Below the pieces are notes generated by a model. That model worked only from the letters and a program-made list of their open reading frames with translations, was not told where the DNA came from and did not search any database. A DNA stretch of 64,000 nt from a virus, in the IMG/VR virus record IMGVR_UViG_3300043436_001797, positions 1-64,000 of that record. One strand, given 5' to 3'. A program made the position numbers and the translations under genes. The stretch's first letter is position 1; each line of letters opens with the position of its first letter. This document shows, one piece after another, positions 1-64,000 of this stretch.

Positions 1-442
1 ATATTCTAATAGAGAACGTAGAATCACTAATTACCTCTGGACTTGTTACTCCTGTTACGTTCACCTAGTAAACTAGATTACTGAGTCAGCCTCAATCTGC
101 CTCGGGACTTAAGTCCATATCTACTGAGCATTTCAACTCTCCCTCTTATGCTACTTACATAACTGTCTTTTAATCCGTAAAGAGACCGTCCAATACCTTA
201 GTATATCAATTAGGATTACTCCCGCCACCTGATTTGTATGTATATAACTTTGTCAATTTATTGCAAACTCCACCCATTTTACACATGGTTTACAGTTATC
301 ACAACTCATTAACTGGCTCTCCACCAGTTATATACACAACAAACTTAACTGTATTTCTACAGCAGTGTAATCAACATACCTCGCGTAGTAGGCATTTACT
401 AGTTAAAAGACTTTCATTACATAAGCCTTGTAAACTATATCA
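1..442. other. Spacer with no recognised gene
   Basis: All three leftward frames are closed repeatedly in this stretch. The only rightward open frame (from 234) runs antisense into the neighbouring gene and has no family features. A perfect 12-bp palindrome, GGACTTAAGTCC, lies at 105-116. I looked for tRNA T-arm and anticodon-arm patterns on both strands and saw none. It lies beyond the 3' end of the leftward operon and may hold an RNA or a terminator, but I cannot support either. Confidence 0.5.
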
Positions 443-1246
443 TTACTTAATGACCAAAGACTTAAGTGTCTCTGGTACATTAAGACCATAATGGAACTTG
501 AACAATTTTCCGTAGCGCTCATGTTCTCTGATGGTACCACAACCGCAGTTGTCACCATGTTCAAAATGAGTACAGAAGTGGATATTGTATCCTTTCGGAG
601 GTTGCCCACAAGTTCCACCACATCCCTGAGTAAAAACAAGAACAGTCTTTCCCACAGGTACATGCTTCTTCATATGTTCCCAATAATAATCTCCACCAAA
701 GCGGAGCATATGGGATGAATACACATGTATACCCTTAATCTTCTCAGCTACATTTACCATAGTATGATGGAATCCATTGTCTCTATTGTTATAGCCAACA
801 GCTGCATCTACATACAGGTATAGTTCTGTCTTTTCATCAGGTACTAACCGCTTCTCTTCCAACGCCAAATGGGGTTGAGATAGAAGCTTCATAAAAACTC
901 TTGGATAGTTTAACTTATCCTCTACCAATACTTCAGTAGTAGCTAGACGTTTAAGTTCCCTCTCAATGAGAATCTCCTTAGCTGTCTTTTTTACTGTCCT
1001 GTCATCAAACCCAGGAGCTTTCTGCTGACCTCCAGCTTTACCTTTACCTCTAGTAGATCTAGCGTTACTTGGAGGTGGTGGGTATAACTTTCGGAGTCTG
1101 GTAGAGATAGATTGTATCAACTCTTTATTAAGAGCATTAACAATGTTGGGTGTAATAGTATACTCTATACCCTTGTAGGTATGAGTAAACTTACCCTCTG
1201 TCTCCTCGAAGTGTTTGGTAATCAACGGGTCTTGTCTAAAATGCAT
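443..1246 (-). CDS. VWA-like (CobT/CoxE-type) partner of AAA+ ATPase
   Basis: A 267-residue protein encoded just downstream of a MoxR/CobS-like ATPase, the usual place of a von Willebrand A partner. Residues 142-149 (LYLYVDAA) and 202-208 (VLVFTQG) look like the first and later core strands of a VWA domain. The metal site DxSxS is degraded to D147-A-A-V-G, and the usual TDG is TQG. A Pro/basic linker lies at about 55-80, and a Cys-rich patch at 209-236 could bind zinc. In the family the pair remodels protein complexes or inserts metal ions; which applies here is unknown. The VWA assignment is inference from fold pattern and neighbourhood. A hairpin terminator separates it from the ATPase gene upstream. 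Confidence 0.6.
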   Translation of the reverse strand: MHFRQDPLITKHFEETEGKFTHTYKGIEYTITPNIVNALNKELIQSISTRLRKLYPPPPSNARSTRGKGKAGGQQKAPGFDDRTVKKTAKEILIERELKRLATTEVLVEDKLNYPRVFMKLLSQPHLALEEKRLVPDEKTELYLYVDAAVGYNNRDNGFHHTMVNVAEKIKGIHVYSSHMLRFGGDYYWEHMKKHVPVGKTVLVFTQGCGGTCGQPPKGYNIHFCTHFEHGDNCGCGTIREHERYGKLFKFHYGLNVPETLKSLVIK

Positions 1247-1259
1247 AGCAATTAAGGAT

Positions 1260-1298
1260 AAAAAGAAAGGGGAAGCTTAACCTCTCCCCCTTTCACGA
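1260..1298 (-). terminator. Intrinsic terminator, leftward
   Basis: On the leftward strand GAAAGGGG pairs with CCCCTTTC across a loop of about 17 nt, and TTTTT follows. It sits directly after the stop of the AAA+ ATPase gene and before the VWA-like gene, so it may attenuate rather than end transcription. Confidence 0.65.
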
Positions 1299-1323
1299 AA
1301 CCTAAACCTAACCAATGCTCTCG

Positions 1324-2187
1324 TTAGAGCATAGAACCTACATACTGGTTTGTATTCCTTGGATATCTCTGTCGTAGTCTCTGTACAAGCATATTTTGGT
1401 CATTCTCTTCCTGAGACATCTTCCATAATAGTGCTCTATACTTCATATCATACGCAGTCTTCCTCCCAATTGCTTGGGTACCAATGAAATACAACTCCTG
1501 TATCAAATCAGCTATCTGATTCTGACTAGGTTTCTTGGATACATCCAATTGCCTATAGTCAAGAACCAGGTCAATGAGGAAGTTAAACTTGCTCTCATTG
1601 TAGTCTACATTCAACATCATCTTAACCTGTTGTATAAGTTCTTCCTTTCCGGGGAACTTAAACTCACGGATTATACTAATCCTACGGTCAAGTGCATCTT
1701 CCAAGTCACGTCTCTTGTTAGAGGTAAGAACAATAAACAGGTTATTCTTATTACCCTTAACTACACCCGTGATTGGGTCATTCAGCATACATTCCTGCAT
1801 ATAACTAAGCAGGAAGGTATCTACAGATGGTTTAGCTTTATCTACCTCATCTATCAACAGCACCACCTTGTGTTCGTTAGACTTTCTAAGAGCCTGTAGT
1901 AGATAGCCATCTTTCATAGCTTCTCTACCCTTAGTCTGCTCATCGGTCATAGCGTCCACAAGAGTACCCAAATCCCAGTTATATACCAACTGATCTGCTG
2001 CTACCCCGTCATAACAGGGAGCAAAGATTAATTCTGCTTCCAATTCGGTAGCAAGGTACTTAGCAAAACTAGTTTTACCAGCACCCGGCTCACCGAATAG
2101 AAGCATACTTGGTACACACACAGTGGGATTACCAAGGAGATACTTTACATACTGAATATCAAGTTTCTTGTCCTGACTCAGTATCAT
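1324..2187 (-). CDS. AAA+ ATPase, MoxR/CobS-like
   Basis: A 287-residue AAA+ ATPase. Walker A is GEPGAGKT at residues 32-39, Walker B is VVLLIDE at 108-114, sensor 1 is FIVLTSN ending at N157, and an arginine-finger region LDRR lies at 166-169. The length and the downstream VWA-like gene fit the MoxR/CobS class, which acts as a hexamer on protein substrates presented by a VWA partner. Such pairs occur in several phage groups, often without known substrate. The start overlaps the stop of the preceding gene by 4 nt (ATGA), so the two are translationally coupled. The ATPase class is clear from motifs; the phage role is not. Confidence 0.85.
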   Translation of the reverse strand: MILSQDKKLDIQYVKYLLGNPTVCVPSMLLFGEPGAGKTSFAKYLATELEAELIFAPCYDGVAADQLVYNWDLGTLVDAMTDEQTKGREAMKDGYLLQALRKSNEHKVVLLIDEVDKAKPSVDTFLLSYMQECMLNDPITGVVKGNKNNLFIVLTSNKRRDLEDALDRRISIIREFKFPGKEELIQQVKMMLNVDYNESKFNFLIDLVLDYRQLDVSKKPSQNQIADLIQELYFIGTQAIGRKTAYDMKYRALLWKMSQEENDQNMLVQRLRQRYPRNTNQYVGSML

Positions 2188-2690
2188 TTGTCACCTCCCT
2201 TTCTTCTCTTAAAGTTCAACATATGCTTCAGAAGTTCTTTAAGTTCTTCTGGCATACCATCCGGAATCTCTCCGTCACTACAAAGTTTCGCAGCTTCTGC
2301 ATAAGACTCAGCAAGAGCCTCATAGTGCTTAATGAAACCTTGTACAGCTAGGTACATTATGCCTTCGTACCCCAATGTCTTTTCTACGTGTTCGAATATC
2401 ATAGATTTTCTGAACCCGTCACCCTCATGCTTTTTGACATACCCAAACAATGCATCACGGAGTTTATCATGTATAGACTCCATGTCATCACCGGGCATAC
2501 CCACCGCGTTCCAGAAACTGTCAGCTTCGTGATCAAATGGACCACGGATTACAGTACTGAACTCACCCGCACCACCCTCATCGGGTAGATTGCTAGCTGC
2601 CCACATAATAGCCTTGTTGTTAATAAGATTAGTGGGAGCATTAAACAAAGCCTCCATAACCTGTGTTTTAAAGTTACTTCCCTGACTCAT
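2184..2690 (-). CDS. Unknown 168-residue protein coupled to AAA+ ATPase
   Basis: I do not recognise the family. The protein is soluble and mostly helical by composition, acidic in the middle, and ends in a basic tail (KRRKGGDK). It lies 4 nt downstream of the 61-residue gene and overlaps the ATPase start by 4 nt, so it is probably co-translated with the ATPase and may be its adaptor or substrate. That role is inferred from position only. Confidence 0.7.
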   Translation of the reverse strand: MSQGSNFKTQVMEALFNAPTNLINNKAIMWAASNLPDEGGAGEFSTVIRGPFDHEADSFWNAVGMPGDDMESIHDKLRDALFGYVKKHEGDGFRKSMIFEHVEKTLGYEGIMYLAVQGFIKHYEALAESYAEAAKLCSDGEIPDGMPEELKELLKHMLNFKRRKGGDK

Positions 2691-2694
2691 TGTA

Positions 2695-2880
2695 TTAGAG
2701 TATTTGATTGTTATTTGATAAGATTGTAATCTCTTTCTCTATTCTAGCCTTATCATTACTAGTTAGAGGTACTTGATTGCCGGTAGTTCTACCGTTAATC
2801 TTCTCAGGTTTGGTACCCACCTGTAGTTGCTGTTGCAAACGCGCAAGAGCATTCTGTTGTCGTTCTTCTTTCTTCTTCAT
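2695..2880 (-). CDS. Small Gln-rich helical protein, unknown
   Basis: A 61-residue protein with a basic, Gln-rich helical N-terminal half (ALARLQQQLQ) and a polar C-terminus. It is the first gene of the ATPase operon. The leader on the leftward strand carries TTAACAGCA about 25 nt before the ATG, a variant of the TAAACAnCA motif found before other leftward genes. No family is recognised. The gene call rests on operon fit: 4-nt spacing to the next gene and a plausible start. Confidence 0.6.
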   Translation of the reverse strand: MKKKEERQQNALARLQQQLQVGTKPEKINGRTTGNQVPLTSNDKARIEKEITILSNNNQIL

Positions 2881-3001
2881 ATTTAGCTATTTATTGCTGT
2901 TAACTTATTTACATATCCCATCCGTACTCAGTATATACTGCTCACCCTTTGGAAATGAGTTGTGGTACGTTAAATATGAGGGTTATCTGAACTCCCACAA
3001 A

Positions 3002-3102
3002 CGCCAGGAACTTACTGGATATTTACCCGGTTGAAGAAAGGGTAACAATACTACTGTCTTGTATCTACACTGGACAGTCCCGCGCCAGTAGCTTACTGGA
3101 TA
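3002..3102. repeat. Imperfect direct repeat in a gene-free spacer
   Basis: Within the 288-bp spacer 2881-3168, which has no gene, a 20-nt element occurs at 3002-3021 and again at 3083-3102 with two differences. In the second copy CCAGTA pairs with TACTGG to form a small perfect hairpin; in the first copy the stem is weaker. Function unknown. Nothing else was identified in this spacer. Confidence 0.6.
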
Positions 3103-3168
3103 GGTATTACAATTTATATCCCGGAGTATATACTCAAAGCCGGCAACACCACACCAAAGCGGTTAATA

Positions 3169-3393
3169 CTATATAAGACCCCTATCTGCTTTACTGCTCA
3201 TATAGGCACCGACACCTATAATAGATATAAGACCAAATACAGCAGCATACGAGGGATGGGTAACACAAGTAAAGTATATAGACTTATCCCACGCTATCAT
3301 AGAAACAGCAATCGCGGGTAGTATGTATACAAGAGAAGTAAGTACTATATAAGAGAGTACTATAAGAAAGAGTTTAGAGAATTGCTCAAACAT
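3169..3393 (-). CDS. Small membrane protein, unknown
   Basis: A 74-residue hydrophobic protein with two likely membrane spans: about residues 8-32 (IVLSYIVLTSLVYILPAIAV region) and about 48-65 (YAAVFGLISIIGVGAYM region). The short connecting loop is neutral and the tail is basic. The leader holds TAAACACACAC, close to the motif before other leftward genes. No family is recognised. A host-interaction or superinfection role is possible but unsupported. Confidence 0.6.
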   Translation of the reverse strand: MFEQFSKLFLIVLSYIVLTSLVYILPAIAVSMIAWDKSIYFTCVTHPSYAAVFGLISIIGVGAYMSSKADRGLI

Positions 3394-3498
3394 ATTTTTG
3401 TGTGTGTTTAGTTAATGACTTGATTTGTAGCTATGTAGTAACTCTACAATTGGGTAGTAACAAGGAGAGACAGATGAGGCAGCATAGAAAGAGAAGAA

Positions 3499-3530
3499 GG
3501 TGGACACCCCCATAAAAAGAGTGTCACACC
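3499..3530 (-). terminator. Hairpin after the 182-residue gene
   Basis: GGTG-GACAC pairs with GTGTC-A-CACC (one bulge). It lies 28 nt past the stop of the leftward gene 3558-4106. It is followed on that strand by a pyrimidine-rich run, not a clean T tract, so it is a weak terminator or an RNA 3' end structure. Confidence 0.35.
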
Positions 3531-3557
3531 TATTGTCTGTTATACGCTAACTGACTG

Positions 3558-4106
3558 TTATTCAGTGTCTTCTCCGTCCACATCTGCACCCGGAACCTCA
3601 CTGTTCTCTTCTTCTCCACTAGTGTCGTCAGTATCTACGATGTTATCGTGTACACTTGTATCACTAGCGACGCTACTACCTAACTTACTCAGGTCTGCTG
3701 CAGTACCAGTACCCATTAACGCCCACAGTGCCTCGTCAATCTTGCTACCAAGAGTAGGATTAGCTTTACGCATACCCTGAAGTGCACCACGTAATGCTCT
3801 GTTGATGCGGAATTGTACCTTACCTTCCTTGTCTTTGTAAGAACTAATGTCTGCATCAAACCCTTCGAACTCACTTGAGTGCCAAAGTGGTATACCGTTT
3901 TCGCTCTCACGATAGTAATCCTTACCATCTGGGTTATCACGCTTGAAGCGCTTATACATACTAATCTCTTCAGGTGTAGCATCTACAACCGCGTACAGGT
4001 ACATCGGCTTAACATCGCGTACTACCTTACCGTCTACAATAACTGGAACTCCATTTACTACGCGAGAAACTCCCTTCTCGTAGTAGTCAACATACTTTAA
4101 CTTCAT
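3558..4106 (-). CDS. Acidic-tailed protein of the leftward block
   Basis: A 182-residue protein. The first about 115 residues are mixed and near neutral, with short beta hairpins (VVNGVPVIVDGKVV). The last about 35 residues are strongly acidic and poor in structure (DDTSGEEENSEV region). Two neighbouring leftward genes have the same design, which suggests a functional set, perhaps nucleic-acid-handling proteins whose acidic tails recruit partners. No family is recognised. A promoter module at 4172-4209 precedes it with a leader of about 70 nt. Confidence 0.65.
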   Translation of the reverse strand: MKLKYVDYYEKGVSRVVNGVPVIVDGKVVRDVKPMYLYAVVDATPEEISMYKRFKRDNPDGKDYYRESENGIPLWHSSEFEGFDADISSYKDKEGKVQFRINRALRGALQGMRKANPTLGSKIDEALWALMGTGTAADLSKLGSSVASDTSVHDNIVDTDDTSGEEENSEVPGADVDGEDTE

Positions 4107-4171
4107 TTGTTTGAACTGTTTTGAACTGTTTATAAAAGATTGATTGTTTACTTACCTAACTTACTGCTATC

Positions 4172-4209
4172 ATGATGTTTAAATATATAATCCTGAATAC
4201 CTTGAGTAA
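4172..4209 (-). promoter_or_regulatory. Leftward promoter module, copy 1
   Basis: On the leftward strand TTACTCAAG (complement of 4201-4209) is followed at fixed distance by TATATATTTAAACATCAT. The same two elements occur at almost the same spacing (29 versus 30 bp offset) in copy 2 at 4818-4856. Both lie upstream of leftward genes. The TATATATTTAAAC part resembles a promoter -7 region; the upstream element may bind an activator. Promoter function is inferred from conservation between two spacers. Confidence 0.6.
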
Positions 4210-4220
4210 CTTGACTAAAC

Positions 4221-4283
4221 GTGAGTACGTGAGTACCTTGAGCGGTAGTAAGTCCCAAAGTAACCGGTAGTAATCGGTAGTAA
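4221..4283. repeat. Iteron-like short repeats
   Basis: CGGTAGTAA occurs at 4243-4251, 4265-4273 and 4275-4283, next to a tandem GTGAGTAC pair at 4221-4236. Further copies of CGGTAGTAA lie at 4868-4876 and 5823-5831, and GGGTAGTAA lies at 3452-3460, all in spacers of leftward genes. The array sits just upstream of promoter copy 1. The rest of the 342-bp spacer 4107-4448 holds that promoter and the terminator at 4395-4426. The repeats are probably protein-binding sites, either transcriptional or for replication initiation. Confidence 0.6.
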
Positions 4284-4394
4284 AAAGCATAAAACCCAGT
4301 CGTAGCAAAGGTTTTAAGTTAACTAGTTGATTACTAGTACAGTTGTCTAGTATTATCACCGCTGTAACACCAGTAAGACCGTTGAAAAGTGGAA

Positions 4395-4426
4395 AAAAGG
4401 GATACACCTGTGTGTGTACCCCCTTT
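4395..4426 (-). terminator. Intrinsic terminator, leftward
   Basis: On the leftward strand AAAGGG and TACAC pair with GTGTA and CCCTTT around a short loop, running into a T-rich tract (TTTTTT). It lies 22 nt past the stop of the 119-residue gene. Confidence 0.7.
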
Positions 4427-4448
4427 ATTACCCGCTATCACCTGGGAT

Positions 4449-4808
4449 TTATAGTCCATATTCTGTGTCTACCACATCGTCATTTGGATCACTAGGTCCA
4501 CCGAATGTATCATCAACGATAGGTACTTGGTCGCTCTCATCATCGTCGCTGATATTGTCCAAGTTATCTACCACATCAGTTACATCGTGACACTGCGTAT
4601 GTATCTTGTAGTTGGCTAACTTGATAACCGCTAACCGTAGTGCTACATCAAAGTCCCCATTGAGAGCAGCTACTAGTACTTCATTTTCTCGTCCATTGTG
4701 TATAGTATTGTAGTCAATGAACATTGCTGCACATATGATACCGTGTGCTTCGGTATTGGTGAACGGCACTAACTGTACGCGCTCTCCGTTGGTGTGTTGT
4801 GTAATCAT
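4449..4808 (-). CDS. Acidic-tailed protein of the leftward block
   Basis: A 119-residue protein with an N-terminal folded part to about residue 75 and a strongly acidic C-terminal third (NISDDDESDQVPIVDD region). The design matches the genes at 3558 and 5026. The ATG lies only about 10 nt from the TAAACAGCAT motif of promoter module copy 2, so the transcript leader would be very short. A terminator follows. No family is recognised. Confidence 0.65.
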   Translation of the reverse strand: MITQHTNGERVQLVPFTNTEAHGIICAAMFIDYNTIHNGRENEVLVAALNGDFDVALRLAVIKLANYKIHTQCHDVTDVVDNLDNISDDDESDQVPIVDDTFGGPSDPNDDVVDTEYGL

Positions 4809-4817
4809 ACTAATACT

Positions 4818-4876
4818 ATGCTGTTTAAATATATAATCGTGTGTAATCTTGAGTAACCGTGAGTAGTCGGTAGTAA
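4818..4876 (-). promoter_or_regulatory. Leftward promoter module, copy 2, with repeat
   Basis: Leftward order: TTACTACCG (4868-4876), ACTACTCACG, TTACTCAAG (4848-4856), then TATATATTTAAACAGCAT ending at 4818, immediately before the ATG at 4808. This parallels copy 1 at 4172-4209 and its upstream repeats. Confidence 0.6.
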
Positions 4877-4915
4877 TAACTAGAGTACCCAGTAGACTTT
4901 GGGGACTTGCGCGTT

Positions 4916-4930
4916 CCCTGCGAAGCAGGG
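4916..4930. other. Small perfect hairpin
   Basis: CCCTGC-GAA-GCAGGG forms a 6-bp stem with a 3-nt loop. It lies in the leader downstream of the palindrome at 4934-4955 in the leftward direction. No T tract follows it on either strand. Confidence 0.4.
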
Positions 4931-4933
4931 TGA

Positions 4934-4975
4934 ACAGTATACGTCAGTATACTGTGATGTTTAGATATATAATGG
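4934..4975 (-). promoter_or_regulatory. Promoter-like box abutting a 22-bp palindrome
   Basis: Reading leftward, ATTATATATCTAAACATC (about 4957-4974) is followed within 2 nt by a perfect inverted repeat: ACAGTATAC, a 4-nt spacer, then GTATACTGT (4934-4955). A palindrome directly downstream of a promoter box is the classical layout of an operator. It may control the 119-residue gene. The box shares the TAAACAnCA core with the two other leftward promoters. Confidence 0.55.
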
Positions 4976-4981
4976 ATTGGA

Positions 4982-5009
4982 AAAAAAAACAACACCCCGA
5001 AGGGTGTTG
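4982..5009 (-). terminator. Strong intrinsic terminator with UUCG loop
   Basis: The leftward transcript of the gene ending at 5026 reaches an 8-bp stem, CAACACCC (4990-4997) with GGGTGTTG (5002-5009). The loop reads UUCG in that RNA, and a run of nine T follows. This is a textbook terminator. Confidence 0.9.
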
Positions 5010-5025
5010 CTTTTTACTCGCTACG

Positions 5026-5706
5026 TTACAAGAATGGTAGCTCCTCATCGTCAGCAGGTACCTCAGGTTCTGTGTCGTTCAGACCATCGATGCTGCTGTC
5101 GCCCTCATCCTGTTCATCGACAATGACGTCTTGAGCAGGAGTGACATCCGCACCCTTGAGCAGACCTGTCGCTAGGTCCACCACAGCAGGTGTGAACTTG
5201 TCAGGAGCACCCAACGTCCCCAACGCATAGGCAACCTTGATGTCTTCACTGAGAACATCAAATAGCTGCTTGTTGCGTTTGAACAGTTCGTCTACCCGTT
5301 CAAGCAACTTCGACGGAGCAATCTTGTACCGCTCCACCGTTTGACCTGCACGCGCACCCTTCTCGAGTTTGATGTACCCATTAGGCACCAACTCACCGAA
5401 GGAGAAGTTCAGGTTGCTGTAGAACAGGATAGCACCTGGTCTATCGGACGGCACAACCTTACCGTTCCTTGTGTACGTAGCAGGTACAATGACAAAGTCG
5501 CTAGACATCTTCTGTCTTTTGATTTTGTCAATGAGTACCATGAGGTCAGCGGTGTCGCCACCTACTGCATACTCGTAACGTACCTTAGCAGTTTCGCCTG
5601 CTGTTGTCAGCTTTACTGACGCGGTGCTTGAAGGAACACCCTGTCCCTTCAAACCGTTCAACGAAGGTCTAACCTCCATTGAACGTATATACTGAGCGTA
5701 TAACAT
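5026..5706 (-). CDS. Protein with SSB-like acidic C-terminal tip
   Basis: A 226-residue protein, the first leftward gene after the divergent spacer. The body (about residues 25-180) mixes beta strands and helices (LMVLIDKIKRQKMSSDFVIV region). From about 190 it is acidic and disordered, and it ends in ADDEELPFL. Bacterial and phage SSB proteins end in a similar acidic Pro-Phe tip (DDDIPF) that docks partner enzymes, so this may be a single-stranded DNA-binding protein. I could not recognise an OB fold, so this stays an inference. The start at 5706 lies about 10 nt from a TAAACAACACAT motif; a second Met ten codons in is an alternative. GC content is higher than in its neighbours. Confidence 0.65.
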   Translation of the reverse strand: MLYAQYIRSMEVRPSLNGLKGQGVPSSTASVKLTTAGETAKVRYEYAVGGDTADLMVLIDKIKRQKMSSDFVIVPATYTRNGKVVPSDRPGAILFYSNLNFSFGELVPNGYIKLEKGARAGQTVERYKIAPSKLLERVDELFKRNKQLFDVLSEDIKVAYALGTLGAPDKFTPAVVDLATGLLKGADVTPAQDVIVDEQDEGDSSIDGLNDTEPEVPADDEELPFL

Positions 5707-5714
5707 ACAATTGG

Positions 5715-5889
5715 AATGTGTTGTTTAATACCGCAACACTCACGGTAATGTGTTGTTTAATGCACCTATATAGTACCCTACATAGTGCACACCACACACA
5801 TATATACTATGTTGTTTAGTATCGGTAGTAAGTTCTATCTACTACTTACGATACACCTTTCACCATAGCGCAGCTCATGTGTTGTTTAG
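5715..5889 (-). repeat. Four copies of an ATG(TG)TTGTTTA motif
   Basis: Copies lie at 5715-5728, 5747-5760, 5809-5819 and 5877-5889. Read leftward they are TAAACAACACAT or TAAACAACAT. The two nearest the gene are identical over 14 nt and 32 bp apart. The same core (TAAACAnCA) occurs before the other leftward genes, so it may be an initiator or a regulator site. A CGGTAGTAA copy also lies at 5823-5831. Confidence 0.65.
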
Positions 5890-5972
5890 TTTGCACCACC
5901 CATGCACACACTTTCCTGCAGGATTTTTTTGTTGTTTCGGTCCTACGTTTCATTGTAACCTGTTGGTTTCGT

Positions 5973-6006
5973 GGGGGGTGGGTACCACTCCGACGGCGGT
6001 GGGGGG
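5973..6006 (+). other. G-rich tract in the divergent spacer
   Basis: Runs of six, three and six G (5973-5978, 5980-5982, 6001-6006), with GG pairs between them, give four G3 tracts within 34 nt, enough for a G-quadruplex. This is conspicuous in an AT-rich genome and lies midway between the leftward and rightward transcription units. Confidence 0.5.
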
Positions 6007-6032
6007 ATCGTTTCAATACCATCCCTAACAAC

Positions 6033-6077
6033 GCAACGCATATACAAAACCCATATCCCCACTCTGCAACGCATATA
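6033..6077. repeat. Direct repeat GCAACGCATATA
   Basis: Identical 12-nt copies lie at 6033-6044 and 6066-6077, 33 bp apart (about three helical turns). They sit upstream of the first rightward promoter and could be paired regulator sites. Confidence 0.55.
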
Positions 6078-6118
6078 TAAAATGAGGTACCCGGGGGAAT
6101 AACCCAGGGGATTATTTG

Positions 6119-6126
6119 TATATTTG
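6119..6126 (+). promoter_or_regulatory. Rightward promoter, TATATTTG box
   Basis: TATATTTG matches the Bacteroidota -7 consensus TAnnTTTG, 25 nt before the first rightward ATG. No -33 TTTG is seen at the usual distance, so recognition may need a phage factor. Confidence 0.6.
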
Positions 6127-6150
6127 TAGTATAATAAGTATATTTATAGT

Positions 6151-6480
6151 ATGCCTACAAGAACTGGTTATATAACTACTAATACGTTTGAGGGTGTATT
6201 AGAGGCGGGGGTCACCGATGTGTTTATAGGATATAGCGGGGGACTTACTAGTGTCACCCGAATTACTCTTACCAACCCTACTGTATCCGTTACCGTAAAG
6301 GTTAATATTAACCGTACTGATGGTAATAGTGTACAGGTGTATAGTTACACGCTCGCCGCGGGGGATGTTATGGTAGATACTTTTGGATATACCTTATCAT
6401 ATAATGATACCATATCAGTAGATAACTCCGATGATGGTACTGTGTGCGTAGTTAACGGATCATTTAGCCCTAGTAGATAA
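6151..6480 (+). CDS. Small beta-rich protein, first rightward gene
   Basis: A 109-residue protein rich in Thr, Val, Ser and Gly with alternating hydrophobic residues (TVSVTVKVNI). It probably folds as a beta sandwich. It lies 1 nt before the tail-fibre gene and shares its promoter, so it is likely a virion or fibre-associated protein. No family is recognised. Confidence 0.65.
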   Translation: MPTRTGYITTNTFEGVLEAGVTDVFIGYSGGLTSVTRITLTNPTVSVTVKVNINRTDGNSVQVYSYTLAAGDVMVDTFGYTLSYNDTISVDNSDDGTVCVVNGSFSPSR

Positions 6481-6481
6481 T

Positions 6482-9430
6482 ATGTCAGAGTTTTCAATAA
6501 ATAACCCCAACGGATATCTTGCGGGACCCCTTGGTAGTTTTCGTGTATACGGAGCTGATGGTAGATTAAAAGCTATTGGTGCCGGGGGTGGGGGTGGTGC
6601 TACCTGGGGAACTATCACCGGGGATATTCTGAACCAGACGGATCTTATTGACTACATCGCTTCTCAGACAGGCGGTGGGTTTGTTCCTGAAAGTAGAACC
6701 CTGACTATTAACGGAGAGACCTATGATCTTAGTGAGAATAGAAGCTGGACATTACCTACCGGGGGTACCGTTACAGATGTAACAGGTACGGGGACTGTAT
6801 CAGGACTTACTCTTACAGGATCAGGCACTGACTCTGTTACACTTACCCTGGGTGGATCACTAGTACTAGTAGCATCTGATATTACCACAGCTTTAGGGTA
6901 TACCCCGTATTCTGATACCAACCCAGCAGGGTTTATAACTCAGACTACTGCAGATGGACGTTACTACCCACTTACCGCTAACCCTAGTAACTACGTTACA
7001 TCTAGTACTTTAACTACGGTATTAAGTAACTACCTTACCACCTCTGATGCATCAAGTACATATCTAACTATTGTTGATGCTGGATTTACATACCAACCAA
7101 TCTTTACTACACAGAATGGTTTGACATATGGGGCTGGAGTTCTAAAACTTGGGGGAGAACTAACAGAGGCTACAACTATTACCGGAATTAATAGCCACTC
7201 ACTAGACTTTACTGATTTAGCTTCTTCTACAAATACTGCTAAGAAGTCATACTCTTTTGCTACTAGTTTTGGGGGCAACAACACTCTATTATCTTTAGAC
7301 TCAGATAATAATATTTCTACTTTCTCTCATGAGGATGCTGCAAGTGGAGATATATCAGCAATAGAACTTTTAGGGACAGAGTTAAGAGTTAAAACCCCTG
7401 ATTATACTACAGCAACTAACGGGGATGTCTTGACTCTCCTTGATAATACTACTGGGGCAGCTGAATGGCAAACTCCAACTGGGGGAGCTGGAGGTATTCT
7501 TCATGGAACAGCTGCAGGAACAGATACTTATACAGTAACAATTACTGGCGCAACCGCATATGCTGATGGTGATGCCTACCTTATTCGTTTTACTAATGGT
7601 AATACAACTAGTGCTACATTAGATATCAATGGTTTTGGAGCAGTAGATCTTTATCGCAACAATGATGGTGCTCTTATAGGAGGTGATATTGTAGATGGGG
7701 GAGAAATGTTGTGTATATATAACTCTACCACTAACAGGTTTCAAGTTATAGGTACAGCTCCCAACACTCTTCTTGGTTATGTTACCAACGGAGAATCTAT
7801 CACAATAACTAAAGGTCAAGCGGTTTATGCGTTTAGTGGTACCGGTGATAGAATGGTTGTAAAACTTGCTAATAACACCGGAGATGCTACATCAGCACAA
7901 ACAGTTGGATTAGTTTTATCTACATCTATTGGAGCAAACCAAAAAGGTTTGATTATGCTGCAAGGGTTGTTGGACGGGTTAAGCATTCTTCCCGACACTA
8001 CTTGGGATGACGGAGACCCTGTTTATCTAGATGCTACCGCAGGCGGCATTACAAAAACTAAACCCTATGCTCCTAATCACCTTGTCTATCTTGGTGTTGT
8101 AACAACAGCAAGTAATGGCAACTCAGGACGGATGTATGTTAAAGTGCAGAATGGTTATGAGCTAGATGAGCTTCATAACGTGCAGGCACAGTCTCCAACA
8201 GTTAACGATGTTCTTTACTACTTTGGAGGAACCCCTGGTCAATGGAAGACCGCATCTCTATCTACAATCTTAGGGTATACACCGGTTCCAACTACAAGAA
8301 CTCTTACTATAAACGGTAACACTCAAGATCTTTCTGTTGATAGATCATGGACTGTAACTGCTGCTAGTGGAGATTTACCTGAAATATCTGTAAGTACGTC
8401 TAACGCAAGGGAGGATAACTATGCTCCAACAGGGTGGCCAGGTACATCTGATATAGTTAAAGTTATTAGGATTAATTCTACCAACACAGACTATATGATG
8501 TGTCTTGGAGGATTAGCAAGTCCAACAGCTGGTAGAATAGTTACAATCTATAATTCATCAACAGCAAACAACTTAATAATCATTGAAAATCTATCTACCT
8601 CATCAACTGCGGCTAATAGATTTAGAATGACAGCTAATTTACCGTACTTCTTGCTTCCCAACAGAAGTGTTACATTCTTATATGATGGCACTTATTGGAC
8701 TCAGTTTTCTGCTAGCAACTCTGGCGGATTTGATTTCTTTGACGATTGCACTGGTGGAGGTTCTGGTTATGTTACAACTAGTACTGTTGGCATGTCTGGT
8801 GTACATGCTTCAGGTACAAGTGCCGGGGTAAGAAGTGGAAATTTTGGAGCCTCTGACGGTTTTGGTGAATATGGTTTACAAACAGGAACTAGCACTACAG
8901 GATTTGCATCCGTTTCTACACAAACTAGGAGAGCTGGTGGAAACAATGCATTTGGAGCATACATCGGTACCTCTGATGTACCTTATATAACAGTTTCTAA
9001 AATTGCTTTGAGCGCTTTAGCTACAGTTGCTCAAGACTACAGAGCTCACTTTGGAATGAATGGAGCGTCTTCTCTTCCTGCAAACGCACCAACAATTGGG
9101 TATTTGTGGTCTTATGAAGGTACAGCAAATTCAGCGTGGACAGCAAGAACTCAAAATACAGGAGGAACAACATCAACTGTAACTACGGGATTGACCGCTA
9201 GTGCAGCCTATGTATGGTTAGGTGTATATAAACCGGGTGGATCGACTATTAGAGATGCAGTGTATTTTTATTCAAGCAATGGAATAATATATCAAATGGC
9301 ATCCAAGTTTGTAGGAGTAACTGGTACTTATGGAGGGAGTCCTACTGTTGTAATAGGTTCGATAGCAGGAACAACAGCAAAAGAATTAATAGTAGACTGG
9401 ATAGGCACATCATTTAATCTTGCACGATGA
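6482..9430 (+). CDS. Tail-fibre or receptor-binding protein
   Basis: A 982-residue protein with phage-fibre composition: Thr, Gly, Ser and Asn rich, no Cys-rich core, no membrane segment. An N-terminal Gly run (about residues 34-40) is followed by repeats such as TTALGYTPYSDTNP and STLTTVLSNYLTTSDASSTY, typical of trimeric shafts. The phrase TLTING..xDLS..RSWT occurs twice (DNA about 6700-6750 and 8302-8352). The middle part (about 340-570) has the beta pattern of phage fibre shoulder domains, and the C-terminus (about 750-982) is likely the tip. It starts an operon with a small protein and a subtilisin. Receptor specificity cannot be read from sequence. Confidence 0.8.
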   Translation: MSEFSINNPNGYLAGPLGSFRVYGADGRLKAIGAGGGGGATWGTITGDILNQTDLIDYIASQTGGGFVPESRTLTINGETYDLSENRSWTLPTGGTVTDVTGTGTVSGLTLTGSGTDSVTLTLGGSLVLVASDITTALGYTPYSDTNPAGFITQTTADGRYYPLTANPSNYVTSSTLTTVLSNYLTTSDASSTYLTIVDAGFTYQPIFTTQNGLTYGAGVLKLGGELTEATTITGINSHSLDFTDLASSTNTAKKSYSFATSFGGNNTLLSLDSDNNISTFSHEDAASGDISAIELLGTELRVKTPDYTTATNGDVLTLLDNTTGAAEWQTPTGGAGGILHGTAAGTDTYTVTITGATAYADGDAYLIRFTNGNTTSATLDINGFGAVDLYRNNDGALIGGDIVDGGEMLCIYNSTTNRFQVIGTAPNTLLGYVTNGESITITKGQAVYAFSGTGDRMVVKLANNTGDATSAQTVGLVLSTSIGANQKGLIMLQGLLDGLSILPDTTWDDGDPVYLDATAGGITKTKPYAPNHLVYLGVVTTASNGNSGRMYVKVQNGYELDELHNVQAQSPTVNDVLYYFGGTPGQWKTASLSTILGYTPVPTTRTLTINGNTQDLSVDRSWTVTAASGDLPEISVSTSNAREDNYAPTGWPGTSDIVKVIRINSTNTDYMMCLGGLASPTAGRIVTIYNSSTANNLIIIENLSTSSTAANRFRMTANLPYFLLPNRSVTFLYDGTYWTQFSASNSGGFDFFDDCTGGGSGYVTTSTVGMSGVHASGTSAGVRSGNFGASDGFGEYGLQTGTSTTGFASVSTQTRRAGGNNAFGAYIGTSDVPYITVSKIALSALATVAQDYRAHFGMNGASSLPANAPTIGYLWSYEGTANSAWTARTQNTGGTTSTVTTGLTASAAYVWLGVYKPGGSTIRDAVYFYSSNGIIYQMASKFVGVTGTYGGSPTVVIGSIAGTTAKELIVDWIGTSFNLAR

Positions 9431-9723
9431 TATACTATACATACAAAATAGATTATACGGACAATAATGGGCACGTTTCTACTGTGTCTCAAACAAGGGC
9501 TTGTGAGGATATAGACTATCCTACCAGTTTAGATGATACAAAACTTATTGTTCAGCAACAAGCATGGGCTTTGAATAACTTTAGTTTAGTAACAACGTAT
9601 ACTGAAACAACAACTAATATTACTCTAGCTCAATACAACGCTATTGTACTAGATCCAACATCAGTAGAATCTATTCCTGATTGGGATCCAAATGACCCCA
9701 TAATTCCACAATATGAAAATTAA
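9427..9723 (+). CDS. Small protein coupled to tail fibre
   Basis: A 98-residue acidic protein that overlaps the fibre stop by 4 nt (ATGA) and the subtilisin start by 11 nt. Its composition is beta-strand then helix. Small genes right after a fibre gene are often fibre chaperones or caps; that is only a positional guess here. No family is recognised. Confidence 0.65.
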   Translation: MIYYTYKIDYTDNNGHVSTVSQTRACEDIDYPTSLDDTKLIVQQQAWALNNFSLVTTYTETTTNITLAQYNAIVLDPTSVESIPDWDPNDPIIPQYEN

Positions 9724-11764
9724 CTCGGTAAAATTCAAAGACAAAAAGTCTTTTGACAAAAACAAAAAGAAATCTAACGTGCTTTCAATACATGAACCAT
9801 TTGGTATCATTGTATTTGAAGATAAGACTGATGTTATTCCAGATACTGCTAAAGTATCTCAGAGCAATGAAATAAATTCTTCGGAAGATCAAATTTCTAC
9901 AGGACTTGCAATAGTTATTGCAAAAAATCATGGAGAGGCTGCTAACTACTTTAGATTAAATGACATAGTAGTTAAGGATTCTTATGAATTGACTAAGACA
10001 TTCTTTGTTGAGGTTCCTGATTTTATATCATTTGATTCTTTTTATGGAAGTCTTATGTCTACCGGTATTTTTATTAGCGTAGAACCAGACTACATAGTAC
10101 CAATGGACATGGATGCTGAAACAGTATACAATGGTCATTGGCACCTTCCTAATATGAAAGCAGCAGAAGCGTGGTCTCTTTTAACAGGAGATAACACTGG
10201 AGAAGTTGCTGTATTAGATATTGCTTGTGAAACTGGACATGAGGATTTACAAGGTGCGCTTAGTTCCCTATCTTGGAACTGTGTAACTGATGGACCAGAT
10301 GTAAACCCTATATCAGATTACGAAAATCATGGAACATCCTGTACTGGAGTTATTGCTGCAGTATGTAACAACAATATCGGATCTCTTTCACTAGGCAACA
10401 ACAAACTCAAAGTGCAGTTTTTGCATATTGGTTATAACAGTACCAGTGGTGGTAGTTTCCAAACATCTGATACTATTGTAACTAGAGCAATTAACAAAGC
10501 AATTGCTAACCCAAAATGTTACGCTATCTCTATGTCATGGGGTGGTACCGGTAACTACCCAATCTTTGTAAATGCCTTAAATACAGCTAAAACTGTAGCT
10601 AGAAATGGTAAGGGTATTCCAATTTTTGCATCAAGCGGTAATCAAAACAACCCCAGCTTTACGCAAAACCCAGCAGCATATCCATCAGTAATGGCGATAG
10701 GTGCTTCTACATCTACAAATACTAGAGCTAACTTTAGTAACTACGGTCCAAAAACATTTGCAGCTGCACCCGGTGTATCTCTTTGGACAGTTGATAGAAC
10801 TGGTCCTTTAGGTTATGGTGCAGACTCTTACAAAGGATTTAGTGGTACATCTGCTTCTTGTCCTGCGATGGCTGCGGTAGCAGCTGCAGTTCTTGTAAAG
10901 AATCCAGAACTTACTGAAATGCAAGTAAGAGATATTCTGAAAAACTCATGCAGAAAGACAGGTGGATATGTATACAATGCTGATGGTTGGTCAAATGAAC
11001 TTGGTTATGGTGTGATTGACATGTTTGCTGCTGTTACTCAAGCTGCTGCAACACTTCCTGGAGAACCAACTCCTGGTCCAACACATAACTACTATGGTGC
11101 AGTTTCTAGTCCAGCTACAGTTCAGCAAGGTTCTGTTGTAAACGTAGTTTACTCTGTAATGTCTGACAAACCTGTTACTAATGATACAGTTGTTCCTGTG
11201 TTATTGTCATTTAAACGTGCAGATAATGCAAGTCTAAACTTCTATACAGGTACTGTAACTATTCTTGCGGGACAAACTTCTGCATCTGCAACCATTCCTT
11301 ACACTGTTCCTAACACATTTAGTGGAGTTTGCCAGTTTGTGCTTACAGTAGACCCTAACAATTTTGTTCAGGAGACTAATGAGAATGACAATGTAGCAAT
11401 GACATCTATCAATGTTACTCTTCCTCCTGCTCCAACTGAAGGTGTGGATCTTCTTGTTAAGATTGAAAGCTACGAGTTTCTTGATTCTACAAGAGTAAGA
11501 ATTAGATACACCTTTTCAAACGTAGGTAAAGTTGATGTTGTTAGTCTAAAAGCTACTGCTGGATTTGATGGTAAACCTGCAACTACTTGGACTAGAACGG
11601 AACTTTATAGACCCGGAACTAGTAAGTCAATGGCATCTGTGTTCCCATCAAACATGTGGGGTACATTGCCAAACACTTTCCGGATCAAGATAATTCAGGT
11701 AAATGGTGTAGCAGATGCTAATGCATCCAACAATGAAAGTTCAATAATCATAAATCCACGATAA
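9713..11764 (+). CDS. Subtilisin-like serine protease (S8) with CARDB domain
   Basis: A 683-residue protein. The subtilase triad is complete: D169 (VAVLDIA), H206 (NHGTSC) and S380 (GTSASCP). An oxyanion-type Asn lies in FASSGNQN. Residues 1 to about 135 look like a propeptide or adaptor. Residues about 460-570 match a CARDB-type adhesion domain (SDKPVTNDT, ETNENDN), and a further beta domain follows to the end. I see no N-terminal signal peptide, which fits a virion-attached enzyme better than a secreted one. Coupled to the tail-fibre gene, it may cut surface proteins or capsule-bound proteins during adsorption, or process the fibre itself. The protease class is firm; the target is unknown. 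Confidence 0.88.
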   Translation: MKINSVKFKDKKSFDKNKKKSNVLSIHEPFGIIVFEDKTDVIPDTAKVSQSNEINSSEDQISTGLAIVIAKNHGEAANYFRLNDIVVKDSYELTKTFFVEVPDFISFDSFYGSLMSTGIFISVEPDYIVPMDMDAETVYNGHWHLPNMKAAEAWSLLTGDNTGEVAVLDIACETGHEDLQGALSSLSWNCVTDGPDVNPISDYENHGTSCTGVIAAVCNNNIGSLSLGNNKLKVQFLHIGYNSTSGGSFQTSDTIVTRAINKAIANPKCYAISMSWGGTGNYPIFVNALNTAKTVARNGKGIPIFASSGNQNNPSFTQNPAAYPSVMAIGASTSTNTRANFSNYGPKTFAAAPGVSLWTVDRTGPLGYGADSYKGFSGTSASCPAMAAVAAAVLVKNPELTEMQVRDILKNSCRKTGGYVYNADGWSNELGYGVIDMFAAVTQAAATLPGEPTPGPTHNYYGAVSSPATVQQGSVVNVVYSVMSDKPVTNDTVVPVLLSFKRADNASLNFYTGTVTILAGQTSASATIPYTVPNTFSGVCQFVLTVDPNNFVQETNENDNVAMTSINVTLPPAPTEGVDLLVKIESYEFLDSTRVRIRYTFSNVGKVDVVSLKATAGFDGKPATTWTRTELYRPGTSKSMASVFPSNMWGTLPNTFRIKIIQVNGVADANASNNESSIIINPR

Positions 11765-11766
11765 AT

Positions 11767-12147
11767 ATGAGAGATATTTTAAAATCAATAAAGTATAAAC
11801 TACAACTCTTTGACGGGTTGTGGTCTATACCACTAGCTTTTCTAGCTTTTGTATACTTTGGGTATATAAGTACAGTATACTTTGGAGATCCATTGATCTC
11901 TATTGAGTACCTACAACAAGTTCTTTTAGCAGGACTAATCCTTGTGTTTGCTAACTTTGTTGCATTCCTTGGGGGTTACTTTAACTTCAGAGGACTTCAG
12001 AAGTACTTTTATTCTCAAGAAATTAAAGTAGAAACTAAAAACAAATTAACCGCATGGCAAAGAATAAAATTGTACTTGTGGGTTTACTTTGGATTGCTCT
12101 CCTCTTTCCTAGTAATCCTCTGGTTAGTAATGACGGCTACTGCGTAA
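11767..12147 (+). CDS. Holin-like three-span membrane protein
   Basis: A 126-residue protein with three membrane spans, at about residues 18-38, 47-70 and 101-124, and a charged loop (QEIKVETKNK) between the last two. Size, topology and position right before a CHAP endolysin fit a class I holin. Its last 94 nt overlap the endolysin gene in another frame. No specific holin family is recognised. Confidence 0.7.
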   Translation: MRDILKSIKYKLQLFDGLWSIPLAFLAFVYFGYISTVYFGDPLISIEYLQQVLLAGLILVFANFVAFLGGYFNFRGLQKYFYSQEIKVETKNKLTAWQRIKLYLWVYFGLLSSFLVILWLVMTATA

Positions 12148-12635
12148 GGGTAACCGCATCTAGCTACGTAGGTGTAAGAGAGAAAGGAGGTAACAACAAA
12201 GGTTTTACTAAACGTGAGTTTAGACAACTTATGGTTGAACAAGGATGGAAACCAGGGTATCCCTGGTGTTCCTTCTTTGTGATGGCTATGCTTAATGAGT
12301 GCGGTGTACCTAATACTATCACGGGTTGGTCACCTACAGCATATAACCGTAAAGATGTTATTTACACAGACGGCAAGTTCTATAAATCATTTAATGATGG
12401 TGATGTACTTGTTATGACTCTGAGTTACAATGATAAACAAGGTAGCGGTAGATATAAAGGTATAGCGCATACAGGTATTGTAGATAGAATAGGTCAATAC
12501 TCAGTAAGAACTATTGAGGGTAATACCAATGAACAAGGTATGAGAGATAGTAGAACTACTGATGGGGTGTACTACAAAATAAGACCATTAACCAAAAAAC
12601 TACACATAACAAGATGGGGCAAATCTCAAAACTAA
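12054..12635 (+). CDS. CHAP-like peptidoglycan hydrolase (endolysin)
   Basis: A 193-residue protein. An N-terminal hydrophobic stretch (residues 5-18, VLVGLLWIALLF region) can act as signal peptide or signal anchor. The CHAP/NlpC-type core follows: C72 in YPWCSFFV, H139 in IAHTGIV, and E155/N157 in IEGNTNE. Such enzymes cut amide bonds in peptidoglycan. With an export signal the holin may act as a pinholin, or the enzyme may use host Sec. The start lies 94 nt inside the holin-like gene; it is preferred because it supplies the export segment. Confidence 0.8.
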   Translation: MAKNKIVLVGLLWIALLFPSNPLVSNDGYCVRVTASSYVGVREKGGNNKGFTKREFRQLMVEQGWKPGYPWCSFFVMAMLNECGVPNTITGWSPTAYNRKDVIYTDGKFYKSFNDGDVLVMTLSYNDKQGSGRYKGIAHTGIVDRIGQYSVRTIEGNTNEQGMRDSRTTDGVYYKIRPLTKKLHITRWGKSQN

Positions 12636-13033
12636 CAAAAATCGGTATAGGTTTAGGGGCTACTATTCTTTTGCTGACAATTATTTTTAGTGTAAGAGCG
12701 TGTAAAAAACCTGCACCTAATCCTGCTGTAGATAGACTTAACCAGATAAATGATAGTCTGTATGATGTTATAGAAGAGAACAACAGAATAGCTAATGATC
12801 TCTATGAAAAACTTGACTCTATAACTATCATATCAGATACCATTATTCAACGACAAGAAATAACTAATAAGTACTATAGAAATGAAGTATATAACATTCT
12901 TAGCAGTAGTGATGCTGATGCCGATATTCAGTTTCGCGCAACCCTCCAAAAATCAGACTCGCTCCTTAAAAGTGGATTCTACTCCAAAACTTACGACCTA
13001 CGATCTTCAGCTAATGAATCTCAATTTCACTAG
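12614..13033 (+). CDS. Inner-membrane spanin-like protein
   Basis: A 139-residue protein with one N-terminal membrane span (about residues 10-28, IGLGATILLLTIIFSV) ending in a Cys, followed by a Pro-rich hinge and a long polar helical domain. This is the Rz (i-spanin) topology. It follows the endolysin with a 22-nt overlap, and the next exported protein starts inside it in another frame, as Rz1 does in Rz. Assignment is by topology and position, not by similarity. Confidence 0.6.
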   Translation: MGQISKLTKIGIGLGATILLLTIIFSVRACKKPAPNPAVDRLNQINDSLYDVIEENNRIANDLYEKLDSITIISDTIIQRQEITNKYYRNEVYNILSSSDADADIQFRATLQKSDSLLKSGFYSKTYDLRSSANESQFH

Positions 13034-13322
13034 CATGTGGTATTGGTATAATACTGCTATGGAGATAGACAGTTTGTACCAAATGGAGAAGCTTAAAGTT
13101 CATTACTATTCTAAGATCACTGGTATTCAAGCTAATAGCTACGAAACTCTTCAGCAGATCTATGATAATAAGCAATCTATTGAGAAAGCTATAGCTCAAG
13201 AAAAAGATAATGAGATTAAAGATCTTAAGAAAAGAAACAGAGGATTAGTGTTTCAGAATATAGGTCTAACTGTAGGGTTGGCGGGTCTAACATTTACCAC
13301 AATTTATTTTGCTTTGTTATGA
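12882..13322 (+). CDS. Exported protein with C-terminal membrane span, spanin-like partner
   Basis: A 146-residue protein with a clear signal peptide (MKYITFLAVVMLMPIFSFA, cleavage before QPS), a periplasmic helical domain (about 45-115), and a C-terminal membrane span at about 122-145. Its first 152 nt overlap the spanin-like gene. Unlike Rz1 it has no lipobox Cys, so it is not a normal o-spanin. The topology is closer to a one-piece spanin lacking the lipid anchor. Its outer-membrane contact is unknown. Confidence 0.6.
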   Translation: MKYITFLAVVMLMPIFSFAQPSKNQTRSLKVDSTPKLTTYDLQLMNLNFTSMWYWYNTAMEIDSLYQMEKLKVHYYSKITGIQANSYETLQQIYDNKQSIEKAIAQEKDNEIKDLKKRNRGLVFQNIGLTVGLAGLTFTTIYFALL

Positions 13323-13362
13323 CTTTTCTTGCTATATTGTAGTATATATATGTTTGTTTGTT

Positions 13363-13728
13363 ATGGGAACTGGTGCAGTATTCTTTGAGACAAGGGATGT
13401 AATTACTATAGTAGTTGGGGTGGCATCACTGTCAGGTCTTTATTACACACTTAAACGGTCTGTAGACAGACTAAGTACTAACTTTATCAATATGCAAGAC
13501 AATCACTCCAGAGATATGGCTGCTCTAAACCAATCTCTTAAAGAAACTAAAGAAGACTTTAACAAAAAAGAACAGAACATCTATACAAGAATAGGTGAAC
13601 TTAGAGAAGAACAAAAAAGTGCTAGCGAAAGGCTAGATATTAAAATAGACGCTATATCATCTTCGGTAAATTCTATGAATGCGTCATTAGCGGAACTTAC
13701 AGGATATTTAAAGGCAAAGAAAGATTGA
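13363..13728 (+). CDS. Membrane-anchored coiled-coil protein, holin-like
   Basis: A 121-residue protein from the ATG at 13363; an in-frame extension to 13309 is less likely. It has one membrane span at about residues 10-28 (VITIVVGVASLSGLYYTL), then a long coiled coil (about 30-115). A TATGTTTG box at 13349-13356 is too close for a normal leader. It closes the lysis operon before a strong terminator. It could be a second holin, an antiholin or a membrane scaffold. Confidence 0.6.
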   Translation: MGTGAVFFETRDVITIVVGVASLSGLYYTLKRSVDRLSTNFINMQDNHSRDMAALNQSLKETKEDFNKKEQNIYTRIGELREEQKSASERLDIKIDAISSSVNSMNASLAELTGYLKAKKD

Positions 13729-13780
13729 GTCGTTGTGCTCTGTTTTGTGTTTTGTTATTATTGTTTTGATGTTTAAACTG

Positions 13781-13814
13781 AAGCCCTTAGAAACGTCTAA
13801 GGGTTTCTTTTTTT
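13781..13814 (+). terminator. Strong intrinsic terminator
   Basis: AAGCCCTTAGA pairs with TCTAAGGGTTT over an AACG loop (one G-T pair), and a TTTCTTTTTTT tract follows. It ends the fibre-lysis unit. Confidence 0.9.
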
Positions 13815-13841
13815 AAATGTTGTAAGTTTAAACTTTTATTG

Positions 13842-13849
13842 TATATTTG
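13842..13849 (+). promoter_or_regulatory. Promoter of the packaging unit, TATATTTG box
   Basis: TATATTTG matches TAnnTTTG, 21 nt before the ATG at 13871 and just after the terminator. Confidence 0.65.
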
Positions 13850-13870
13850 CGTATATATAAACTTAAAACA

Positions 13871-14170
13871 ATGGATCAAACATTTATGACAGATGAGGAT
13901 ATCGCTCAAGGTATTGAGCTTACCCCAGAAATTATTGCAGCTAGAAAAGAAGAAATGCTCAGTTTCTACAAGGAGCAGATTGAGTTTATGGACGTGCAGT
14001 TGCAGTTTGAAAAACTAGGTGCTGATATTGAAGAGCATCGTTTGAGAAGACTTGTAGCTATGGTGCGTCAAGCTCAAATCCAATCTCCACAGGAACCTCA
14101 AGAACCTGGTGAAGAACCAAAAGCTTCAGGATCTTCTGAAGAAAAAAAGAGATCATTGAAGAAGTCTTAA
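13871..14170 (+). CDS. Small helical acidic protein, unknown
   Basis: A 99-residue protein. The ATG at 13871 is chosen over an upstream in-frame TTG that would overlap the promoter box. Residues 1-70 are mostly helical and acidic; the tail is Pro/Glu then Lys rich (EPQEPGEEPK, KKRSLKKS). First gene of the unit that leads to terminase. No family is recognised. Confidence 0.65.
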   Translation: MDQTFMTDEDIAQGIELTPEIIAARKEEMLSFYKEQIEFMDVQLQFEKLGADIEEHRLRRLVAMVRQAQIQSPQEPQEPGEEPKASGSSEEKKRSLKKS

Positions 14171-14188
14171 TTGCTAGCTTAAACCAAC

Positions 14189-14560
14189 ATGGCAATCGTT
14201 AATCAAGTACAGAAAAGAATACGCATGGAGATCTGGGACATTACTAAGTTCCAGATCGCTGTGCATTGTCAGTTAAAAGACATACCTGTTTCAACTCTTG
14301 ATCTAAATTGCTTAACCCTGCTAGCGTTATCTGGTGAACGTGAACTTACAGATTTTTGTCAGACTGCTGCTCAGAAAGAAATTTTTGGCAGCAGTCAATC
14401 TGTAAGAAACGCACTTACCAAAGCTGAAAAAAGAAGCCTTATTATAAAACAAGGTAAGGGTAAAAAGAAGATTAGGATAAACCCAGAGTTGAAAATACAA
14501 ACTGAAGGGAATATTCTACTAGATTATAAAATAGTCAGAGTTGAATCCCAAAAAGTTTAA
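14189..14560 (+). CDS. Winged-helix-like DNA-binding protein
   Basis: A 123-residue protein. Residues about 35-105 have the helix-helix-helix-wing pattern of wHTH proteins: VSTLDLNCLTLLALSG, then a recognition-like helix SSQSVRNALTKAEKRSLI, then a basic wing GKGKKKIRINPEL. It lies upstream of an HU-like gene and overlaps it by 20 nt. It could be a regulator of late genes or a small terminase-like factor. Inference from pattern only. Confidence 0.6.
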   Translation: MAIVNQVQKRIRMEIWDITKFQIAVHCQLKDIPVSTLDLNCLTLLALSGERELTDFCQTAAQKEIFGSSQSVRNALTKAEKRSLIIKQGKGKKKIRINPELKIQTEGNILLDYKIVRVESQKV

Positions 14561-14942
14561 AAATATACTAGAGGAAATCATTAAAGATATTGATTGCGAT
14601 AAGCAACTAGTATCTGATGTGATGGATTTCTATTGGACAAACGTCAGAAAAAGCATAGTTACTGTAGCACACCCTAGAATAAACATAGAAAGTTTGGGTG
14701 CATTTAGGGTAAAATCAACCATTCTGCAAAAGACTATAACCAAGTATAAGGTGACAATGCATGGTTTTAAGAACCCTGATTTTGCTAAATACCCTAGGTA
14801 TCAAAGTCTAAAAGACAGACTTGAGATTTTAGAGAAAGCTGCAGTACAGCTTAAAAGTGAAATAGACAGACATAGACAATTAAAAACCACCAGATATGGC
14901 GACACTATTAGAGGTTTGGAAGAAGAGGGGCAAGATACTTGA
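14541..14942 (+). CDS. HU/IHF-like DNA-bending protein
   Basis: A 133-residue protein. Residues about 5-65 follow the HU/IHF pattern: two N-terminal helices (FKNILEEIIKDIDCDKQLV, VMDFYWTNVRKSI), then the beta segment INIESLGAFRVKSTI, where HU has GFGTF. The basic arm (TKYKVTMHG) is present but short, and a helical extension of about 50 residues follows. It probably bends or packs phage DNA. The start is a TTG at 14541: the first ATG in frame (about codon 28) would remove half of the dimerisation helices. IHF-like genes also sit in the structural region of crAss-like phages, from memory. Confidence 0.72.
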   Translation: MNPKKFKNILEEIIKDIDCDKQLVSDVMDFYWTNVRKSIVTVAHPRINIESLGAFRVKSTILQKTITKYKVTMHGFKNPDFAKYPRYQSLKDRLEILEKAAVQLKSEIDRHRQLKTTRYGDTIRGLEEEGQDT

Positions 14943-15213
14943 GGGTATCAAAAACTCTATATTTAAAGATGAACATGTTGAAGAAATTGCAGCAGAACGG
15001 AATAAAATATGTCAAGACTGTTCTGATATTGACAGAAGCGGTGACAAGTGTTTTGCTCCCGGAACTCAACCCTGTTGTGGCGTATGCGGTTGTTCACTCA
15101 AGTTTTTACAAAGGTCTCTATCGTCGAAATGTTCGGCGGGTAAATGGGAGGCTGTACTTACTGAAGAGGAGGAAGAAGCGCTTAATAAAAAACTTGAAAA
15201 AGATGCCAGTTAA
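14896..15213 (+). CDS. Cys-rich zinc-binding small protein
   Basis: A 105-residue protein. A central Cys cluster (CQDC, then C52, then CCGVCGCSLKF, then C78, at about residues 39-80) fits one or two zinc sites. The C-terminus is acidic (EEEEEA). It overlaps the HU-like gene by 47 nt and the nuclease gene by 11 nt. Similar proteins are common beside phage packaging genes, but no function is known to me. Confidence 0.7.
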   Translation: MATLLEVWKKRGKILEGIKNSIFKDEHVEEIAAERNKICQDCSDIDRSGDKCFAPGTQPCCGVCGCSLKFLQRSLSSKCSAGKWEAVLTEEEEEALNKKLEKDAS

Positions 15214-16012
15214 ATTTCTACCGGATGAGCATAAGTACGTTAGTATTGATCCTTCCGAGAATATAAAGTGGACTAGTGTCACAACTGTGATATCTAATTA
15301 CAAAGAGCATTTTGACGCGGATGCTATTGCTATAAAGTCTGCAAAGAATAAAAAAAGCAAGTGGTATGGTATGTCTCCCGAAGAGATAAAAGATGCTTGG
15401 AAAGCTGAGTCAGATAGAGCAATTAACCTAGGAACCTGGTACCATAATCAAAGGGAGTCCGACATATTAGGTTGCTCTACTATTAATAGAGACGGACTTG
15501 ATCTTAAAATAGTAAAGTCTTTAGAAGTAGATGGGGTAAAAACAGCTCCTAATCAAAAGTTAGATAATGGTATTTATCCTGAGCACTTTGTATATCTAAA
15601 ATCAGCAGGTATCTGTGGACAATCTGATAGAGTAGAAATTGTAAACGGAAGAGTTGATATATATGATTACAAGACAAACAAGGAGATCAAAAAAGAATCG
15701 TACAAAAACTGGGAAGGAATATCTAAAAAGATGCTTCATCCAGTATCTCATCTTGATGATTGTAACTATAATCATTATGCTCTTCAGCTTAGTCTATACC
15801 TATATATGATTCTGAAGCATAACCCGAAACTAAAACCGGGTAAGTTGCTGTTAGACCATGTAATATTTGAAGACGAAGGTGTTGATGATAAAGGCAATAA
15901 AATCCATAAATTAGATATAGAAGGTCGTCCTATTATTAAAAACATTGATAGACACGAGCTACCTTATTTAAAGACTGAGGTTATTGCCATAATTAATCAC
16001 ATGAAAGAATGA
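15203..16012 (+). CDS. PD-(D/E)XK nuclease, RecB/Cas4-like
   Basis: A 269-residue protein from the ATG at 15203; a longer open frame begins at 14939 but would run antiframe through the Cys-rich gene. The nuclease core is visible: H before the site (GTWYHNQRE), then GQSDRVEIVNGRVDIYDYKT, where D and the DYK form the PD-(D/E)XK motif, then a YALQLSLYLYMI helix with the conserved Gln. It probably trims or recombines DNA. It stands in a tight operon with packaging genes, so a role in DNA end processing before packaging is possible. Confidence 0.8.
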   Translation: MPVKFLPDEHKYVSIDPSENIKWTSVTTVISNYKEHFDADAIAIKSAKNKKSKWYGMSPEEIKDAWKAESDRAINLGTWYHNQRESDILGCSTINRDGLDLKIVKSLEVDGVKTAPNQKLDNGIYPEHFVYLKSAGICGQSDRVEIVNGRVDIYDYKTNKEIKKESYKNWEGISKKMLHPVSHLDDCNYNHYALQLSLYLYMILKHNPKLKPGKLLLDHVIFEDEGVDDKGNKIHKLDIEGRPIIKNIDRHELPYLKTEVIAIINHMKE

Positions 16013-16203
16013 TTGTCCAGTTAAATCCAATGATTCCTATAAAACGTGTAAAGGATGACATGGAAGGATATGCGTTTCTTGTCATAGACTATAGTCAGGA
16101 GCACGACATTTTATTTACATGTGCAATGGATGATGGGGAGATTTGGACGCTGAATAATAAAGAGATAAGATTTTGTAAGAATATAAGCTTAGACAGAAAA
16201 TGA
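16009..16203 (+). CDS. Small protein, unknown
   Basis: A 64-residue protein with the pattern of a small beta barrel (YAFLVIDYS, ILFTCAMDDGEIWTLN). It overlaps both neighbours by 4 nt (ATGA), so translation is coupled. No family is recognised. Confidence 0.6.
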   Translation: MIVQLNPMIPIKRVKDDMEGYAFLVIDYSQEHDILFTCAMDDGEIWTLNNKEIRFCKNISLDRK

Positions 16204-16718
16204 TTGTAAAGTTATTTGACATACAGAACGGAATAGTTATACCAACAGAACATTGCTATACTCTTACGACCTTAAAGAAAATAATGGATAATCACCCAGA
16301 TGATTACCTTAAGATTTATCAGTATATATTTTATATGACATGTCCAAACCCAGATACAAATCCGTTTTTTAATTTATCTGAGGTAGACAAAGAAGAGATA
16401 ATCCTAGCTGAAATAGATGCTGAGTTTTCTACCGATGATGCAGATATAATAGGAGCAATTAAGTTCTGCTCTGATATGTATGAGACACCTACGTCTAGAG
16501 CATACAAAGGGATCAAGCAAATGCTTGATAAACTAGCTACTTACATGGAAAAAACTGAAATAACACACGGTAGAGATGGCAATATCAATTCACTCGTCAG
16601 CGCAGCAGCAAAATTCCAGCAAATCCGCGAGAGCTACAAAGGTGCTTACAAAGACCTCCAGGATGAACAAAAAAGTCAAGTTAGAGGAGGACAAGGTCTT
16701 GCATACGACCAGTTATAA
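16200..16718 (+). CDS. Unknown helical protein before terminase
   Basis: A 172-residue, mostly helical acidic protein (EEIILAEIDAEFSTDDADII region). The last third is polar and Gln rich. It overlaps the metalloprotease gene by 56 nt. Its conserved spot in the packaging operon suggests an assembly role. I do not recognise a family. Confidence 0.65.
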   Translation: MIVKLFDIQNGIVIPTEHCYTLTTLKKIMDNHPDDYLKIYQYIFYMTCPNPDTNPFFNLSEVDKEEIILAEIDAEFSTDDADIIGAIKFCSDMYETPTSRAYKGIKQMLDKLATYMEKTEITHGRDGNINSLVSAAAKFQQIRESYKGAYKDLQDEQKSQVRGGQGLAYDQL

Positions 16719-17115
16719 AGGTAAGTTTTTTGTAATCGATGTAGAACTGTATAACTGCCAGTTTCTGGTTAGTATAAATCAGGATAACGAAGATCTTGTT
16801 ATATCTCTTATTGAAGCCCGTGTTTTATATTCTGCAGAAGATCCTGAGTTAAAAGACTACATGGAGCACTTTATAGGAATGGAAAAAAACCACCTTGCTA
16901 GAACAGTAAAACATGATAATGGAGTAATTAGCATTAAGATAAATAAGTTTGATAAGAATGACGTTAATAATATGGCGACATTGGTTCACGAGTTATCACA
17001 TGCTGTAATGTTTACCTTTGATAGAATAGGTATGCCGCATAATACAGATACTGATGAAGCGTATAGTTATTTGCTAGGATTTTTAATGAAGAAGTTTTTT
17101 GAGAACGTAGGATAA
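16663..17115 (+). CDS. Small HExxH zinc metalloprotease-like protein
   Basis: A 150-residue protein from the ATG at 16663. The zinc motif HELSH is at residues 109-113 (TLVHELSHAVMF), with E132 (TDTDEAYSYL) as a likely third ligand on a helix, as in gluzincin or ImmA/IrrE-like peptidases. The N-terminal half is beta rich. A start at 16576 is open but would overlap the previous gene by 143 nt with an unlikely Ser/Gln-rich leader. It may be a maturation protease or cut a host protein; neighbours (PhoH, terminase) favour neither. Confidence 0.72.
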   Translation: MNKKVKLEEDKVLHTTSYKGKFFVIDVELYNCQFLVSINQDNEDLVISLIEARVLYSAEDPELKDYMEHFIGMEKNHLARTVKHDNGVISIKINKFDKNDVNNMATLVHELSHAVMFTFDRIGMPHNTDTDEAYSYLLGFLMKKFFENVG

Positions 17116-17131
17116 CCTCTATCTTTATAGT

Positions 17132-17794
17132 ATGGCTAAGACAAACATCGAAAAGACACCTCCAAAAGGAGAGATCAAGTTCTCAATTACTCTTTCAGAA
17201 GAACAGAAAAAAGCTAAAGAACTGATTATCAGTACACCTTATAATTTTCTTATTGGATATGCTGGTAGTGGTAAGACTTTAGTTGCTGTACAGATAGCCC
17301 TAGATCTTTACTTTAAGAGAAGAGTAAATAAGATTATTATAACCAGACCTACAGTTTCTACTGAGGATAATGGGTTTCTTCCTGGTTCTGAGAAGGAAAA
17401 GATGGAACCATGGTTAGTTCCGATTAAGTCTAATATGAGAAAAGTCTATGACAAACCTGATATCCTAAACAAGATGGAAGAGGAAGGTCAAATAGAACTT
17501 GTGTCCCTTAGTCACTTTAGAGGTAGAACCTTTGAGAACGCTGTGTGTATAATAGATGAGTTTCAGAATCTAACTAAAGCACAATTACAAATGTGCGTAG
17601 GTAGATTAGGTAAGGGTTCTATCATGATATTTACAGGTGATTTACAGCAGATTGACCTTAAGATAAAAAGTGATTCTGCTATTCATGATATTCCTAAAAT
17701 TGAAAAATCAGCATTTGTAAATAAGATAGTTCTTACAGAGAATCATAGACATGAAGCTCTAAATGAAATACTCAAACTATTAAATGAGTACTGA
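17132..17794 (+). CDS. phoH: PhoH-like ATPase
   Basis: A 220-residue P-loop ATPase of the PhoH family. Walker A is GYAGSGKT at about residues 42-49. The PhoH signature IITRPTVSTEDNGFLPG follows, then Walker B VCIIDEFQN at about 140-148, and IFTGDLQQIDL as the SF1-like motif. PhoH is a frequent phage gene whose role, perhaps RNA helicase or phosphate-stress linked, is unsettled. It overlaps the terminase start by 11 nt, so it is expressed with packaging genes. Confidence 0.9.
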   Translation: MAKTNIEKTPPKGEIKFSITLSEEQKKAKELIISTPYNFLIGYAGSGKTLVAVQIALDLYFKRRVNKIIITRPTVSTEDNGFLPGSEKEKMEPWLVPIKSNMRKVYDKPDILNKMEEEGQIELVSLSHFRGRTFENAVCIIDEFQNLTKAQLQMCVGRLGKGSIMIFTGDLQQIDLKIKSDSAIHDIPKIEKSAFVNKIVLTENHRHEALNEILKLLNEY

Positions 17795-20000
17795 AATCTA
17801 CGAACATATACCCACTTACAGCAATGGAGAATGGAGCTACACAGATTTTGAAAGTAGAAAAGATTTCTATGAATTCTGCTTCTCAATCTTTAAAGAACCT
17901 GGGCAATATGAATTTGATGAAGTATCTCAACTGTTTAACGAACAAGCACGTCTGTTTAATAAAAACGGAATTTATTGCACAGCACCATCTGGAACTAAAG
18001 ACTTTATAAAATACTGGGATACTGAAAAAGAAAAGTGTAGAAAGGGTGTGATATATAAATCAGGTACCAAATCTTGGTATATCACCCGTGACTACTACAT
18101 GTGGTTGAACTTTCTTCCTATCTTCAATAAAGAAACACAGAAGTACGGATTTGCTGATGTACGTGATGCACAGTATCACATGGCTCTTTATGAGATACTT
18201 GCAGAACTAGATTATAAGCACTGTGCTATTCTAAAGAAACGTCAGATTGCTAGCTCTTATTTCCATTGTGGCAAACTCATAAATCAAATATGGTTTGAGG
18301 AAGGGGTTACCCTAAAGATGGGAGCTAGTCTCAAGGATTATATCAATGAGAAAGGTAGCTGGAAGTTTTTAAATGAATATGAATCATTCTTAAATAAACA
18401 TACAGCTTGGTATAGACCTATGAACCCCAACAAAACAATGTTCTGGCAACAGAAGATTGAGATATCAAACTTTGTTGGTGGACAGAAGAGAAAGACTGAG
18501 ATAGGTCTAAAGGGTGTAATCCAAGCAATGTCTTTTGAGAAAAGCCCTACTACGGGTGTCGGTGGTCCTACTAAATACTTCTTTCACGAAGAAGCTGGTA
18601 TTGCACCAAAGATGAATCAGACCTACGAATACTTACGACCTGCACTTAGATCTGGTATGATTACCACAGGTACATTTATAGCAGCAGGTTCTGTCGGTGA
18701 CTTGAGTCAGTGTGACCCGCTTAAAAAGCTGATCCTACACCCGGAAGCGAATGATATATATGCTGTCTTTTCTGATCTTATAGATAATAAAGGAACAATA
18801 GGAACAACAGGTTTATTTATACCTGAACAGTGGTCTATGCCACCATATGTAGATAAGTATGGTAATTCACAGGTTCCTGAAGCACTTAAAGCGCTTGACG
18901 ATTTATTTGCTAAATGGAAGAAAGAACTGGATCCTCAGGAATACCAACTCCGTATATCTCAGCACCCTAGAAATGTAAAAGAGGCATTTGACTTTAGAAC
19001 CTTGTCTCTATTTCCTGCACATTTGGTCACAGGTCAAATGCATAGAATAGATGATAAAGAATATCCCTATGAGTTTCTAGATATTTACAGAAACATACAA
19101 GGTGGTGTTGAGGTGCAGACTACTAATAAGATGCCTATCATGGAGTTCCCGGTTACTAAAAATACCGAGGATAAAACAGGTACACTAGTAGTATGGGAAA
19201 GACCTGTAAAGGATCCCGAGTTTGGTATGTACTACGCTTCTATTGACCCCGTGTCAGAAGGTAAGACAACTACCTCAGAATCACTGTGTTCCATTTATAT
19301 TTATAAAACTCCTGTAGAAGTAACTAAAAATAATGGTTCCGAGATACAGACATATATCGAAAGAGACAAGATTGTAGCTGCTTGGTGTGGTCGTTTTGAC
19401 GATATTAAAAAGACTCATGAGAGACTTGAATTAATTATAGAGTGGTATAACGCGTGGACAATAGTGGAAAATAACATCCCGCAGTTTATTACTTATATGA
19501 TTGATAGGAAAAAGCAGCGTTATCTGGTACCCAGAAGTCAGATATTATTCTTAAAAGATATTGGTGCAAACGCTAACGTTTATCAAGAATATGGGTGGAG
19601 AAATACAGGCACTCTATTTAAGAGTCACATGATTAGCTACGCTATTGATTTTTTAACTGAGGAACTAGATCAAGAAGTTACATCAGAAGGTAAAGTTGTA
19701 AAGACTACTTACGGTATAGAAAGGATACCAGACCCTATGCTTTTAAAAGAAATGATGGAGTATAGGGATGGAGTAAACGTCGATAGATTAGTATCATTTG
19801 CTGCATTAATAGCTTTTGCTAAAGTCCAACAAGCAAACAGAGGATATAAAAAGAGATACGAGGAGACGGAGAATGTAAAAAAGTTGGATAATAATGATAA
19901 ATTCAGTAAATTAATTAGGAGCCCGTTTCGTCATATTGGCGGATCTGGTAATACTTTTGGCATGAGGGTTCCTAAACAACCGTTCAGAAATTTAAGATAA
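17784..20000 (+). CDS. terL: Terminase large subunit
   Basis: A 738-residue packaging motor. The ATPase part has a diverged Walker A (ILKKRQIASSYF, about residues 149-160), an adenine-binding region before it, and Walker B KYFFHEEAG at about 263-271 with the catalytic Glu. The nuclease (RNase H-like) part starts with D488 (ASIDPVSEG) and has a late acidic residue D667 (VDRLVSF). It packages concatemeric DNA through the portal. The portal gene follows after 1 nt. A terL of about 740 residues next to a portal of about 920 is larger than in most phages. Confidence 0.92.
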   Translation: MSTEIYEHIPTYSNGEWSYTDFESRKDFYEFCFSIFKEPGQYEFDEVSQLFNEQARLFNKNGIYCTAPSGTKDFIKYWDTEKEKCRKGVIYKSGTKSWYITRDYYMWLNFLPIFNKETQKYGFADVRDAQYHMALYEILAELDYKHCAILKKRQIASSYFHCGKLINQIWFEEGVTLKMGASLKDYINEKGSWKFLNEYESFLNKHTAWYRPMNPNKTMFWQQKIEISNFVGGQKRKTEIGLKGVIQAMSFEKSPTTGVGGPTKYFFHEEAGIAPKMNQTYEYLRPALRSGMITTGTFIAAGSVGDLSQCDPLKKLILHPEANDIYAVFSDLIDNKGTIGTTGLFIPEQWSMPPYVDKYGNSQVPEALKALDDLFAKWKKELDPQEYQLRISQHPRNVKEAFDFRTLSLFPAHLVTGQMHRIDDKEYPYEFLDIYRNIQGGVEVQTTNKMPIMEFPVTKNTEDKTGTLVVWERPVKDPEFGMYYASIDPVSEGKTTTSESLCSIYIYKTPVEVTKNNGSEIQTYIERDKIVAAWCGRFDDIKKTHERLELIIEWYNAWTIVENNIPQFITYMIDRKKQRYLVPRSQILFLKDIGANANVYQEYGWRNTGTLFKSHMISYAIDFLTEELDQEVTSEGKVVKTTYGIERIPDPMLLKEMMEYRDGVNVDRLVSFAALIAFAKVQQANRGYKKRYEETENVKKLDNNDKFSKLIRSPFRHIGGSGNTFGMRVPKQPFRNLR

Positions 20001-20001
20001 T

Positions 20002-22764
20002 ATGCAAGTATATAACGCCCTACAAGTTAAAGCAGGTGCTAAGACAGAGTACAACAAAATGGGTACTCTCAATCAGCCTATACAATTTTTACCTAGATCT
20101 AAAAAAGATGAAGATTGGGCAGCATGGTGTCTAGATTGGTTGGAGTGGCAAGGATTAAAGATGGTGCGCAGAAATGCACGTCGTCTTATGAAGAACTACA
20201 AACTTGCAAAAGGACTTATTGATAGAACTGACTATGTAATTGAAGAGGATAACGAGTACGCAGATTTAATTGATACTCTAACTAAAGAGGATGCATCTGC
20301 ACTAGAATTAAAATTCTATCCTATTATCCCCAATGTAATTAATACCCTTACTGCTGAATTTTCTAAAAGAGTTACTAGAGTAACTTATGGTGCTGTAGAT
20401 GAATACTCCTACAATGAAATGTTGGAGCAAAAGAAAGCAGAAGTAGAACAGTTATTGGTTAGCGATGCTAAGCGTAAAATAACTGAAAGAATGCTGATGA
20501 TGGGTGCAGATCCAGAGAGTCCTGAGTTTAAAGAACAAACATCTCCAGAAGCATTAAGAAGTTTACCTGAAATTGAAGCATTCTATCAGAAGGATTACCG
20601 CTCAATGATTGAACAGTGGGCGGAACATCAGCACCGTGTAGATAATGAGCGTTTTCATATAGATGAATTAGAAGAGCGTGGTTTCCGTGATCTTCTCATT
20701 GCAGACAGAGAATTCTGGCACTTTAAGATGATGGAGGATGACTATGATGTAGAGTTGTGGAATCCAGTACTTACATTCTATCAAAAAGCTCCTGAGACTA
20801 GATATATTTCTGACGGTAACTGGGTTGGTAAGTATGATATGATGACTGTTGCTGATGTCATTGACAAGTATGGTTGGTTGATGACAGATAAGCAAATGGA
20901 AGCAATAGAACTTATCTACCCGGTAAGATCTGCCGGTTATCCTATTCAGGGTTATCAGAATGATGGTGCTTATTACGATGGTACAAAGTCACATGAGTGG
21001 AATACTAACATGCCATCACTTGGTTACAGACAGTTTACTTCTATGTGGGATAGTGCTGTCTATGGCGGTGATATTGTAAACTGGATCATGATGGAGAACG
21101 AAGACTACCTAGACATGGGTATGTCTAACCTTCTTCGTGTTACTACAGTATATTGGAAGTCGCAAAGACGTGTAGGACATCTTACTAAGATTACATTATC
21201 CGGTGATGTCATTACAGAGATTGTTGATGAAGATTATAAAGTTACAGATAAACCTGAGTACAACACTTCACTTATAAAGAATAAAACCAAACACACTCTT
21301 GTATTTGGTGAGCATATAGACTGGATCTGGATTAACCAGGTTTGGGGTGGTGTAAAGATTGGTCCGAACAGACCTACATTCTGGGGTACAAATAACCCTG
21401 GTGGTATTACCCCTATTTATTTAGGTATAAATCAGAATCACATTGGACCACTTAAGTTCCAATTTAAAGGTGATAATTCACTCTATGGATGTAAACTTCC
21501 TGTAGAAGGTTCAGTATTCTCTGATAGAAATACTTACTCAAGGTCTCTTGTTGACCTTATGAAACCTTTCCAGATTGCTTACAACATTGTAAATAATCAG
21601 ATTGCTGATATCCTAGTAGATGAATTAGGTACAGTGATTATGCTTGACCAGAACTCTTTACCAAGACACTCACTGGGAGAAGATTGGGGAAAGGGTAACT
21701 TTGCTAAAGCATATGTAGCAATGAAGAACTTCCAGATGTTACCTCTGGATACGTCTATTACTAATACTGAGAATGCTCTAAACTTTAACCATTTCCAGAA
21801 ACTGGATATGTCACAGACTGAGCGTCTGATGTCTAGGATTCAATTAGCTCAGTACTTTAAACAGCAAGCATTTGAGGTAATTGGTATTACCCCGCAGCGC
21901 TTAGGTCAAGAGATATCAAGACAAACTGCTACCGGTATAGAGCAATCTATCAACGCTAGTTATGCACAGACTGAATCTTACTTTATTCAGCACTGTGACT
22001 ACTTGATGCCTAGAGTACACCAGATGCGTACAGACTTGTCTCAGTACTACCATTCTACAAAACCTTCAGCAAGACTGAATTATATAACTTCTCTTGATGA
22101 GAGAAAAAACTTTGAGATAAATGGTACTGATTTCTTGCTCCGCGATATTAATGTGTTTGCTACTACTAAAGCCAACCAGAGAGCTATTCTTGAACAGCTT
22201 AAGCAGCTTGCTCTTAACAATAATACTGCTGGTGCTAGTATCTATGATCTGGGTAATATTCTTAAGTCTGATTCTATTTCTGAAGTTACGCACATTCTCA
22301 AACAAACGGAGAAGAAAGCAGACCAAGTAAGACAACAGGATATGCAGCAACAGCAACAGATGCAGGAACAAATGATTCAAGCTAAGCAGCAAGAAGAGCA
22401 GCTTAAGAGACAGTTTGAAGCATCTGAGAAAGATAAAGACAGACAAGCTGAAATTATAGTAGCTCAAATAAGATCTGCAGGATACGGAGCTATGATGGAT
22501 ATTAATGAGAATAAGCAGTCTGACTACATGGATGCAATGGATCAAATTCAGAAGTCTGAAAACTACCAGAACACTATGGATCTTAATCGTGAGAAGGAAG
22601 CTAACAAGATGATGCAGTCTAGAGAGAAGTTGAATATTGAAAGAGAGAAAATAAATGCTCAGAGAGAAATAGCAAATACTCAGTTACGGATAGCTCAAGA
22701 GAATAAAAACAGGTTTGATGCACCCAACAAAACTGAACAAAAGGACAAAAAGAAGAAGAACTAG
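20002..22764 (+). CDS. Portal protein
   Basis: A 920-residue protein right after terminase, as expected for the portal. The N-terminal 730 residues hold the portal body: a Trp-rich clip region (EDWAAWCLDWLEWQG, about 36-51), long helices, and LAQYFKQQAFEVIGITPQRLG as a wing-stem helix. The last about 170 residues are a Gln/Lys-rich coiled coil (QQQQQMQEQMIQAKQQEEQ), a likely barrel or inner extension. It forms the dodecameric ring at the packaging vertex. The length matches crAss-like and other large podovirus portals, from memory. Confidence 0.88.
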   Translation: MQVYNALQVKAGAKTEYNKMGTLNQPIQFLPRSKKDEDWAAWCLDWLEWQGLKMVRRNARRLMKNYKLAKGLIDRTDYVIEEDNEYADLIDTLTKEDASALELKFYPIIPNVINTLTAEFSKRVTRVTYGAVDEYSYNEMLEQKKAEVEQLLVSDAKRKITERMLMMGADPESPEFKEQTSPEALRSLPEIEAFYQKDYRSMIEQWAEHQHRVDNERFHIDELEERGFRDLLIADREFWHFKMMEDDYDVELWNPVLTFYQKAPETRYISDGNWVGKYDMMTVADVIDKYGWLMTDKQMEAIELIYPVRSAGYPIQGYQNDGAYYDGTKSHEWNTNMPSLGYRQFTSMWDSAVYGGDIVNWIMMENEDYLDMGMSNLLRVTTVYWKSQRRVGHLTKITLSGDVITEIVDEDYKVTDKPEYNTSLIKNKTKHTLVFGEHIDWIWINQVWGGVKIGPNRPTFWGTNNPGGITPIYLGINQNHIGPLKFQFKGDNSLYGCKLPVEGSVFSDRNTYSRSLVDLMKPFQIAYNIVNNQIADILVDELGTVIMLDQNSLPRHSLGEDWGKGNFAKAYVAMKNFQMLPLDTSITNTENALNFNHFQKLDMSQTERLMSRIQLAQYFKQQAFEVIGITPQRLGQEISRQTATGIEQSINASYAQTESYFIQHCDYLMPRVHQMRTDLSQYYHSTKPSARLNYITSLDERKNFEINGTDFLLRDINVFATTKANQRAILEQLKQLALNNNTAGASIYDLGNILKSDSISEVTHILKQTEKKADQVRQQDMQQQQQMQEQMIQAKQQEEQLKRQFEASEKDKDRQAEIIVAQIRSAGYGAMMDINENKQSDYMDAMDQIQKSENYQNTMDLNREKEANKMMQSREKLNIEREKINAQREIANTQLRIAQENKNRFDAPNKTEQKDKKKKN

Positions 22765-22818
22765 CTATATTCTCCGTTTTATTTACATAAAGCAAAAAAT
22801 TTTTAAAGTTTAGGTGTA

Positions 22819-22826
22819 TATATTTG
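22819..22826 (+). promoter_or_regulatory. Promoter of capsid unit, TATATTTG box
   Basis: TATATTTG matches TAnnTTTG, 44 nt before the ATG at 22870, in a spacer of 105 nt after the portal gene. Confidence 0.65.
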
Positions 22827-22869
22827 TCTATATTATTAGTGTGCATTTTAATTAAACCAACAAAAAAAC

Positions 22870-24093
22870 ATGAGTAAAACAGAAGATAATACCGTTGTTG
22901 AGCAGGTCGATATCGACTTGGACAACATACTTGGTATGCCCGGAGCTGAAAGCATAATGCTTCCTGAAGAAAAGAAACCTAATGTATTTTCTGCAGGTAA
23001 ACCCGATCTTTCTTTTATGGAAAAATCAGAAGACAAAGATGATTCTGGTGAAAGTAAAGAAGAGGGTGCTGAAAAGTTTACAGATGTACTCAAAGATTTA
23101 GATCCTGAAGATGCTTCTTTAGGAAAGCAATTTGACGAAGAGGATACCAAAAAAGCTCCTGGACGTGCAAAAATTGCTAAAGATGGTACAGTAGAGTTAG
23201 TAAAGAAGTTAATTGACGCGGGTCAATTAATTCCTTTTGATGACGAAAAGTCTATCGAAGACTACTCTATAAATGATTTTGAAGAACTGCTTCAAGCAAA
23301 TTTTGAAGAAAGAGAAAACAAAATTCGTCAAAGTACGCCAGCAGAGTTTTTTGAATCTCTTCCTGAAGAGCTCCAGGTAGCTGCTAAATATGTAGCTGAC
23401 GGAGGTCAAGATCTAAAAGGATTGTTCAGAGTTCTTTCTCATGTAGAAGAAACATTTGAGCTGAATCCTGCGGAACCTAATCACCAAGAAAGAATTGTAA
23501 GAGAGTATCTTACAGCTACAAACTTTGGTACCGCTGAAGAAATCGAAGAAGAAATCGACAGTTGGAAAGATAGAGATGAACTAGAAGCTAAAGCTAATAA
23601 GTTCAAACCAAAGTTGGATGCTATGCAAGCTAAAGTGGTTCAACAAAAGCTTGCACAACAAGAGCAAATGAAAAGACAACAAGCTGCACAAGCACAAGCT
23701 TATATGCAGAATGTATATAATACAATTGCTCCTGGTGAACTTAATGGTTTGAAACTAGATCGCAAAACACAAGAAATGTTATATGGCGGTTTGGTTCAAC
23801 CATCTTATCCTAGTATTAGTGGCAGACCTACTAATTTGCTGGGACACCTTCTAGAGAAATATCAATATGTAGAACCAAATCATGCTCTTATTGCAGAAGC
23901 TCTTTGGTTACTAGCTGATCCTCAGTCTTATAAAACTAAGATTATGGATCAAGCTCAGAAAGTGCAGGTTGAAAAAACAGCACGTATGCTAAAGACAGAA
24001 GAAGCAAGAAGAAGTACAGGTTCACCTATTGTAGAGAAAGAAGAAGTGAAGCAAAGAACGATTAAACGTAATAATAACTTTTTTAAACGCTAA
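22870..24093 (+). CDS. Scaffold-like capsid assembly protein
   Basis: A 407-residue acidic protein between portal and the likely major capsid protein, the usual place of a scaffold. The N-terminal 130 residues are acidic and disordered, the middle is helical, and a Gln/Ala-rich coiled coil lies at about 240-285 (KVVQQKLAQQEQMKRQQAA). The C-terminus is basic (KQRTIKRNNNFFKR), as scaffolds need for capsid binding. It may be a scaffold or an internal core protein. Confidence 0.7.
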   Translation: MSKTEDNTVVEQVDIDLDNILGMPGAESIMLPEEKKPNVFSAGKPDLSFMEKSEDKDDSGESKEEGAEKFTDVLKDLDPEDASLGKQFDEEDTKKAPGRAKIAKDGTVELVKKLIDAGQLIPFDDEKSIEDYSINDFEELLQANFEERENKIRQSTPAEFFESLPEELQVAAKYVADGGQDLKGLFRVLSHVEETFELNPAEPNHQERIVREYLTATNFGTAEEIEEEIDSWKDRDELEAKANKFKPKLDAMQAKVVQQKLAQQEQMKRQQAAQAQAYMQNVYNTIAPGELNGLKLDRKTQEMLYGGLVQPSYPSISGRPTNLLGHLLEKYQYVEPNHALIAEALWLLADPQSYKTKIMDQAQKVQVEKTARMLKTEEARRSTGSPIVEKEEVKQRTIKRNNNFFKR

Positions 24094-24122
24094 TTAATTA
24101 ACCTTTTATAATTTAAGTTAAA

Positions 24123-25751
24123 ATGGCAACTCCAGTTTTAAATAATGGTATATTTCTACGAGATACCAACTACGCAGCTAGTTCACACGTAGATTCATAC
24201 CACTTAGTTAACATGTTAAAGAATGCAGAACCAATGGACATGGGTCCAGTGGATCTGTGGGCAATGGCACAAAAAGTCGAAATGCCTCTTTACCAAATGT
24301 CTAGCTTTGGTGGTAAGAATGTGATCATGGTTGACAACGCAAGAGGTGAGTACAAGTGGCAGACTCCAGTTGTACAAGATCTTCCTTACGTTATTGAAGA
24401 TATTGAACCAAGCAATACTGTTAAAGGTATTGATGGCAGTACCTTTAAAATTAAACTTTCACGTCGTGAGTTCGGTCATGGTGATATTATCACTTATGAC
24501 AAGTACAACGGTGTGGAAATGTACATTGTTCCTGATCAGGATATTCTTCCAATGGGTGATGGTTTTATTTACACAGTACAACTTGTAAATAACGACAACA
24601 CTAAGTTCTTGGAAAACAAGTATCTTGCATCTGGTACTAAAGTATTCCGCAAAGGTTCTGCTCGTGGTGAGTACGGAGAGCGTTTCTCTGATATTCAAAT
24701 CCAGTCAGGTTTCCGCGAATTCTACAACTTTGTAGGTGGTGCTGAAGCTCACGTACACTACTCTATTTCATCTCGCGCTGATCTTATGATCAAAGGTGGT
24801 ATGAATGCAGATGGTACTGTACCTGTAACTGAAATCTGGAGAAACTTCGACCAGAACATGGATCCTTCTATCACTAACCTTGAGAACATGGTTAGCCGTA
24901 TGGGTAAGGAGTATGTTAAAAAGGCGATGTCAAACGGTAACCTTTCTCGTACTTTCTTGACTACAATGGAAGCTGCTCACTTGACTAAAGTAGCAAGCGA
25001 CATTGAAACCTACTTGATGTGGGGACAAGGTGGTAGAGTTCGTCAAGACGGTCCAGATGATGTAAGATTGTCTGTGGGTCTTTGGAGACAGCTTGACAAC
25101 TCATTCAAGCGTGTATACAACAAGTCAGGTTTCAACCTTGATTTGTTCCGCTCTGAAATCTACAACTTCTATGCTGGTAAGGTTGAATTTAAGGGTCCAG
25201 ATCCTAAGCGTCAACTGATCGTACAAACCGGTATGGGTGGTATGAGAATGGTTAACGAAGCTATCAAGAAAGAGGCAGTTAACTCAGGTTTGGTTATCCA
25301 AGCTGCTGATAACGCTGGTATCGGTGCTATCACTGGTAAGGGTATGGATCTCGGATTTGGTTTTGCATACACTTCTTACGTTATCCCATTCTTGGCAAAC
25401 GTGAAGTTTGTATTGAACCCTGCTTTCGATAACATCCACACTAATGACATTGAAAACCCAATCATTGACGGTTTCCCATTGTCTTCTTACAACTTCATCA
25501 TCTTCGATATCACTGACAACACTAACGACAATATCTTCTTGTTGAAGTTGTCTTGGGATAACCAATTGAAGTGGTGGTACCAAAACGGTACAATGGACTA
25601 CATGGGTCGTACCCAAGGATTCCAGTCTTCTGGACAGTTCAATGGATACCGTGTATATATGACACAAACAATGCCTGCAATTTGGGTAAAAGACCCAACC
25701 AAGGTGTTGAAGATCGTTATGAGAAACCCTGTAACCGGCGGATCATTCTAA
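24123..25751 (+). CDS. Major capsid protein (likely)
   Basis: A 542-residue protein with no Cys-rich or membrane parts, downstream of terminase, portal and scaffold. Codon use is shifted to C-ending codons compared with its neighbours, a sign of very high expression, and a strong terminator follows. An extended N-terminal arm, an E-loop-like beta region (about 75-170) and a large mixed domain fit an HK97 fold, but this is inference. I see no obvious proteolytic N-terminal delta domain. Confidence 0.82.
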   Translation: MATPVLNNGIFLRDTNYAASSHVDSYHLVNMLKNAEPMDMGPVDLWAMAQKVEMPLYQMSSFGGKNVIMVDNARGEYKWQTPVVQDLPYVIEDIEPSNTVKGIDGSTFKIKLSRREFGHGDIITYDKYNGVEMYIVPDQDILPMGDGFIYTVQLVNNDNTKFLENKYLASGTKVFRKGSARGEYGERFSDIQIQSGFREFYNFVGGAEAHVHYSISSRADLMIKGGMNADGTVPVTEIWRNFDQNMDPSITNLENMVSRMGKEYVKKAMSNGNLSRTFLTTMEAAHLTKVASDIETYLMWGQGGRVRQDGPDDVRLSVGLWRQLDNSFKRVYNKSGFNLDLFRSEIYNFYAGKVEFKGPDPKRQLIVQTGMGGMRMVNEAIKKEAVNSGLVIQAADNAGIGAITGKGMDLGFGFAYTSYVIPFLANVKFVLNPAFDNIHTNDIENPIIDGFPLSSYNFIIFDITDNTNDNIFLLKLSWDNQLKWWYQNGTMDYMGRTQGFQSSGQFNGYRVYMTQTMPAIWVKDPTKVLKIVMRNPVTGGSF

Positions 25752-25765
25752 TGATTTTAACTATA

Positions 25766-25795
25766 AAAGGGGGAGGGAAACCTCCCCTCTTTTAT
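25766..25795 (+). terminator. Terminator after major capsid gene
   Basis: GGGGAGG pairs with CCTCCCC over a GAAA loop, with A-rich and T-rich flanks that extend the stem. Its T tract runs into the next promoter box. Confidence 0.8.
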
Positions 25796-25800
25796 ATTTG
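25793..25800 (+). promoter_or_regulatory. Promoter overlapping the terminator tail
   Basis: TATATTTG matches TAnnTTTG and overlaps the T tract of the capsid terminator. It is 23 nt before the ATG at 25824. Confidence 0.6.
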
Positions 25801-25823
25801 TAAACCTTTTAATTTTTAAAACA

Positions 25824-26039
25824 ATGAACGAGTATAAAAATCCAATTAAAAAAATGTGGCAGCAAGCTAACCAACCCATTGTGGATGGTAACAATGTACA
25901 GCTTGCACACACAGTAGGTACAGCAGCACCTACTACAACTCCTGCTAAAGTAGGTTTGTTGTTTATTGACACTACTAACGCTGCAGTATATATTTCTACA
26001 GGAACTACTGATTCTGGTGACTGGACAGCTTTAACATAA
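25824..26039 (+). CDS. Small capsid-decoration or fibre-type protein
   Basis: A 71-residue protein. The stretch TAAPTTTPAKVGLLFIDTTNAAVYISTG resembles short beta modules used in phage head fibres and trimeric adhesins. It follows the major capsid gene under its own promoter. A decoration role fits but is unproven. Confidence 0.6.
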   Translation: MNEYKNPIKKMWQQANQPIVDGNNVQLAHTVGTAAPTTTPAKVGLLFIDTTNAAVYISTGTTDSGDWTALT

Positions 26040-26061
26040 TAACTTTTATAAACCAACAAAA

Positions 26062-27081
26062 ATGAGTGATACTTTTACAATTGTGCAAACTCCAGGTATT
26101 AAATCTGGACCTATTGCAATCCGTCCATTCTTTAATCAAAATGTCTCTAACATGGGACTTGAAAAGTATGGATTATCTTTATTTGAGGGAGTTTTTCATG
26201 AAGAACAACTTGCATGTATTGAGCAGAACGGTGTGAAGCGATACATTACAGGTCTGAATGAATTTGCTCCTGAAGTTAAAATGATTAGAGACGAAGATCA
26301 GAAGAAAGCTAAAATTAATGAGATTCGTGCTGCTGTATCTGAACTAGAAAAAGAGATGGCAGCAAATCCGATTGAAGTGTCTGATCCACATTTCTGGAGC
26401 AAAGTAAAATTATTACGCCCTGAGAATGATGATTTCTGGACCAAGATTACATTGAGGTGTGGAAACACCCCAATGTTTCTTGATCCGGTAAAAGATCCTT
26501 TTGATAGAATTAGACTTTATGCTATTGAAGCAGGTGGGTTTAGCATCGTCGCAAAGAGCTATGAGGAGGCTAAAAACAAACCTACTCCAGTTAAATTTTA
26601 TTTAGATAAATACGAAGAAACCGCTGGAACTAAAACTGAAGTTAAAAAACTTCGTAACAAAGCTCTTGCTGAGCTTCAGAAGTTGTTTGATAAGAATCCA
26701 GTTAAGATGATGTACGTAGCAAAGATTGTAGACATTAATAGTGTTCAGTATAAGAAGTCTACACCAAATGATGTTATCTACGATAATATGGATATTTATA
26801 TCAATGGTGAAGGTTCTGAGACGAGTCCTACAAGAGCGGCTCAAACTTTCTTAGATACCGTAAACCTTGATATGGAAACACTAAAACTAAAGTCAGTTAT
26901 TAGAGATGCTAACTACTTAAGGTATATTGTTACCAAACCGGATGGATTTATTTACCATGCTTCGTCATCAACAATGCTTGGTAGAAATCCATCAGATGTT
27001 TTAGAATATCTGAAGAATCCTTTGAATGAAGAGATCCTGAAAGATCTATTAAAGTCAACCGAAAAATACTGGAATCAATAA
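26062..27081 (+). CDS. Capsid-region structural protein, unknown
   Basis: A 339-residue mixed alpha/beta protein with a helical segment at about 75-105 (QKKAKINEIRAAVSELEKEMA) and a second Lys/Glu-rich helix at about 190-215. It sits between the capsid genes and the cassette of tiny basic proteins, whose first gene overlaps its stop by 1 nt (TAATG). It is probably a virion or assembly protein. No family is recognised. Confidence 0.65.
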   Translation: MSDTFTIVQTPGIKSGPIAIRPFFNQNVSNMGLEKYGLSLFEGVFHEEQLACIEQNGVKRYITGLNEFAPEVKMIRDEDQKKAKINEIRAAVSELEKEMAANPIEVSDPHFWSKVKLLRPENDDFWTKITLRCGNTPMFLDPVKDPFDRIRLYAIEAGGFSIVAKSYEEAKNKPTPVKFYLDKYEETAGTKTEVKKLRNKALAELQKLFDKNPVKMMYVAKIVDINSVQYKKSTPNDVIYDNMDIYINGEGSETSPTRAAQTFLDTVNLDMETLKLKSVIRDANYLRYIVTKPDGFIYHASSSTMLGRNPSDVLEYLKNPLNEEILKDLLKSTEKYWNQ

Positions 27082-27245
27082 TGGGAAACATGCTATATCA
27101 AGCTTCTGACAATATGAGTACTGTCAAAGGCGATAAGACTGCTAAGTACAGCAATGCTGCTACAAATCTTTCTTTAACAAATTCTCCAGACCTAACCAAA
27201 TCTTTACTAAATTATAGTAAAGCAAGTAATTATGGCGGCAAGTAA
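27081..27245 (+). CDS. Tiny protein 1 of basic cassette
   Basis: A 54-residue Asn/Ser/Lys-rich protein starting in a TAATG overlap with the previous stop. It ends in SNYGGK, a double-Gly tail. The next gene starts 14 nt before its stop. Called from the tight overlaps; no family is recognised. Confidence 0.55.
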   Translation: MGNMLYQASDNMSTVKGDKTAKYSNAATNLSLTNSPDLTKSLLNYSKASNYGGK

Positions 27246-27390
27246 AAAACAAATGATTAAGCGCAAAGATGGATCCTACAGTCAACGAGGACTGTGGGAT
27301 AATATCCGCGCTAACAAAGGTTCTGGTAAGAAACCTACCAAGCAAATGCTAGAACAAGAAAAGAAAATTAAATCAAAAACCAAAAAGTAA
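27232..27390 (+). CDS. Tiny basic protein 2, LWDNIRANKGSGKKPT motif
   Basis: A 52-residue very basic protein. The core RGLWDNIRANKGSGKKPT and MLEQEKKIK match a small protein I remember from many unrelated phage genomes, always near capsid genes. No function is known. It ends in TAATG, shared with the next start. Confidence 0.7.
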   Translation: MAASKKQMIKRKDGSYSQRGLWDNIRANKGSGKKPTKQMLEQEKKIKSKTKK

Positions 27391-27602
27391 TGGCTGCTAA
27401 AAAGTCAACCAGTAAAAAGTCTTCCCCTGTGGTATCTATGTCATCTAAAGCAGAGATGCGTAAGTGGGAGGTAGAATCTGCTATGAATACACTTCGTAGA
27501 GCAGATGAAATCCGTAAGGATGCTAAGATGATGGGTGATGTAAAGAAACTTGCACAAGAGCAAATTAAAATGTTAGGTGGTATTGCTAACCCTAAAAAGT
27601 AA
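27390..27602 (+). CDS. Tiny helical protein 3
   Basis: A 70-residue protein with a basic N-terminus and one long amphipathic helix (MNTLRRADEIRKDAKMMGDV). This pattern, LRxxxEIRxD, recurs in short phage proteins from memory. It is coupled to both neighbours by TAATG overlaps. Function unknown; it ends MLGGIANPKK, again with a double Gly. Confidence 0.7.
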   Translation: MAAKKSTSKKSSPVVSMSSKAEMRKWEVESAMNTLRRADEIRKDAKMMGDVKKLAQEQIKMLGGIANPKK

Positions 27603-27847
27603 TGGCAAAGAAAGTTAAAGTAACAGCGGGTGGTGAGAAGCATGTAGTCTATAAGAAGACTACTAAACGCGGTAAAGGAGAACCCGGTGATATTATGGTG
27701 AACCACCCTACCAAAGATAAAGGTAAGTGGGATACCATAAACCTAACTAAGATTGGTAGAGCAAAGACAGTAGCAGAAGGTGTAGCATCCACTAAAAAGT
27801 GGCACAAGGATAACCCTGATTACAAGTACAAAAAGAAGAAAAAGTAA
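27602..27847 (+). CDS. Tiny basic protein 4
   Basis: An 81-residue Lys-rich protein. NHPTKDKGKWDTINLTKI and GVASTKKWHKDNP look like a conserved folded core between Lys-rich ends. TAATG overlap with the gene before. I recall similar proteins in other Bacteroidota phages but no function. Confidence 0.7.
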   Translation: MAKKVKVTAGGEKHVVYKKTTKRGKGEPGDIMVNHPTKDKGKWDTINLTKIGRAKTVAEGVASTKKWHKDNPDYKYKKKKK

Positions 27848-27848
27848 T

Positions 27849-28097
27849 ATGGCAAAGTCACCTGCATGGCAAAGAAAAGAGGGTAAGTCACCAAGTGGTG
27901 GACTTAACGCTAAGGGTAGAGCTTCCTACAATAAGGAAACAGGAGGTAACCTTAAAGCACCACAACCTGAAGGTGGTTCTAGAAAGAAGTCATTTTGTGC
28001 AAGAATGTCCGGGATGAAAAAGAAGCTTACTTCTAGCAAAACAGCTAATGATCCAGATAGCAGGATTAATAAAGCTTTGCGTAAGTGGAAATGTTAA
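27849..28097 (+). CDS. Small phage protein, GGLNAKGRASYN family
   Basis: An 82-residue basic protein with the widespread phage motif SGGLNAKGRASYN near the N-terminus, then KSFCARMSGM, then LRKWKC at the end. From memory this corresponds to a family of unknown function (DUF6321) found in many podoviruses and siphoviruses near capsid genes. The two conserved Cys may bind metal or form a disulfide. Confidence 0.78.
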   Translation: MAKSPAWQRKEGKSPSGGLNAKGRASYNKETGGNLKAPQPEGGSRKKSFCARMSGMKKKLTSSKTANDPDSRINKALRKWKC

Positions 28098-28114
28098 TGT
28101 AAATTAGTAATACT

Positions 28115-28330
28115 ATGGCAAAGAAATCAAAGTCTCCATTACCAAAAAAACTACTTGGTGGAGGTGGTAAAGAAGACAAGTATAGCGGATTAGGATTTAA
28201 TCCTGCTGCTCCTGGAATGTTTAATATGGGTAAAAGGACAGCAGCTCTTGGAGCTTATGTGAGTAAGAACGGTATACCCGGAATGAAAAAAGGTGGTTCT
28301 ACTAAATCTAAAAAAAGAAATGAAAAGTAA
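28115..28330 (+). CDS. Tiny Lys/Gly-rich protein 6
   Basis: A 71-residue protein with a Gly4 run (LLGGGGKE) and a C-terminal GMKKGGSTK. It overlaps the next gene by 11 nt. The KxGG phrase near the end is shared with later cargo proteins. No family is recognised. Confidence 0.62.
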   Translation: MAKKSKSPLPKKLLGGGGKEDKYSGLGFNPAAPGMFNMGKRTAALGAYVSKNGIPGMKKGGSTKSKKRNEK

Positions 28331-28499
28331 ATGCATGCAGTGCGGTGGCGCTAAAAAAATGAAAGCAGGTGGTGCTAGTGAATCCTTTAAAAAACTTGCA
28401 CCTCCTTATGATAAAGCTACCTATGCTGATAAAATTGCTGGCGCTAAAAAGAATGCCGGTACAATGAAAAAAGGTGGTGCTGTAAAAAAGAAGAAGTAA
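28320..28499 (+). CDS. Tiny protein 7 with CMQCGG and KxGG motifs
   Basis: A 59-residue protein from the ATG at 28320; an ATG at 28335 is the alternative, and a longer frame from 28293 is unlikely. It holds CMQCGGAKKMKAGGAS and ends GTMKKGGAVKKKK, so three double-Gly sites in under 60 residues. A single CxxC may bind metal as a dimer. Confidence 0.6.
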   Translation: MKSKCMQCGGAKKMKAGGASESFKKLAPPYDKATYADKIAGAKKNAGTMKKGGAVKKKK

Positions 28500-28810
28500 T
28501 GAAAAAGAAGCTTAAAAAATATCAGTCACAGGGTGAAGTTAAACGCAAGGGGTACATGACTCCTGTTGCTCCAAAAGATACCACTGGCTACGGAAGTGCA
28601 GCTGACAGAATAAGAAAAGCGCTTGAAAAAAGAGACCCAGGTTTTTATAAAACTCCTGAAAGTGTAGGAGGAAAATCAGGAAATATTGATCCTAAGTTTG
28701 CGATAGATCCTAAAAAAGTAGGTGCTAAGTCTGGTGATATTGATCCAGGATTTAACAAGAGTGTGCCTAAGAAAAAGTTAGGTGGCACAAATAAAAAGAA
28801 AAAGAAGTAA
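28499..28810 (+). CDS. Small basic protein 8 with N-terminal KYQ
   Basis: A 103-residue protein. It begins MKKKLKKYQSQGEV, which resembles the LDKYQ motif repeated in the 2311-residue cargo protein. An internal near-repeat, GKSGNIDPKF and AKSGDIDPGF, spans about residues 58-90. It ends KLGGTNKKKKK. TAATG overlaps on both sides. Confidence 0.65.
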   Translation: MKKKLKKYQSQGEVKRKGYMTPVAPKDTTGYGSAADRIRKALEKRDPGFYKTPESVGGKSGNIDPKFAIDPKKVGAKSGDIDPGFNKSVPKKKLGGTNKKKKK

Positions 28811-28974
28811 TGGCAAAAGATAAAAAGTGGATTCAAAGCGCTACTGCTAGCATCAAGCGTAGAGGTACAGAGGGAGTCTGCACCGGATCTAAATTTGGTA
28901 GCTCATCTTGTCCCGCTGGTAGCAAGAGATACAATCTTGCTAAGACTTTTAGAAAGATGGCTAAGAAAAAGTAA
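28810..28974 (+). CDS. Tiny basic protein 9, IKRRGTEGVC family
   Basis: A 54-residue protein: KWIQSATASIKRRGTEGVC, then GSKFGSSSC, then YNLAKTFRKMAKKK. The layout of a Trp-Ile start, IKxxG, two Cys and a final LAKTFRKMA recurs in tiny phage proteins, from memory. It may bind DNA or a capsid component; unknown. Confidence 0.68.
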   Translation: MAKDKKWIQSATASIKRRGTEGVCTGSKFGSSSCPAGSKRYNLAKTFRKMAKKK

Positions 28975-28995
28975 TCTATAAATTCTATATATAAA

Positions 28996-29190
28996 ATGAA
29001 AAAGTATATGACAGGTGGTGTAGCTAATCCTAATACAAAAGCTACAGTTCAGAAAGTAGCTGGTTCAAAAGGTGCAGGTACTACTAAATCTACCAAAGCT
29101 ACTGTAGATAAAAAAGCAACTGGTAGAACAGGTGGTGGTAACAAACCCGCTTCTGTTGAGCCTAAGAGCAAGAAGAAAAACGTTAAGTAA
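28996..29190 (+). CDS. Tiny Lys/Thr/Gly-rich protein 10
   Basis: A 64-residue low-complexity basic protein (KATVQKVAGSKGAGTTKSTK) that resembles histone tails in composition and is likely unfolded. It begins MKKYMTGGVA, again a GG near the N-terminus. It overlaps the connector gene by 1 nt (TAATG). Confidence 0.62.
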   Translation: MKKYMTGGVANPNTKATVQKVAGSKGAGTTKSTKATVDKKATGRTGGGNKPASVEPKSKKKNVK

Positions 29191-29894
29191 TGTTAAACAG
29201 TACCCTTAGATTAAAGATTCAACAGCGGTTAAACAAACTCGCTAGTCAGGACTACGATAATATCGAGTGCTGGCAAATTGTTGAAGCTTTTAATAAAGCT
29301 CAAATCGAATGGGTACGTAGACAAATCATGGGTCGTAATGCTGCGCAAGCAGGTGCAGAACAAACTGTACGAAAGATTGATGATTTGCAAAACTTGCTTA
29401 CACCACTTTCCCTTACTTCATTAAACGCGGGAGACTACTATTTAACCAATCCTCTACCAAATAACTATCTAGAGTATCACAAGCTAGACATAACAGCTAC
29501 AAAAGACTGCTGTACAGATCCAAAAGATCTTATAGTTTATTTGGTTGAGGAGGTTAATAGCAGCGTTCTTCTTAGAGATGAGTTACGCAAACCAAATTTT
29601 GAGTGGGCGGAGACTTTTTGCACAGTTGTAAATAATGCCATCAGAGTATATACAAACGGTGAGTTTGAAATAAGAGATGTTACTCTGATGTATTATAGAC
29701 AACCTCGTCGTATAGCAATTGCTAACTGCGGTGATCCATATACCGGTGCAATAACTACGACAGATGTAGAATGCGAGTTTCGAGATGATATTGCTGAAGT
29801 ATTGGTTGACGCTGCTGCATCTATATTAGCAGCTGACATAGAATCATTTAGTCAGTATACTCGTACTTCACAACAATCAGAAACTAATACATAA
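29190..29894 (+). CDS. Head-tail connector/adaptor candidate
   Basis: A 234-residue protein. An N-terminal helical part (about 1-65, RLNKLASQDYDNIECWQIVEAFNKA) and a beta part with conserved YYLTNPLPNNYLEYHKL resemble adaptor/ring proteins that sit below the portal. It resembles in style the protein at 47249, which suggests related folds. Position after capsid genes supports a connector role. Inference. Confidence 0.6.
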   Translation: MLNSTLRLKIQQRLNKLASQDYDNIECWQIVEAFNKAQIEWVRRQIMGRNAAQAGAEQTVRKIDDLQNLLTPLSLTSLNAGDYYLTNPLPNNYLEYHKLDITATKDCCTDPKDLIVYLVEEVNSSVLLRDELRKPNFEWAETFCTVVNNAIRVYTNGEFEIRDVTLMYYRQPRRIAIANCGDPYTGAITTTDVECEFRDDIAEVLVDAAASILAADIESFSQYTRTSQQSETNT

Positions 29895-29896
29895 TT

Positions 29897-30346
29897 ATGG
29901 AAAATAATGTTTTAAGAAGATCCCTTAAGACTGGATCACAACAATCACAGAGCGCGTCTTCTAGCAGCAAAGGTGCTGACATGGGGAAACTTGTTTCAGA
30001 ATTTTTGGAAGCAGTAACTTCTGTGCATAAAGCTCATCTTAAAATTACAGGTCCTGGTTCATATGCTGCACATACAGCAATGGGTGCATTTTATGATGAA
30101 ATCGGAGATCTTGCTGACTCTATTGCTGAGTCATACCAGGGAGTAACCGAGACGCTGTTAAATATTCCAGCTACTCAACAAGCTTCCTTTACTAGTGCGG
30201 GAGACTGCGTAAACTTCTTGAATGACCTCTACCAAAAGGTGGATGCTGCTCAAAAAGCTTGTGCTTATTCTGAGATTATTAATGACTTAGACAATGTCAA
30301 GTCACTGATTAACGGCACTAAGTATAAACTAATTTTCTTGAAATAA
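29897..30346 (+). CDS. Ferritin/Dps-like helical protein
   Basis: A 149-residue protein. After a Ser-rich leader, residues about 30-90 carry a helix pair with HLKITGPGSYAAHTAMGAFYDEIGDLADSIAE, in which H47, Y56, H59, E68, D71 and E78 repeat the ferritin-like pattern. From memory this matches a phage family related to Dps (DUF5856). Metal binding or DNA protection is possible; it could also be structural. Confidence 0.65.
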   Translation: MENNVLRRSLKTGSQQSQSASSSSKGADMGKLVSEFLEAVTSVHKAHLKITGPGSYAAHTAMGAFYDEIGDLADSIAESYQGVTETLLNIPATQQASFTSAGDCVNFLNDLYQKVDAAQKACAYSEIINDLDNVKSLINGTKYKLIFLK

Positions 30347-30383
30347 TTTGGAAGTTCTAAAAGGATTTCCTATATTAACTATA

Positions 30384-30391
30384 TATTTTTG
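30384..30391 (+). promoter_or_regulatory. Promoter, TATTTTTG box
   Basis: TATTTTTG matches TAnnTTTG, 27 nt before the ATG at 30419. It gives the next structural gene its own transcript, as for the capsid gene. Confidence 0.6.
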
Positions 30392-30418
30392 TTTGTAACC
30401 CTTTAATTTTTTAAAACA

Positions 30419-31771
30419 ATGGCTTATTTTAATCATGCCTTTCACAAAGTGTTTTTAGCAACAAATGCTACTGACGCTTATGTTACTACAGGTAATGCTC
30501 GTGCTCTTTTACCTGCTCAAGTTGGTTTTTATGCTGCTCCAAACAAAGGAGTAACTAATAACAACACTCCAGATGCTTTGGTTGTCCCTGGTACTAACGA
30601 CTGTCCACTTGTTTTGGCGCAAGGTTCTATTTACGCTAGCGACAAAATTGGTCCTTTCCACGGAGGATACAAAGAAACTTCAAAATCAAAAATCATCAAT
30701 CCTAAGTATGTAACAGGATTTTGGAGAGTTAATGCTTGTGGTATTCGTCAAGAGTCTATTTCTGTTGGAACAACCTTTGACACTACTACTGCGACAACTA
30801 TTTCTCCTTGCACTGAGGGTGCTGATTTTGAATTTAAATGTGGGGAGACTTACTACCTTCGCGTAGATATCAAAGGTTCTCCAGCACTTCGCTACCTTTC
30901 TAGAAATGACTATTTTACAGCTAGTGCTTATACTGGTTGCTGCGATGAAAATAATACTCCAGCTAATCCTTTGCTTGTTTATATTAACTGGGCATATCAG
31001 TTGTTGAATTCTCCTTTGACGAATCCTTTCATCAGAATTAGAATTCAATACGGTGCTGCTGGTGCTAATACTTTGAATCCTGCAGGATTGGTAACAGCTA
31101 ACTGGTTTACATCTGCTGCTGCTGACTTGCAAATTTTGAATAACTACATTACTGGAGCACTTGCTATTCCTAGCGCAACTATTGCTGGATTTATCATTCA
31201 GGGTGCTTATGTAGACACTCAGTTCGGTGACTGTACTTTCTACCCAAATGATGCTTTGCAAGCTTACTTGGAGCCAGTTAAGTTGTATGCATCTATGGTT
31301 GACTACAATGGTGATCCATGTGCATTTACAGGTATTTGCGTAAGAAATAGCTGTCTTGGTCGTCAAGGTATGGGTTATGGTGAAAGCATTGTTCGTCGCT
31401 TGATTTTGTCAGAAGGATATGCTCAGTCTCCTTTCTATACTGGACGTGATCTTCGTATTCGTGAGATTACCCAAGGTTACAATGTTACTGATGCAATTGA
31501 CCGCGGACTTGCTACAACTGCTCAATACGACAGCGTATTTATTCAGCATAGTGTTCCACGTTTCAACAATCCTACTGGTACATTTGACAATGATCAGTAT
31601 TTGTTGGAAATTGTATTCCCAACAGGTAGTGCAGATGCTACAACATTCTGTACTAACGTAGGAACTTGGTTGACTGATAACGGTAGCGCTTGTATCCTTG
31701 AAGCAGGTTCTGCAGAGCTTTATGCTTGTGCAGATAACAGTGCTATATGCGATAACGCAGCTTTGGATTAA
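30419..31771 (+). CDS. Abundant virion structural protein (tail/head associated)
   Basis: A 450-residue protein with its own promoter and terminator and C-ending codon preference like the capsid gene, all signs of high expression. The sequence mixes beta strands with paired Cys (CTEGADFEFKCGETYYLRVD, YTGCCDE). A long helix-loop region (about 180-300) follows. I considered a tail tube or sheath, but no other contractile-tail genes are in the window. It is probably a second major virion protein; exact place unknown. Confidence 0.6.
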   Translation: MAYFNHAFHKVFLATNATDAYVTTGNARALLPAQVGFYAAPNKGVTNNNTPDALVVPGTNDCPLVLAQGSIYASDKIGPFHGGYKETSKSKIINPKYVTGFWRVNACGIRQESISVGTTFDTTTATTISPCTEGADFEFKCGETYYLRVDIKGSPALRYLSRNDYFTASAYTGCCDENNTPANPLLVYINWAYQLLNSPLTNPFIRIRIQYGAAGANTLNPAGLVTANWFTSAAADLQILNNYITGALAIPSATIAGFIIQGAYVDTQFGDCTFYPNDALQAYLEPVKLYASMVDYNGDPCAFTGICVRNSCLGRQGMGYGESIVRRLILSEGYAQSPFYTGRDLRIREITQGYNVTDAIDRGLATTAQYDSVFIQHSVPRFNNPTGTFDNDQYLLEIVFPTGSADATTFCTNVGTWLTDNGSACILEAGSAELYACADNSAICDNAALD

Positions 31772-31786
31772 TATTTGACTAATAAT

Positions 31787-31823
31787 AAAAAGGGAGAGGG
31801 AGTTATACTCTCCTCTCCTTTTT
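31787..31823 (+). terminator. Strong terminator after structural gene
   Basis: AAAAAGGGAGAGGGAG pairs with CTCTCCTCTCCTTTTT with two small bulges around TTATA. It lies 16 nt after the stop. Confidence 0.85.
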
Positions 31824-31836
31824 AATTTATATACAC

Positions 31837-32397
31837 ATGGATAAACATCAGTTAGCTTTAGATATCCCCGATACACTATCAGGTTGTATATTTCGCGTAG
31901 TTGACGCTAGTATTTATAGCTCAGCTGGAGTAGTAGATTGTACTAGATTGGATATAACTCCTCCCGGATTTACATCTCCATTCTATATGTCTAACTTAGA
32001 GACTGGTTTTATTGCAAACCTTACCGCTTGCAATATTGGTCTGCAGACGGCTAACTGTGGGAATACCTACAATGACTTTGCAGATGGTGTCTACAATGTC
32101 AAGTATAGTATTAATGATAGTCCTGATGTATATGTTGAATACAATCATTTAAGAATTACTTCTGCATTAAATCAGATAAATGATTTACTTTGTTGTTTAA
32201 ATTTGCAAGCATGTGACCCACAAGGTCCTGTAAAAGATAAACTAAAAGAAGTTCAATTGCTTGACACTTTTTTAAAAGCAGCTAAAGCAAAAGTAGAATA
32301 CTGCAATAGTATAGATCAAGGTATGGATATGTACAGATATGTAGTAAAGAAATTAAACAAACTTGCTTGCGGCTGCGGTTGTTCATCATGTAACTAA
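31837..32397 (+). CDS. Cys-rich virion protein, unknown
   Basis: A 186-residue protein. An N-terminal beta domain of about 110 residues (DTLSGCIFRVVDASIY) precedes a helical C-terminal part (LKEVQLLDTFLKAAKAKVEYC) and a CGCGCSSCN end. It opens the adhesin locus and probably links adhesins to the virion. No family is recognised. Confidence 0.65.
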   Translation: MDKHQLALDIPDTLSGCIFRVVDASIYSSAGVVDCTRLDITPPGFTSPFYMSNLETGFIANLTACNIGLQTANCGNTYNDFADGVYNVKYSINDSPDVYVEYNHLRITSALNQINDLLCCLNLQACDPQGPVKDKLKEVQLLDTFLKAAKAKVEYCNSIDQGMDMYRYVVKKLNKLACGCGCSSCN

Positions 32398-32412
32398 TTA
32401 AACCAATATATT

Positions 32413-32556
32413 ATGTCACAGTGTCCAAATTGCGGAGCAGCTATGAGCTGCGGATGTCAAAAGAAAGTACTTTCTAATGGTAAAATAGGATGTACTAAAT
32501 GTGTTAATCAAACTTCTACAGCAGAGGCAAAAGAAACTGAAACTAAGAAAGAATAA
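32413..32556 (+). CDS. Tiny zinc-ribbon protein
   Basis: A 47-residue protein with CPNC near the start, CGC in the middle and CTKC at residues 27-30, enough for a zinc ribbon, then an acidic/basic tail. It overlaps the next start by 1 nt (TAATG). Confidence 0.65.
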   Translation: MSQCPNCGAAMSCGCQKKVLSNGKIGCTKCVNQTSTAEAKETETKKE

Positions 32557-35354
32557 TGGCAACAAGATCGTATGTTTTAGCAACAGGGGCTAATTATTTA
32601 AAAGTATCTGATGATCAGGGGTTGACATGGGAAACCATTACCCCCTCAGGTTATCCGTCAAATCTTGCAAATATTACCTCTATTGCAGCTAGTACTTTTG
32701 ATCCTTACAAAGCTCTTATAACATCATCTAGTGAAGGACTATGGTCTACAACAGATGGTGGTGTTTCTTTTACCCAAGTTCCTGGAACCGGAGGTGTTTC
32801 ACTTTACTCAGTAAATTATCTTGATGGTGTTAGAATTGTAGCAGTTGGTTCAGAAGTATACCGATCTTTTAATGGAGGTACATCATTTACATTAACTGGC
32901 GTAACTCCTGCATCTTTATATGGATCCTCAGGACCAAACATATATTTTAGAAATGTACATTTTGGTTCAAACTTTATAGGGTTTGCCTCTATTTTTGATA
33001 AAATCTATAAGACCTATAACACAGGTCTTACTTGGGAATCCACTAATAGTAATGCAGCTATTGTAGCCGGAAAGTTTGTTGTTGGAATTATACATCTGAA
33101 TGATACTAATGTTGTTATTGCTCTTGTTGAGGATAGCGGTGTGTATGTTTCATTAGATGGGGGTATTAGCTTCTCTCTTTCAACAGCAACACCAGTAATA
33201 GATCTTAATACTAGTTTTATATCAACAGCGGGTCAAAGTGCAGGTACATGGATAATTGATTCTAATCAAGATATTTACTACAGTTCTGGTAGTGGTCTTG
33301 GATATACTTTAGTAGGTAATTATCCTTTTGGCGCTCCTTTAGAACAAGCTGTATTTGGTTTCAGTGGTTCAAATGCTATATTTATTGGTGCTGGTATTAC
33401 TAGCGCATCTACTACTATTCACACAACACAAAATGGTGGTGCAACTTTAAATGAAGAAGCAAATTACACAGGTATTGCAAAAGCATTATCATCCACACTT
33501 GACTATGAGTGTGGTGAATGTCCTGGTAAATCTGATTTTAACCCTCAAACAGGGTTTTGTGAAGACACTGAATTAGCAGGACCTATATGTCCTCCTGGTT
33601 ATATATATGACCCTGTTGCTAATACTTGTACTGGACAAGGAGCTGAAGGATCAATTGATATAGTAGTTTCTAGAGATAATTCTGGATCTGTATTAAGTAA
33701 TAGCAATTATTGTTCTTATACAAATGGTTCAGAATGGGGTCAAATGAACGCCATGCTGAGCGATGTTGTAGTTGGTTTGTCTGCAGGATTATCTGCAGGA
33801 ACTACTCAAATTGCTGTTGGTGACTGGTCTAGTTGCGGAGCTGCTGGTAACCAATCTACTATTGTTCTGGGATTAACAAGTAATGAGACAAGTATTAATA
33901 ACGCTATTTGTGCAGCTCGTAGTTATAATGGAGGTACTTGTCAAACAATAGGTCTTTGCGCTGCCTATAATGAACTTATAAATGGTAGCACAGCAAATCC
34001 GTCAGCTGAAAAGATGTTAATTTTAGTCACTGACGGAAAACCGAGGATATCAGATCCGTGTTCAGTTCTACCATATCCCGCTAGCTCTGGTATAGGTGAT
34101 TTTGCAGACGCAGAAAATACAAGATCTTTAGCTGAGCAAATTAAACAACAAGGTGTAAGATTAGTACTTGTTGTTTTAGGTGAACCTGACGAAAGACAAG
34201 ATGTCTATGACAGTTTGGTACAACCTATTGGGAACACCTATCTTAGTAGTCAGTTGACATATCCTCCCGTACCTAGTTTAGATGACAATGGTAATCTTCT
34301 TTATTTTGAATCTGATTTTACTAATTCCCAAGCACTTGTTCAAAATATTATAAATAGCCTTACTACTGAAGTAACTATACCTGCACCCACTTGTGAAAAT
34401 TGCACTATATATGTTGATCCTGGTGATGGTACAGCATATTTTCAGTCTAATGTGCAGTATGATTTTATCCCATGTTGCTATAAACTAAGTAGCTGTGATA
34501 GTGCTACTGAAATTTATTCTAATACAGATCTTTCTCAGTATGATGGACAAGTTGTAAATATTGCTGGACAGGAAGGATGTTTTTCCATATCTCAACTTAG
34601 TTCAGTATGTATAGAAGATGCTCAGGAGGTTACTGTTACAACAGTTTATGGAAGTTGTGAAACATGTCTTCCATCTTTTAAACTATATAACTGTAAGGAT
34701 ACTAATATATCAATTCAGACATCTAATACACAGTTTGAAGCACTTTTAGGAAAAACTGTAAAGCTTGTTGAATATCCTGGTGACTGCTGGCAAGTAGGAC
34801 CAAATAGCGAAAAAACATTACCACTAGAACCCTTAACACCTAGTGGTGAACCTTTCCAGACATGTATTGAGTGTGATCCAAAAGAGTATGGTTTGACAAA
34901 TTGTGTTAATGGGGTATCTGTTGCGTCCACTGTTGATCTTTCAGCATATGTGGGTAAGGTTATAAAAGCGGATAACTTTCCAGGACTTTGCTTTACAGTA
35001 GAGGAAAATCCTTGTGATTGTTTAAAGATAACTATTAATGGACAGGTTTATAACATTGACAGAGAGCAGAACCTTTTCAATGGAAAACCTTACTTTCAGT
35101 TTATAACAGCAAGTCAGCTATCTATTGTTTTGGCATATGACAGCAATGAAACAAGATGGGAGGTTTATAATCCAGAAACACAAGCTATCTATTTTTATTC
35201 TAACTTGAATATAGAATGCCCGATAACAAGTGTATGGGAAAGAGTAGATCCTAATTTTCCAGGAAATATTACCACTGAAGCGTGTCCATTGCCTATATTG
35301 AATATATCTGTAACAGAAGAATTTGCTAGTTGTGAGCCTTGTGTAAATTGTTAA
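32556..35354 (+). CDS. BNR/sortilin-like propeller fused to vWA domain, Cys-rich tail
   Basis: A 932-residue protein. Residues 1 to about 310 hold five or more BNR-type repeats (SDDQGLTWETI, STTDGGVSFTQV, RSFNGGTSFTLT, YNTGLTWEST, SLDGGISFSL), as in a beta propeller of the sialidase or sortilin type, without obvious sialidase Arg residues. Residues about 368-600 are a von Willebrand A domain with an intact metal site: D374-N-S-G-S and D493 in LVTDGKP. Residues about 620-830 hold three Cys-rich modules with the pattern YxLxNC to DLSxYVGxxV to GxCFxV. This is a plausible receptor-binding adhesin. The combination is unusual for a phage. Confidence 0.8.
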   Translation: MATRSYVLATGANYLKVSDDQGLTWETITPSGYPSNLANITSIAASTFDPYKALITSSSEGLWSTTDGGVSFTQVPGTGGVSLYSVNYLDGVRIVAVGSEVYRSFNGGTSFTLTGVTPASLYGSSGPNIYFRNVHFGSNFIGFASIFDKIYKTYNTGLTWESTNSNAAIVAGKFVVGIIHLNDTNVVIALVEDSGVYVSLDGGISFSLSTATPVIDLNTSFISTAGQSAGTWIIDSNQDIYYSSGSGLGYTLVGNYPFGAPLEQAVFGFSGSNAIFIGAGITSASTTIHTTQNGGATLNEEANYTGIAKALSSTLDYECGECPGKSDFNPQTGFCEDTELAGPICPPGYIYDPVANTCTGQGAEGSIDIVVSRDNSGSVLSNSNYCSYTNGSEWGQMNAMLSDVVVGLSAGLSAGTTQIAVGDWSSCGAAGNQSTIVLGLTSNETSINNAICAARSYNGGTCQTIGLCAAYNELINGSTANPSAEKMLILVTDGKPRISDPCSVLPYPASSGIGDFADAENTRSLAEQIKQQGVRLVLVVLGEPDERQDVYDSLVQPIGNTYLSSQLTYPPVPSLDDNGNLLYFESDFTNSQALVQNIINSLTTEVTIPAPTCENCTIYVDPGDGTAYFQSNVQYDFIPCCYKLSSCDSATEIYSNTDLSQYDGQVVNIAGQEGCFSISQLSSVCIEDAQEVTVTTVYGSCETCLPSFKLYNCKDTNISIQTSNTQFEALLGKTVKLVEYPGDCWQVGPNSEKTLPLEPLTPSGEPFQTCIECDPKEYGLTNCVNGVSVASTVDLSAYVGKVIKADNFPGLCFTVEENPCDCLKITINGQVYNIDREQNLFNGKPYFQFITASQLSIVLAYDSNETRWEVYNPETQAIYFYSNLNIECPITSVWERVDPNFPGNITTEACPLPILNISVTEEFASCEPCVNC

Positions 35355-35364
35355 AATAAAAGAA

Positions 35365-36561
35365 ATGACCAGTTCCTGTATATGTGTAACTCTGAATAGT
35401 TGTCTAACCGGGCAACCTGTTTACTATTATACTTGTAAGCAGTCATCTGCGCAAACTGTTTTTATTACGGGATTAGCTCAGGGTCAGTTAATTGAGATTA
35501 ATGATGCAGCTAACTTTCCTGAGACATATTACACTTTCCAAAGTTTTTGTTCAATTCCTGGTGCACCATCTCCAGAATGTACAACATGTACTAATGCATC
35601 TAATAGAATAACAGATGACGCAGGACTCTCCATAAACTTTTGGATTAAGTCTAATCAAGCAACATGTCCTACAGACGATCCTTACAACGATGTATATGTA
35701 CTAACAAACTGCTTAGCAAATGTTGTTGTATCTAATGTAGATACTATTGTAGACTCTCCGCAACTAGCTTTAGTTACTTCAAGCAATCTGTTTCTATATG
35801 TAAACATGATTGTGAAAATAGAAGGTTATGATGACAACTGCTATGAGGTTTCTGGACCATTTACTCCTGGTGAAGGAGCATCACTTCGTCCTGCATATAC
35901 AATAGTTGATGCATATAGCACTTGTGAGTGTTGTTTACCACCTCCACCGCCTCCCGGTTGCTGTGAAATACCTAAGTATACACAGAAACCTGCTAAAGAT
36001 TTCTTTAGAATAACAGTATCTGATGCTGAGATTAAAGCAAATACAAACTTTGCAAACAACTATTACAAGTTGTTTATGGGTATTAAGCATGGTGTGCATA
36101 GTTGCTGCACAGGTATAGATTATGATAAACTCTGGATAGACAAAGAAATTGCTGATCTAGAAAGTATAAACTATAGTACTTGTCAGGTAATTCTTCCTAC
36201 TCTATGTGTATTTGTTACTGGAAACGATATCTGTGGTTCTCAGGTTGCTACTTATAATGATTTCATTAACGGAAAGTGGTCATTTAAGTTTACTAGAGCT
36301 ACTGGTATAAATGGTATAATTTACTGGGATATTCAGAATAGTTACTGGGTGATTGAAAATGAAGATACAGGTGTGATAGCAGCTAAACTGTTGATTAACA
36401 GTGACTATCCTATTGGTACAAATGACCAATGGGTACTTGTAAATAAGTCAGCGTGTCTATCACCTGACTGTGGTTTATCTACATGGACTGTAGACTGTTC
36501 TTACTATGATGCAGATCCATGTGACAATTGCAACGAACCACAAAATGTTGTAGCAGAATAG
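35365..36561 (+). CDS. Cys-rich adhesin-locus protein
   Basis: A 398-residue protein with Cys-rich beta modules like those at the end of the vWA protein (DVYVLTNCLANVVVSNVD to DNCYEVSG, about residues 108-165), then a Pro run (CCLPPPPPPGCC), then a domain of about 200 residues. It probably associates with the BNR/vWA adhesin. No named family is recognised. Confidence 0.65.
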   Translation: MTSSCICVTLNSCLTGQPVYYYTCKQSSAQTVFITGLAQGQLIEINDAANFPETYYTFQSFCSIPGAPSPECTTCTNASNRITDDAGLSINFWIKSNQATCPTDDPYNDVYVLTNCLANVVVSNVDTIVDSPQLALVTSSNLFLYVNMIVKIEGYDDNCYEVSGPFTPGEGASLRPAYTIVDAYSTCECCLPPPPPPGCCEIPKYTQKPAKDFFRITVSDAEIKANTNFANNYYKLFMGIKHGVHSCCTGIDYDKLWIDKEIADLESINYSTCQVILPTLCVFVTGNDICGSQVATYNDFINGKWSFKFTRATGINGIIYWDIQNSYWVIENEDTGVIAAKLLINSDYPIGTNDQWVLVNKSACLSPDCGLSTWTVDCSYYDADPCDNCNEPQNVVAE

Positions 36562-36585
36562 AAAAATAATTAGTATATTAAAGAT

Positions 36586-38241
36586 ATGGGCGTTCCTGTA
36601 AAATCAAACAATACACAACAAGGGTGTAATCCAATATCATCTAACTGTGTAATCTGGCAAGGACCAGATATTCCATGCATCACCTTATGCACAGGAGATT
36701 CTGTTAGTGACGTTGTTGCTAAGATGGCAACAGAGTTATGCGAGATAACTGATCAATTAAACATTAGTCTTTTAGACTTATCTTGCTTTAATCCACTCTA
36801 TCCTACTCCTCAGAATTTCCAGGATGTAATGCAGATTATTCTTAACAAAGTCTGCGCCTTAGAAAATGGAACCGCTGCTGATGGTACAAGTAGCGCAGGA
36901 TGTCCTTCTGATTGTATAGTAACCGTAGCACCTTGTCTTCAGACACAAGACTATTTGGGTAACACAATCACTACAATGTCTTTGCAGGATTATGTGATTC
37001 TTATAGGTAATAGAATTTGTACTATTCTTACCAGTATTGCTGGTTTGCAACTTCAGATTGATAATCTAAATGTAAGAGTTACAAATATTGAAAACAATAC
37101 TGGTGGTGGTGGTAGTGGAAGTTCTTCTTTTAATGTTACCAGCGAGTGTGTTACTCAAGGAAGTGTACCTTTACAAGAGTATATAAATGCGCTAGATCTT
37201 GCTTTTTGCCTGTTGCAAGCTAATACAGGTACTACTGCACAATTTACTAGCGCAGATTCAGCTTCAGCATGTGTTAACCAAAACAGTGTGCAGATGGCTA
37301 ACCCACCCCAAATTATGGGTGGTTATCAATCACCTCCGTGGATAGCTTCTCCCCAAACTGCATATCAGCATATACAAAATCTTTGGGTTGCTATTTGTGA
37401 TATCAGAACAGGGTTGACAAATCTTAGAGAGCAGCTGACTGCATGTTGTGCACCATCAGCACCATGCCCTACTAATTTACCTATACCTCAAATATATCTT
37501 AATAAAAGCACTGTTGACGATTATCTCTATTTTAGGGTTTCAGGAAATACAACTGGTGCAACTACACCAAATGCTATTGTGCTTGGTGGAGAGGAATGGG
37601 TGCTTTCAAGATTTGAAGGTACTGTTGTTCCTTCTGCTACTGGTGTTGCATCACAAATAAATGTATCTATTCCTAATATTACATTTACCACTCAGATAAG
37701 TTATACTAATAGCGACGATGGAAGTAACCCATTAGCTAGTGTTAGTGGTATAGGTGTTTCTATTCAAGTTCAAGCTCTAGGAACATTTTATTGGAAAAAT
37801 GTTACAACTAATCAAGAATGTGGTGTTTCAGCCGGAAATAATCCAACACTAGTTAATCAATATGCTGTATCAACTTATGGTTGTCCTTCATTTGGCGGAC
37901 CATCGCCATCTCTTTCTGTAGTAGCTGGTTCCACTAGTGCATGTAGTCTCGCTACAGGTGGAAGCGTTACCGTATCTGTTATTAGTCCAATTGCATTCTT
38001 AAGTGGTCCTGGTGTAACACAGTCTAGTATGCCTGTAAGTGTTACTTACACAAATACTTCAAATATATCTGTAACACAGCAAACAATATTTAACAGCGGC
38101 ACTCAGAGCTTTACTATTCCTAGTGGTATTAAATGCGGTACTACTGTTTCAGTTAGTGTTGGTAATATAAGTCAAGGTAATGCACAAAGGTTTCCCGAAT
38201 GCAGCAACAGCGGTAGCGTAACTTTACCAGCAGGAACTTAA
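36586..38241 (+). CDS. Trimeric-fibre-like adhesin
   Basis: A 551-residue protein. The N-terminal part has GPDIPCITLCTGDSVSDVVAKM, a Cys-flanked helical module. A short coiled coil follows (about 140-165, LQIDNLNVRVTNIENN), then a Gly hinge (GGGGSGSSS) and a second helical Cys module. Residues about 340-551 are beta rich. This fits a fibre with stalk and tip. The same CxxGDxxxxV module is seen in the next gene. Confidence 0.65.
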   Translation: MGVPVKSNNTQQGCNPISSNCVIWQGPDIPCITLCTGDSVSDVVAKMATELCEITDQLNISLLDLSCFNPLYPTPQNFQDVMQIILNKVCALENGTAADGTSSAGCPSDCIVTVAPCLQTQDYLGNTITTMSLQDYVILIGNRICTILTSIAGLQLQIDNLNVRVTNIENNTGGGGSGSSSFNVTSECVTQGSVPLQEYINALDLAFCLLQANTGTTAQFTSADSASACVNQNSVQMANPPQIMGGYQSPPWIASPQTAYQHIQNLWVAICDIRTGLTNLREQLTACCAPSAPCPTNLPIPQIYLNKSTVDDYLYFRVSGNTTGATTPNAIVLGGEEWVLSRFEGTVVPSATGVASQINVSIPNITFTTQISYTNSDDGSNPLASVSGIGVSIQVQALGTFYWKNVTTNQECGVSAGNNPTLVNQYAVSTYGCPSFGGPSPSLSVVAGSTSACSLATGGSVTVSVISPIAFLSGPGVTQSSMPVSVTYTNTSNISVTQQTIFNSGTQSFTIPSGIKCGTTVSVSVGNISQGNAQRFPECSNSGSVTLPAGT

Positions 38242-38268
38242 GTATAATAATAATTAAAAAGATAAATA

Positions 38269-38826
38269 ATGGCTTGCTCAAATAATACAAGTACTAGTAC
38301 AAGTGGTGGATGCGGTTGTGGATGTACTCCCGCTAGCCAGGTAGCACCTCCATGCGCACCTCCTTGTGAGTCAAAGGTTGCCGGAAACTGCATGGAGTAT
38401 ATCAATGCTGCTTGTGCGGTAATGAATGATAGTATCCAGCAGTACAGTATTGAAAAAGGAGATACAGTAGAATCTGTGTTTCAAAGATTGATTCTTGCTA
38501 TTACGAATCCGGGTTGTGTTACAGCAGCAGGTGTATCTTACTCACCAATTCCACTTCAAAGCACAAATGTTACTAACTCTACTATAAGTATTACTTGGGG
38601 AGCATCGGATCCTAATCCTAGTGGAGATCCTGCATATGAAGTTCAGTATAAAATAAATGATCCAGCTATAGGTACATGGACATCACTTCCATTGCAAAGT
38701 ACTACCACAGCTACAATAACAGGTCTTCTAGCAATGAACTCTTATTTGATAAGAGTAAGACCTACTTATTCTGACGGAAATAATAACACTTGTTATTCAG
38801 TAAGTATAATTGTAACTACAGCATAA
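38269..38826 (+). CDS. Fibronectin type III protein
   Basis: A 185-residue protein. A CGCGC-rich N-terminus and a KGDTVESVFQRL module (shared with the previous protein) lead to one fibronectin type III domain at about 85-185 (ISITWGASDP, YEVQYKI, TATITGLLAMNSYLIRVRP). FN3 domains are common on phage surface proteins and bind glycans weakly. Confidence 0.75.
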   Translation: MACSNNTSTSTSGGCGCGCTPASQVAPPCAPPCESKVAGNCMEYINAACAVMNDSIQQYSIEKGDTVESVFQRLILAITNPGCVTAAGVSYSPIPLQSTNVTNSTISITWGASDPNPSGDPAYEVQYKINDPAIGTWTSLPLQSTTTATITGLLAMNSYLIRVRPTYSDGNNNTCYSVSIIVTTA

Positions 38827-38827
38827 T

Positions 38828-41800
38828 ATGCCAATTTGTAATAATCAATATCCTACTGGAGGAACACCTGCTCCAAATCCTAGTGTTGGTACTTCAGGAC
38901 CTAACGTATCTATTACATCCGCAAATGTAGAAATAATTTATCCTACTATTATAATAAATAATAGTACTACTGGTACGCAAAAACAATGGTTTGCTGCTAA
39001 TCTAGTTGGTGCAGAAGTTTTTACTCTTAATTTTTTACCAAGTGATATAAACTGGTTTGGAACACTAAGAGCAGCTAGCCCTGCAGACAATGGTATTGGT
39101 AATACCGAAGCTGCTGTTCTTAATAACACTGCATCTGCTAAATTATGTGAGTCAGGTTTTTTGTATAAACCTGATTGTATTCAAAATATTAACAATTGGT
39201 TAGCTAGTACAGCAGGGGTGGCAGCAGTGGGTGCAGGTTGGAGGGTTGCTACACAAGCAGATTTTGAGCATTTGCTTGAGGCATTAGATCCGTTATCTGA
39301 TGCAAATTCTACATTTAAACTTAGAAATACATCTACATCGGGTAATGCCACTATTAATACACAATGGCTTTCTACTTCTACTGCACCACCAGCAGGTGTA
39401 ACTTTAAACTACTCAGGTTTTAATGCTTTTGCTGCTGGTGCAAGAGTAATAACAACAGCAACGCCTCAAAGCGGAGGTTCGATTAATTTTAATGGAAGAT
39501 TTGTAGCCTGGTGGTTAGGTCCATCAACACCTGGTGGAACAGATAATCAGTATAATGTAACTGGTTTTGCTAAAGCTTTTTATAAATCGGTATCTATCTG
39601 GAATAGAGGAGATCAACCACAAGGTGCAACAAATCCAGCTAACTCATTAAAATTTAATATAGCAGGTAGTAGTACTAACCCAGGTTTAACCTCTGGGACT
39701 TATATTTCTAATGACCCTAATGTAGGTAACTCAATACGTTTAGTAAGAGATTGGGTTAATCCGGATTGTCCTGATCTAACAACATCAGATGCTTTAAATC
39801 CCACTCTTGTAGCTGCAGGAGCGTATGAGCCTGTTACATTTGACCAGACAGTATATCCATCTATTTGGATAGGTGCTCAAAAATGGGTAGCATCAAACCT
39901 TGTAGAAACTCTTGCACCAGGTTTAACTCTTGTTGATGATGGTACCTGGAAAACATTAGGCGATAATTATGTACCAGCATATACTTATTGTAATATAAAT
40001 ACTGAGTTGTTAGATTGCAAACAAGGGTATTTATTTAATTATTCCGCAGGTGTTGCAATAAACAATTATTTAGTAGGCCAAGGTATTAATCAGAAATATA
40101 GAGTTCCTTCTAATGATGACTTTAATGAATTAGTAGATTATTTAGGAGGTGCATCTGTAGCAGGAGGTAAACTAAAATCAAATACCCCTACTCCGACAAC
40201 TTATTGGGATGCACCTAATACTGGAGCAGATAACAGTTCTGGATTTTCAGCAATTCATAATGGGGTAGCATCAGTTAATAATACTCCTCCAATAGAGCTG
40301 GAGTTTACAAATTGTGGACCAATTAATAGAGTTGGCGCTACTTATAGAAGTCGTGATGAAAATAGTACATTTCCAGGAAGTTCTGCACTCATAGAGTTGA
40401 CTAACTCTAGCGATAATTCTTCAATTTATGAGGTCCAGAACTATTTAGGTCATGCAATAAGATTAGTTATACCTAGTATACCAGTTACAATAGTATTTGC
40501 TGGACCGGGTACTGGTTCGGCTACAGTAACAGGTGTAGATAGCACTATAACTGATACAGGTACATCTGGATTTGTAATAAGACTTAGAAATGGGGAAGAC
40601 TTAACTGTTATTGCTACACCAGATTCTCCATATGTAACAGGCTCTATTAATGTAACAGATGGGGTTCCTTCAGGGGTTCCTCAAACAACCCCTATTGCCG
40701 GTGGACTACAGGTTAATGGTTTATCAGAAGCAATAACTGTAACTATTACATTTACCAATCCTCCTGCACCAGCATCATGCAATCCTTGCACTTTTAGTCA
40801 ATTAAATTCGGGATTGACATATGGTAGTGTCACAGTAAATAGTGTATGCTACCCAACTTTACAAATTGGTTCTCTTGAGGTTACTACATACAACCTTACG
40901 GTAAGAGATCTTAGTACTTTTCTTTTTCCGGGCGTACCTTTTATTACTAATGCTGCAGGATGGGTAAGTGCGGGTTCTAGTAGTTCTGCTGCCTGTACTT
41001 TTACAAACTTTGCAAATAATTCACTGTCTAATAGTACAAATGAAAATACTTGTGCTACAGGACTACTTTTTAATCACCATGCTATAGCTCTTATTAATGC
41101 TTATCTAAGCGCTAATAATCCGGGATGGCGTGTACTTACAGAGTGTGATGCTAAGCATATAAAAAATAGGGTTTCAATTGATCTTTCAGTAGGATGTCCT
41201 GCAAATGGTTTAGGTGTAGGAGCTATTAACGTAGGTGGAAATGGTTTAGCAGGTAATGCATCAGATGAATGTCTTCAGAATGATGATTTCAACCCTTCTG
41301 GTTTAGGTGCTACTTTAATGTCTGCTGGTGGCACTACTGATAATGCTGCTGCTAATAATGATTCCGGCTATACTTTAGTTAAAACAGGATATATAAATGA
41401 CACCGGTAGTTTTAGTGGTCCTGTTAATTCAAATATTTGGACTAGTACTTCAGCAGATAAACAATACGCTAATGGTAGTTCTACTGTTTATGATGGTTAT
41501 GCTTGGAGAGGTTTTGCAGCAGATTTAGGGAGTGGTGGAGAAACTTATATAGATCATATTCCAAATTTACCATCTTGGGGTTTTGCTCTTAGACTGTGCC
41601 AAACTATAGATACCCCCTACGATTTTACTGGTACTCATAATGTTAGTTTAGATACAGGTGTTTTGGTAGCTGGCGTACCTATATCAGGCGCTACAAGTAC
41701 AATTGATTATAACAATAGTTACGGAACTTGGAGAATCAATAAGTGTAGAGATATAGTTAATAACGTTACTGCTACAGCTGGTATAAACGATGTTGCTCCA

Positions 41801-44800
41801 GGTTGGGATAAACTTAATGGTACAACAGCTAATCCTGATACAGGTCAAATTGTTGTTAGATTTTCTGGGATACCTGCAGCACCAGGAACATATACTTGGT
41901 ATCTTCCTATAGGTTGTGATATAATTCCGATCACAAGGGAAATAATTCCTGATCCTGGTTCAATAACAGATTTAATTTGTGGTGCTGCTGCATCTAGTCT
42001 TACTGGTGTTTTATTTGAAGGTGACGATGCTTCAGGTATAACCTTTACTGTAAGTTATACTGGAGGCAATGGTGGGGATTATGCTGCACAAAGTATTTTA
42101 TCTACTGGAGTAGCTGGTCTTACGGCAACTCTTGCTGCAGGAAGCTTTGCTAGTGGTTCGGGAACTTTAACGTACACACTTTCAGGTACTCCTGCTGATG
42201 GCGGTACAGCATCTTTTGCTTTAAGTTTTCCTGGTCCAAATAGTACTACTGTATCCTGCACTGTTATTTTAGATGTTGAAGAAGTAATCCTAATTACATT
42301 TTTAGGATGTAACAGCGCTACATATACTCCTAATACTCCTCCTTTTTATGTCAGTACACCACTAAATGAAAACATTTCTATAGCGTATGCTGCGTCTAAT
42401 AGTGGAGAATATGCAGGAGATACATTTGCATCAACAGGTCTTACAGGATTAACCCTTACTCTAAATCCAACTACTGTAACTAGTTCTGGTTCATTTACAG
42501 GAACAATAACAGGTATAGCGGGTCAAACAGGTACAGCAATTTTTACTATATGTATAGGTGGGTATAACGGACAAGGTCAGTTCTGTTGCACTTTATCAGT
42601 ACCTATTGTAGAAATTCCTTCAGGAGTAGAGCAATTAGATTGTGCAAATGCTGTATTTACCGGAACTGTTTCATTTCCTGGAAGTTACGCTGCCGGAAAT
42701 AATATTACTATTACTATACCTTACATTGGTGGAAATGGTGGTGGATATCCTTATACAGCATTTTCATCCACAGGTATAACCGGTCTTACAATGTCAGCAC
42801 CTGCAGGGAACTTTGCAGGTAGTCAAACTACTCCACAAAATGGTACTATTCTTTTTACAGTAATAGGTACTCCGAGTGGAATAGGTAATGCTGTATTTGA
42901 TATTGAAATTGGAGGTCAAACTTGTCAGATAGAACTACCTGTAGTAGAATTACCCGGGGATGCCAATCTAAATTGCGGAGCTGCTACTACAAGTTCTCAA
43001 GTACTTTCCGGACAATCTGTTAATGGTATAACATTGTCCATACCATATACAGGAGGTAATGGAGGAACATATGACTCTCAAATCATACAATCTACACCAG
43101 CAGGAGTTACTGCATCATTAGCTCCTGGAACTCTTGCTGTAGGTTCTGGTGTTTTAGTACTATCTCTTACTGGTACAATGCCTGCTGGATTTATACCGAT
43201 TACATTTCAGTTTGCATTTCCAGTAGGTTCACCTGCTTGTACTATTACACTAACTCCTCCGATTGAAGATGGTACAGCAGACTTAGACTGTAACAGTTTA
43301 AGTGTTGTTGGTACAATTACGTATCCTGATCCAATACCTGTAAACAACCCCATTATACTTTATATAAACTATACTAACAGTAATGGTGGATCATACCCTG
43401 CAGCAACATTTACTTCAGCTTTAGGTGGAGTACTTGGTTTAACTGCAACTCTTGAAGCTGGTCAGTTTGCATTAGGATTTGGACAATTACAATTAACAGT
43501 AACTGGTACTCCGCAAAGTTCCGGTACAGCATATTTTGATATTACAATAGGAGGAACAACTTGTACTTTTGATATACCTGTTGAACCACCTATCGGTGAT
43601 ATAGATCAGTTAAATTGTAATCCTAGTTCCATTGCTGTTACCGGAACTTTGGTAAATGGACAAGTTGCTTCAGGAGTAACATTTACAGTTCCTTATGCAG
43701 GATCTAACGGGGGCACTTATCCTGCAAATACTGCTAACTCTTTAAGTATAGTTACAGGACTTACTGCAACTTTAGCTTCAGGTATATTTAACGAACCTAA
43801 TGGAACAGTTACTTACACGGTAACAGGAACACCACTGGGTTCAGGTCCTGCTACATTTCCTATTACTGTTGCAAACCAGTCATGTACAATATTACTTACA
43901 GTAGATCCTATACCAGGGACAGCAGATTTAGACTGTGCTAATGCTACATTTAGTGCTACTCCTGTACAAGGTTTTTCTACTTCTGTAACAGGAAATATTC
44001 CTTATACCAATGGTAACGGAGGATATTATGATACTTATACCGATACTGTAGATGGATTAACATTAACTATTAACGATGGGTATTTTAATAATGGTTCAGG
44101 ATCTGTTCCATTTACTATTCAAGGTATACCCACTGTATCAGGAACAATCACATTTACTAATATTCAGGTAGGTGACCAAACCTGTAATTTAACCATTACT
44201 GTTTCAGAACCGCCTCCTATTATTGACGATCTACTCTGTGATCAAGCGGTTATAACCGGATCATTAGTAATAAATGAAGTTGCTTCTGGTGTAACTATTA
44301 CAATCCCTTACGAGGGAAGCAATGGGCAACCTTATCCTGAAGATAGTAGTAACTCTACTGGAATTACAGGATTAACTGCTACTACCCCTGCTGGTGTATT
44401 AACTGATCCTACAGGTGAATTAATATACACAGTTACAGGTACTCCGACTACTAGCGGTGTAGCAACGTTTACTATAACCATAGGCACACAGACCTGTGTT
44501 ATTAGTATACCTGTAAGTCCTCCTAACTTCTTTGGTCCTGAAGAGCCCTCTCCTTGTGAAGAAGTTACTTACACGGATCCTGGTTGTGAAGTATTAACTG
44601 ATACCTGTACAATTCTTTTCAATGGTACTGAAGTAGTATACACTACAATAAGTACTACTGATCCTTGTCAGGTATCTTTTCAGGTTCCTTGCGATGCTCC
44701 ACCTAATGAGGTTGCTATTGTAACTTTCTTAGATTGTGAGGATAATATAATTACAACTGAAGAATTACCTATTGGTGATAAGTTACCATCTTATCTTTCA

Positions 44801-46537
44801 CAAACTGCAGGATGTCCTGGTGATGAAGTTACTTTATTAGACACAGGTTGCACATTTGCAACTAGCGTCACAAACATTCAAGTTTGCTACCCTGGATCAA
44901 CAGGTTGTATTTCTATAGGTCCCGGTACACTTTTAAACTCAAGTCTTCCTTTACCTTGTTCTATTGCATTCACAATACCTGTACCTTCACCAGCACCGTT
45001 TTATCCGGTTGATGTTCAAATTGTATTTGAAGGTTCGTCAGGAGTTTTAGAACAATTTGACTTTACAGTTGAAAATTGCGCTGACACAGAAAACAGTTTT
45101 GAACCTATTGGTTGTGCACTTCCTGGTGACGAAGTTACTTTTACTAATCCTAACTGCAACTTAGTAAGTCCAGATTTTAGTGAGCTGCTTGTAGGAGGAA
45201 TTAGTGCTGCAATAGTAAGTGTTAATAATACTCCTCCATGTTCTGTAACGTTCTTGATTCCTGATGAGACAAGTTCAGGTTTACAGGAAATACAGTTTAT
45301 AGACGATCTTGGTAACTTATTAGGTACTGAAGAATACTCTGTTGCCGCAGAAGGTGTTGGTTCTAATTACACTGTTACGTTTACTCCTCAAATTGACACT
45401 TGTCATAGAATATACTTCCGTACAACTCAAGAAGAGTATTGTTACTATCAAGCAGATGGACCTTTTGAAGTCGGTGTACCTGTAACAGTTACTATTGATT
45501 TGCAGGATTATGCTGAGTGTTTGGTTACTGTTCCACCGACTAGTTGTGATGATAATATAATAGTTACAGGTTACATACAACCATGCTGTACTAATGAAGA
45601 TGCTCTAGATAATAGAGTAGAAATGAACTGTGTACAGTATGCTGCAACAGATTGTGGACTATACTCTGTAGTATGTAACTCATCTAATTGCGGTACGTTT
45701 ACTAAATCAAACTGTTTTGCATCAGGTTGTACTGGAATAAACGATCTCACTGAATATGCATTTAGAGGTAATGCAGGGATACCTAGCAATACAGTATATG
45801 TATGTTCTGAAGGAAATGGTGTTCAAAACACTACTAATTCCACGTACACTATAACTAAGTTGTCCTCTGTTGTAGCTAAAGCTTATGGACTAAATATACT
45901 ACAAGCTTATCCTTTTCAACCTTCTACTATTTACTGGACAAATAATGCAAGTGTTGAATGGAATCCTGCCGGAACATGTTCTTTTGTCGGTGATCATGTA
46001 TATGTTCCAGAAAATACTACTACAGGTACTGTCTTAAGCGCAGTTATTTTAACAGTAGGGACTACATACGAGTTTACTTTTAGTATGTTTTCTAACTTAG
46101 CTAACATTATTAGTTTTACTTCCGGGCTAGGTAACACCGTTTCTGTATCAAGTCCTGGTGGATCTTATCCTCCTGTTGGAACAACTTATCAAATCACAGC
46201 AGGATCTACAGGAAGACTTTCGATTAGTATCCCTTCTGTAGGAAAAGGTACTTGTTTTCAGCTAACTGGATTAAGAGTAGTTCAAACAGGAATAAGAGCA
46301 ACATGCTGCACATGTTTCGGTGCTGAGGTTATCTTAGATTTACCTGAAGATGGACCTACTTCTATAGAAGTATACTATACTCAGTGTACTGATGATGGTC
46401 CCCAGATTGCAACAACTACACTAACAAATTCTGTAAATGTAATAAACTGCTGTACTTATGGTAGTGTGTTTCCTGTAAATAGGTTTGATGTAGATTATAT
46501 AACATCACTTGTCTACTTGATTAATTCAGGTTGTTGA
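38828..46537 (+). CDS. Giant adhesin with FISUMP-like, Ig-like and TIG-like domains
   Basis: A 2569-residue protein. Residues about 30-935 hold three FISUMP-like domains (WFAANLVGAE, KWVASNLVETL, then GWRVATQADF, KYRVPSNDDF, GWRVLTECDA), a fold frequent in Bacteroidota and Fibrobacter surface proteins. Residues about 1043-1899 are eight tandem Ig-like repeats of about 107 residues, each with a Cys near the start, PYxGxNGG in the middle and GTPxxxGxA before a final Cys. Residues about 1905-2170 hold three TIG-like modules that begin PGDEVT or similar. The end (about 2240-2569) is a Cys-rich tip. It is likely the longest appendage and a receptor binder. A terminator follows. Confidence 0.78.
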   Translation: MPICNNQYPTGGTPAPNPSVGTSGPNVSITSANVEIIYPTIIINNSTTGTQKQWFAANLVGAEVFTLNFLPSDINWFGTLRAASPADNGIGNTEAAVLNNTASAKLCESGFLYKPDCIQNINNWLASTAGVAAVGAGWRVATQADFEHLLEALDPLSDANSTFKLRNTSTSGNATINTQWLSTSTAPPAGVTLNYSGFNAFAAGARVITTATPQSGGSINFNGRFVAWWLGPSTPGGTDNQYNVTGFAKAFYKSVSIWNRGDQPQGATNPANSLKFNIAGSSTNPGLTSGTYISNDPNVGNSIRLVRDWVNPDCPDLTTSDALNPTLVAAGAYEPVTFDQTVYPSIWIGAQKWVASNLVETLAPGLTLVDDGTWKTLGDNYVPAYTYCNINTELLDCKQGYLFNYSAGVAINNYLVGQGINQKYRVPSNDDFNELVDYLGGASVAGGKLKSNTPTPTTYWDAPNTGADNSSGFSAIHNGVASVNNTPPIELEFTNCGPINRVGATYRSRDENSTFPGSSALIELTNSSDNSSIYEVQNYLGHAIRLVIPSIPVTIVFAGPGTGSATVTGVDSTITDTGTSGFVIRLRNGEDLTVIATPDSPYVTGSINVTDGVPSGVPQTTPIAGGLQVNGLSEAITVTITFTNPPAPASCNPCTFSQLNSGLTYGSVTVNSVCYPTLQIGSLEVTTYNLTVRDLSTFLFPGVPFITNAAGWVSAGSSSSAACTFTNFANNSLSNSTNENTCATGLLFNHHAIALINAYLSANNPGWRVLTECDAKHIKNRVSIDLSVGCPANGLGVGAINVGGNGLAGNASDECLQNDDFNPSGLGATLMSAGGTTDNAAANNDSGYTLVKTGYINDTGSFSGPVNSNIWTSTSADKQYANGSSTVYDGYAWRGFAADLGSGGETYIDHIPNLPSWGFALRLCQTIDTPYDFTGTHNVSLDTGVLVAGVPISGATSTIDYNNSYGTWRINKCRDIVNNVTATAGINDVAPGWDKLNGTTANPDTGQIVVRFSGIPAAPGTYTWYLPIGCDIIPITREIIPDPGSITDLICGAAASSLTGVLFEGDDASGITFTVSYTGGNGGDYAAQSILSTGVAGLTATLAAGSFASGSGTLTYTLSGTPADGGTASFALSFPGPNSTTVSCTVILDVEEVILITFLGCNSATYTPNTPPFYVSTPLNENISIAYAASNSGEYAGDTFASTGLTGLTLTLNPTTVTSSGSFTGTITGIAGQTGTAIFTICIGGYNGQGQFCCTLSVPIVEIPSGVEQLDCANAVFTGTVSFPGSYAAGNNITITIPYIGGNGGGYPYTAFSSTGITGLTMSAPAGNFAGSQTTPQNGTILFTVIGTPSGIGNAVFDIEIGGQTCQIELPVVELPGDANLNCGAATTSSQVLSGQSVNGITLSIPYTGGNGGTYDSQIIQSTPAGVTASLAPGTLAVGSGVLVLSLTGTMPAGFIPITFQFAFPVGSPACTITLTPPIEDGTADLDCNSLSVVGTITYPDPIPVNNPIILYINYTNSNGGSYPAATFTSALGGVLGLTATLEAGQFALGFGQLQLTVTGTPQSSGTAYFDITIGGTTCTFDIPVEPPIGDIDQLNCNPSSIAVTGTLVNGQVASGVTFTVPYAGSNGGTYPANTANSLSIVTGLTATLASGIFNEPNGTVTYTVTGTPLGSGPATFPITVANQSCTILLTVDPIPGTADLDCANATFSATPVQGFSTSVTGNIPYTNGNGGYYDTYTDTVDGLTLTINDGYFNNGSGSVPFTIQGIPTVSGTITFTNIQVGDQTCNLTITVSEPPPIIDDLLCDQAVITGSLVINEVASGVTITIPYEGSNGQPYPEDSSNSTGITGLTATTPAGVLTDPTGELIYTVTGTPTTSGVATFTITIGTQTCVISIPVSPPNFFGPEEPSPCEEVTYTDPGCEVLTDTCTILFNGTEVVYTTISTTDPCQVSFQVPCDAPPNEVAIVTFLDCEDNIITTEELPIGDKLPSYLSQTAGCPGDEVTLLDTGCTFATSVTNIQVCYPGSTGCISIGPGTLLNSSLPLPCSIAFTIPVPSPAPFYPVDVQIVFEGSSGVLEQFDFTVENCADTENSFEPIGCALPGDEVTFTNPNCNLVSPDFSELLVGGISAAIVSVNNTPPCSVTFLIPDETSSGLQEIQFIDDLGNLLGTEEYSVAAEGVGSNYTVTFTPQIDTCHRIYFRTTQEEYCYYQADGPFEVGVPVTVTIDLQDYAECLVTVPPTSCDDNIIVTGYIQPCCTNEDALDNRVEMNCVQYAATDCGLYSVVCNSSNCGTFTKSNCFASGCTGINDLTEYAFRGNAGIPSNTVYVCSEGNGVQNTTNSTYTITKLSSVVAKAYGLNILQAYPFQPSTIYWTNNASVEWNPAGTCSFVGDHVYVPENTTTGTVLSAVILTVGTTYEFTFSMFSNLANIISFTSGLGNTVSVSSPGGSYPPVGTTYQITAGSTGRLSISIPSVGKGTCFQLTGLRVVQTGIRATCCTCFGAEVILDLPEDGPTSIEVYYTQCTDDGPQIATTTLTNSVNVINCCTYGSVFPVNRFDVDYITSLVYLINSGC
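41956..44525 (+). repeat. Eight tandem Ig-like repeats inside the giant adhesin
   Basis: The repeats average about 320 bp. They are recognised at protein level: LDC or LNC start, GNGGxY, STGxxGLT, GTPxxxGxAxF and IGGQTC. At DNA level they are diverged, so the array arose by old duplications rather than recent slippage. Confidence 0.75.
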
Positions 46538-46584
46538 TAATACTGAGTCTAGCTTTTGTTGGTTTAAGCAAGACTGCTACAAAG

Positions 46585-46610
46585 AGCCTTGGGTAAAACC
46601 GAGGCTTTTT
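46585..46610 (+). terminator. Terminator after giant adhesin
   Basis: AGCCTTGG pairs with CCGAGGCT (one G-T pair) over a 6-nt loop, then TTTT. The next promoter box begins 3 nt after. Confidence 0.85.
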
Positions 46611-46612
46611 GG

Positions 46613-46620
46613 TATATTTG
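46613..46620 (+). promoter_or_regulatory. Promoter of the ring/hub/cargo unit
   Basis: TATATTTG matches TAnnTTTG, 36 nt before the ATG at 46656. It forms a terminator-promoter pair like that after the capsid gene. Confidence 0.65.
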
Positions 46621-46655
46621 TTTTTATAATCGACTAAAATTTACTAAATTATATT

Positions 46656-47249
46656 ATGATGAGGAACTTTAGAAAACCGGATCTTGCTGCTCCCCGATTC
46701 AGACCAAAAGCTTTCAATGTTCTAAATAAAGAACTCTGGAAAGAATTTAAGGAGAAGTACCCGAAGTATAAAGATCTTACTTACATGGACTTCAAGAAGA
46801 TTATAAAGCTAAGTAACCAGAAGTTCTGGGAAAAGGTAATCTCTTATAGAGATGGTGTTGAGTTACCTGAGAGTCTAGGTTTTATTTTTATAGGTACGTG
46901 TACATCTCAGAACCCTAAAAGAAAAAACATAAACTATGGTAAATCAATCAAGTACGGGTTTGAGGTAAGCAACAACAATCTTATTTCTGACGGAAAGCTA
47001 GCTAAGATTTTTTATACAAACTACGCGGTTAAGTATAAAGTTAGAGATAGAGAGATCTGGACGTTTACTCCTTGTAGATCTTTTAAGAGACAGGTTGCTA
47101 AGACATATCCAGAAAACTGGGAAAAGTATATTGAGGTTCCGGATAATCTTAAGATATCCAGATTGTATAATGAACTGATTTCTAAAGACGTAGAAAAGAA
47201 AGAAGTCTCATCAGCAATTATAAACTATAACGAATTTGATTTAAGCTAA
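46656..47249 (+). CDS. Unknown protein before ring genes
   Basis: A 197-residue basic protein. ELWKEFKEKYPKYKDLTYMDF and FWEKVISYRDGVELPESLGF look like conserved helices. From memory a similar gene precedes ring genes in crAss-like phages, where it is a virion or assembly protein. It overlaps the next start by 1 nt. Confidence 0.6.
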   Translation: MMRNFRKPDLAAPRFRPKAFNVLNKELWKEFKEKYPKYKDLTYMDFKKIIKLSNQKFWEKVISYRDGVELPESLGFIFIGTCTSQNPKRKNINYGKSIKYGFEVSNNNLISDGKLAKIFYTNYAVKYKVRDREIWTFTPCRSFKRQVAKTYPENWEKYIEVPDNLKISRLYNELISKDVEKKEVSSAIINYNEFDLS

Positions 47250-47923
47250 TGACTACAATAGGAGAGAGCATATCAAGGGTTAGAAACTTGGTAAAAGCAG
47301 CAAAGCAGGATGCTTTTATGACTGATAGATTTATCTACAGTCTTATTGTAAAGTATGCTAAGTTGTTGATTAAGAGACAAGACGCTCTTAATGTAAGACT
47401 TAAGTTCGCAAGTCTTTTTAGAACTCTCCCTTGTGTAGAGTTAATTGAGACCGACAGAGTTGAAGCTTGTTGCGGAAGCTTACCTGACACTTGTAAGGTA
47501 ATGCGCACTAAGGAAAAGATTCCAGTACCTTTTGAGGGAGCTTATGGTGCTTTTATTAGAACGGTCTCATCTATAGACGGATCAGTTGAGGTTTACAGAA
47601 CTCAACCCGCTCAATTTACATCTATGACTAAGACTACTGCTTTTAAGTACAACAAGCAGAAGTACTACTGGTATATGAATGGTTATTTATATCTACCGAA
47701 CATTGAGTGGGAAAGCATTTTGCTAGAAGGGATATTTGAACAAGACATTGCAATATTTACATGTGCTGCTGACGGTATTTGTAAAATACGCCAGAATGAT
47801 ATCTTAGGTATTCCTGATGACTTGTTTGCTGAGATTGAGCAACAGGTTATGTCGCAGTTGTTGGGTACTGCACAACTTCCAACGGATATTAATATTTCTG
47901 ATAAACAAAACGTTCTAAGATAA
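47249..47923 (+). CDS. Ring/tail adaptor protein candidate 1
   Basis: A 224-residue protein with an N-terminal helical half (ISRVRNLVKAAKQDAFMTDRFIYSLIVKYAKLLI) and a C-terminal beta/helix part, the general form of phage connector rings. It is coupled by TAATG to both sides. It resembles in outline the 234-residue candidate at 29190. Inference from shape and order. Confidence 0.6.
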   Translation: MTTIGESISRVRNLVKAAKQDAFMTDRFIYSLIVKYAKLLIKRQDALNVRLKFASLFRTLPCVELIETDRVEACCGSLPDTCKVMRTKEKIPVPFEGAYGAFIRTVSSIDGSVEVYRTQPAQFTSMTKTTAFKYNKQKYYWYMNGYLYLPNIEWESILLEGIFEQDIAIFTCAADGICKIRQNDILGIPDDLFAEIEQQVMSQLLGTAQLPTDINISDKQNVLR

Positions 47924-48837
47924 TGGATTACAACTACACCCTGAAATACAGGACCTTTGATTCTCTTCTTGAGGATGTTAAGATGGATCTTAGAAACTTG
48001 TCAGCTGATACAAGTATTGAACCCGGACAACTTATCAAAGTAGCGCGTAAGTGTAACTACGATTTGGGTCTTCGTATTCAAAGAAGTAGAGAGACTGTTC
48101 TTGAGATAGAAAAAGGTAAAGCTCGTCTACCTGAAGATTTTCAGGTAATGAACTTTGCTCTTATGTGCGGTAACTATGTTGTAGTAGAAGTTCCCCCACA
48201 GGGAACTAACGTTCAAGAAGTCACTCCAGGATATAGACCTTGGATAGATGCTAACCTTTGTTCTGATGTAAATGGAACGTGTCCGGAAACAACTTGTATG
48301 ACTGAATGCAATCAGTCGTATAAGCTTATCCAGATGGTAAACTCAGTACGTAGAGAATATACTACTTTCTCTCCTATCACTTTTAGAAGCTCTCAGTTTA
48401 TAGATGTTGATTGTCCAAACACCTGTTCACCTCGTTGGCAGAACAGAGATGAAGCGTACATCAAAGATGGTTGGGTGTTTACAAACTTTACTGACGGACA
48501 TGTGTACATTAACTATCAAGCAGATATGGTTGATGATGAAGGTAATCTTATAGTACCAGATCATCCCATGTTGAATGAATACTATGAATATTCTTTGAAG
48601 AAGAGAATACTAGAAAACCTTGTAATGGATAATGTAAACGTTACAGGTCAATATCAACTTGTATCTGCTGAACATAGAGTTGCTAGAAACGCAGCGTTTA
48701 GTATTGTGAATACTCCTAACTTCTCTGAGATGATGAAGGTGTGGGCGATGAACAGAAAAGCAATGTACTCTAAGTACTACAATATGTTTAAGAGCTACTA
48801 CTACCCTCTTAATTTACGAGTTAATAACGCTATTTAA
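47923..48837 (+). CDS. Ring/tail tubular protein candidate 2
   Basis: A 304-residue protein (LEDVKMDLRNLSADTSIEPGQLIKVARKCNYDLG at the start). The alternation of helical N-terminus, beta middle (VFTNFTDGHVYINYQ) and helical end (EYYEYSLKKRILENLV) is what tail tubular or gp4-like adaptors show. Directly precedes the giant hub-like gene. Inference. Confidence 0.6.
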   Translation: MDYNYTLKYRTFDSLLEDVKMDLRNLSADTSIEPGQLIKVARKCNYDLGLRIQRSRETVLEIEKGKARLPEDFQVMNFALMCGNYVVVEVPPQGTNVQEVTPGYRPWIDANLCSDVNGTCPETTCMTECNQSYKLIQMVNSVRREYTTFSPITFRSSQFIDVDCPNTCSPRWQNRDEAYIKDGWVFTNFTDGHVYINYQADMVDDEGNLIVPDHPMLNEYYEYSLKKRILENLVMDNVNVTGQYQLVSAEHRVARNAAFSIVNTPNFSEMMKVWAMNRKAMYSKYYNMFKSYYYPLNLRVNNAI

Positions 48838-48839
48838 TT

Positions 48840-51800
48840 ATGGCAAAGAAACAAGGTAATACTCCAGAATCTGGAATCAGTTCTAACTCAGGATCTTTTA
48901 CCAAAGGTCTTGTAAGAGACTTTGATGAAAACTTTGATCCCGAAAGTTCATGGCCATACGCACGTAACGCTTCAAACAATTCTAAAGAAGGTGATGTTGG
49001 TGTCTTAGGTAATGAACCATCAAACTCTGCATGCGGAGTTGCTCCCTACACAGTTATTGGTAGAATATTTTTATTCAATGCTTACTGGGCAATATTTTCT
49101 ACCGATGATAGCAACTCTGAAATAGGTGTGTATGATGAGTCCCTCTGTCAATATAGAACTGTAGTTAACCAAAAATGTCTAAACTTTAGGAAACTAAATC
49201 TAGTAACAGGGGTAGCTAAAGAAAACTTTGATTGTCAGTGGGCGGTTTATTTTGCTGATGGTAGAAATCCAGACAGATATATAAACATAGGTAACCCCGC
49301 ACTGTGGCCAGATACACCATACCTTGGTAATAACTATTATCAAAATAATGTACTGTGGCCAGGTGTACAGTGGATACAAGACTGTCAAATTATAAACAGT
49401 TGTACAATATGTGAAAATACCAACAGTTTAGATTGTGAAGAAATCAGAATCAATAAACTTGTTAATACCCCTTGTGTTAAAGTTAGCGCTAAAGAAGGTG
49501 GCGGTAACCTAGCTAATGGTTCTTATGTTGCTTTTATAGCATACTTAGAAAATGGTCAGAAGTATGGAGACTATACATCACCCTCTAACGTACAACCTAT
49601 ATTTGATCACGACAATCTTGGTGGTTCAATTACTGTAGAAGTATCTAATCTTGAAAATAAGTCTTTTACTGAGTTTGAACTAGTTATTGCTGCGACAGTA
49701 AATGGGCAAACTGTAGCAAGAAGAATAGGTCAATATGCTTGTTCCGATGGACCTGTATTGGTATATCTTGATAGTATAAACGACTCGTTACCTACGGTAC
49801 CTCTTGAGTTACTTCCTATAAGATCACCATTGTATGAAACATCAGATTCTATTTTTGAAACTGGAAGCTACCTTCTTAAAATAGGTCCTCGTACAACTTT
49901 TGATTTTAACTATCAACCACTGGCAAATCAAATTGAAGCTAAGTGGGCAATTGTAAGATATCCGTCAGATTATTACAAGAGTGTAGGTAGCAACACAGGT
50001 TATATGCGTGATGAGGTATATTCATTTTTTATAAGATGGATTTACGCAACAGGAGAAAAATCTAAGTCATATCATATTCCTGGAAAGATTGGAGATAGTA
50101 AGGATACTACACAATCTATAGGTATATACTCAGCAGAACTAGAATACGGTTTTGAAAAAGAAAATACAGCTACTATAACTAGTACGACTACATATTCTTT
50201 ATCAGATGGTGGTGTTGTAATAGCTGAAGGTACAATGGGTTACTGGCAATCTTCTGAAAAGTATCCAGATAGAAATCCTGAGGTTTGGAATTCTAGTTAT
50301 GATCCTAGAATATCAGGTACAAGTCAAACTACATGGGATCTTTGTAACCAACCTATCCGACATCATAAGATGCCGGAAGATGTTATTTCTAATGATTTAA
50401 AATATACAAGAGCTGTTATTTTAGATTCTGCTGGTAATATTGTTCCATCACCTAAGTACACTGGAGCTACTCACATTCAGATAGTTGGTGTAAAGTTTTC
50501 AAACATTAAACCTCCTGTTTATATAGACGATGATGGAAATACTAAGGTTATTCCTGGTATTGTTGGTTATGAGATTCTTCGTGGATCACGAACAGGAAAC
50601 AAGTCCATTATAGCAAAGGGTATTATAAACAATATGCGGAGCTATACTGATATTGATGATACAGAAGGTCTTTATGCAAACTATCCGTTTAATCCTGTAA
50701 AGGATATAAGTGGAACAATTGATCCTACACTATCAATTACTCCGGTTAATGGTAATGGTAGTAATTACACCCCTGTAACAGAATCACATGTAAAGAAAAA
50801 CTTTTTAACCTTTCATTCTCCGGACACTAGTTTCTATAAACCTTTCTTAGCTGTAAAAGAATTAAAACTTTATACAGAGTTAGGAAATCCTGGTAATGCA
50901 AAAGGAACATTTGAACCAGTACCCGGACATCCCAAGGAAAAACTTTTAAGCAATGTTTCATCTACAACAGCAATGATACTTGGTATAGCTGAAGCAATCT
51001 TTGCAATGAAAGGTGAAGAAGGATGGGAAGGAGAAGAATCAAGATCACTTAATATAGGTCTTGGTGGTACGATGGTTATGCCAACCCCAGGAGGAGTCTT
51101 TGGTGCACCTAGTTTGATGTATCCAACTTTCGGTGTACCTGGTGGTAATGTGTATGAAGGACTTAAACAAGCACAGGTGCTTGGACAAACAGGTCTCAGT
51201 GCATCAGCTCAAGGATTGACAGGTGGTTTAATGTCATTAGGTGGAGCGGGTATGGTGACAGGTAATAATGCTCAGTTATTTTACATGGGCGATAAACTTG
51301 CATCAAATGGGTACGCACTTGCAGGGGGATATATGGGACCTACAAGAAGAAGAATGCACAAAGAAGGTGTTATGTCAGGTCTTCCACTTATAGCAAATAT
51401 TTTTGCGGTTGTTCCTACATTGTATACACTAGCTACAAACGCAGCATCTAAAACAATTGACCTAATATATGCTTTTGTAAAAGCTCGTAGTTATGTCTAT
51501 AGATTTATTTCCCACGGGTTTTTACATAAAGACAATTTACCGCCAGCATCCAGAAGGCATTATATAAATGATGTCGCATATTTAAATGAAGGTTTTAATA
51601 TGTTTGGTGGGTATAAGATCAATAATATTAACAGATTTAAAACTACAGTATTAACTACCGCAAATGATGTGGCGTTACCTAACATTGTAGATAATACAGG
51701 TGTAAGCATTAGCAGAAATGTAAGTTCTAATGTTACAGCTGCTACAATGGATCCATCGCTTACAGGGAAACCGGCTAGTGCTCCTGTAGCAGAACTTATA

Positions 51801-54101
51801 AAAACTATATCTATAACAGCATCTTGTTTTTATGCTGGTTTAAAAATTAGATTTAGAAACCAATACGGACAATTAGATCAGATTAGACAAATACCTTTAC
51901 CATGTCCGCATATTGTTAATAACAATAAACCTATTCCGGATTCTGCTATTGATGCTCCAGTAGGGTCCACTGTTACTATATTTAATGCTAATTACTCAAC
52001 TGATGTTTTATTTGGAGGTGACACATATATAGGCAGATACACAGAAAAGAATACTTTCTTTTATTTCTATGATTGGTTATATGGTCAACCTGATGAAACC
52101 CCATTTAATTATAGGGCTAAGTACTTGGGTTTATATCCTCGTTACTTTGCAGACTTTAGTAGATATGATATAGATGGGTTAATACCCACAATGCTGCAAA
52201 AGTTTAATCAACCTAATACATGGGATACACCCGCTAATCAAGTTAACTTAGAACAGGAATCTACACCCGTAGGTTTACTAGGATTAGTACGTATGGCTTT
52301 TAATAATGTATTACCTAATTTAATTGGTAATGCAGATGATAATAGTTATAGCAGCGGCGATAATAAATTTTCATTTTCTATAAGAAGAGGTTTCATGTAT
52401 CTCTTTAGCTCAGGTGTAAGGGATTTCTTTGTAGAATCTGATATTAACGTAGACCAAAGAGACTGGGGTGAACTTGATGAACAAAAACACTTTGAGGTTC
52501 TTTCTGACCTTAAAACATTGTTTGATACTAGAATTATTAGATTTGGTAACTACTACAAGATTGACCCATCTATTTCAGTATCAAAGCTTTACTACAGTGT
52601 AGTATCTTGGGGTAACATGCAAGATAGAGACTATAATCCTATGGTATCTGCTCTATGTTATAAGTACTTACCTAACAGAGTTATCTACTCGTTACCTACA
52701 GTTCTTGAAGGAAAGAAAGATGGTTGGAGAATATTCTTACCAAACAACTATAGAGACTTTAAGTCTAAGGTTACTGCTATTAGACCTATAGGTAAGAACG
52801 GAGCATTGATGCTCTTTGATAGAGATAGTCCCGTACAGATTCAGGGTACCGAAACTCTTGAGTCTGATATGGGAACTAAGATTACAGTAGGTGATGGTGC
52901 ACTGTTTAATAAACCGTTACAAGCACTTACAAACACAGACCAATCTTATGAGTATGGATCTTGTCAAGATAAGTTTTCAATTCTAAATACACCAGCAGGT
53001 ATCTACTGGGTATCTCAGTCTCTCGGAAAAATATTTTCAATAGGAAGCGGACTAGAAGAGATATCTGCTTCTGGTATGCGTTGGTGGTTTAGTAAGTTTT
53101 TACCTTACAGAATACTAGAGGATTTTCCAAACTTTGAAGCTACAGATAATCCGGTAATTGGTGTAGGTTGTCAAGCTGTTTATGATAACGACTTCTTGAT
53201 GATTTACTTTACTAAGAAGGACTATGAGCTTAGAAAAGATTTACCTGCGGGAATCAGTCTTACATATGTTGGTGGTGTAGATTTTATCTTGAACACAGGT
53301 GGTTCTTCGGGATCTTCTGGAGATAAAAATAATACAAGACCTAATGCTGCTAAAATTAAGTTAGGAGATCCTAATTACTTTAACGATGTATCATGGACAA
53401 TATCATATGACCCTAAGTCAAAAGCTTGGATCTCTTTCCACGATTGGCATCCGACAATGATGATCCCTAGTAACCAGAACTTTATAACTATTAATGATAA
53501 TACTTTCTGGAGACATAATAGTCGCACTGATAGTTTCTGTAACTATTATGGGGTTGATTATCCATTCCAGGTAGAGTATGTGGTAGATACAGGACAGACA
53601 GTAAATACTTTAAAGAGTATAGAATACTTACTTGAGTCATATGTATACGATATAGATGGTATTGATAGATTCCAGCTTTTAGACTTTAACTTTGATGAAC
53701 TTATTGTATATAACTCTGAACAAGTTTCTGGACAACTTAATCTCAATATGGCACCTAAGGATAATCCTTTTGCTAGATTGAATTATCCTGCTGTAACTGG
53801 TGCGGGGATAAATATTATGTACGAGAAAGTAGAGCAGAAGTTTAGAGTAAATCAGTTCTGGGACGTTACTGCAAATAGAGGCGAGTATGATGTAAATATT
53901 CAAAGACCGATTTGGTTAACTGGATGGGATGGATATAAGCGATCTTTGAATCCTGCTAACTTGAATTATGCTAAGTCAGTATTTGAAAGAAAGAAGTTTA
54001 GACATTACTACAACAACGTTCTGTTTACCAGAAAGGTTTCGGGTAATGCTAAAATGCTAATGAAGATATCTAACAACAAAAACTTGCTGTCACCGCGATG
54101 A
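48840..54101 (+). CDS. Giant tail hub/muzzle-like protein
   Basis: A 1753-residue protein without membrane spans except a hydrophobic helix pair at about 835-880 (LPLIANIFAVVPTLYTLATN region). The start (KGLVRDFDENFDPESSWPYARNA) fits proteins that begin the beta-propeller hub of short-tailed phages; from memory crAss-like muzzle proteins open in the same way. A Gly-rich insert lies at about 720-830. The C-terminal 700 residues are mostly beta. It likely closes the tail and is the channel mouth. It overlaps the cargo gene by 4 nt. Confidence 0.65.
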   Translation: MAKKQGNTPESGISSNSGSFTKGLVRDFDENFDPESSWPYARNASNNSKEGDVGVLGNEPSNSACGVAPYTVIGRIFLFNAYWAIFSTDDSNSEIGVYDESLCQYRTVVNQKCLNFRKLNLVTGVAKENFDCQWAVYFADGRNPDRYINIGNPALWPDTPYLGNNYYQNNVLWPGVQWIQDCQIINSCTICENTNSLDCEEIRINKLVNTPCVKVSAKEGGGNLANGSYVAFIAYLENGQKYGDYTSPSNVQPIFDHDNLGGSITVEVSNLENKSFTEFELVIAATVNGQTVARRIGQYACSDGPVLVYLDSINDSLPTVPLELLPIRSPLYETSDSIFETGSYLLKIGPRTTFDFNYQPLANQIEAKWAIVRYPSDYYKSVGSNTGYMRDEVYSFFIRWIYATGEKSKSYHIPGKIGDSKDTTQSIGIYSAELEYGFEKENTATITSTTTYSLSDGGVVIAEGTMGYWQSSEKYPDRNPEVWNSSYDPRISGTSQTTWDLCNQPIRHHKMPEDVISNDLKYTRAVILDSAGNIVPSPKYTGATHIQIVGVKFSNIKPPVYIDDDGNTKVIPGIVGYEILRGSRTGNKSIIAKGIINNMRSYTDIDDTEGLYANYPFNPVKDISGTIDPTLSITPVNGNGSNYTPVTESHVKKNFLTFHSPDTSFYKPFLAVKELKLYTELGNPGNAKGTFEPVPGHPKEKLLSNVSSTTAMILGIAEAIFAMKGEEGWEGEESRSLNIGLGGTMVMPTPGGVFGAPSLMYPTFGVPGGNVYEGLKQAQVLGQTGLSASAQGLTGGLMSLGGAGMVTGNNAQLFYMGDKLASNGYALAGGYMGPTRRRMHKEGVMSGLPLIANIFAVVPTLYTLATNAASKTIDLIYAFVKARSYVYRFISHGFLHKDNLPPASRRHYINDVAYLNEGFNMFGGYKINNINRFKTTVLTTANDVALPNIVDNTGVSISRNVSSNVTAATMDPSLTGKPASAPVAELIKTISITASCFYAGLKIRFRNQYGQLDQIRQIPLPCPHIVNNNKPIPDSAIDAPVGSTVTIFNANYSTDVLFGGDTYIGRYTEKNTFFYFYDWLYGQPDETPFNYRAKYLGLYPRYFADFSRYDIDGLIPTMLQKFNQPNTWDTPANQVNLEQESTPVGLLGLVRMAFNNVLPNLIGNADDNSYSSGDNKFSFSIRRGFMYLFSSGVRDFFVESDINVDQRDWGELDEQKHFEVLSDLKTLFDTRIIRFGNYYKIDPSISVSKLYYSVVSWGNMQDRDYNPMVSALCYKYLPNRVIYSLPTVLEGKKDGWRIFLPNNYRDFKSKVTAIRPIGKNGALMLFDRDSPVQIQGTETLESDMGTKITVGDGALFNKPLQALTNTDQSYEYGSCQDKFSILNTPAGIYWVSQSLGKIFSIGSGLEEISASGMRWWFSKFLPYRILEDFPNFEATDNPVIGVGCQAVYDNDFLMIYFTKKDYELRKDLPAGISLTYVGGVDFILNTGGSSGSSGDKNNTRPNAAKIKLGDPNYFNDVSWTISYDPKSKAWISFHDWHPTMMIPSNQNFITINDNTFWRHNSRTDSFCNYYGVDYPFQVEYVVDTGQTVNTLKSIEYLLESYVYDIDGIDRFQLLDFNFDELIVYNSEQVSGQLNLNMAPKDNPFARLNYPAVTGAGINIMYEKVEQKFRVNQFWDVTANRGEYDVNIQRPIWLTGWDGYKRSLNPANLNYAKSVFERKKFRHYYNNVLFTRKVSGNAKMLMKISNNKNLLSPR

Positions 54102-57100
54102 AAGTTTCTAAGACAGGTTATAAGAAAAACTCTAAGGATAAGAACGAACCATCATTGCTTATCCCCTCTAATAGAATTACTATGAAGGGTGTAGAGTTTC
54201 CCGTGTACGGAATAGATGATACAGGATACTCTCAAATGATGTATCCTGGTTTAGATTACTCGTTTCCAGGTAGTTATGTTTATGAACTTCCTATGGCAAA
54301 AGAAGGTGGATACATACTTCCGGGTAGATATAAAAATCCAGAAGGTAACTGGTTGAATAAATATCAGTCAGATAAAAAATCAGGTCAGGTAAAAAATTAC
54401 TGGACATGGAATCCTAAAGCTACTTCCGAAAGAGATAGTATTCAAAATATTGCCGGCAATATATTAAACTATGAAATTCTAAGAGGTGGTCCAGGGGGTA
54501 GCCCGCTCACTTACTACAGTGATCCTGAGTATATGAATACCTTGATGAATGATATATATCCGCAAGTTAAAAAAATGATGCCTAATGCTACTCCCGTAGA
54601 AATGGGGGAAGCTATGGATCTTATTTTTAATAGTGGTTGGGATAAGAGCAATAAAAAAATATTAGTAGATCCTAGAGCATATGCTATACAAGAATACTAT
54701 AGAGTACATGATAAATCCAAACTAGATAAAGAAGGAAACTGGGCAGGTAGAAAAGCTACCCCCGGTACATTTGATAGTGAGTATGCTAACACTGTTGGTA
54801 AACTTTCTGAAAATGAAAGAAGGATTATGATGAATAAAGGGAGAGACTGGTTTTATCAACATAGAGCTCCTAAAGGATCAACCTGGGATTTAAAAACGCA
54901 AGGTGCTTATCCAGACTATGGAGCTACCTGGTATGGAAGAATATGGAATACTAATGATTACGCTCCATTTAATCCGAATAATCCTAAATTTATTTATCCG
55001 TATAAAACAGGCGGTGAAAAATGGTTAGATAAGTATCAAGGTAAAACTAGCGCTAGTGAGGTAAGTTCTTTAAAAGAAGAATCATATAGAACACCTTGGT
55101 GGAATCCTGAAAATTCATCTGAATGGAATCCAGCATGGACATCAGATCCAATTAGACAGAATGCACAAGCAGAGTTTCCGGGTACATATGTATTACCTAC
55201 TGTAGAGATTACAGATGAAAAACCGCAAAGGTTTAAAGATCAAGAAACTGCTGCCGTAGTTAGACAAGTTCTTCCAGATAGAACTATCTTATCAGCATCA
55301 GATGATCCAGAGAAAACATATGAGGATTTTATAAATAGTTCTCGTAACTATCGCAATGCAAAATTAAATGATACTCTAATAGATATAACTGATAAACCAA
55401 TGGGATGGTTTACTTTTAATACAATCCCAGGAGAGAAATACACAGATATATTAGGAAATAACTATATAGAAGTAAATAGGGGTGGAACAGGTAAACCAGA
55501 AGACTATGCTAAAAACTGGAAAACCAGAATGCAGGATCCTAAAGATACTTTTAGAAATAGTGATTATGCTGAAGACGCTGGAAGTTATTACCATAGTAAA
55601 GATATTCCAGCATTCTATGGTATAGAAAATAATAAGTTTAAAGTTGGAAACCCTGGAGATTTTAAAGATGATACAGTAATTGTTCCAGTAAGAAATAGCA
55701 CAACTCCATATAGTAAAGTCGAAGTTGAAAAAGGACTGTTTAAAGATAATTTATATACATATGATAAAGACGGAAATAAAATATGGAACTTACGGAATAA
55801 ACAAAAGTTTTTAGTACATTCTCCGGTAACAAATAGAACAATCTTTATATCTAAGGACAGTTACGAAAATCAAAATTCCAAAGAAAGTTATGCCACAACA
55901 AAAAAATCACTAGATGATTTTTCAAAAAATAATCCAGATGCTTATATCATATCTCTAGATGAAGGTAGATTTCGTGCCTACATGAATTCACCAGAAGGTT
56001 TAGATGATGAAAGTTTTAAGACCTGGAATGCATTTTCTGGTACAGTACTACATAATTATTTAGAAGGACTCGGTAAGGAAGCAGTAGATCATGGTCCCGG
56101 TACATCGGGTTCTCCTTTATATTCTCCTGTAGGTGATGAAAGATATGGATATAATCTAGGTATTCTAAAACAAAAACATGGAGGATGGCTAGATAAATAT
56201 CAATCTAAGACTACATCTGGTTCTGTTTCTAAATCTGGTCCAAGAATTGAAAACTTACCGCTTCAGAAGGTTGATAACAAACTAGAAATAGCATACGATG
56301 GAAGCACGGTATACCTACGTAAAATAGGTGAAGATAAGTTTACTACACTTAGTCCAGAAAAGTCTAAAGCTTTTATTCAGAAGTATCAAGAGCATATACC
56401 ACCTAGTTATTCTAAGGTTGAAGAACAGAAGAAAAAGCAAGCAGCTTATAATGCAAAGGTAGCTGCTGAAAAGAAAGAGATGGATGAGCTTCTTAAGTAC
56501 ACTCCATTAAAACTTACTAAAGAAGAAAAGGATAGAGTTCTAAAAGAGTCTAAAGATGCGCGAGCTGAACTAGCTGAGAAGAGTTGGTTAGACACAGCAT
56601 GGGATGCTACTAAAAGTGCATATGAATCTTTACCAGATGTTTCAGATTTTACTAACGCGGTTAAAGGTGCATATGAGTCTTTGCCTGATGCAGAAAATGT
56701 AATTAAGTTGATGAATTTATCAAACGAGGCAACAAAACTAGCAGCAGCTTATGCTTGGAATTATAAGATACCTGAAAATGATATACCTGGTTTAAGAAGT
56801 TTCGGTGAGCTTTCACCAAAAGAAATATATCAAAGTTTTGAAAATAGATTTATAGAAAAAAACTTTGGTGAGGATACACCAACAGGTGAGTCAAATATTG
56901 AAGAGCTTAATCTGATGTCAGAAGAAGATGTAACTTCTGGAACTTCAGATATGGAACAGTTAAATAAAAGTAGAGCTAAGTACGGACCACAGCGATTACC
57001 CGCAAGAAGAGATTCTAGAGGTAATATGTTACCATCATATCAACCTATTGGTGGAAATGATTCACTAGCTAGATTTAGCTACACATTTAACAATGATATT

Positions 57101-60100
57101 CTAGGTGCTGATACTTTACCTCCTACTCACTTTGTTACACCTAAAGTAAAAGAACTTACAGGAAATCCATCTAGACCAAGAAAATGGGAGAACGCATTTG
57201 CTGTAGGTGATTTCTTGAGAGATGCTGATATAACTGAAAATCAGTTTTATCACCCAGATAAATATTATGTGGGTACTTCTCTTAGCGCACTTCGTAATAG
57301 TGACCTAGGTATAAAAAGCAATAAACTCATAAGCGCTAGTAATCAACTACTTAATGATCCTGAAAAATACTGGGCGGTGTATAAATGGGATCCTGAAAAT
57401 CCTGCAGCAGCATGGGTTAGGTATATGAAAACTAATGAGATTAAGTCTAAGAAAGATCAGTTAGAAAAACAAGGATGGCATCTTGATATGCCTGTATCAG
57501 GTCAACATAGATTTGATGATGTTGATTGGGAAGGCAAAGGTTCAGACACAGGTTATAAAGCAGATTCAGAATGGGTACCGCTTAAAAAAGGTGCTAAAAA
57601 CATAAAGAGTCAAAAAGACGTAAATCATACTTATATACCACAGGGAACTAAAAAAGGTCAAGATAAAACATCCTATAATTTATTCTCTGGTGGATCTATA
57701 ACTTTTGTATGGACTGATCCTGAGACTAATGAAAAACTTGCGTCAACAGTAGCCGGTTCAGTTTCTGACATGAAACAGTATGGTGAAAAACTTAAAAAAG
57801 ATTATGGATTAAAAGAAGGTGATCTTGATATCATATACCATGATACAGGATCCTACTCCGCTAAACCAGCAGCTAAAAATGGTACATTATACTACGATCA
57901 ATGGAAAGACTTTAACGCATATAACAAAGGCTATTCCGGCGCAGCACTGATAGTACCTACACAAAATTGGTTAGAGAACTGGACACCTAATAAAAAAGAA
58001 GGAGGACAATTAGATAAGTACCAATCTGAGAATACAGGTGCTATAAAAAAAGGATGGCATCAAAAAGTTTATAATGATCCTATTGCATTTGCAAAAGCTA
58101 ATAAAGCTTTTAACGATAGTCTTAATCTTAGCAAAAGAAGTTACGAGCTTCTTAAGGATATAGCTCCTAACAGCTCATATAAAAGTAATATTCCCTATGA
58201 AGATGTACATTGGACAGCTGATGGACCAGGTGGTTATTTTATAGATAATGTTGACTTTGGTAGGCAGTTTTTAGGTTTAAATTACTTAACCGATACTAAT
58301 TTTAGAATACCTGGTACAAAAGAGCAACTTATCTTAGAAGAAGCTTTTTCAAAAAGAATAAAACCAATAGGTTTTAATACAACTGACGTTCCAGTACCTA
58401 TTTATAAACTACCAACTGAAGAACCTGTGTATGAAGAACTTAAAAACTTACCTTATCTAGATGCAAAATTGGAGCGTCCTGATTTTAACTTAGATATAGG
58501 TAAACCACCGGTAAAGTCTCAGGGTATTAGAATTAGACCTATGATGACTGCTGATCAAGCTACTAGTACTGGTCAGTATCAATCCGGTAAGTATATGTGG
58601 GATCCAGAAACAAAATCCTGGAAAGTCAAAATGCTAAGTCCTGAAACTCAACAAGAAAACAGAAAAGAGGTTAGAATAGGGATTAAAAAAAATGGTGGAT
58701 GGCTAGATAAATACCAAGATGGTAAAGAAGTAAATAAACCTGTTAGCGCAACATGGTCGGATGAGTTTGGTACTTACATGCTTCCCGAAGTAACTGTAAA
58801 ACCATCCATTAGTCCTGAAGCAACTCGAGCAATACTGAATAGAGAAGCGGGTATGTCTATTTCGCCTGCTCCGTCTGCGGTTGATAGAAGAGTAGCACAA
58901 ACTCAGTACATGTTATCTAACCCACTTGATGCGCTTGGTCATTACTCTAGATATGGTTATGTTCCGCAAGGAAACCTGGGTAACTATGGTATGAGAGAAA
59001 AATCAAGTCCTGTTGGTCAATTACTAATGGACTTCAATCCATACAACTGGGCAAACGCTGCATACAGAGCTGCTATAAGAGGTGGGGATCCTGATACGTA
59101 TACAACAGTTCCTGGTGCTATTAATATGGGTGCAGATTTAGCTGAAGCACTTCCTGTTATTTCTGAACTAGGTCCTTTGCTTAAAGGTGCTAAATCTGCG
59201 ACAGGTGAAGCAGGTAAATATCTTACAGCAAAAACTCCTTTAAAGTATACATACAGATTAAATCCCGAGGCTAGAGGTAGTGTATTCAAACCCTGGGATA
59301 ACAGCATGGGATACCGTGTGGTTAATCAAGAAGGTTATGATGATGCCGTAAAAAGTTTTCTGGTAAGATCAAATCCAAAAGGAGATAATACATTATTTTC
59401 AAGACCTACAGGTTTTCCTTCTTTTGCTAAAGGAAAACCTAGCAAGAACTTTTTTAAGACGGATAATACACCTCATTATATAATGGAAACAGATATTCCA
59501 CTGTATGCAAGAGGGGAAGCAAATCCAGTTACAGGGATACCGATTAAAAGTAGTCATGGAGCAGCAAGACCTATTGATCCTATAACCGGTGAAACCCTAA
59601 CTTCATTTCCAATAGAGGATCTAAACGCTATATATAGCGCACAACCCCATTGGTTAAAAGGTTATCAGCGTGTTTGGCAATCACCTAAAAATATTCAAGA
59701 ATTAGGTAATTTAACATTAGGAAAAAACATTGCTACATCGGGAGCCTTTAATAGAGGTGTCTATGAGTTGCCAGATTATCCTGGATATTTGTTAAAATAT
59801 GAAGATACGGATTTAGTTAGAAATATGGCTTTGCGTGATATTGATGATCTAAATTTTGCCGATCTTCAAATGAATCTAAACTCTTCAAATGTAGGAAAAG
59901 TAATCAAACACTTTAAAAAACAAACTCATCCTATTGATCCAATGCTTGCAGGTAGAGATATGGAAGGATATCTGCTGCGCAGGATGCAAGGTAAACCACT
60001 AGCTACACTACAATTAGATAGATTAAAAGATATTCCAGAAAGTGCTTTTATTCAGTATGCAAAAGATTATGATAATTTAGTTCAACAGAAACTAGCAATG

Positions 60101-61033
60101 GATAATTACGGGCATAATGTACTTTATGATCCAGAAGATGAAGTGTTTAAATTTATAGATTTATCTCCGGAGGCTAACTCTAATATGAGTGATTTTTGGA
60201 GTGAACATGTGATTGATAATATAAACTCTAAAATGCCTAGAGAAAAACAACTAACAGGTATTAAAGGAGCTATTCTTAACCAAATAGATAATAATGTAAA
60301 CATTAATATTGAAAAAGCTATGAAGGATCTTCCTGAAGATGCTGATTTGGAATATGCTGACAAATTAAGAATTGGGATGGAGTTATTGGGTCAAGCTAAA
60401 AAGAATAGAGTAAAAAGAGAATTAGAAAAAGCAGGTTATAAAAAACTAGGTGGGTGGCTTGATAAATATCAAATAAAAGGTGAAGTAACTCCTCCTGCTA
60501 ATCTCCCTTGGATTAATGGTGCAAGCATACCTCAAAAGCAATCGGTAGAGCAACAAGTTAATGCTTGGTTAGGTGAACCAATGAAAAGAGCTGCAGAGGA
60601 AGCGGAGAGAAGAGCTGAACAAGGGGAAGATGCAGGTGACTCTTTTAGACACTCTAATGCAGGTAGATTAACTCGTGAAGAGCTAGAAAAAAAGTTTCCT
60701 GAACTTATGTTGTATACAGGTATTCCACAAGTTGCATCATTCTTAGGAGCTACAGCTTTAGGTATTGGTCATGAGGTAGTAGCACCTAATAGATCTCCGG
60801 ATTATTCTTGGTGGGATACAGCTAGAGAAGCAGGAGAAGACATTATCAACAATACCATAGGAGCAACGGGTTTATTTTCAGAAGAAGATCTTTATAACAT
60901 GTATCTGAACAACCAATTACCTGATGGATATGGTAAAGGAAATATGTACTTCAAACAGAAAAAAGGAGGAGAAATGTCCCCAAGTATGGGATATTTTAAC
61001 TATATTGGTGGATATAGGGGTATGTTGCCTTAA
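54098..61033 (+). CDS. Giant modular cargo protein with six GGWLDKYQ motifs
   Basis: A 2311-residue soluble protein divided by six copies of a motif close to GGWLDKYQ, with the Q at residues 90, 314, 702, 1309, 1540 and 2125. The modules between them have different folds. Residues about 105-300 look lysozyme-like (AMDLIFNSGWD, then ERRIMMNKGRDWF), weakly. Residues about 1735-1860 have a YRVV to SSHGA to EDLNAIY pattern that could be ADP-ribosyltransferase-like, very tentative. Residues 1881-2060 have protein-kinase-like key residues: SGAFNRGVY at 1881-1889, K1900, D2002xxxxN2007 and D2021LS. Residues about 2180-2255 carry SFRH (H2185), GHE (H2225, E2226) and D2248xxNN. It is probably packed in the virion and ejected. 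No signal peptide. Confidence 0.7.
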   Translation: MKVSKTGYKKNSKDKNEPSLLIPSNRITMKGVEFPVYGIDDTGYSQMMYPGLDYSFPGSYVYELPMAKEGGYILPGRYKNPEGNWLNKYQSDKKSGQVKNYWTWNPKATSERDSIQNIAGNILNYEILRGGPGGSPLTYYSDPEYMNTLMNDIYPQVKKMMPNATPVEMGEAMDLIFNSGWDKSNKKILVDPRAYAIQEYYRVHDKSKLDKEGNWAGRKATPGTFDSEYANTVGKLSENERRIMMNKGRDWFYQHRAPKGSTWDLKTQGAYPDYGATWYGRIWNTNDYAPFNPNNPKFIYPYKTGGEKWLDKYQGKTSASEVSSLKEESYRTPWWNPENSSEWNPAWTSDPIRQNAQAEFPGTYVLPTVEITDEKPQRFKDQETAAVVRQVLPDRTILSASDDPEKTYEDFINSSRNYRNAKLNDTLIDITDKPMGWFTFNTIPGEKYTDILGNNYIEVNRGGTGKPEDYAKNWKTRMQDPKDTFRNSDYAEDAGSYYHSKDIPAFYGIENNKFKVGNPGDFKDDTVIVPVRNSTTPYSKVEVEKGLFKDNLYTYDKDGNKIWNLRNKQKFLVHSPVTNRTIFISKDSYENQNSKESYATTKKSLDDFSKNNPDAYIISLDEGRFRAYMNSPEGLDDESFKTWNAFSGTVLHNYLEGLGKEAVDHGPGTSGSPLYSPVGDERYGYNLGILKQKHGGWLDKYQSKTTSGSVSKSGPRIENLPLQKVDNKLEIAYDGSTVYLRKIGEDKFTTLSPEKSKAFIQKYQEHIPPSYSKVEEQKKKQAAYNAKVAAEKKEMDELLKYTPLKLTKEEKDRVLKESKDARAELAEKSWLDTAWDATKSAYESLPDVSDFTNAVKGAYESLPDAENVIKLMNLSNEATKLAAAYAWNYKIPENDIPGLRSFGELSPKEIYQSFENRFIEKNFGEDTPTGESNIEELNLMSEEDVTSGTSDMEQLNKSRAKYGPQRLPARRDSRGNMLPSYQPIGGNDSLARFSYTFNNDILGADTLPPTHFVTPKVKELTGNPSRPRKWENAFAVGDFLRDADITENQFYHPDKYYVGTSLSALRNSDLGIKSNKLISASNQLLNDPEKYWAVYKWDPENPAAAWVRYMKTNEIKSKKDQLEKQGWHLDMPVSGQHRFDDVDWEGKGSDTGYKADSEWVPLKKGAKNIKSQKDVNHTYIPQGTKKGQDKTSYNLFSGGSITFVWTDPETNEKLASTVAGSVSDMKQYGEKLKKDYGLKEGDLDIIYHDTGSYSAKPAAKNGTLYYDQWKDFNAYNKGYSGAALIVPTQNWLENWTPNKKEGGQLDKYQSENTGAIKKGWHQKVYNDPIAFAKANKAFNDSLNLSKRSYELLKDIAPNSSYKSNIPYEDVHWTADGPGGYFIDNVDFGRQFLGLNYLTDTNFRIPGTKEQLILEEAFSKRIKPIGFNTTDVPVPIYKLPTEEPVYEELKNLPYLDAKLERPDFNLDIGKPPVKSQGIRIRPMMTADQATSTGQYQSGKYMWDPETKSWKVKMLSPETQQENRKEVRIGIKKNGGWLDKYQDGKEVNKPVSATWSDEFGTYMLPEVTVKPSISPEATRAILNREAGMSISPAPSAVDRRVAQTQYMLSNPLDALGHYSRYGYVPQGNLGNYGMREKSSPVGQLLMDFNPYNWANAAYRAAIRGGDPDTYTTVPGAINMGADLAEALPVISELGPLLKGAKSATGEAGKYLTAKTPLKYTYRLNPEARGSVFKPWDNSMGYRVVNQEGYDDAVKSFLVRSNPKGDNTLFSRPTGFPSFAKGKPSKNFFKTDNTPHYIMETDIPLYARGEANPVTGIPIKSSHGAARPIDPITGETLTSFPIEDLNAIYSAQPHWLKGYQRVWQSPKNIQELGNLTLGKNIATSGAFNRGVYELPDYPGYLLKYEDTDLVRNMALRDIDDLNFADLQMNLNSSNVGKVIKHFKKQTHPIDPMLAGRDMEGYLLRRMQGKPLATLQLDRLKDIPESAFIQYAKDYDNLVQQKLAMDNYGHNVLYDPEDEVFKFIDLSPEANSNMSDFWSEHVIDNINSKMPREKQLTGIKGAILNQIDNNVNINIEKAMKDLPEDADLEYADKLRIGMELLGQAKKNRVKRELEKAGYKKLGGWLDKYQIKGEVTPPANLPWINGASIPQKQSVEQQVNAWLGEPMKRAAEEAERRAEQGEDAGDSFRHSNAGRLTREELEKKFPELMLYTGIPQVASFLGATALGIGHEVVAPNRSPDYSWWDTAREAGEDIINNTIGATGLFSEEDLYNMYLNNQLPDGYGKGNMYFKQKKGGEMSPSMGYFNYIGGYRGMLP

Positions 61034-61037
61034 TGAT

Positions 61038-61045
61038 TATCTTTG
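61038..61045 (+). promoter_or_regulatory. Possible promoter, TATCTTTG box
   Basis: TATCTTTG matches TAnnTTTG, 19 nt before the ATG at 61065, in a 31-bp spacer. The short distance and single site make this less sure than the others. Confidence 0.4.
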
Positions 61046-61064
61046 ACTTACAAATAATTCTAGT

Positions 61065-62714
61065 ATGAAAAAAGAATTTTTAAAAATGGCTGGTGTAAAA
61101 ACAGAGCAAGAGTTCTATCGTAAGTATCCTAATGAAAAGGATTTCTTTGAAGCTCATCCAGATGCTTTGAAAAAACTAGCTCGTGGTGGTGAGGCATATC
61201 CACAAACTGCTACTATGGATAACTTCTTTAGTTACGGGGTACCAGTTCCACCTACTTACTATGCACATGGTGGTGCATTCCCTATGGCACAATCAGAGGA
61301 ACAGTTCTTCTCACCTTTCTATGGAAACGTACCTAACCCATACAACAAAGCTATGGGTGGAAGCTCTGAAGCGTATCCTCAGTCAATGTCTTTCCCATAT
61401 GGAAACACTGGCAGAAGCACACACTTTATGATGGAAGACGGTGGGGATATGCCAGAAGAACAAACTCTACCAAAGATGGGAGTCAATGGTAAACTCCTAG
61501 AGTTTGTAGGTACTGTTAAAAATACAGCTGCTAATAAACTAAACAGCAATCTTGCTAAATACGGTAAGGTAAAGAACCCAGAGCAGTATGAGTTTGAGAA
61601 AGCTAAATGGGGAGGTAATCTAAAAGAATATCAGACTAAGGAAACTGCAGGTGGTATTGACGATGTTGAATTGGTTGCTAAAAAAGGTCCAATTTTTGAA
61701 CCGCTGAATCTTCCTAAAGTTGATACTAATTCTGATGTGCCAGGAACCGCTAATTACTATGGAGAATATTCTCAAGGATATGGATCACCCTCTTTTACAA
61801 ATTGTTTTCCTGGAAATCCTAACTGCAATCAAGTATACGGTCAACTTCCTCCAGAATACTATAATGATATAGACTACCTGCGCGGTAGAAGAAGACCGTA
61901 TAGGGACTTTGATATCCGCGGTAAAGGTATGTTTGGTAAATATAGATCGACTGGTTGGTTGAAAGATGAGTATGGTTTAGAAGGACTGAGACAAATGGGG
62001 ATGACAGACATGCAGGAAAGTAATCCTAAATGGTGGCAGTTGTTAAAGCGTCCTACTAAAACATACATTTTTGACAGACAATATCAGCAACAGGGTCCTA
62101 ACGGGGAGTACAAATACAATCCAGTAAAAATTTACGATAAAGATGGAATGCCTGATCATAAAGCTCAAAACGCTTATGAGAATATGCTTAAACCAGGAAA
62201 TGAAAAGGATATGGGATTCTTTGCTAGGATGTTTCATAAATCAGGTAATGTAACTGGTCAAGGAAGAGATGTAATGCCAGGAACACCTTCAGATCCTAAT
62301 GCTGAGATGTCTCCTCAAATGACAAGTGCATTTGATTATAAAGGATATAATCCAAATTACTCTGAAGCAAGAAATCAGATTTTCCAAAATAAAAGACAAA
62401 AAATAGGAAAGCAGCTAGATAAACTTTATCAAAAAAGAGCCGATATGGAGGATATGGGTCTTACTATTTCTGATAAAGATGAGCGTAAAATGAAAAGACT
62501 AGGTAATAGATTTAACCGCAAAGGAACTGGTAAAGGAGTAAACTATAGTTTTGATACTTATGAAGAACCTACACCTGCTCCTGGATTTGCTTATGGTGGA
62601 TATACAACATATGCAAAAGGTGGCTCATACAACGCAGGAGATGTCGTAGATATGACTCCTGAAGAGTTGCAGAGATTTATTGAAATGGGCGGTCAAGTAG
62701 AATTCTTAGACTAA
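61065..62714 (+). CDS. Cargo-type protein with repeated xGG motifs
   Basis: A 549-residue protein. The N-terminal EFYRKYPNEKDFFEAHPDAL is a helical module, then GG sites follow at short spacing: LARGGEAYPQ, YAHGGAFPMA, KAMGGSSEAYPQ, EDGGDMP, and near the end FAYGGYTTYAKGGSYN and EMGGQVEF. KWGGNLKEYQ (Q190) is a variant of the KYQ motif of the giant protein. The middle is polar and Pro/Tyr rich, likely flexible. It probably belongs to the same ejected set. No enzyme domain is recognised. Confidence 0.65.
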   Translation: MKKEFLKMAGVKTEQEFYRKYPNEKDFFEAHPDALKKLARGGEAYPQTATMDNFFSYGVPVPPTYYAHGGAFPMAQSEEQFFSPFYGNVPNPYNKAMGGSSEAYPQSMSFPYGNTGRSTHFMMEDGGDMPEEQTLPKMGVNGKLLEFVGTVKNTAANKLNSNLAKYGKVKNPEQYEFEKAKWGGNLKEYQTKETAGGIDDVELVAKKGPIFEPLNLPKVDTNSDVPGTANYYGEYSQGYGSPSFTNCFPGNPNCNQVYGQLPPEYYNDIDYLRGRRRPYRDFDIRGKGMFGKYRSTGWLKDEYGLEGLRQMGMTDMQESNPKWWQLLKRPTKTYIFDRQYQQQGPNGEYKYNPVKIYDKDGMPDHKAQNAYENMLKPGNEKDMGFFARMFHKSGNVTGQGRDVMPGTPSDPNAEMSPQMTSAFDYKGYNPNYSEARNQIFQNKRQKIGKQLDKLYQKRADMEDMGLTISDKDERKMKRLGNRFNRKGTGKGVNYSFDTYEEPTPAPGFAYGGYTTYAKGGSYNAGDVVDMTPEELQRFIEMGGQVEFLD

Positions 62715-62719
62715 TTACA

Positions 62720-64000
62720 ATGAAAGTTAGAATCACAAAAGCTCCTAAACTTAGAAAGTATCAAACGGATGTTACACCTGGTCAAGTTATGCCTGCTGCA
62801 ACACCGTCAGACTATAACAACTATAGAGATGCCAGCTGGTTTCAACCATGGGAAGGAGTAGATATGAGTCAGTTTCCCAATGGCATAGATCCAATGGGAG
62901 GAGAGTTTACTACGGGTAAACAGAGATCTCTATATTATACCATAAGAGATGGGAAACAAGAACTCTACCCACCACATCAGAAAGTTGCTCATGCAATGGA
63001 TCACAGGGGAATCTCAGGTATACGTTTTTATCAACGTCCTGGTGATGATGGAGCTGGCAGCAATGGTGGTGATGCAGGATATGGTGACGATGCTGAAATG
63101 GGAGATTCTTATATGGCAGATCCTTATGCAGAAAAGAATGCGTATAGGGCTAAAATGCGGGATGAGTACAATCAATTAAGTACAGAACCGCAAGAAGGTT
63201 TTGAGACATGGTTGCATAATAAGGGAGATTATCTAAATTATTCGGGGTTATCCGGTGATTCAAATCAAACAAGTTTAGAGCAGAAAGATCAAGGTCTTAC
63301 TGATTATAGAACTGGTATGCCGGATTTTAAGTCTGGAAATGGTAGTGGTGCTGGTAGTGGTTTTGGTAATTCTGGTGGCACCGGTTCTACTGGTGGTGCT
63401 GGTTCTGGTCCTGCTGGTCCTACTGGTACTGGTTCTAGTAGCGGTGGTGGTGGTGATTCAGGATCTGTTAATACTATTGGTGGAGGAGGAGGGGGAGGTG
63501 ATTTGAAATCTGCTGGTATGCCGCAAGATCAAGGTTTTCACGGAGTTGTAAAAGAAAAAGGTCGGTCAAAGCTCGGTAAGTTCATTAGAGGTTTAGGACC
63601 TCAAAAGGGAATGGATGCTTACATAAACAGACAAAATGCTAAAGACTTTGTTACGGGATTTGCTGAGTATAAAGGTAAGGTTGATATGGATAAGGAAGCT
63701 GTCAAAGGTTTCCATATGTCGCAACCTATTGCCGCATCTACCCAGGGTACCTTTGATCCCAACAGCATGAACAACTTTACTCCTGGTATGCTAAATACAG
63801 TACCGTCTACAGGAGATTTTGCAATGGCACCTAATATGCCTATGGGTGCATATGGTGGTCAGTTTATGGCATATGGTGGTAGAGTGTTTAATCAGGTAGC
63901 ACCAAATGCTTTACCCGATAGAACATCTGAACCTAGAATAGCAGTATCAAACACACTGCAACCAGTACCTAGAGAGCTTGCTAATATCGAAGCAGAGAAA
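62720..64000 (+). CDS. Cargo-type protein with N-terminal KYQ, cut by window end
   Basis: Open in frame from the ATG at 62720 for 427 codons to the window edge, so the gene is incomplete here. It starts MKVRITKAPKLRKYQTDV, again the KYQ phrase. A Gly/Ser/Thr-rich linker lies at about residues 211-260 (DNA about 63350-63500), with a collagen-like GPAGPTGTG. Near the end are AYGGQFMAYGGRVF sites like those in the previous protein. No enzyme domain is seen so far. Confidence 0.7.
   Translation, partial: MKVRITKAPKLRKYQTDVTPGQVMPAATPSDYNNYRDASWFQPWEGVDMSQFPNGIDPMGGEFTTGKQRSLYYTIRDGKQELYPPHQKVAHAMDHRGISGIRFYQRPGDDGAGSNGGDAGYGDDAEMGDSYMADPYAEKNAYRAKMRDEYNQLSTEPQEGFETWLHNKGDYLNYSGLSGDSNQTSLEQKDQGLTDYRTGMPDFKSGNGSGAGSGFGNSGGTGSTGGAGSGPAGPTGTGSSSGGGGDSGSVNTIGGGGGGGDLKSAGMPQDQGFHGVVKEKGRSKLGKFIRGLGPQKGMDAYINRQNAKDFVTGFAEYKGKVDMDKEAVKGFHMSQPIAASTQGTFDPNSMNNFTPGMLNTVPSTGDFAMAPNMPMGAYGGQFMAYGGRVFNQVAPNALPDRTSEPRIAVSNTLQPVPRELANIEAEK

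What the first reader, a model, noticed from the sequence alone, without database searches (positions are those of the whole stretch)
27081..29190. Cassette of ten tiny Lys/Gly-rich proteins between capsid and connector genes
Ten genes of 52-103 codons follow each other, most with TAATG stop-start or short overlaps; several match motifs that recur in many unrelated phages without function. Together they may pack DNA, fill the capsid core or form a co-delivered set. Three of them are too short for usual gene callers.
Basis: partly seen in the sequence, partly recalled or inferred. Interest (0 to 1): 0.7.

Follow-up and report, generated by a model that had tools for sequence, protein, structure and literature searches.

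The report
Variable cassette of tiny basic proteins
Between its capsid and tail-ring genes, this uncultured crAss-like phage carries ten tiny, mostly lysine-rich genes whose kit of short modules recurs next to head genes in unrelated aquatic phages, most likely as small DNA-associated cargo packed in the virus particle, a role that is inferred and not yet shown.

Summary
The ten ORFs are real. The window is an environmental crAss-like phage. P2-P5 are under strong purifying selection (dN/dS 0.04-0.24); P6 and P8 are near-orphans; P1 is not Lys-rich. The slot is fixed but its content varies: in about 70 relatives the same junction holds 0-12 small genes (0-5.9 kb, reshuffled), and it is empty (bare TAATG) in cultured Leptolyngbya phage Lbo-JY46. 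P5 is DUF6321; P5 and a P2-like gene fill the MCP-adaptor slot of T7-like cyanophage P-SCSP1u and head-gene slots of other marine phages; P9 lies near gp23 in T4-like contigs. A DUF6321-bearing protein is in purified S-CREM2 virions (published mass spectrometry). Modules also occur inside long proteins, often right after a [YMF]xxGG motif that is eight-fold enriched in the cassettes and nearly absent from TerL, portal and ring proteins. Best reading: a hypervariable set of basic, probably internal, DNA-associated virion proteins working like T4 internal proteins. Packaging, DNA binding, ejection and GG cleavage are inferred for this phage. The gene-caller claim is not supported.

The parts
24123..25751 (+). 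Major capsid protein (left context)
   Evidence: PF23898 Crass_capsid 5.6e-31, phrog_11589
26062..27081 (+). 339-aa gene directly left of the cassette, conserved in sister phages and in Leptolyngbya phage Lbo-JY46
   Evidence: no family; 58-94% identity in 26 IMG/VR loci; 27% in Lbo-JY46
27081..27245 (+). P1, 54 aa, not Lys-rich (net +3), lineage-restricted
   Evidence: 9 loci; dN/dS 0.32-0.94
27232..27390 (+). P2, 52 aa, module RxDGSYSxRGLWDNIRANxGSGKKPTxxMLxQExKI; possible distant relative of GLYANIHAKR (phrog_16028) proteins
   Evidence: >=580 IMG/VR stretches; 78% mean column identity; dN/dS 0.07-0.24; hhalign E 0.0015 to the GLYANIHAKR set but probability only 17%
27390..27602 (+). P3, 70 aa, basic
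   Evidence: 46 loci; dN/dS 0.08-0.22
27602..27847 (+). P4, 81 aa, module KVKVTAGGEKHVVYKK...KWDTINLT
   Evidence: 256 IMG/VR stretches; dN/dS 0.04-0.07
27849..28097 (+). P5, 82 aa, DUF6321, invariant C-terminal Cys
   Evidence: PF19846 3.7e-23, 82.4 bits vs cut-off 28.5; 530 cultured phage records; alignment A1; AF2 pLDDT 84, helical
28115..28330 (+). P6, 71 aa, Gly/Lys-rich, near-orphan
   Evidence: one other IMG/VR relative; dN/dS 0.36 against it
28320..28499 (+). P7, 59 aa, CxxCGG near the N-terminus and repeated GG motifs
   Evidence: 80 loci by profile; dN/dS 0.45-0.78
28499..28810 (+). P8, 103 aa, near-orphan
   Evidence: one partial IMG/VR relative, 63% over 51 aa
28810..28974 (+). P9, 54 aa, module WIQxAxxSIKRRGTEGVCTGxKFGxxxCPxGSKRYNLAKTFRKMAKK
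   Evidence: 365 IMG/VR stretches, best 89% identical, but 50-55% to the nearest sister phages: allele replaced; AF2 two helices, pLDDT 72
28996..29190 (+). P10, 64 aa, N-terminus MKKYMTGG
   Evidence: 66 loci by profile; dN/dS 0.26-0.67
29190..29894 (+). Ring/connector-like protein (right context)
   Evidence: phrog_29507 9.7e-11; aligned counterpart gp062 of Cellulophaga phage phi4:1 is annotated as virion protein from MS/MS
29897..30346 (+). Dps-like (miniferritin) gene, neighbour of the cassette
   Evidence: phrog_858 1.8e-21; profile matches Dps-family structures at 1.8e-5; also beside module clusters in a second architecture

Best explanation
The cassette is a hypervariable cargo slot in the head-assembly operon of a crAss-like phage. 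It makes several tiny basic proteins late in infection; they are most likely packed in the capsid with the DNA and partly ejected with it, working like the T4 internal proteins. Shown here: the genes are real and selected; the slot is fixed while its content varies; the same modules sit by head genes in unrelated phages; the [YMF]xxGG motif is shared by the cassettes and by long module-bearing proteins. Shown in published work on a relative: a DUF6321-bearing protein is in S-CREM2 virions. Inferred: late expression and packaging in this phage, DNA contact by charge, a targeting or processing role for the GG motif, ejection.
For: Position fixed, content variable: 0-12 genes in about 70 distinct relatives, 480 unique proteins, median net charge +15, 97% positive; empty TAATG junction in Leptolyngbya phage Lbo-JY46. 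Same slot in unrelated phages: P-SCSP1u MCP - DUF6321 - P2-like - adaptor; HTVC031P scaffold - P2-like - DUF6321 variant - capsid; S-RIP2; HTVC033P run of seven tiny Lys-rich ORFs; P9 within about 1.5 kb of gp23 in four of six T4-like contigs. Virion evidence: S-CREM2 ORF137, listed in the MS virion proteome with 4 unique peptides (PMC10665884 Table 3), ends in DUF6321; a DUF6321 protein of S-SCSM1 is named 'Virion protein' and that of S-E7 'structural protein'. Motif: [YMF]xxGG 6.3 per 1000 residues in cassettes, 8.2-fold over shuffles, against 0-0.1 per 1000 in TerL, portal, g26062 and ring; directly before many internal modules. Dps-like gene beside the cluster in two architectures.
Against: No virion data for this lineage. 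The S-CREM2 peptides cover 4.1% of a 490-aa protein and need not come from the DUF6321 part. The P-SCSP1u cryo-EM capsid is built of MCP alone (PMC10575957), so no ordered copy was seen. No prohead protease was identified among the window genes examined (only a subtilase at 9713-11764). P2's link to the T7-like GLYANIHAKR proteins rests on a weak profile match plus synteny. The DUF6321 gene of P-SSM7 lies away from head genes. Most relatives were fetched because they carry a module, so the share of filled slots is biased upwards; among loci fetched by the flanking gene alone several are empty or nearly so.
Confidence: 0.5

Rival explanations
1. The small proteins act during head assembly or DNA packaging as scaffold-like helpers or charge shields and leave before maturation, so they are late morphogenetic factors and not virion cargo.
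For: In the head-gene block, in HTVC031P and S-RIP2 between scaffold and capsid genes; no ordered density in P-SCSP1u.
Against: A DUF6321-bearing protein is in purified virions of S-CREM2. The slot can be empty, and content varies more than is usual for assembly factors.
Confidence: 0.25
2. They are accessory host-takeover or counter-defence proteins made in the infected cell and not packaged; the slot is only a convenient, strongly expressed late insertion site.
For: Hypervariable content, gene shuffling and allele replacement; extreme conservation of some modules suggests a conserved partner.
Against: A head-operon position is late for takeover unless the products are packaged; recurrent co-location with capsid genes in unrelated phages.
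Confidence: 0.13
3. They are outer capsid decoration or cement proteins.
For: Position after the capsid gene.
Against: P-SCSP1u, which encodes the DUF6321 and P2-like pair, has no decoration protein (PMC10575957); most are short, Lys-rich, low-complexity sequences; the AF2 model of P5 is an open helical chain with no PDB match.
Confidence: 0.05

Closest known systems
T4 internal proteins IPI, IPII, IPIII (PMC9026906)
   Same: small basic proteins, variable between related phages, thought to contact DNA; a short, often N-terminal motif reminiscent of a capsid targeting sequence
   Different: no sequence relation shown; the motif here is [YMF]xxGG and not the T4 cleavage site; no gp21-type protease found; genes sit between capsid and ring genes, up to 12 at a time
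DUF6321 (PF19846), including T4-GC 119 of cyanomyoviruses
   Same: P5 is a full-length member, 82.4 bits against cut-off 28.5
   Different: here a free-standing gene in a cassette; in cyanomyoviruses the C-terminal domain of longer proteins, one of them found in virions
phrog_16028 GLYANIHAKR proteins of marine T7-like phages
   Same: P2 shares GL[WY]xNI[RH]A...GSG...PT; both lie beside or are fused to DUF6321
   Different: weak profile score (E 0.0015, probability 17%); homology not proven
crAss001 cargo proteins gp45-gp50 (PMC10172136)
   Same: crAss-like virions store internal cargo
   Different: crAss001 cargo are large ejection and RNA polymerase proteins; no such tiny-gene cassette is annotated between its MCP and ring genes

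Membership tests
Crassvirales-type phage | Crass_capsid MCP over curated cut-off | tested here: met
   107.9 bits vs 27
Crassvirales-type phage | several paralogous crAss ring proteins | tested here: met
   CrAss_Ring_2 1.1e-20 and CrAss_Ring_1 4.1e-13 at 47249-48837
DUF6321 (P5 only) | profile match over gathering score | tested here: met
   82.4 bits vs 28.5, full length
T4 internal proteins | small, strongly basic | tested here: met
   nine of ten net +9 to +19
T4 internal proteins | set that varies among related phages | tested here: met
   0-12 genes, shuffled order
T4 internal proteins | N-terminal capsid targeting sequence cleaved by a gp21-type prohead protease | tested here: inconclusive
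   enriched [YMF]xxGG, often N-terminal, but a different motif, and no such protease found in the ORFs examined
T4 internal proteins | hundreds of copies inside the virion, ejected with DNA | not testable with these tools
   needs virion MS; only a DUF6321-bearing relative is known from virions
Capsid decoration protein | ordered on the outer shell | not testable with these tools
   no structure can be determined here; the paper on P-SCSP1u reports no decoration protein

The most novel reading that the evidence does not exclude
A cross-lineage interior kit: short basic modules exchanged among crAss-like, T4-like and T7-like aquatic phages, encoded either as strings of tiny genes or as long multi-module precursors, with [YMF]xxGG acting as a capsid-targeting and cleavage tag that releases the modules inside the head.
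Probability: 0.2. Interest if true: 0.85.

Novelty: new variant of a known kind. Interest (0 to 1): 0.58.

Why it matters
It ties a Pfam domain of unknown function found in 530 cultured phage records, and several module families found in hundreds of uncultured phage contigs but not matched in 50,697 cultured phage records, to one kind of genome position and one testable role. It names cultured phages (P-SCSP1u, HTVC033P, S-RIP2, S-CREM2) in which virion location and GG cleavage can be checked directly, and it suggests that the capsid cargo of many aquatic phages is a shared, swappable kit.

Tried and rejected
Gene-caller claim: rejected. Chance ORFs: rejected for P2-P5 by dN/dS. Known folds: no PDB match for P2, P5, P9. 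NCBIfam: nothing meaningful. Bacterial origin of P2: only 2 loci in a scan of 84,980 species genomes. Plasmids: none for P4. P2, P4, P9, P6 against cultured phages: no match at protein level, but BLAST's low-complexity filter was on. g26062 and the ring gene against solved structures: no meaningful match. Promoter and terminator scans: at chance level. GG as a Shine-Dalgarno by-product of AAGGTGG: considered, spacing to the next start too long, not pursued. Literature on DUF6321: no paper in the held library. Host of the lineage through Leptolyngbya phage literature: none found.

Full report
What is there. The window lies in an 81,817-base IMG/VR record. Its head genes are crAss-like: TerL 17784-20000 and portal 20002-22764, MCP 24123-25751 (PF23898), and later two crAss ring proteins. 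Between a 339-aa gene (26062-27081) and a ring-like gene (29190-29894) lie ten small + strand ORFs, P1-P10. Six junctions are TAATG. Nine proteins carry net charges of +9 to +19; P1 does not.

Real genes. Against sister phages, dN/dS is 0.04-0.24 for P2, P3, P4 and P5, close to the range of the MCP (0.02-0.15), and below 1 for every gene that has a relative. P6 and P8 have one other relative each.

A fixed slot with changing content. 26 contigs were fetched by the left-hand gene and others by the modules. In about 70 distinct loci with both flanks the same junction holds 0 to 12 small genes over 0 to 5.9 kb, in shuffled order. Genes there were called with my own simple dynamic programme; 90% of its junctions are within 25 nt and 22% are stop-start overlaps of one base. 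Because many loci were fetched for carrying a module, the share of filled slots is biased upwards. In cultured Leptolyngbya phage Lbo-JY46 the slot is empty, with a bare TAATG. P9 of the window is up to 89% identical to distant loci but 50-55% to its nearest sisters, so alleles are replaced.

The same modules elsewhere. P5 is DUF6321, present in 530 cultured phage records, mainly cyanophages and pelagiphages. In P-SCSP1u, a T7-like cyanophage, DUF6321 and a P2-like protein fill the slot between MCP and adaptor. In HTVC031P and S-RIP2 the pair lies between portal/scaffold and capsid genes. HTVC033P has a run of seven tiny Lys-rich ORFs including both. P9 occurs in T4-like contigs; in four of the six with a gp23 match it lies within about 1.5 kb of it (positions worked out). 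The relation of P2 to the GLYANIHAKR proteins is suggestive only.

Virion evidence from relatives. S-CREM2 ORF137, detected in purified virions with 4 unique peptides (PMC10665884), ends in DUF6321. A BFVD entry names a DUF6321 protein of S-SCSM1 'Virion protein'; the one of S-E7 is annotated 'structural protein'. GenBank notes 'similar to S-SM1 protein' on T4-GC119 appear mainly on genes whose products were in the S-SM1 virion proteome, which suggests but does not show that GC119 was too.

The GG motif. In longer proteins that contain modules, the module is often directly preceded by GG: 21 of 34 distinct internal P2 copies, 13 of 15 P5, but only 7 of 37 P9. [YMF]xxGG occurs 294 times in 480 cassette proteins against 36 expected from shuffles, and is nearly absent from TerL, portal, g26062 and ring. 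It is often near the N-terminus. That fits a targeting or cleavage tag, as in T4 internal proteins (PMC9026906), but no matching protease was found, and a plain interaction motif or linker remains possible.

Structure. AF2 gives P5 as an all-helical open chain (pLDDT 84, pTM 0.50) and P9 as two helices (pLDDT 72); there is no PDB relative for P2, P5 or P9. In P-SCSP1u the published capsid is MCP only (PMC10575957), which argues against an ordered outer decoration.

Mechanism. I think these are hypervariable internal virion proteins, basic enough to sit with the DNA, some of them ejected. Steps shown: gene reality, slot, sharing, motif enrichment. Steps inferred: packaging in this phage, DNA contact, cleavage, ejection. 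A Dps-like gene next door, also found beside module clusters in a second architecture, fits a DNA-protecting neighbourhood.

Noticed in passing
window 24123-25751; L001: The closest cultured MCP relative of this crAss-like phage infects a cyanobacterium (Leptolyngbya phage Lbo-JY46, 28% identity over 99%), and TerL, portal and ring relatives are shared; crAss-like phages are usually linked to Bacteroidota.
   Followed up: partly
window 29897-30346: Dps-like miniferritin gene one gene downstream of the cassette; similar genes lie beside module clusters in other crAss-like contigs.
   Followed up: partly
window 9713-11764: Subtilase (Peptidase_S8, 7.8e-36) with a CARDB domain upstream of the terminase.
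   Followed up: no
window 32556-35354: 932-aa protein with VWA and sortilin-like domains in the tail region.
   Followed up: no
L040:4992-6641, L067:2377-4266, L219:2763-6779, L258:4041-7541: Long crAss-like proteins that look disordered and carry P2 and/or P9 modules together with many GG motifs.
   Followed up: partly
L287 (Roseobacter phage CRP-4): Small-gene cluster with a GLYANIHAKR protein, a phrog_7595-like module and a 33-aa Lys-rich ORF.
   Followed up: no
L289 (PQ492659): Limnohabitans phage DC33, a 39-kb record with a GLWANIHAKR protein, is labelled Inoviridae, which looks wrong for its size.
   Followed up: no

What the first reader, a model, noticed from the sequence alone, without database searches (positions are those of the whole stretch)
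54098..62760. GGWLDKYQ-punctuated multi-module protein: a possible virion-borne effector array
Six copies of the motif divide 2311 residues into modules of about 186-607 residues that look like unrelated domains (lysozyme-like, kinase-like, FRH/HE/NN). The same phrase starts or dots nearby genes (KWGGNLKEYQ, LRKYQ, and KKYQ in the tiny cassette). This reads like a delivery tag or processing site for a modular set of proteins injected with the genome, comparable in concept to polymorphic toxins but in a phage virion. I know no description of this system.
Basis: partly seen in the sequence, partly recalled or inferred. Interest (0 to 1): 0.88.

Follow-up and report, generated by a model that had tools for sequence, protein, structure and literature searches.

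The report
Swappable enzyme cargo in crAss-like phages
In an uncultured group of crAss-like viruses of bacteria, the gene behind the tail-tip gene encodes a protein probably carried inside the virus particle, built from interchangeable enzyme-like pieces separated and capped by one short tag (GG-WLDKYQ), so that relatives have swapped whole pieces exactly at the tag.

Summary
In detail: six L-[DN]-K-Y-Q phrases in 2311 residues (0.004 expected), dividing it into segments of 84-607 residues. The gene lies directly behind the muzzle gene of a Crassvirales phage, the slot that holds cargo protein C1 in PhicrAss001. In 92 non-redundant relatives this slot gene varies from 147 to 2473 residues. 80 of 92 end in ...GG-WL[DN]KY-[NKQ], 21 begin with M..WLDKY..GG, and 117 further copies are internal. 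The strict motif W[LIM][DSN][KE][YF] occurs in no other gene of these regions (about 546,000 residues). Between the window and a close relative, DNA homology starts at the TGG codon of one copy and stops five codons after another, so whole modules have been exchanged. Modules elsewhere in the family include ADP-ribosyltransferases, HExxH metallopeptidases (45 of 92 proteins) and peptidoglycan hydrolases. The one constant 49-residue domain, and some zincin modules, have homologues in Cellulophaga phage phi4:1 proteins detected in virions by mass spectrometry. I read it as a motif-punctuated, virion-borne polyvalent cargo protein. The motif is most likely a docking or packaging tag; a processing site is not excluded. 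The extension to neighbouring genes fails, and the window's own 'lysozyme' call is unconfirmed. New variant of a known kind.

The parts
48840..54101 (+). muzzle protein gene (tail-tip gatekeeper), 1753 aa; marks the phage as Crassvirales
   Evidence: Pfam crAss_MUZ PF25731 E=1.7e-27; tblastn to phi4:1, csAssE-Sib, Lbo-JY46, Flavobacterium phages
54098..61033 (+). slot gene: motif-punctuated modular cargo protein, 2311 aa
54161..54307 (+). 'IPS' domain (res 22-70), the only constant domain of the family
   Evidence: HMM hit once per protein in about 87 slot proteins, positions from res 22 to res 1858; homologues in phi4:1 gp040 (1.1e-9) and Lbo-JY46 (1.2e-16); predicted all-beta, pLDDT about 85 in L168
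54344..54367 (+). joint motif copy 1, GNWLNKYQ
54350..55021 (+). module 1 (res 85-308), enzyme-like but unassigned; 59% identical to L095 res 485-677
   Evidence: no PDB or Pfam match
55016..55039 (+). joint motif copy 2, EKWLDKYQ
55022..56185 (+). module 2 (res 309-696), no relative found
56180..56203 (+). joint motif copy 3, GGWLDKYQ; DNA homology to relative G003 begins at its TGG codon
56186..58006 (+). module 3 (res 697-1303), shared with G003 (about 78%) in a different context
58001..58024 (+). joint motif copy 4, GGQLDKYQ
58007..58699 (+). module 3b (res 1304-1534), 96% identical in G003
58694..58717 (+). joint motif copy 5, GGWLDKYQ; homology to G003 ends five codons after it
58700..60454 (+). 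module 4 (res 1535-2119); the whole 1694-2116 block recurs in L093 and ends at the motif there too
59177..59677 (+). mobile domain (res 1694-1860), ART-like YR..G pattern, recurs in about 20 other slot proteins
   Evidence: fold not confirmed
59678..60454 (+). kinase-like region (res 1861-2119): K of YLLKYE, MDN.G.NV.YD, FKFIDLSP conserved with L093
   Evidence: sequence pattern only
60449..60472 (+). joint motif copy 6, GGWLDKYQ
60455..61030 (+). module 5 (res 2120-2311); homologue in L100 res 378-518; last 27 aa are shared with G003
61065..62714 (+). conserved next gene (MKKEFLKMAGVKTEQEFYRKYP...), the downstream border of the slot in relatives

Best explanation
The gene encodes a virion-borne, modular effector ('polyvalent') cargo protein of an uncultured Crassvirales clade. 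SHOWN: one slot behind the muzzle gene holds a protein of 147-2473 aa made of a constant 49-aa domain, short GG-WL[DSN]KY-GG joints at the ends and between modules, and exchangeable modules; homology breakpoints are strongly enriched at the joints. LIKELY: the protein is packed in the capsid or tail with the other cargo and ejected with the genome, and the modules act on the cell wall or on host proteins early in infection. INFERRED: the WLDKY phrase is a short linear docking/packaging tag in flexible linker that tethers each module (and both ends) to a virion component or packing partner, so any module placed between two tags is packed and threaded out. Recombination in joints then keeps frame and tag while renewing the weapon set.
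For: Slot and synteny. Set selected without the motif: 73 of 80 slot ORFs carry it, 72 at the very C-terminus; in the other 7 the ORF next to the anchor is an inserted GIY-YIG-type ORF. 92 NR proteins: 21 N-terminal, 80 C-terminal, 117 internal copies, GG on the module side(s). Exclusivity: 199 copies in 101,197 slot residues; 5 in 545,748 other residues, and those 5 lie in ORFs that are themselves slot genes (L141 checked). Base-resolved swap window/G003. Breakpoints at >=85% identity: 36 of 142 within 10 aa of a motif, 4.0 expected, maximum 11 in 200 draws. Effector domains: ART-PolyVal 1.1e-10 and 7e-14, ADPrib_exo_Tox 1.7e-9 ending 17 aa before a motif, SLT 2e-17, PG_binding_1, internal virion protein with endolysin domain. 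HExxH 67 in 105k slot residues vs 12 in 542k others. Virion: phi4:1 gp040 (IPS domain, 1.1e-9) and gp041 (zincin homologous to modules in 8 slot proteins, to 1.9e-33) are MS/MS-detected virion proteins next to the muzzle. Motif and linkers pLDDT <50, IPS about 85. 105 distinct 24-mers among 141 copies.
Against: No virion proteomics for any motif-bearing phage; no cultured member. No homology to PhicrAss001 cargo gp45/gp46. For the window's own modules no enzyme assignment reached significance (structure model poor). Most breakpoints are not at WLxKY: at >=80% identity 55 of 238 are, and 86 of the other 183 are at other GG phrases. No binding partner of the tag was found, so 'tag' is inference.
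Confidence: 0.57

Rival explanations
1. Processing site: GG-WLDKY is cut by a phage or host peptidase (possibly the zincin modules) after injection or during maturation, releasing separate effectors from one polyprotein, as proposed for MPTase domains in polyvalent proteins.
For: Joints lie between modules in predicted disorder; HExxH modules occur in 45 of 92 proteins; the polyvalent-protein paper proposes MPTase self-processing; T4 Alt is processed at both ends.
Against: 80 of 92 proteins end with the motif, so cutting after it releases 0-2 residues. The motif persists in proteins without any zincin, including the window and 7 of 8 proteins under 400 aa. Association of >=3 copies with HExxH is weak (p=0.058).
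Confidence: 0.2
2. Recombination joint: the phrase is mainly a short stretch of shared DNA that lets modules recombine in frame, with no role as a protein tag.
For: Breakpoints cluster at the motif.
Against: The terminal copies (80 C-terminal, 21 N-terminal) are not at module junctions. DNA of the motif varies at synonymous sites much like the rest of the gene: 105 distinct 24-mers in 141 copies.
Confidence: 0.1
3. Passive spacer: a flexible GG linker with an aromatic knob that keeps modules apart or helps threading, without a specific partner.
For: GG flanks and predicted disorder; other GG joints (AMGGSLPGA, DGGRCWPG) also mark breakpoints.
Against: W, L, K, Y are 95-100% conserved in N-terminal and C-terminal copies while linkers normally drift; the motif is confined to one gene family.
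Confidence: 0.1
4. Tail-exposed rather than injected: the slot protein decorates the tail tip and the modules act outside the cell (cell-wall or capsule degradation).
For: Some modules are peptidoglycan-directed; the gene is next to the muzzle.
Against: ADP-ribosyltransferases have no obvious use outside the cell; the post-muzzle slot in PhicrAss001 encodes internal cargo (PMC10172136).
Confidence: 0.08

Closest known systems
Polyvalent proteins (Iyer et al. 2017, PMC5512222)
   Same: Large phage polypeptides linking unrelated enzymatic domains (zincin peptidases, ARTs, kinases, lysozymes), predicted to be packed in the capsid and injected with DNA; ART-PolyVal itself is present in the family; recombining cassettes were suggested for one locus.
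   Different: Crassvirales slot and constant IPS domain; modules separated and capped by one short motif; base-resolved swapping at it. Searching that paper for crAss, linker and short motif gave no hits.
PhicrAss001 cargo proteins C1/C2 (gp45, gp46), Bayfield et al. 2023 (PMC10172136)
   Same: Same genomic slot, directly behind the muzzle gene; C1 lies in capsid and tail barrel and is thought to be ejected first.
   Different: No detectable homology of the IPS domain or motif; hypervariable length; effector domains. The paper notes that the epsilon group lacks a detectable gp45 homologue.
Cellulophaga phage phi4:1 gp040/gp041
   Same: gp040 has the IPS domain; gp041 carries two HExxH sites in the same slot, one in a region homologous to slot modules; both detected in virions by MS/MS (record annotation).
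   Different: No WLxKY motif; IPS domain and enzymes are on separate genes.
T4 capsid targeting sequence (Alt, IPI-IPIII; PMC9026906)
   Same: A short peptide that sends different proteins, including an ADP-ribosyltransferase, into the head for injection.
   Different: N-terminal propeptide removed by gp21; one per protein; no sequence kinship tested or claimed.
Bacterial polymorphic toxins
   Same: Constant delivery part plus exchangeable effector modules.
   Different: Modules vary throughout, not only at the C-terminus; the next gene is a conserved gene in the relatives found, not a variable immunity gene.

Membership tests
Crassvirales | Crassvirus major capsid protein | tested here: met
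   PF23898 Crass_capsid E=5.6e-31 in window 24123-25751
Crassvirales | muzzle protein and ring-protein synteny | tested here: met
   PF25731 1.7e-27; genes at 47249 and 47923 match csAssE proteins annotated as ring proteins
Polyvalent proteins | several domains of unrelated biochemical activity in one polypeptide | tested here: met
   In the family: L093 ART-PolyVal plus PG_binding_1 (weak), L101 weak M91 plus weak Phage_lysozyme2. For the window protein itself no domain passed a threshold.
Polyvalent proteins | zincin-like peptidase as commonest domain | tested here: met
   HExxH in 45 of 92 slot proteins, 29-fold denser than in other genes; absent from the window protein
Polyvalent proteins | packed in the virion and injected with DNA | not testable with these tools
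   Indirect: homology to MS/MS-detected phi4:1 virion proteins
PhicrAss001 C1 cargo (gp45) family | position directly after the muzzle gene | tested here: met
PhicrAss001 C1 cargo (gp45) family | sequence homology to gp45 or gp46 | tested here: not met
   IPS HMM has no hit in PhicrAss001 ORFs
Polymorphic toxins | variable C-terminal toxin followed by a variable immunity gene | tested here: not met
   downstream gene is conserved; variable modules at any position
T4-type capsid targeting sequence | N-terminal propeptide needed for packing and removed by prohead protease | not testable with these tools
   needs virion proteomics; here the motif is more often C-terminal or internal than N-terminal

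The most novel reading that the evidence does not exclude
WLDKY is a dedicated, portable virion-loading and ejection tag: a receptor in the crassvirus portal, barrel or muzzle binds each copy, so one hypervariable gene works as a plug-in cassette for whatever effector modules recombine between tags, and the tag would load foreign proteins as well.
Probability: 0.4. Interest if true: 0.88.

Novelty: new variant of a known kind. Interest (0 to 1): 0.74.

Why it matters
It gives a defined slot, a sequence signature (GG-WL[DSN]KY) and module borders with which the injected effector repertoire of an uncultured crass-like clade can be read off metagenomes, and many unannotated domains can be cut out precisely for assay. 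If the motif is a loading tag, it would explain how crassviruses keep changing cargo in one delivery channel and would be a second kind of short virion-targeting peptide besides the T4 one.

Tried and rejected
tblastn of the 2311-aa protein against phages and a single-sequence scan of viral contigs found nothing, because modules are not conserved as a whole. Single-linkage clustering of segments merged everything and was replaced by breakpoint statistics. GGWLVKYQGWLIPIAGG hits are an unrelated, tape-measure-like family and were discarded. Motif-selected loci are biased, so the set was redone with the downstream gene as bait. A conserved DNA site was rejected on codon usage. AlphaFold of the ART/kinase block was too poor (pLDDT 54) to name a fold; PDB Foldseek gave nothing significant, PARP ART domains appearing only at E>2. 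No bacterial genome contig carries a relative, so no host could be inferred. A two-ORF slot in L141 proved to be a frame break, not two proteins. PDB profile searches with A5 and A6 gave nothing significant.
Full report
What is in the window. The window is part of an 81,817-base virus record. Major capsid protein (PF23898, 5.6e-31) and muzzle protein (PF25731, 1.7e-27) place it in Crassvirales; muzzle and terminase are only about 25-28% identical to known relatives. The 2311-aa ORF (54098-61033) overlaps the end of the muzzle gene. It is followed by a 549-aa gene, an 1136-aa gene and further large genes to the end of the record. In PhicrAss001 the genes after the muzzle encode the cargo proteins gp45, gp46, gp47, gp49 and gp50 (PMC10172136).

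The phrases in neighbouring genes exist but lack the W-L-x-K-Y core.

The motif defines a gene family. A scan of viral contigs for GGWLxKYQ gave 82 stretches, about 50 of them crass-like. In each of those where the slot could be read, the motif lies in the gene between the muzzle (with one extra gene of about 288 aa between them in some lineages) and a gene starting MKAQILKIAGVKSEKEFYKKFP.... To remove selection bias I used that downstream gene as bait: 306 relatives were found and 80 loci read. 73 of 80 slot ORFs carry W-L-x-K-[YF]; in the other seven the ORF next to the anchor is an inserted GIY-YIG-type ORF; 72 have the motif at their very C-terminus. Over 92 non-redundant slot proteins (147-2473 aa) there are 21 N-terminal, 117 internal and 80 C-terminal copies, with GG on the side facing a module in most copies: M..WLDKY..GG, GGWLDKYQ.GG, GGWLDKYN-end. 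The strict motif occurs 199 times in 101,197 slot residues and 5 times in 545,748 residues of all other long ORFs of the same regions; the five are in ORFs that my sorting had missed as slot genes: the frame-broken L141 gene (checked) and, by position and motif layout, L131 and L194. Codons in the motif vary much like the rest of the gene: 105 distinct 24-mers among 141 copies. Selection is therefore on the peptide.

Constant and variable parts. One 49-residue domain (here called IPS, from IPSxxITMxGVxYPVLGISDTGD) is found once per protein in about 87 slot proteins, at residue 22 in some and near residue 1810 in others. A model of the short member L168 shows it as an all-beta domain (pLDDT about 85), while both motif copies and the linkers are predicted disordered. 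Everything else varies. Between the window and relative G003 (blastn pieces mostly 79-94% identical) the slot proteins share only some blocks: DNA identity jumps from 28% to 95% at the TGG codon of one motif copy, falls to chance five codons after another, and is perfect again from the KQKKGG phrase near the end. Over all pairs, breakpoints of alignments with at least 85% identity lie within 10 aa of a motif in 36 of 142 cases against 4.0 expected. At 80% identity 55 of 238 lie at WLxKY, and 86 of the remaining 183 lie at other GG phrases against 23 expected. WLDKY is thus the main but not the only joint.

What the modules are. In the family: SLT transglycosylase (2e-17), ART-PolyVal (1.1e-10, 7e-14), ADP-ribosyltransferase exoenzyme (1.7e-9), PG_binding_1, endolysin PHROGs including an internal virion protein with endolysin domain, and weak SprT-like, M91 and M48 matches. 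HExxH occurs 67 times in 105,303 slot residues and 12 times in 541,642 others; 45 of 92 slot proteins have it. The L092 exoenzyme domain ends 17 residues before a motif, and the L093 ART-PolyVal domain ends about 37 residues before one. For the window's own protein no library match is significant. Its module 4 holds a mobile domain (res 1694-1860) seen in about 20 other slot proteins, with an ART-like YR..G pattern, then a region with kinase-like residues (YLLKYE, MDNYGHNVLYD, FKFIDLSP) conserved in L093. Both readings rest on sequence pattern; the structure model was too poor to confirm them. 'Lysozyme-like' for module 1 is unconfirmed.

Virion carriage. Cellulophaga phage phi4:1 gp040 (IPS domain, 1.1e-9; Foldseek match to a phi4:1 structural protein of the same length, probability 1.00, E=1.1e-3) and gp041 (two HExxH sites; one region homologous to modules in eight slot proteins, down to 1.9e-33) lie directly behind that phage's muzzle gene and are annotated as detected in virions by MS/MS. 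This is the best evidence that slot proteins are virion proteins; it is indirect.

Mechanism. I think the protein is cargo, packed and ejected like PhicrAss001 C1, that delivers several enzymes at once, and that WLDKY is a docking or packaging tag. For: it caps the protein ends, sits on flexible GG linkers, is nearly invariant at W, L, K and Y in the terminal copies, and is confined to this one cargo gene. Against processing: cutting after a C-terminal copy would release at most two residues, and the motif persists in proteins with no zincin. Against a pure recombination joint: terminal copies are not junctions. PhicrAss001 has six copies of an unassigned 14-residue cargo helix bound inside the muzzle (PMC10172136); whether WLDKY binds an equivalent site is untested.

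Comparison. The idea of one injected phage polypeptide with many unrelated enzymes is known as polyvalent proteins (PMC5512222), which share ARTs, zincins, kinases and lysozymes; searching that paper for crAss, linker and short motif gave nothing. The T4 capsid targeting sequence is the nearest functional analogue (PMC9026906). No paper in the held library contains WLDKYQ, and no phage in the GenBank collection was found to carry the system; Lbo-JY46 has the IPS domain only. I rate it a new variant of a known kind.

Noticed in passing
L153, L155, L156, L157, L165, L194, L197: A 207-aa ORF beginning MKTGIYTITN (GIY-YIG-type start, homing-endonuclease-like by eye) sits between the slot gene and the conserved next gene in 7 of 80 loci.
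   Followed up: partly
window 62720-64000 (gene runs to 66130 of the record): The 1136-aa gene carries two phrases like a crassvirus cargo N-terminus, MKVRITKAPKLRKYQ at its start and MRVRIKSLPRYQ inside; relatives start M..VRVKSLPKAQ.G. It may be a fusion, and KAQ.G a second conserved cargo phrase.
   Followed up: partly
L094-L096, L107, L120, L128, L129, L160, L164, L172 (slot protein N-termini): Zinc-ribbon-like N-terminus CTCGHSWNKSDSSKKDMYVCHMCG precedes the first joint in several lineages.
   Followed up: no
L015, L016, L029, L046, L058 and others: GGWLVKYQGWLIPIAGG in proteins of about 650 aa, resembling a tape measure by eye; unrelated to the finding.
   Followed up: no
window 32556-35354: 932-aa protein with Sortilin-Vps10 (1.5e-8) and VWA (1e-6) matches in the structural gene block.
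   Followed up: no
L005 (PP438436.1): Leptolyngbya phage Lbo-JY46, deposited with a cyanobacterial host, is crass-like in muzzle, IPS domain and gene order; all other listed hosts of the muzzle relatives are Bacteroidota, so the host label deserves a check.
   Followed up: no
window 59630-59660 and L206, L120, L094: The mobile ART-like domain ends in W-L-[KR]-G-Y-[QK] (PHWLKGYQ, KDWLRGYK), close to the joint motif itself.
   Followed up: no
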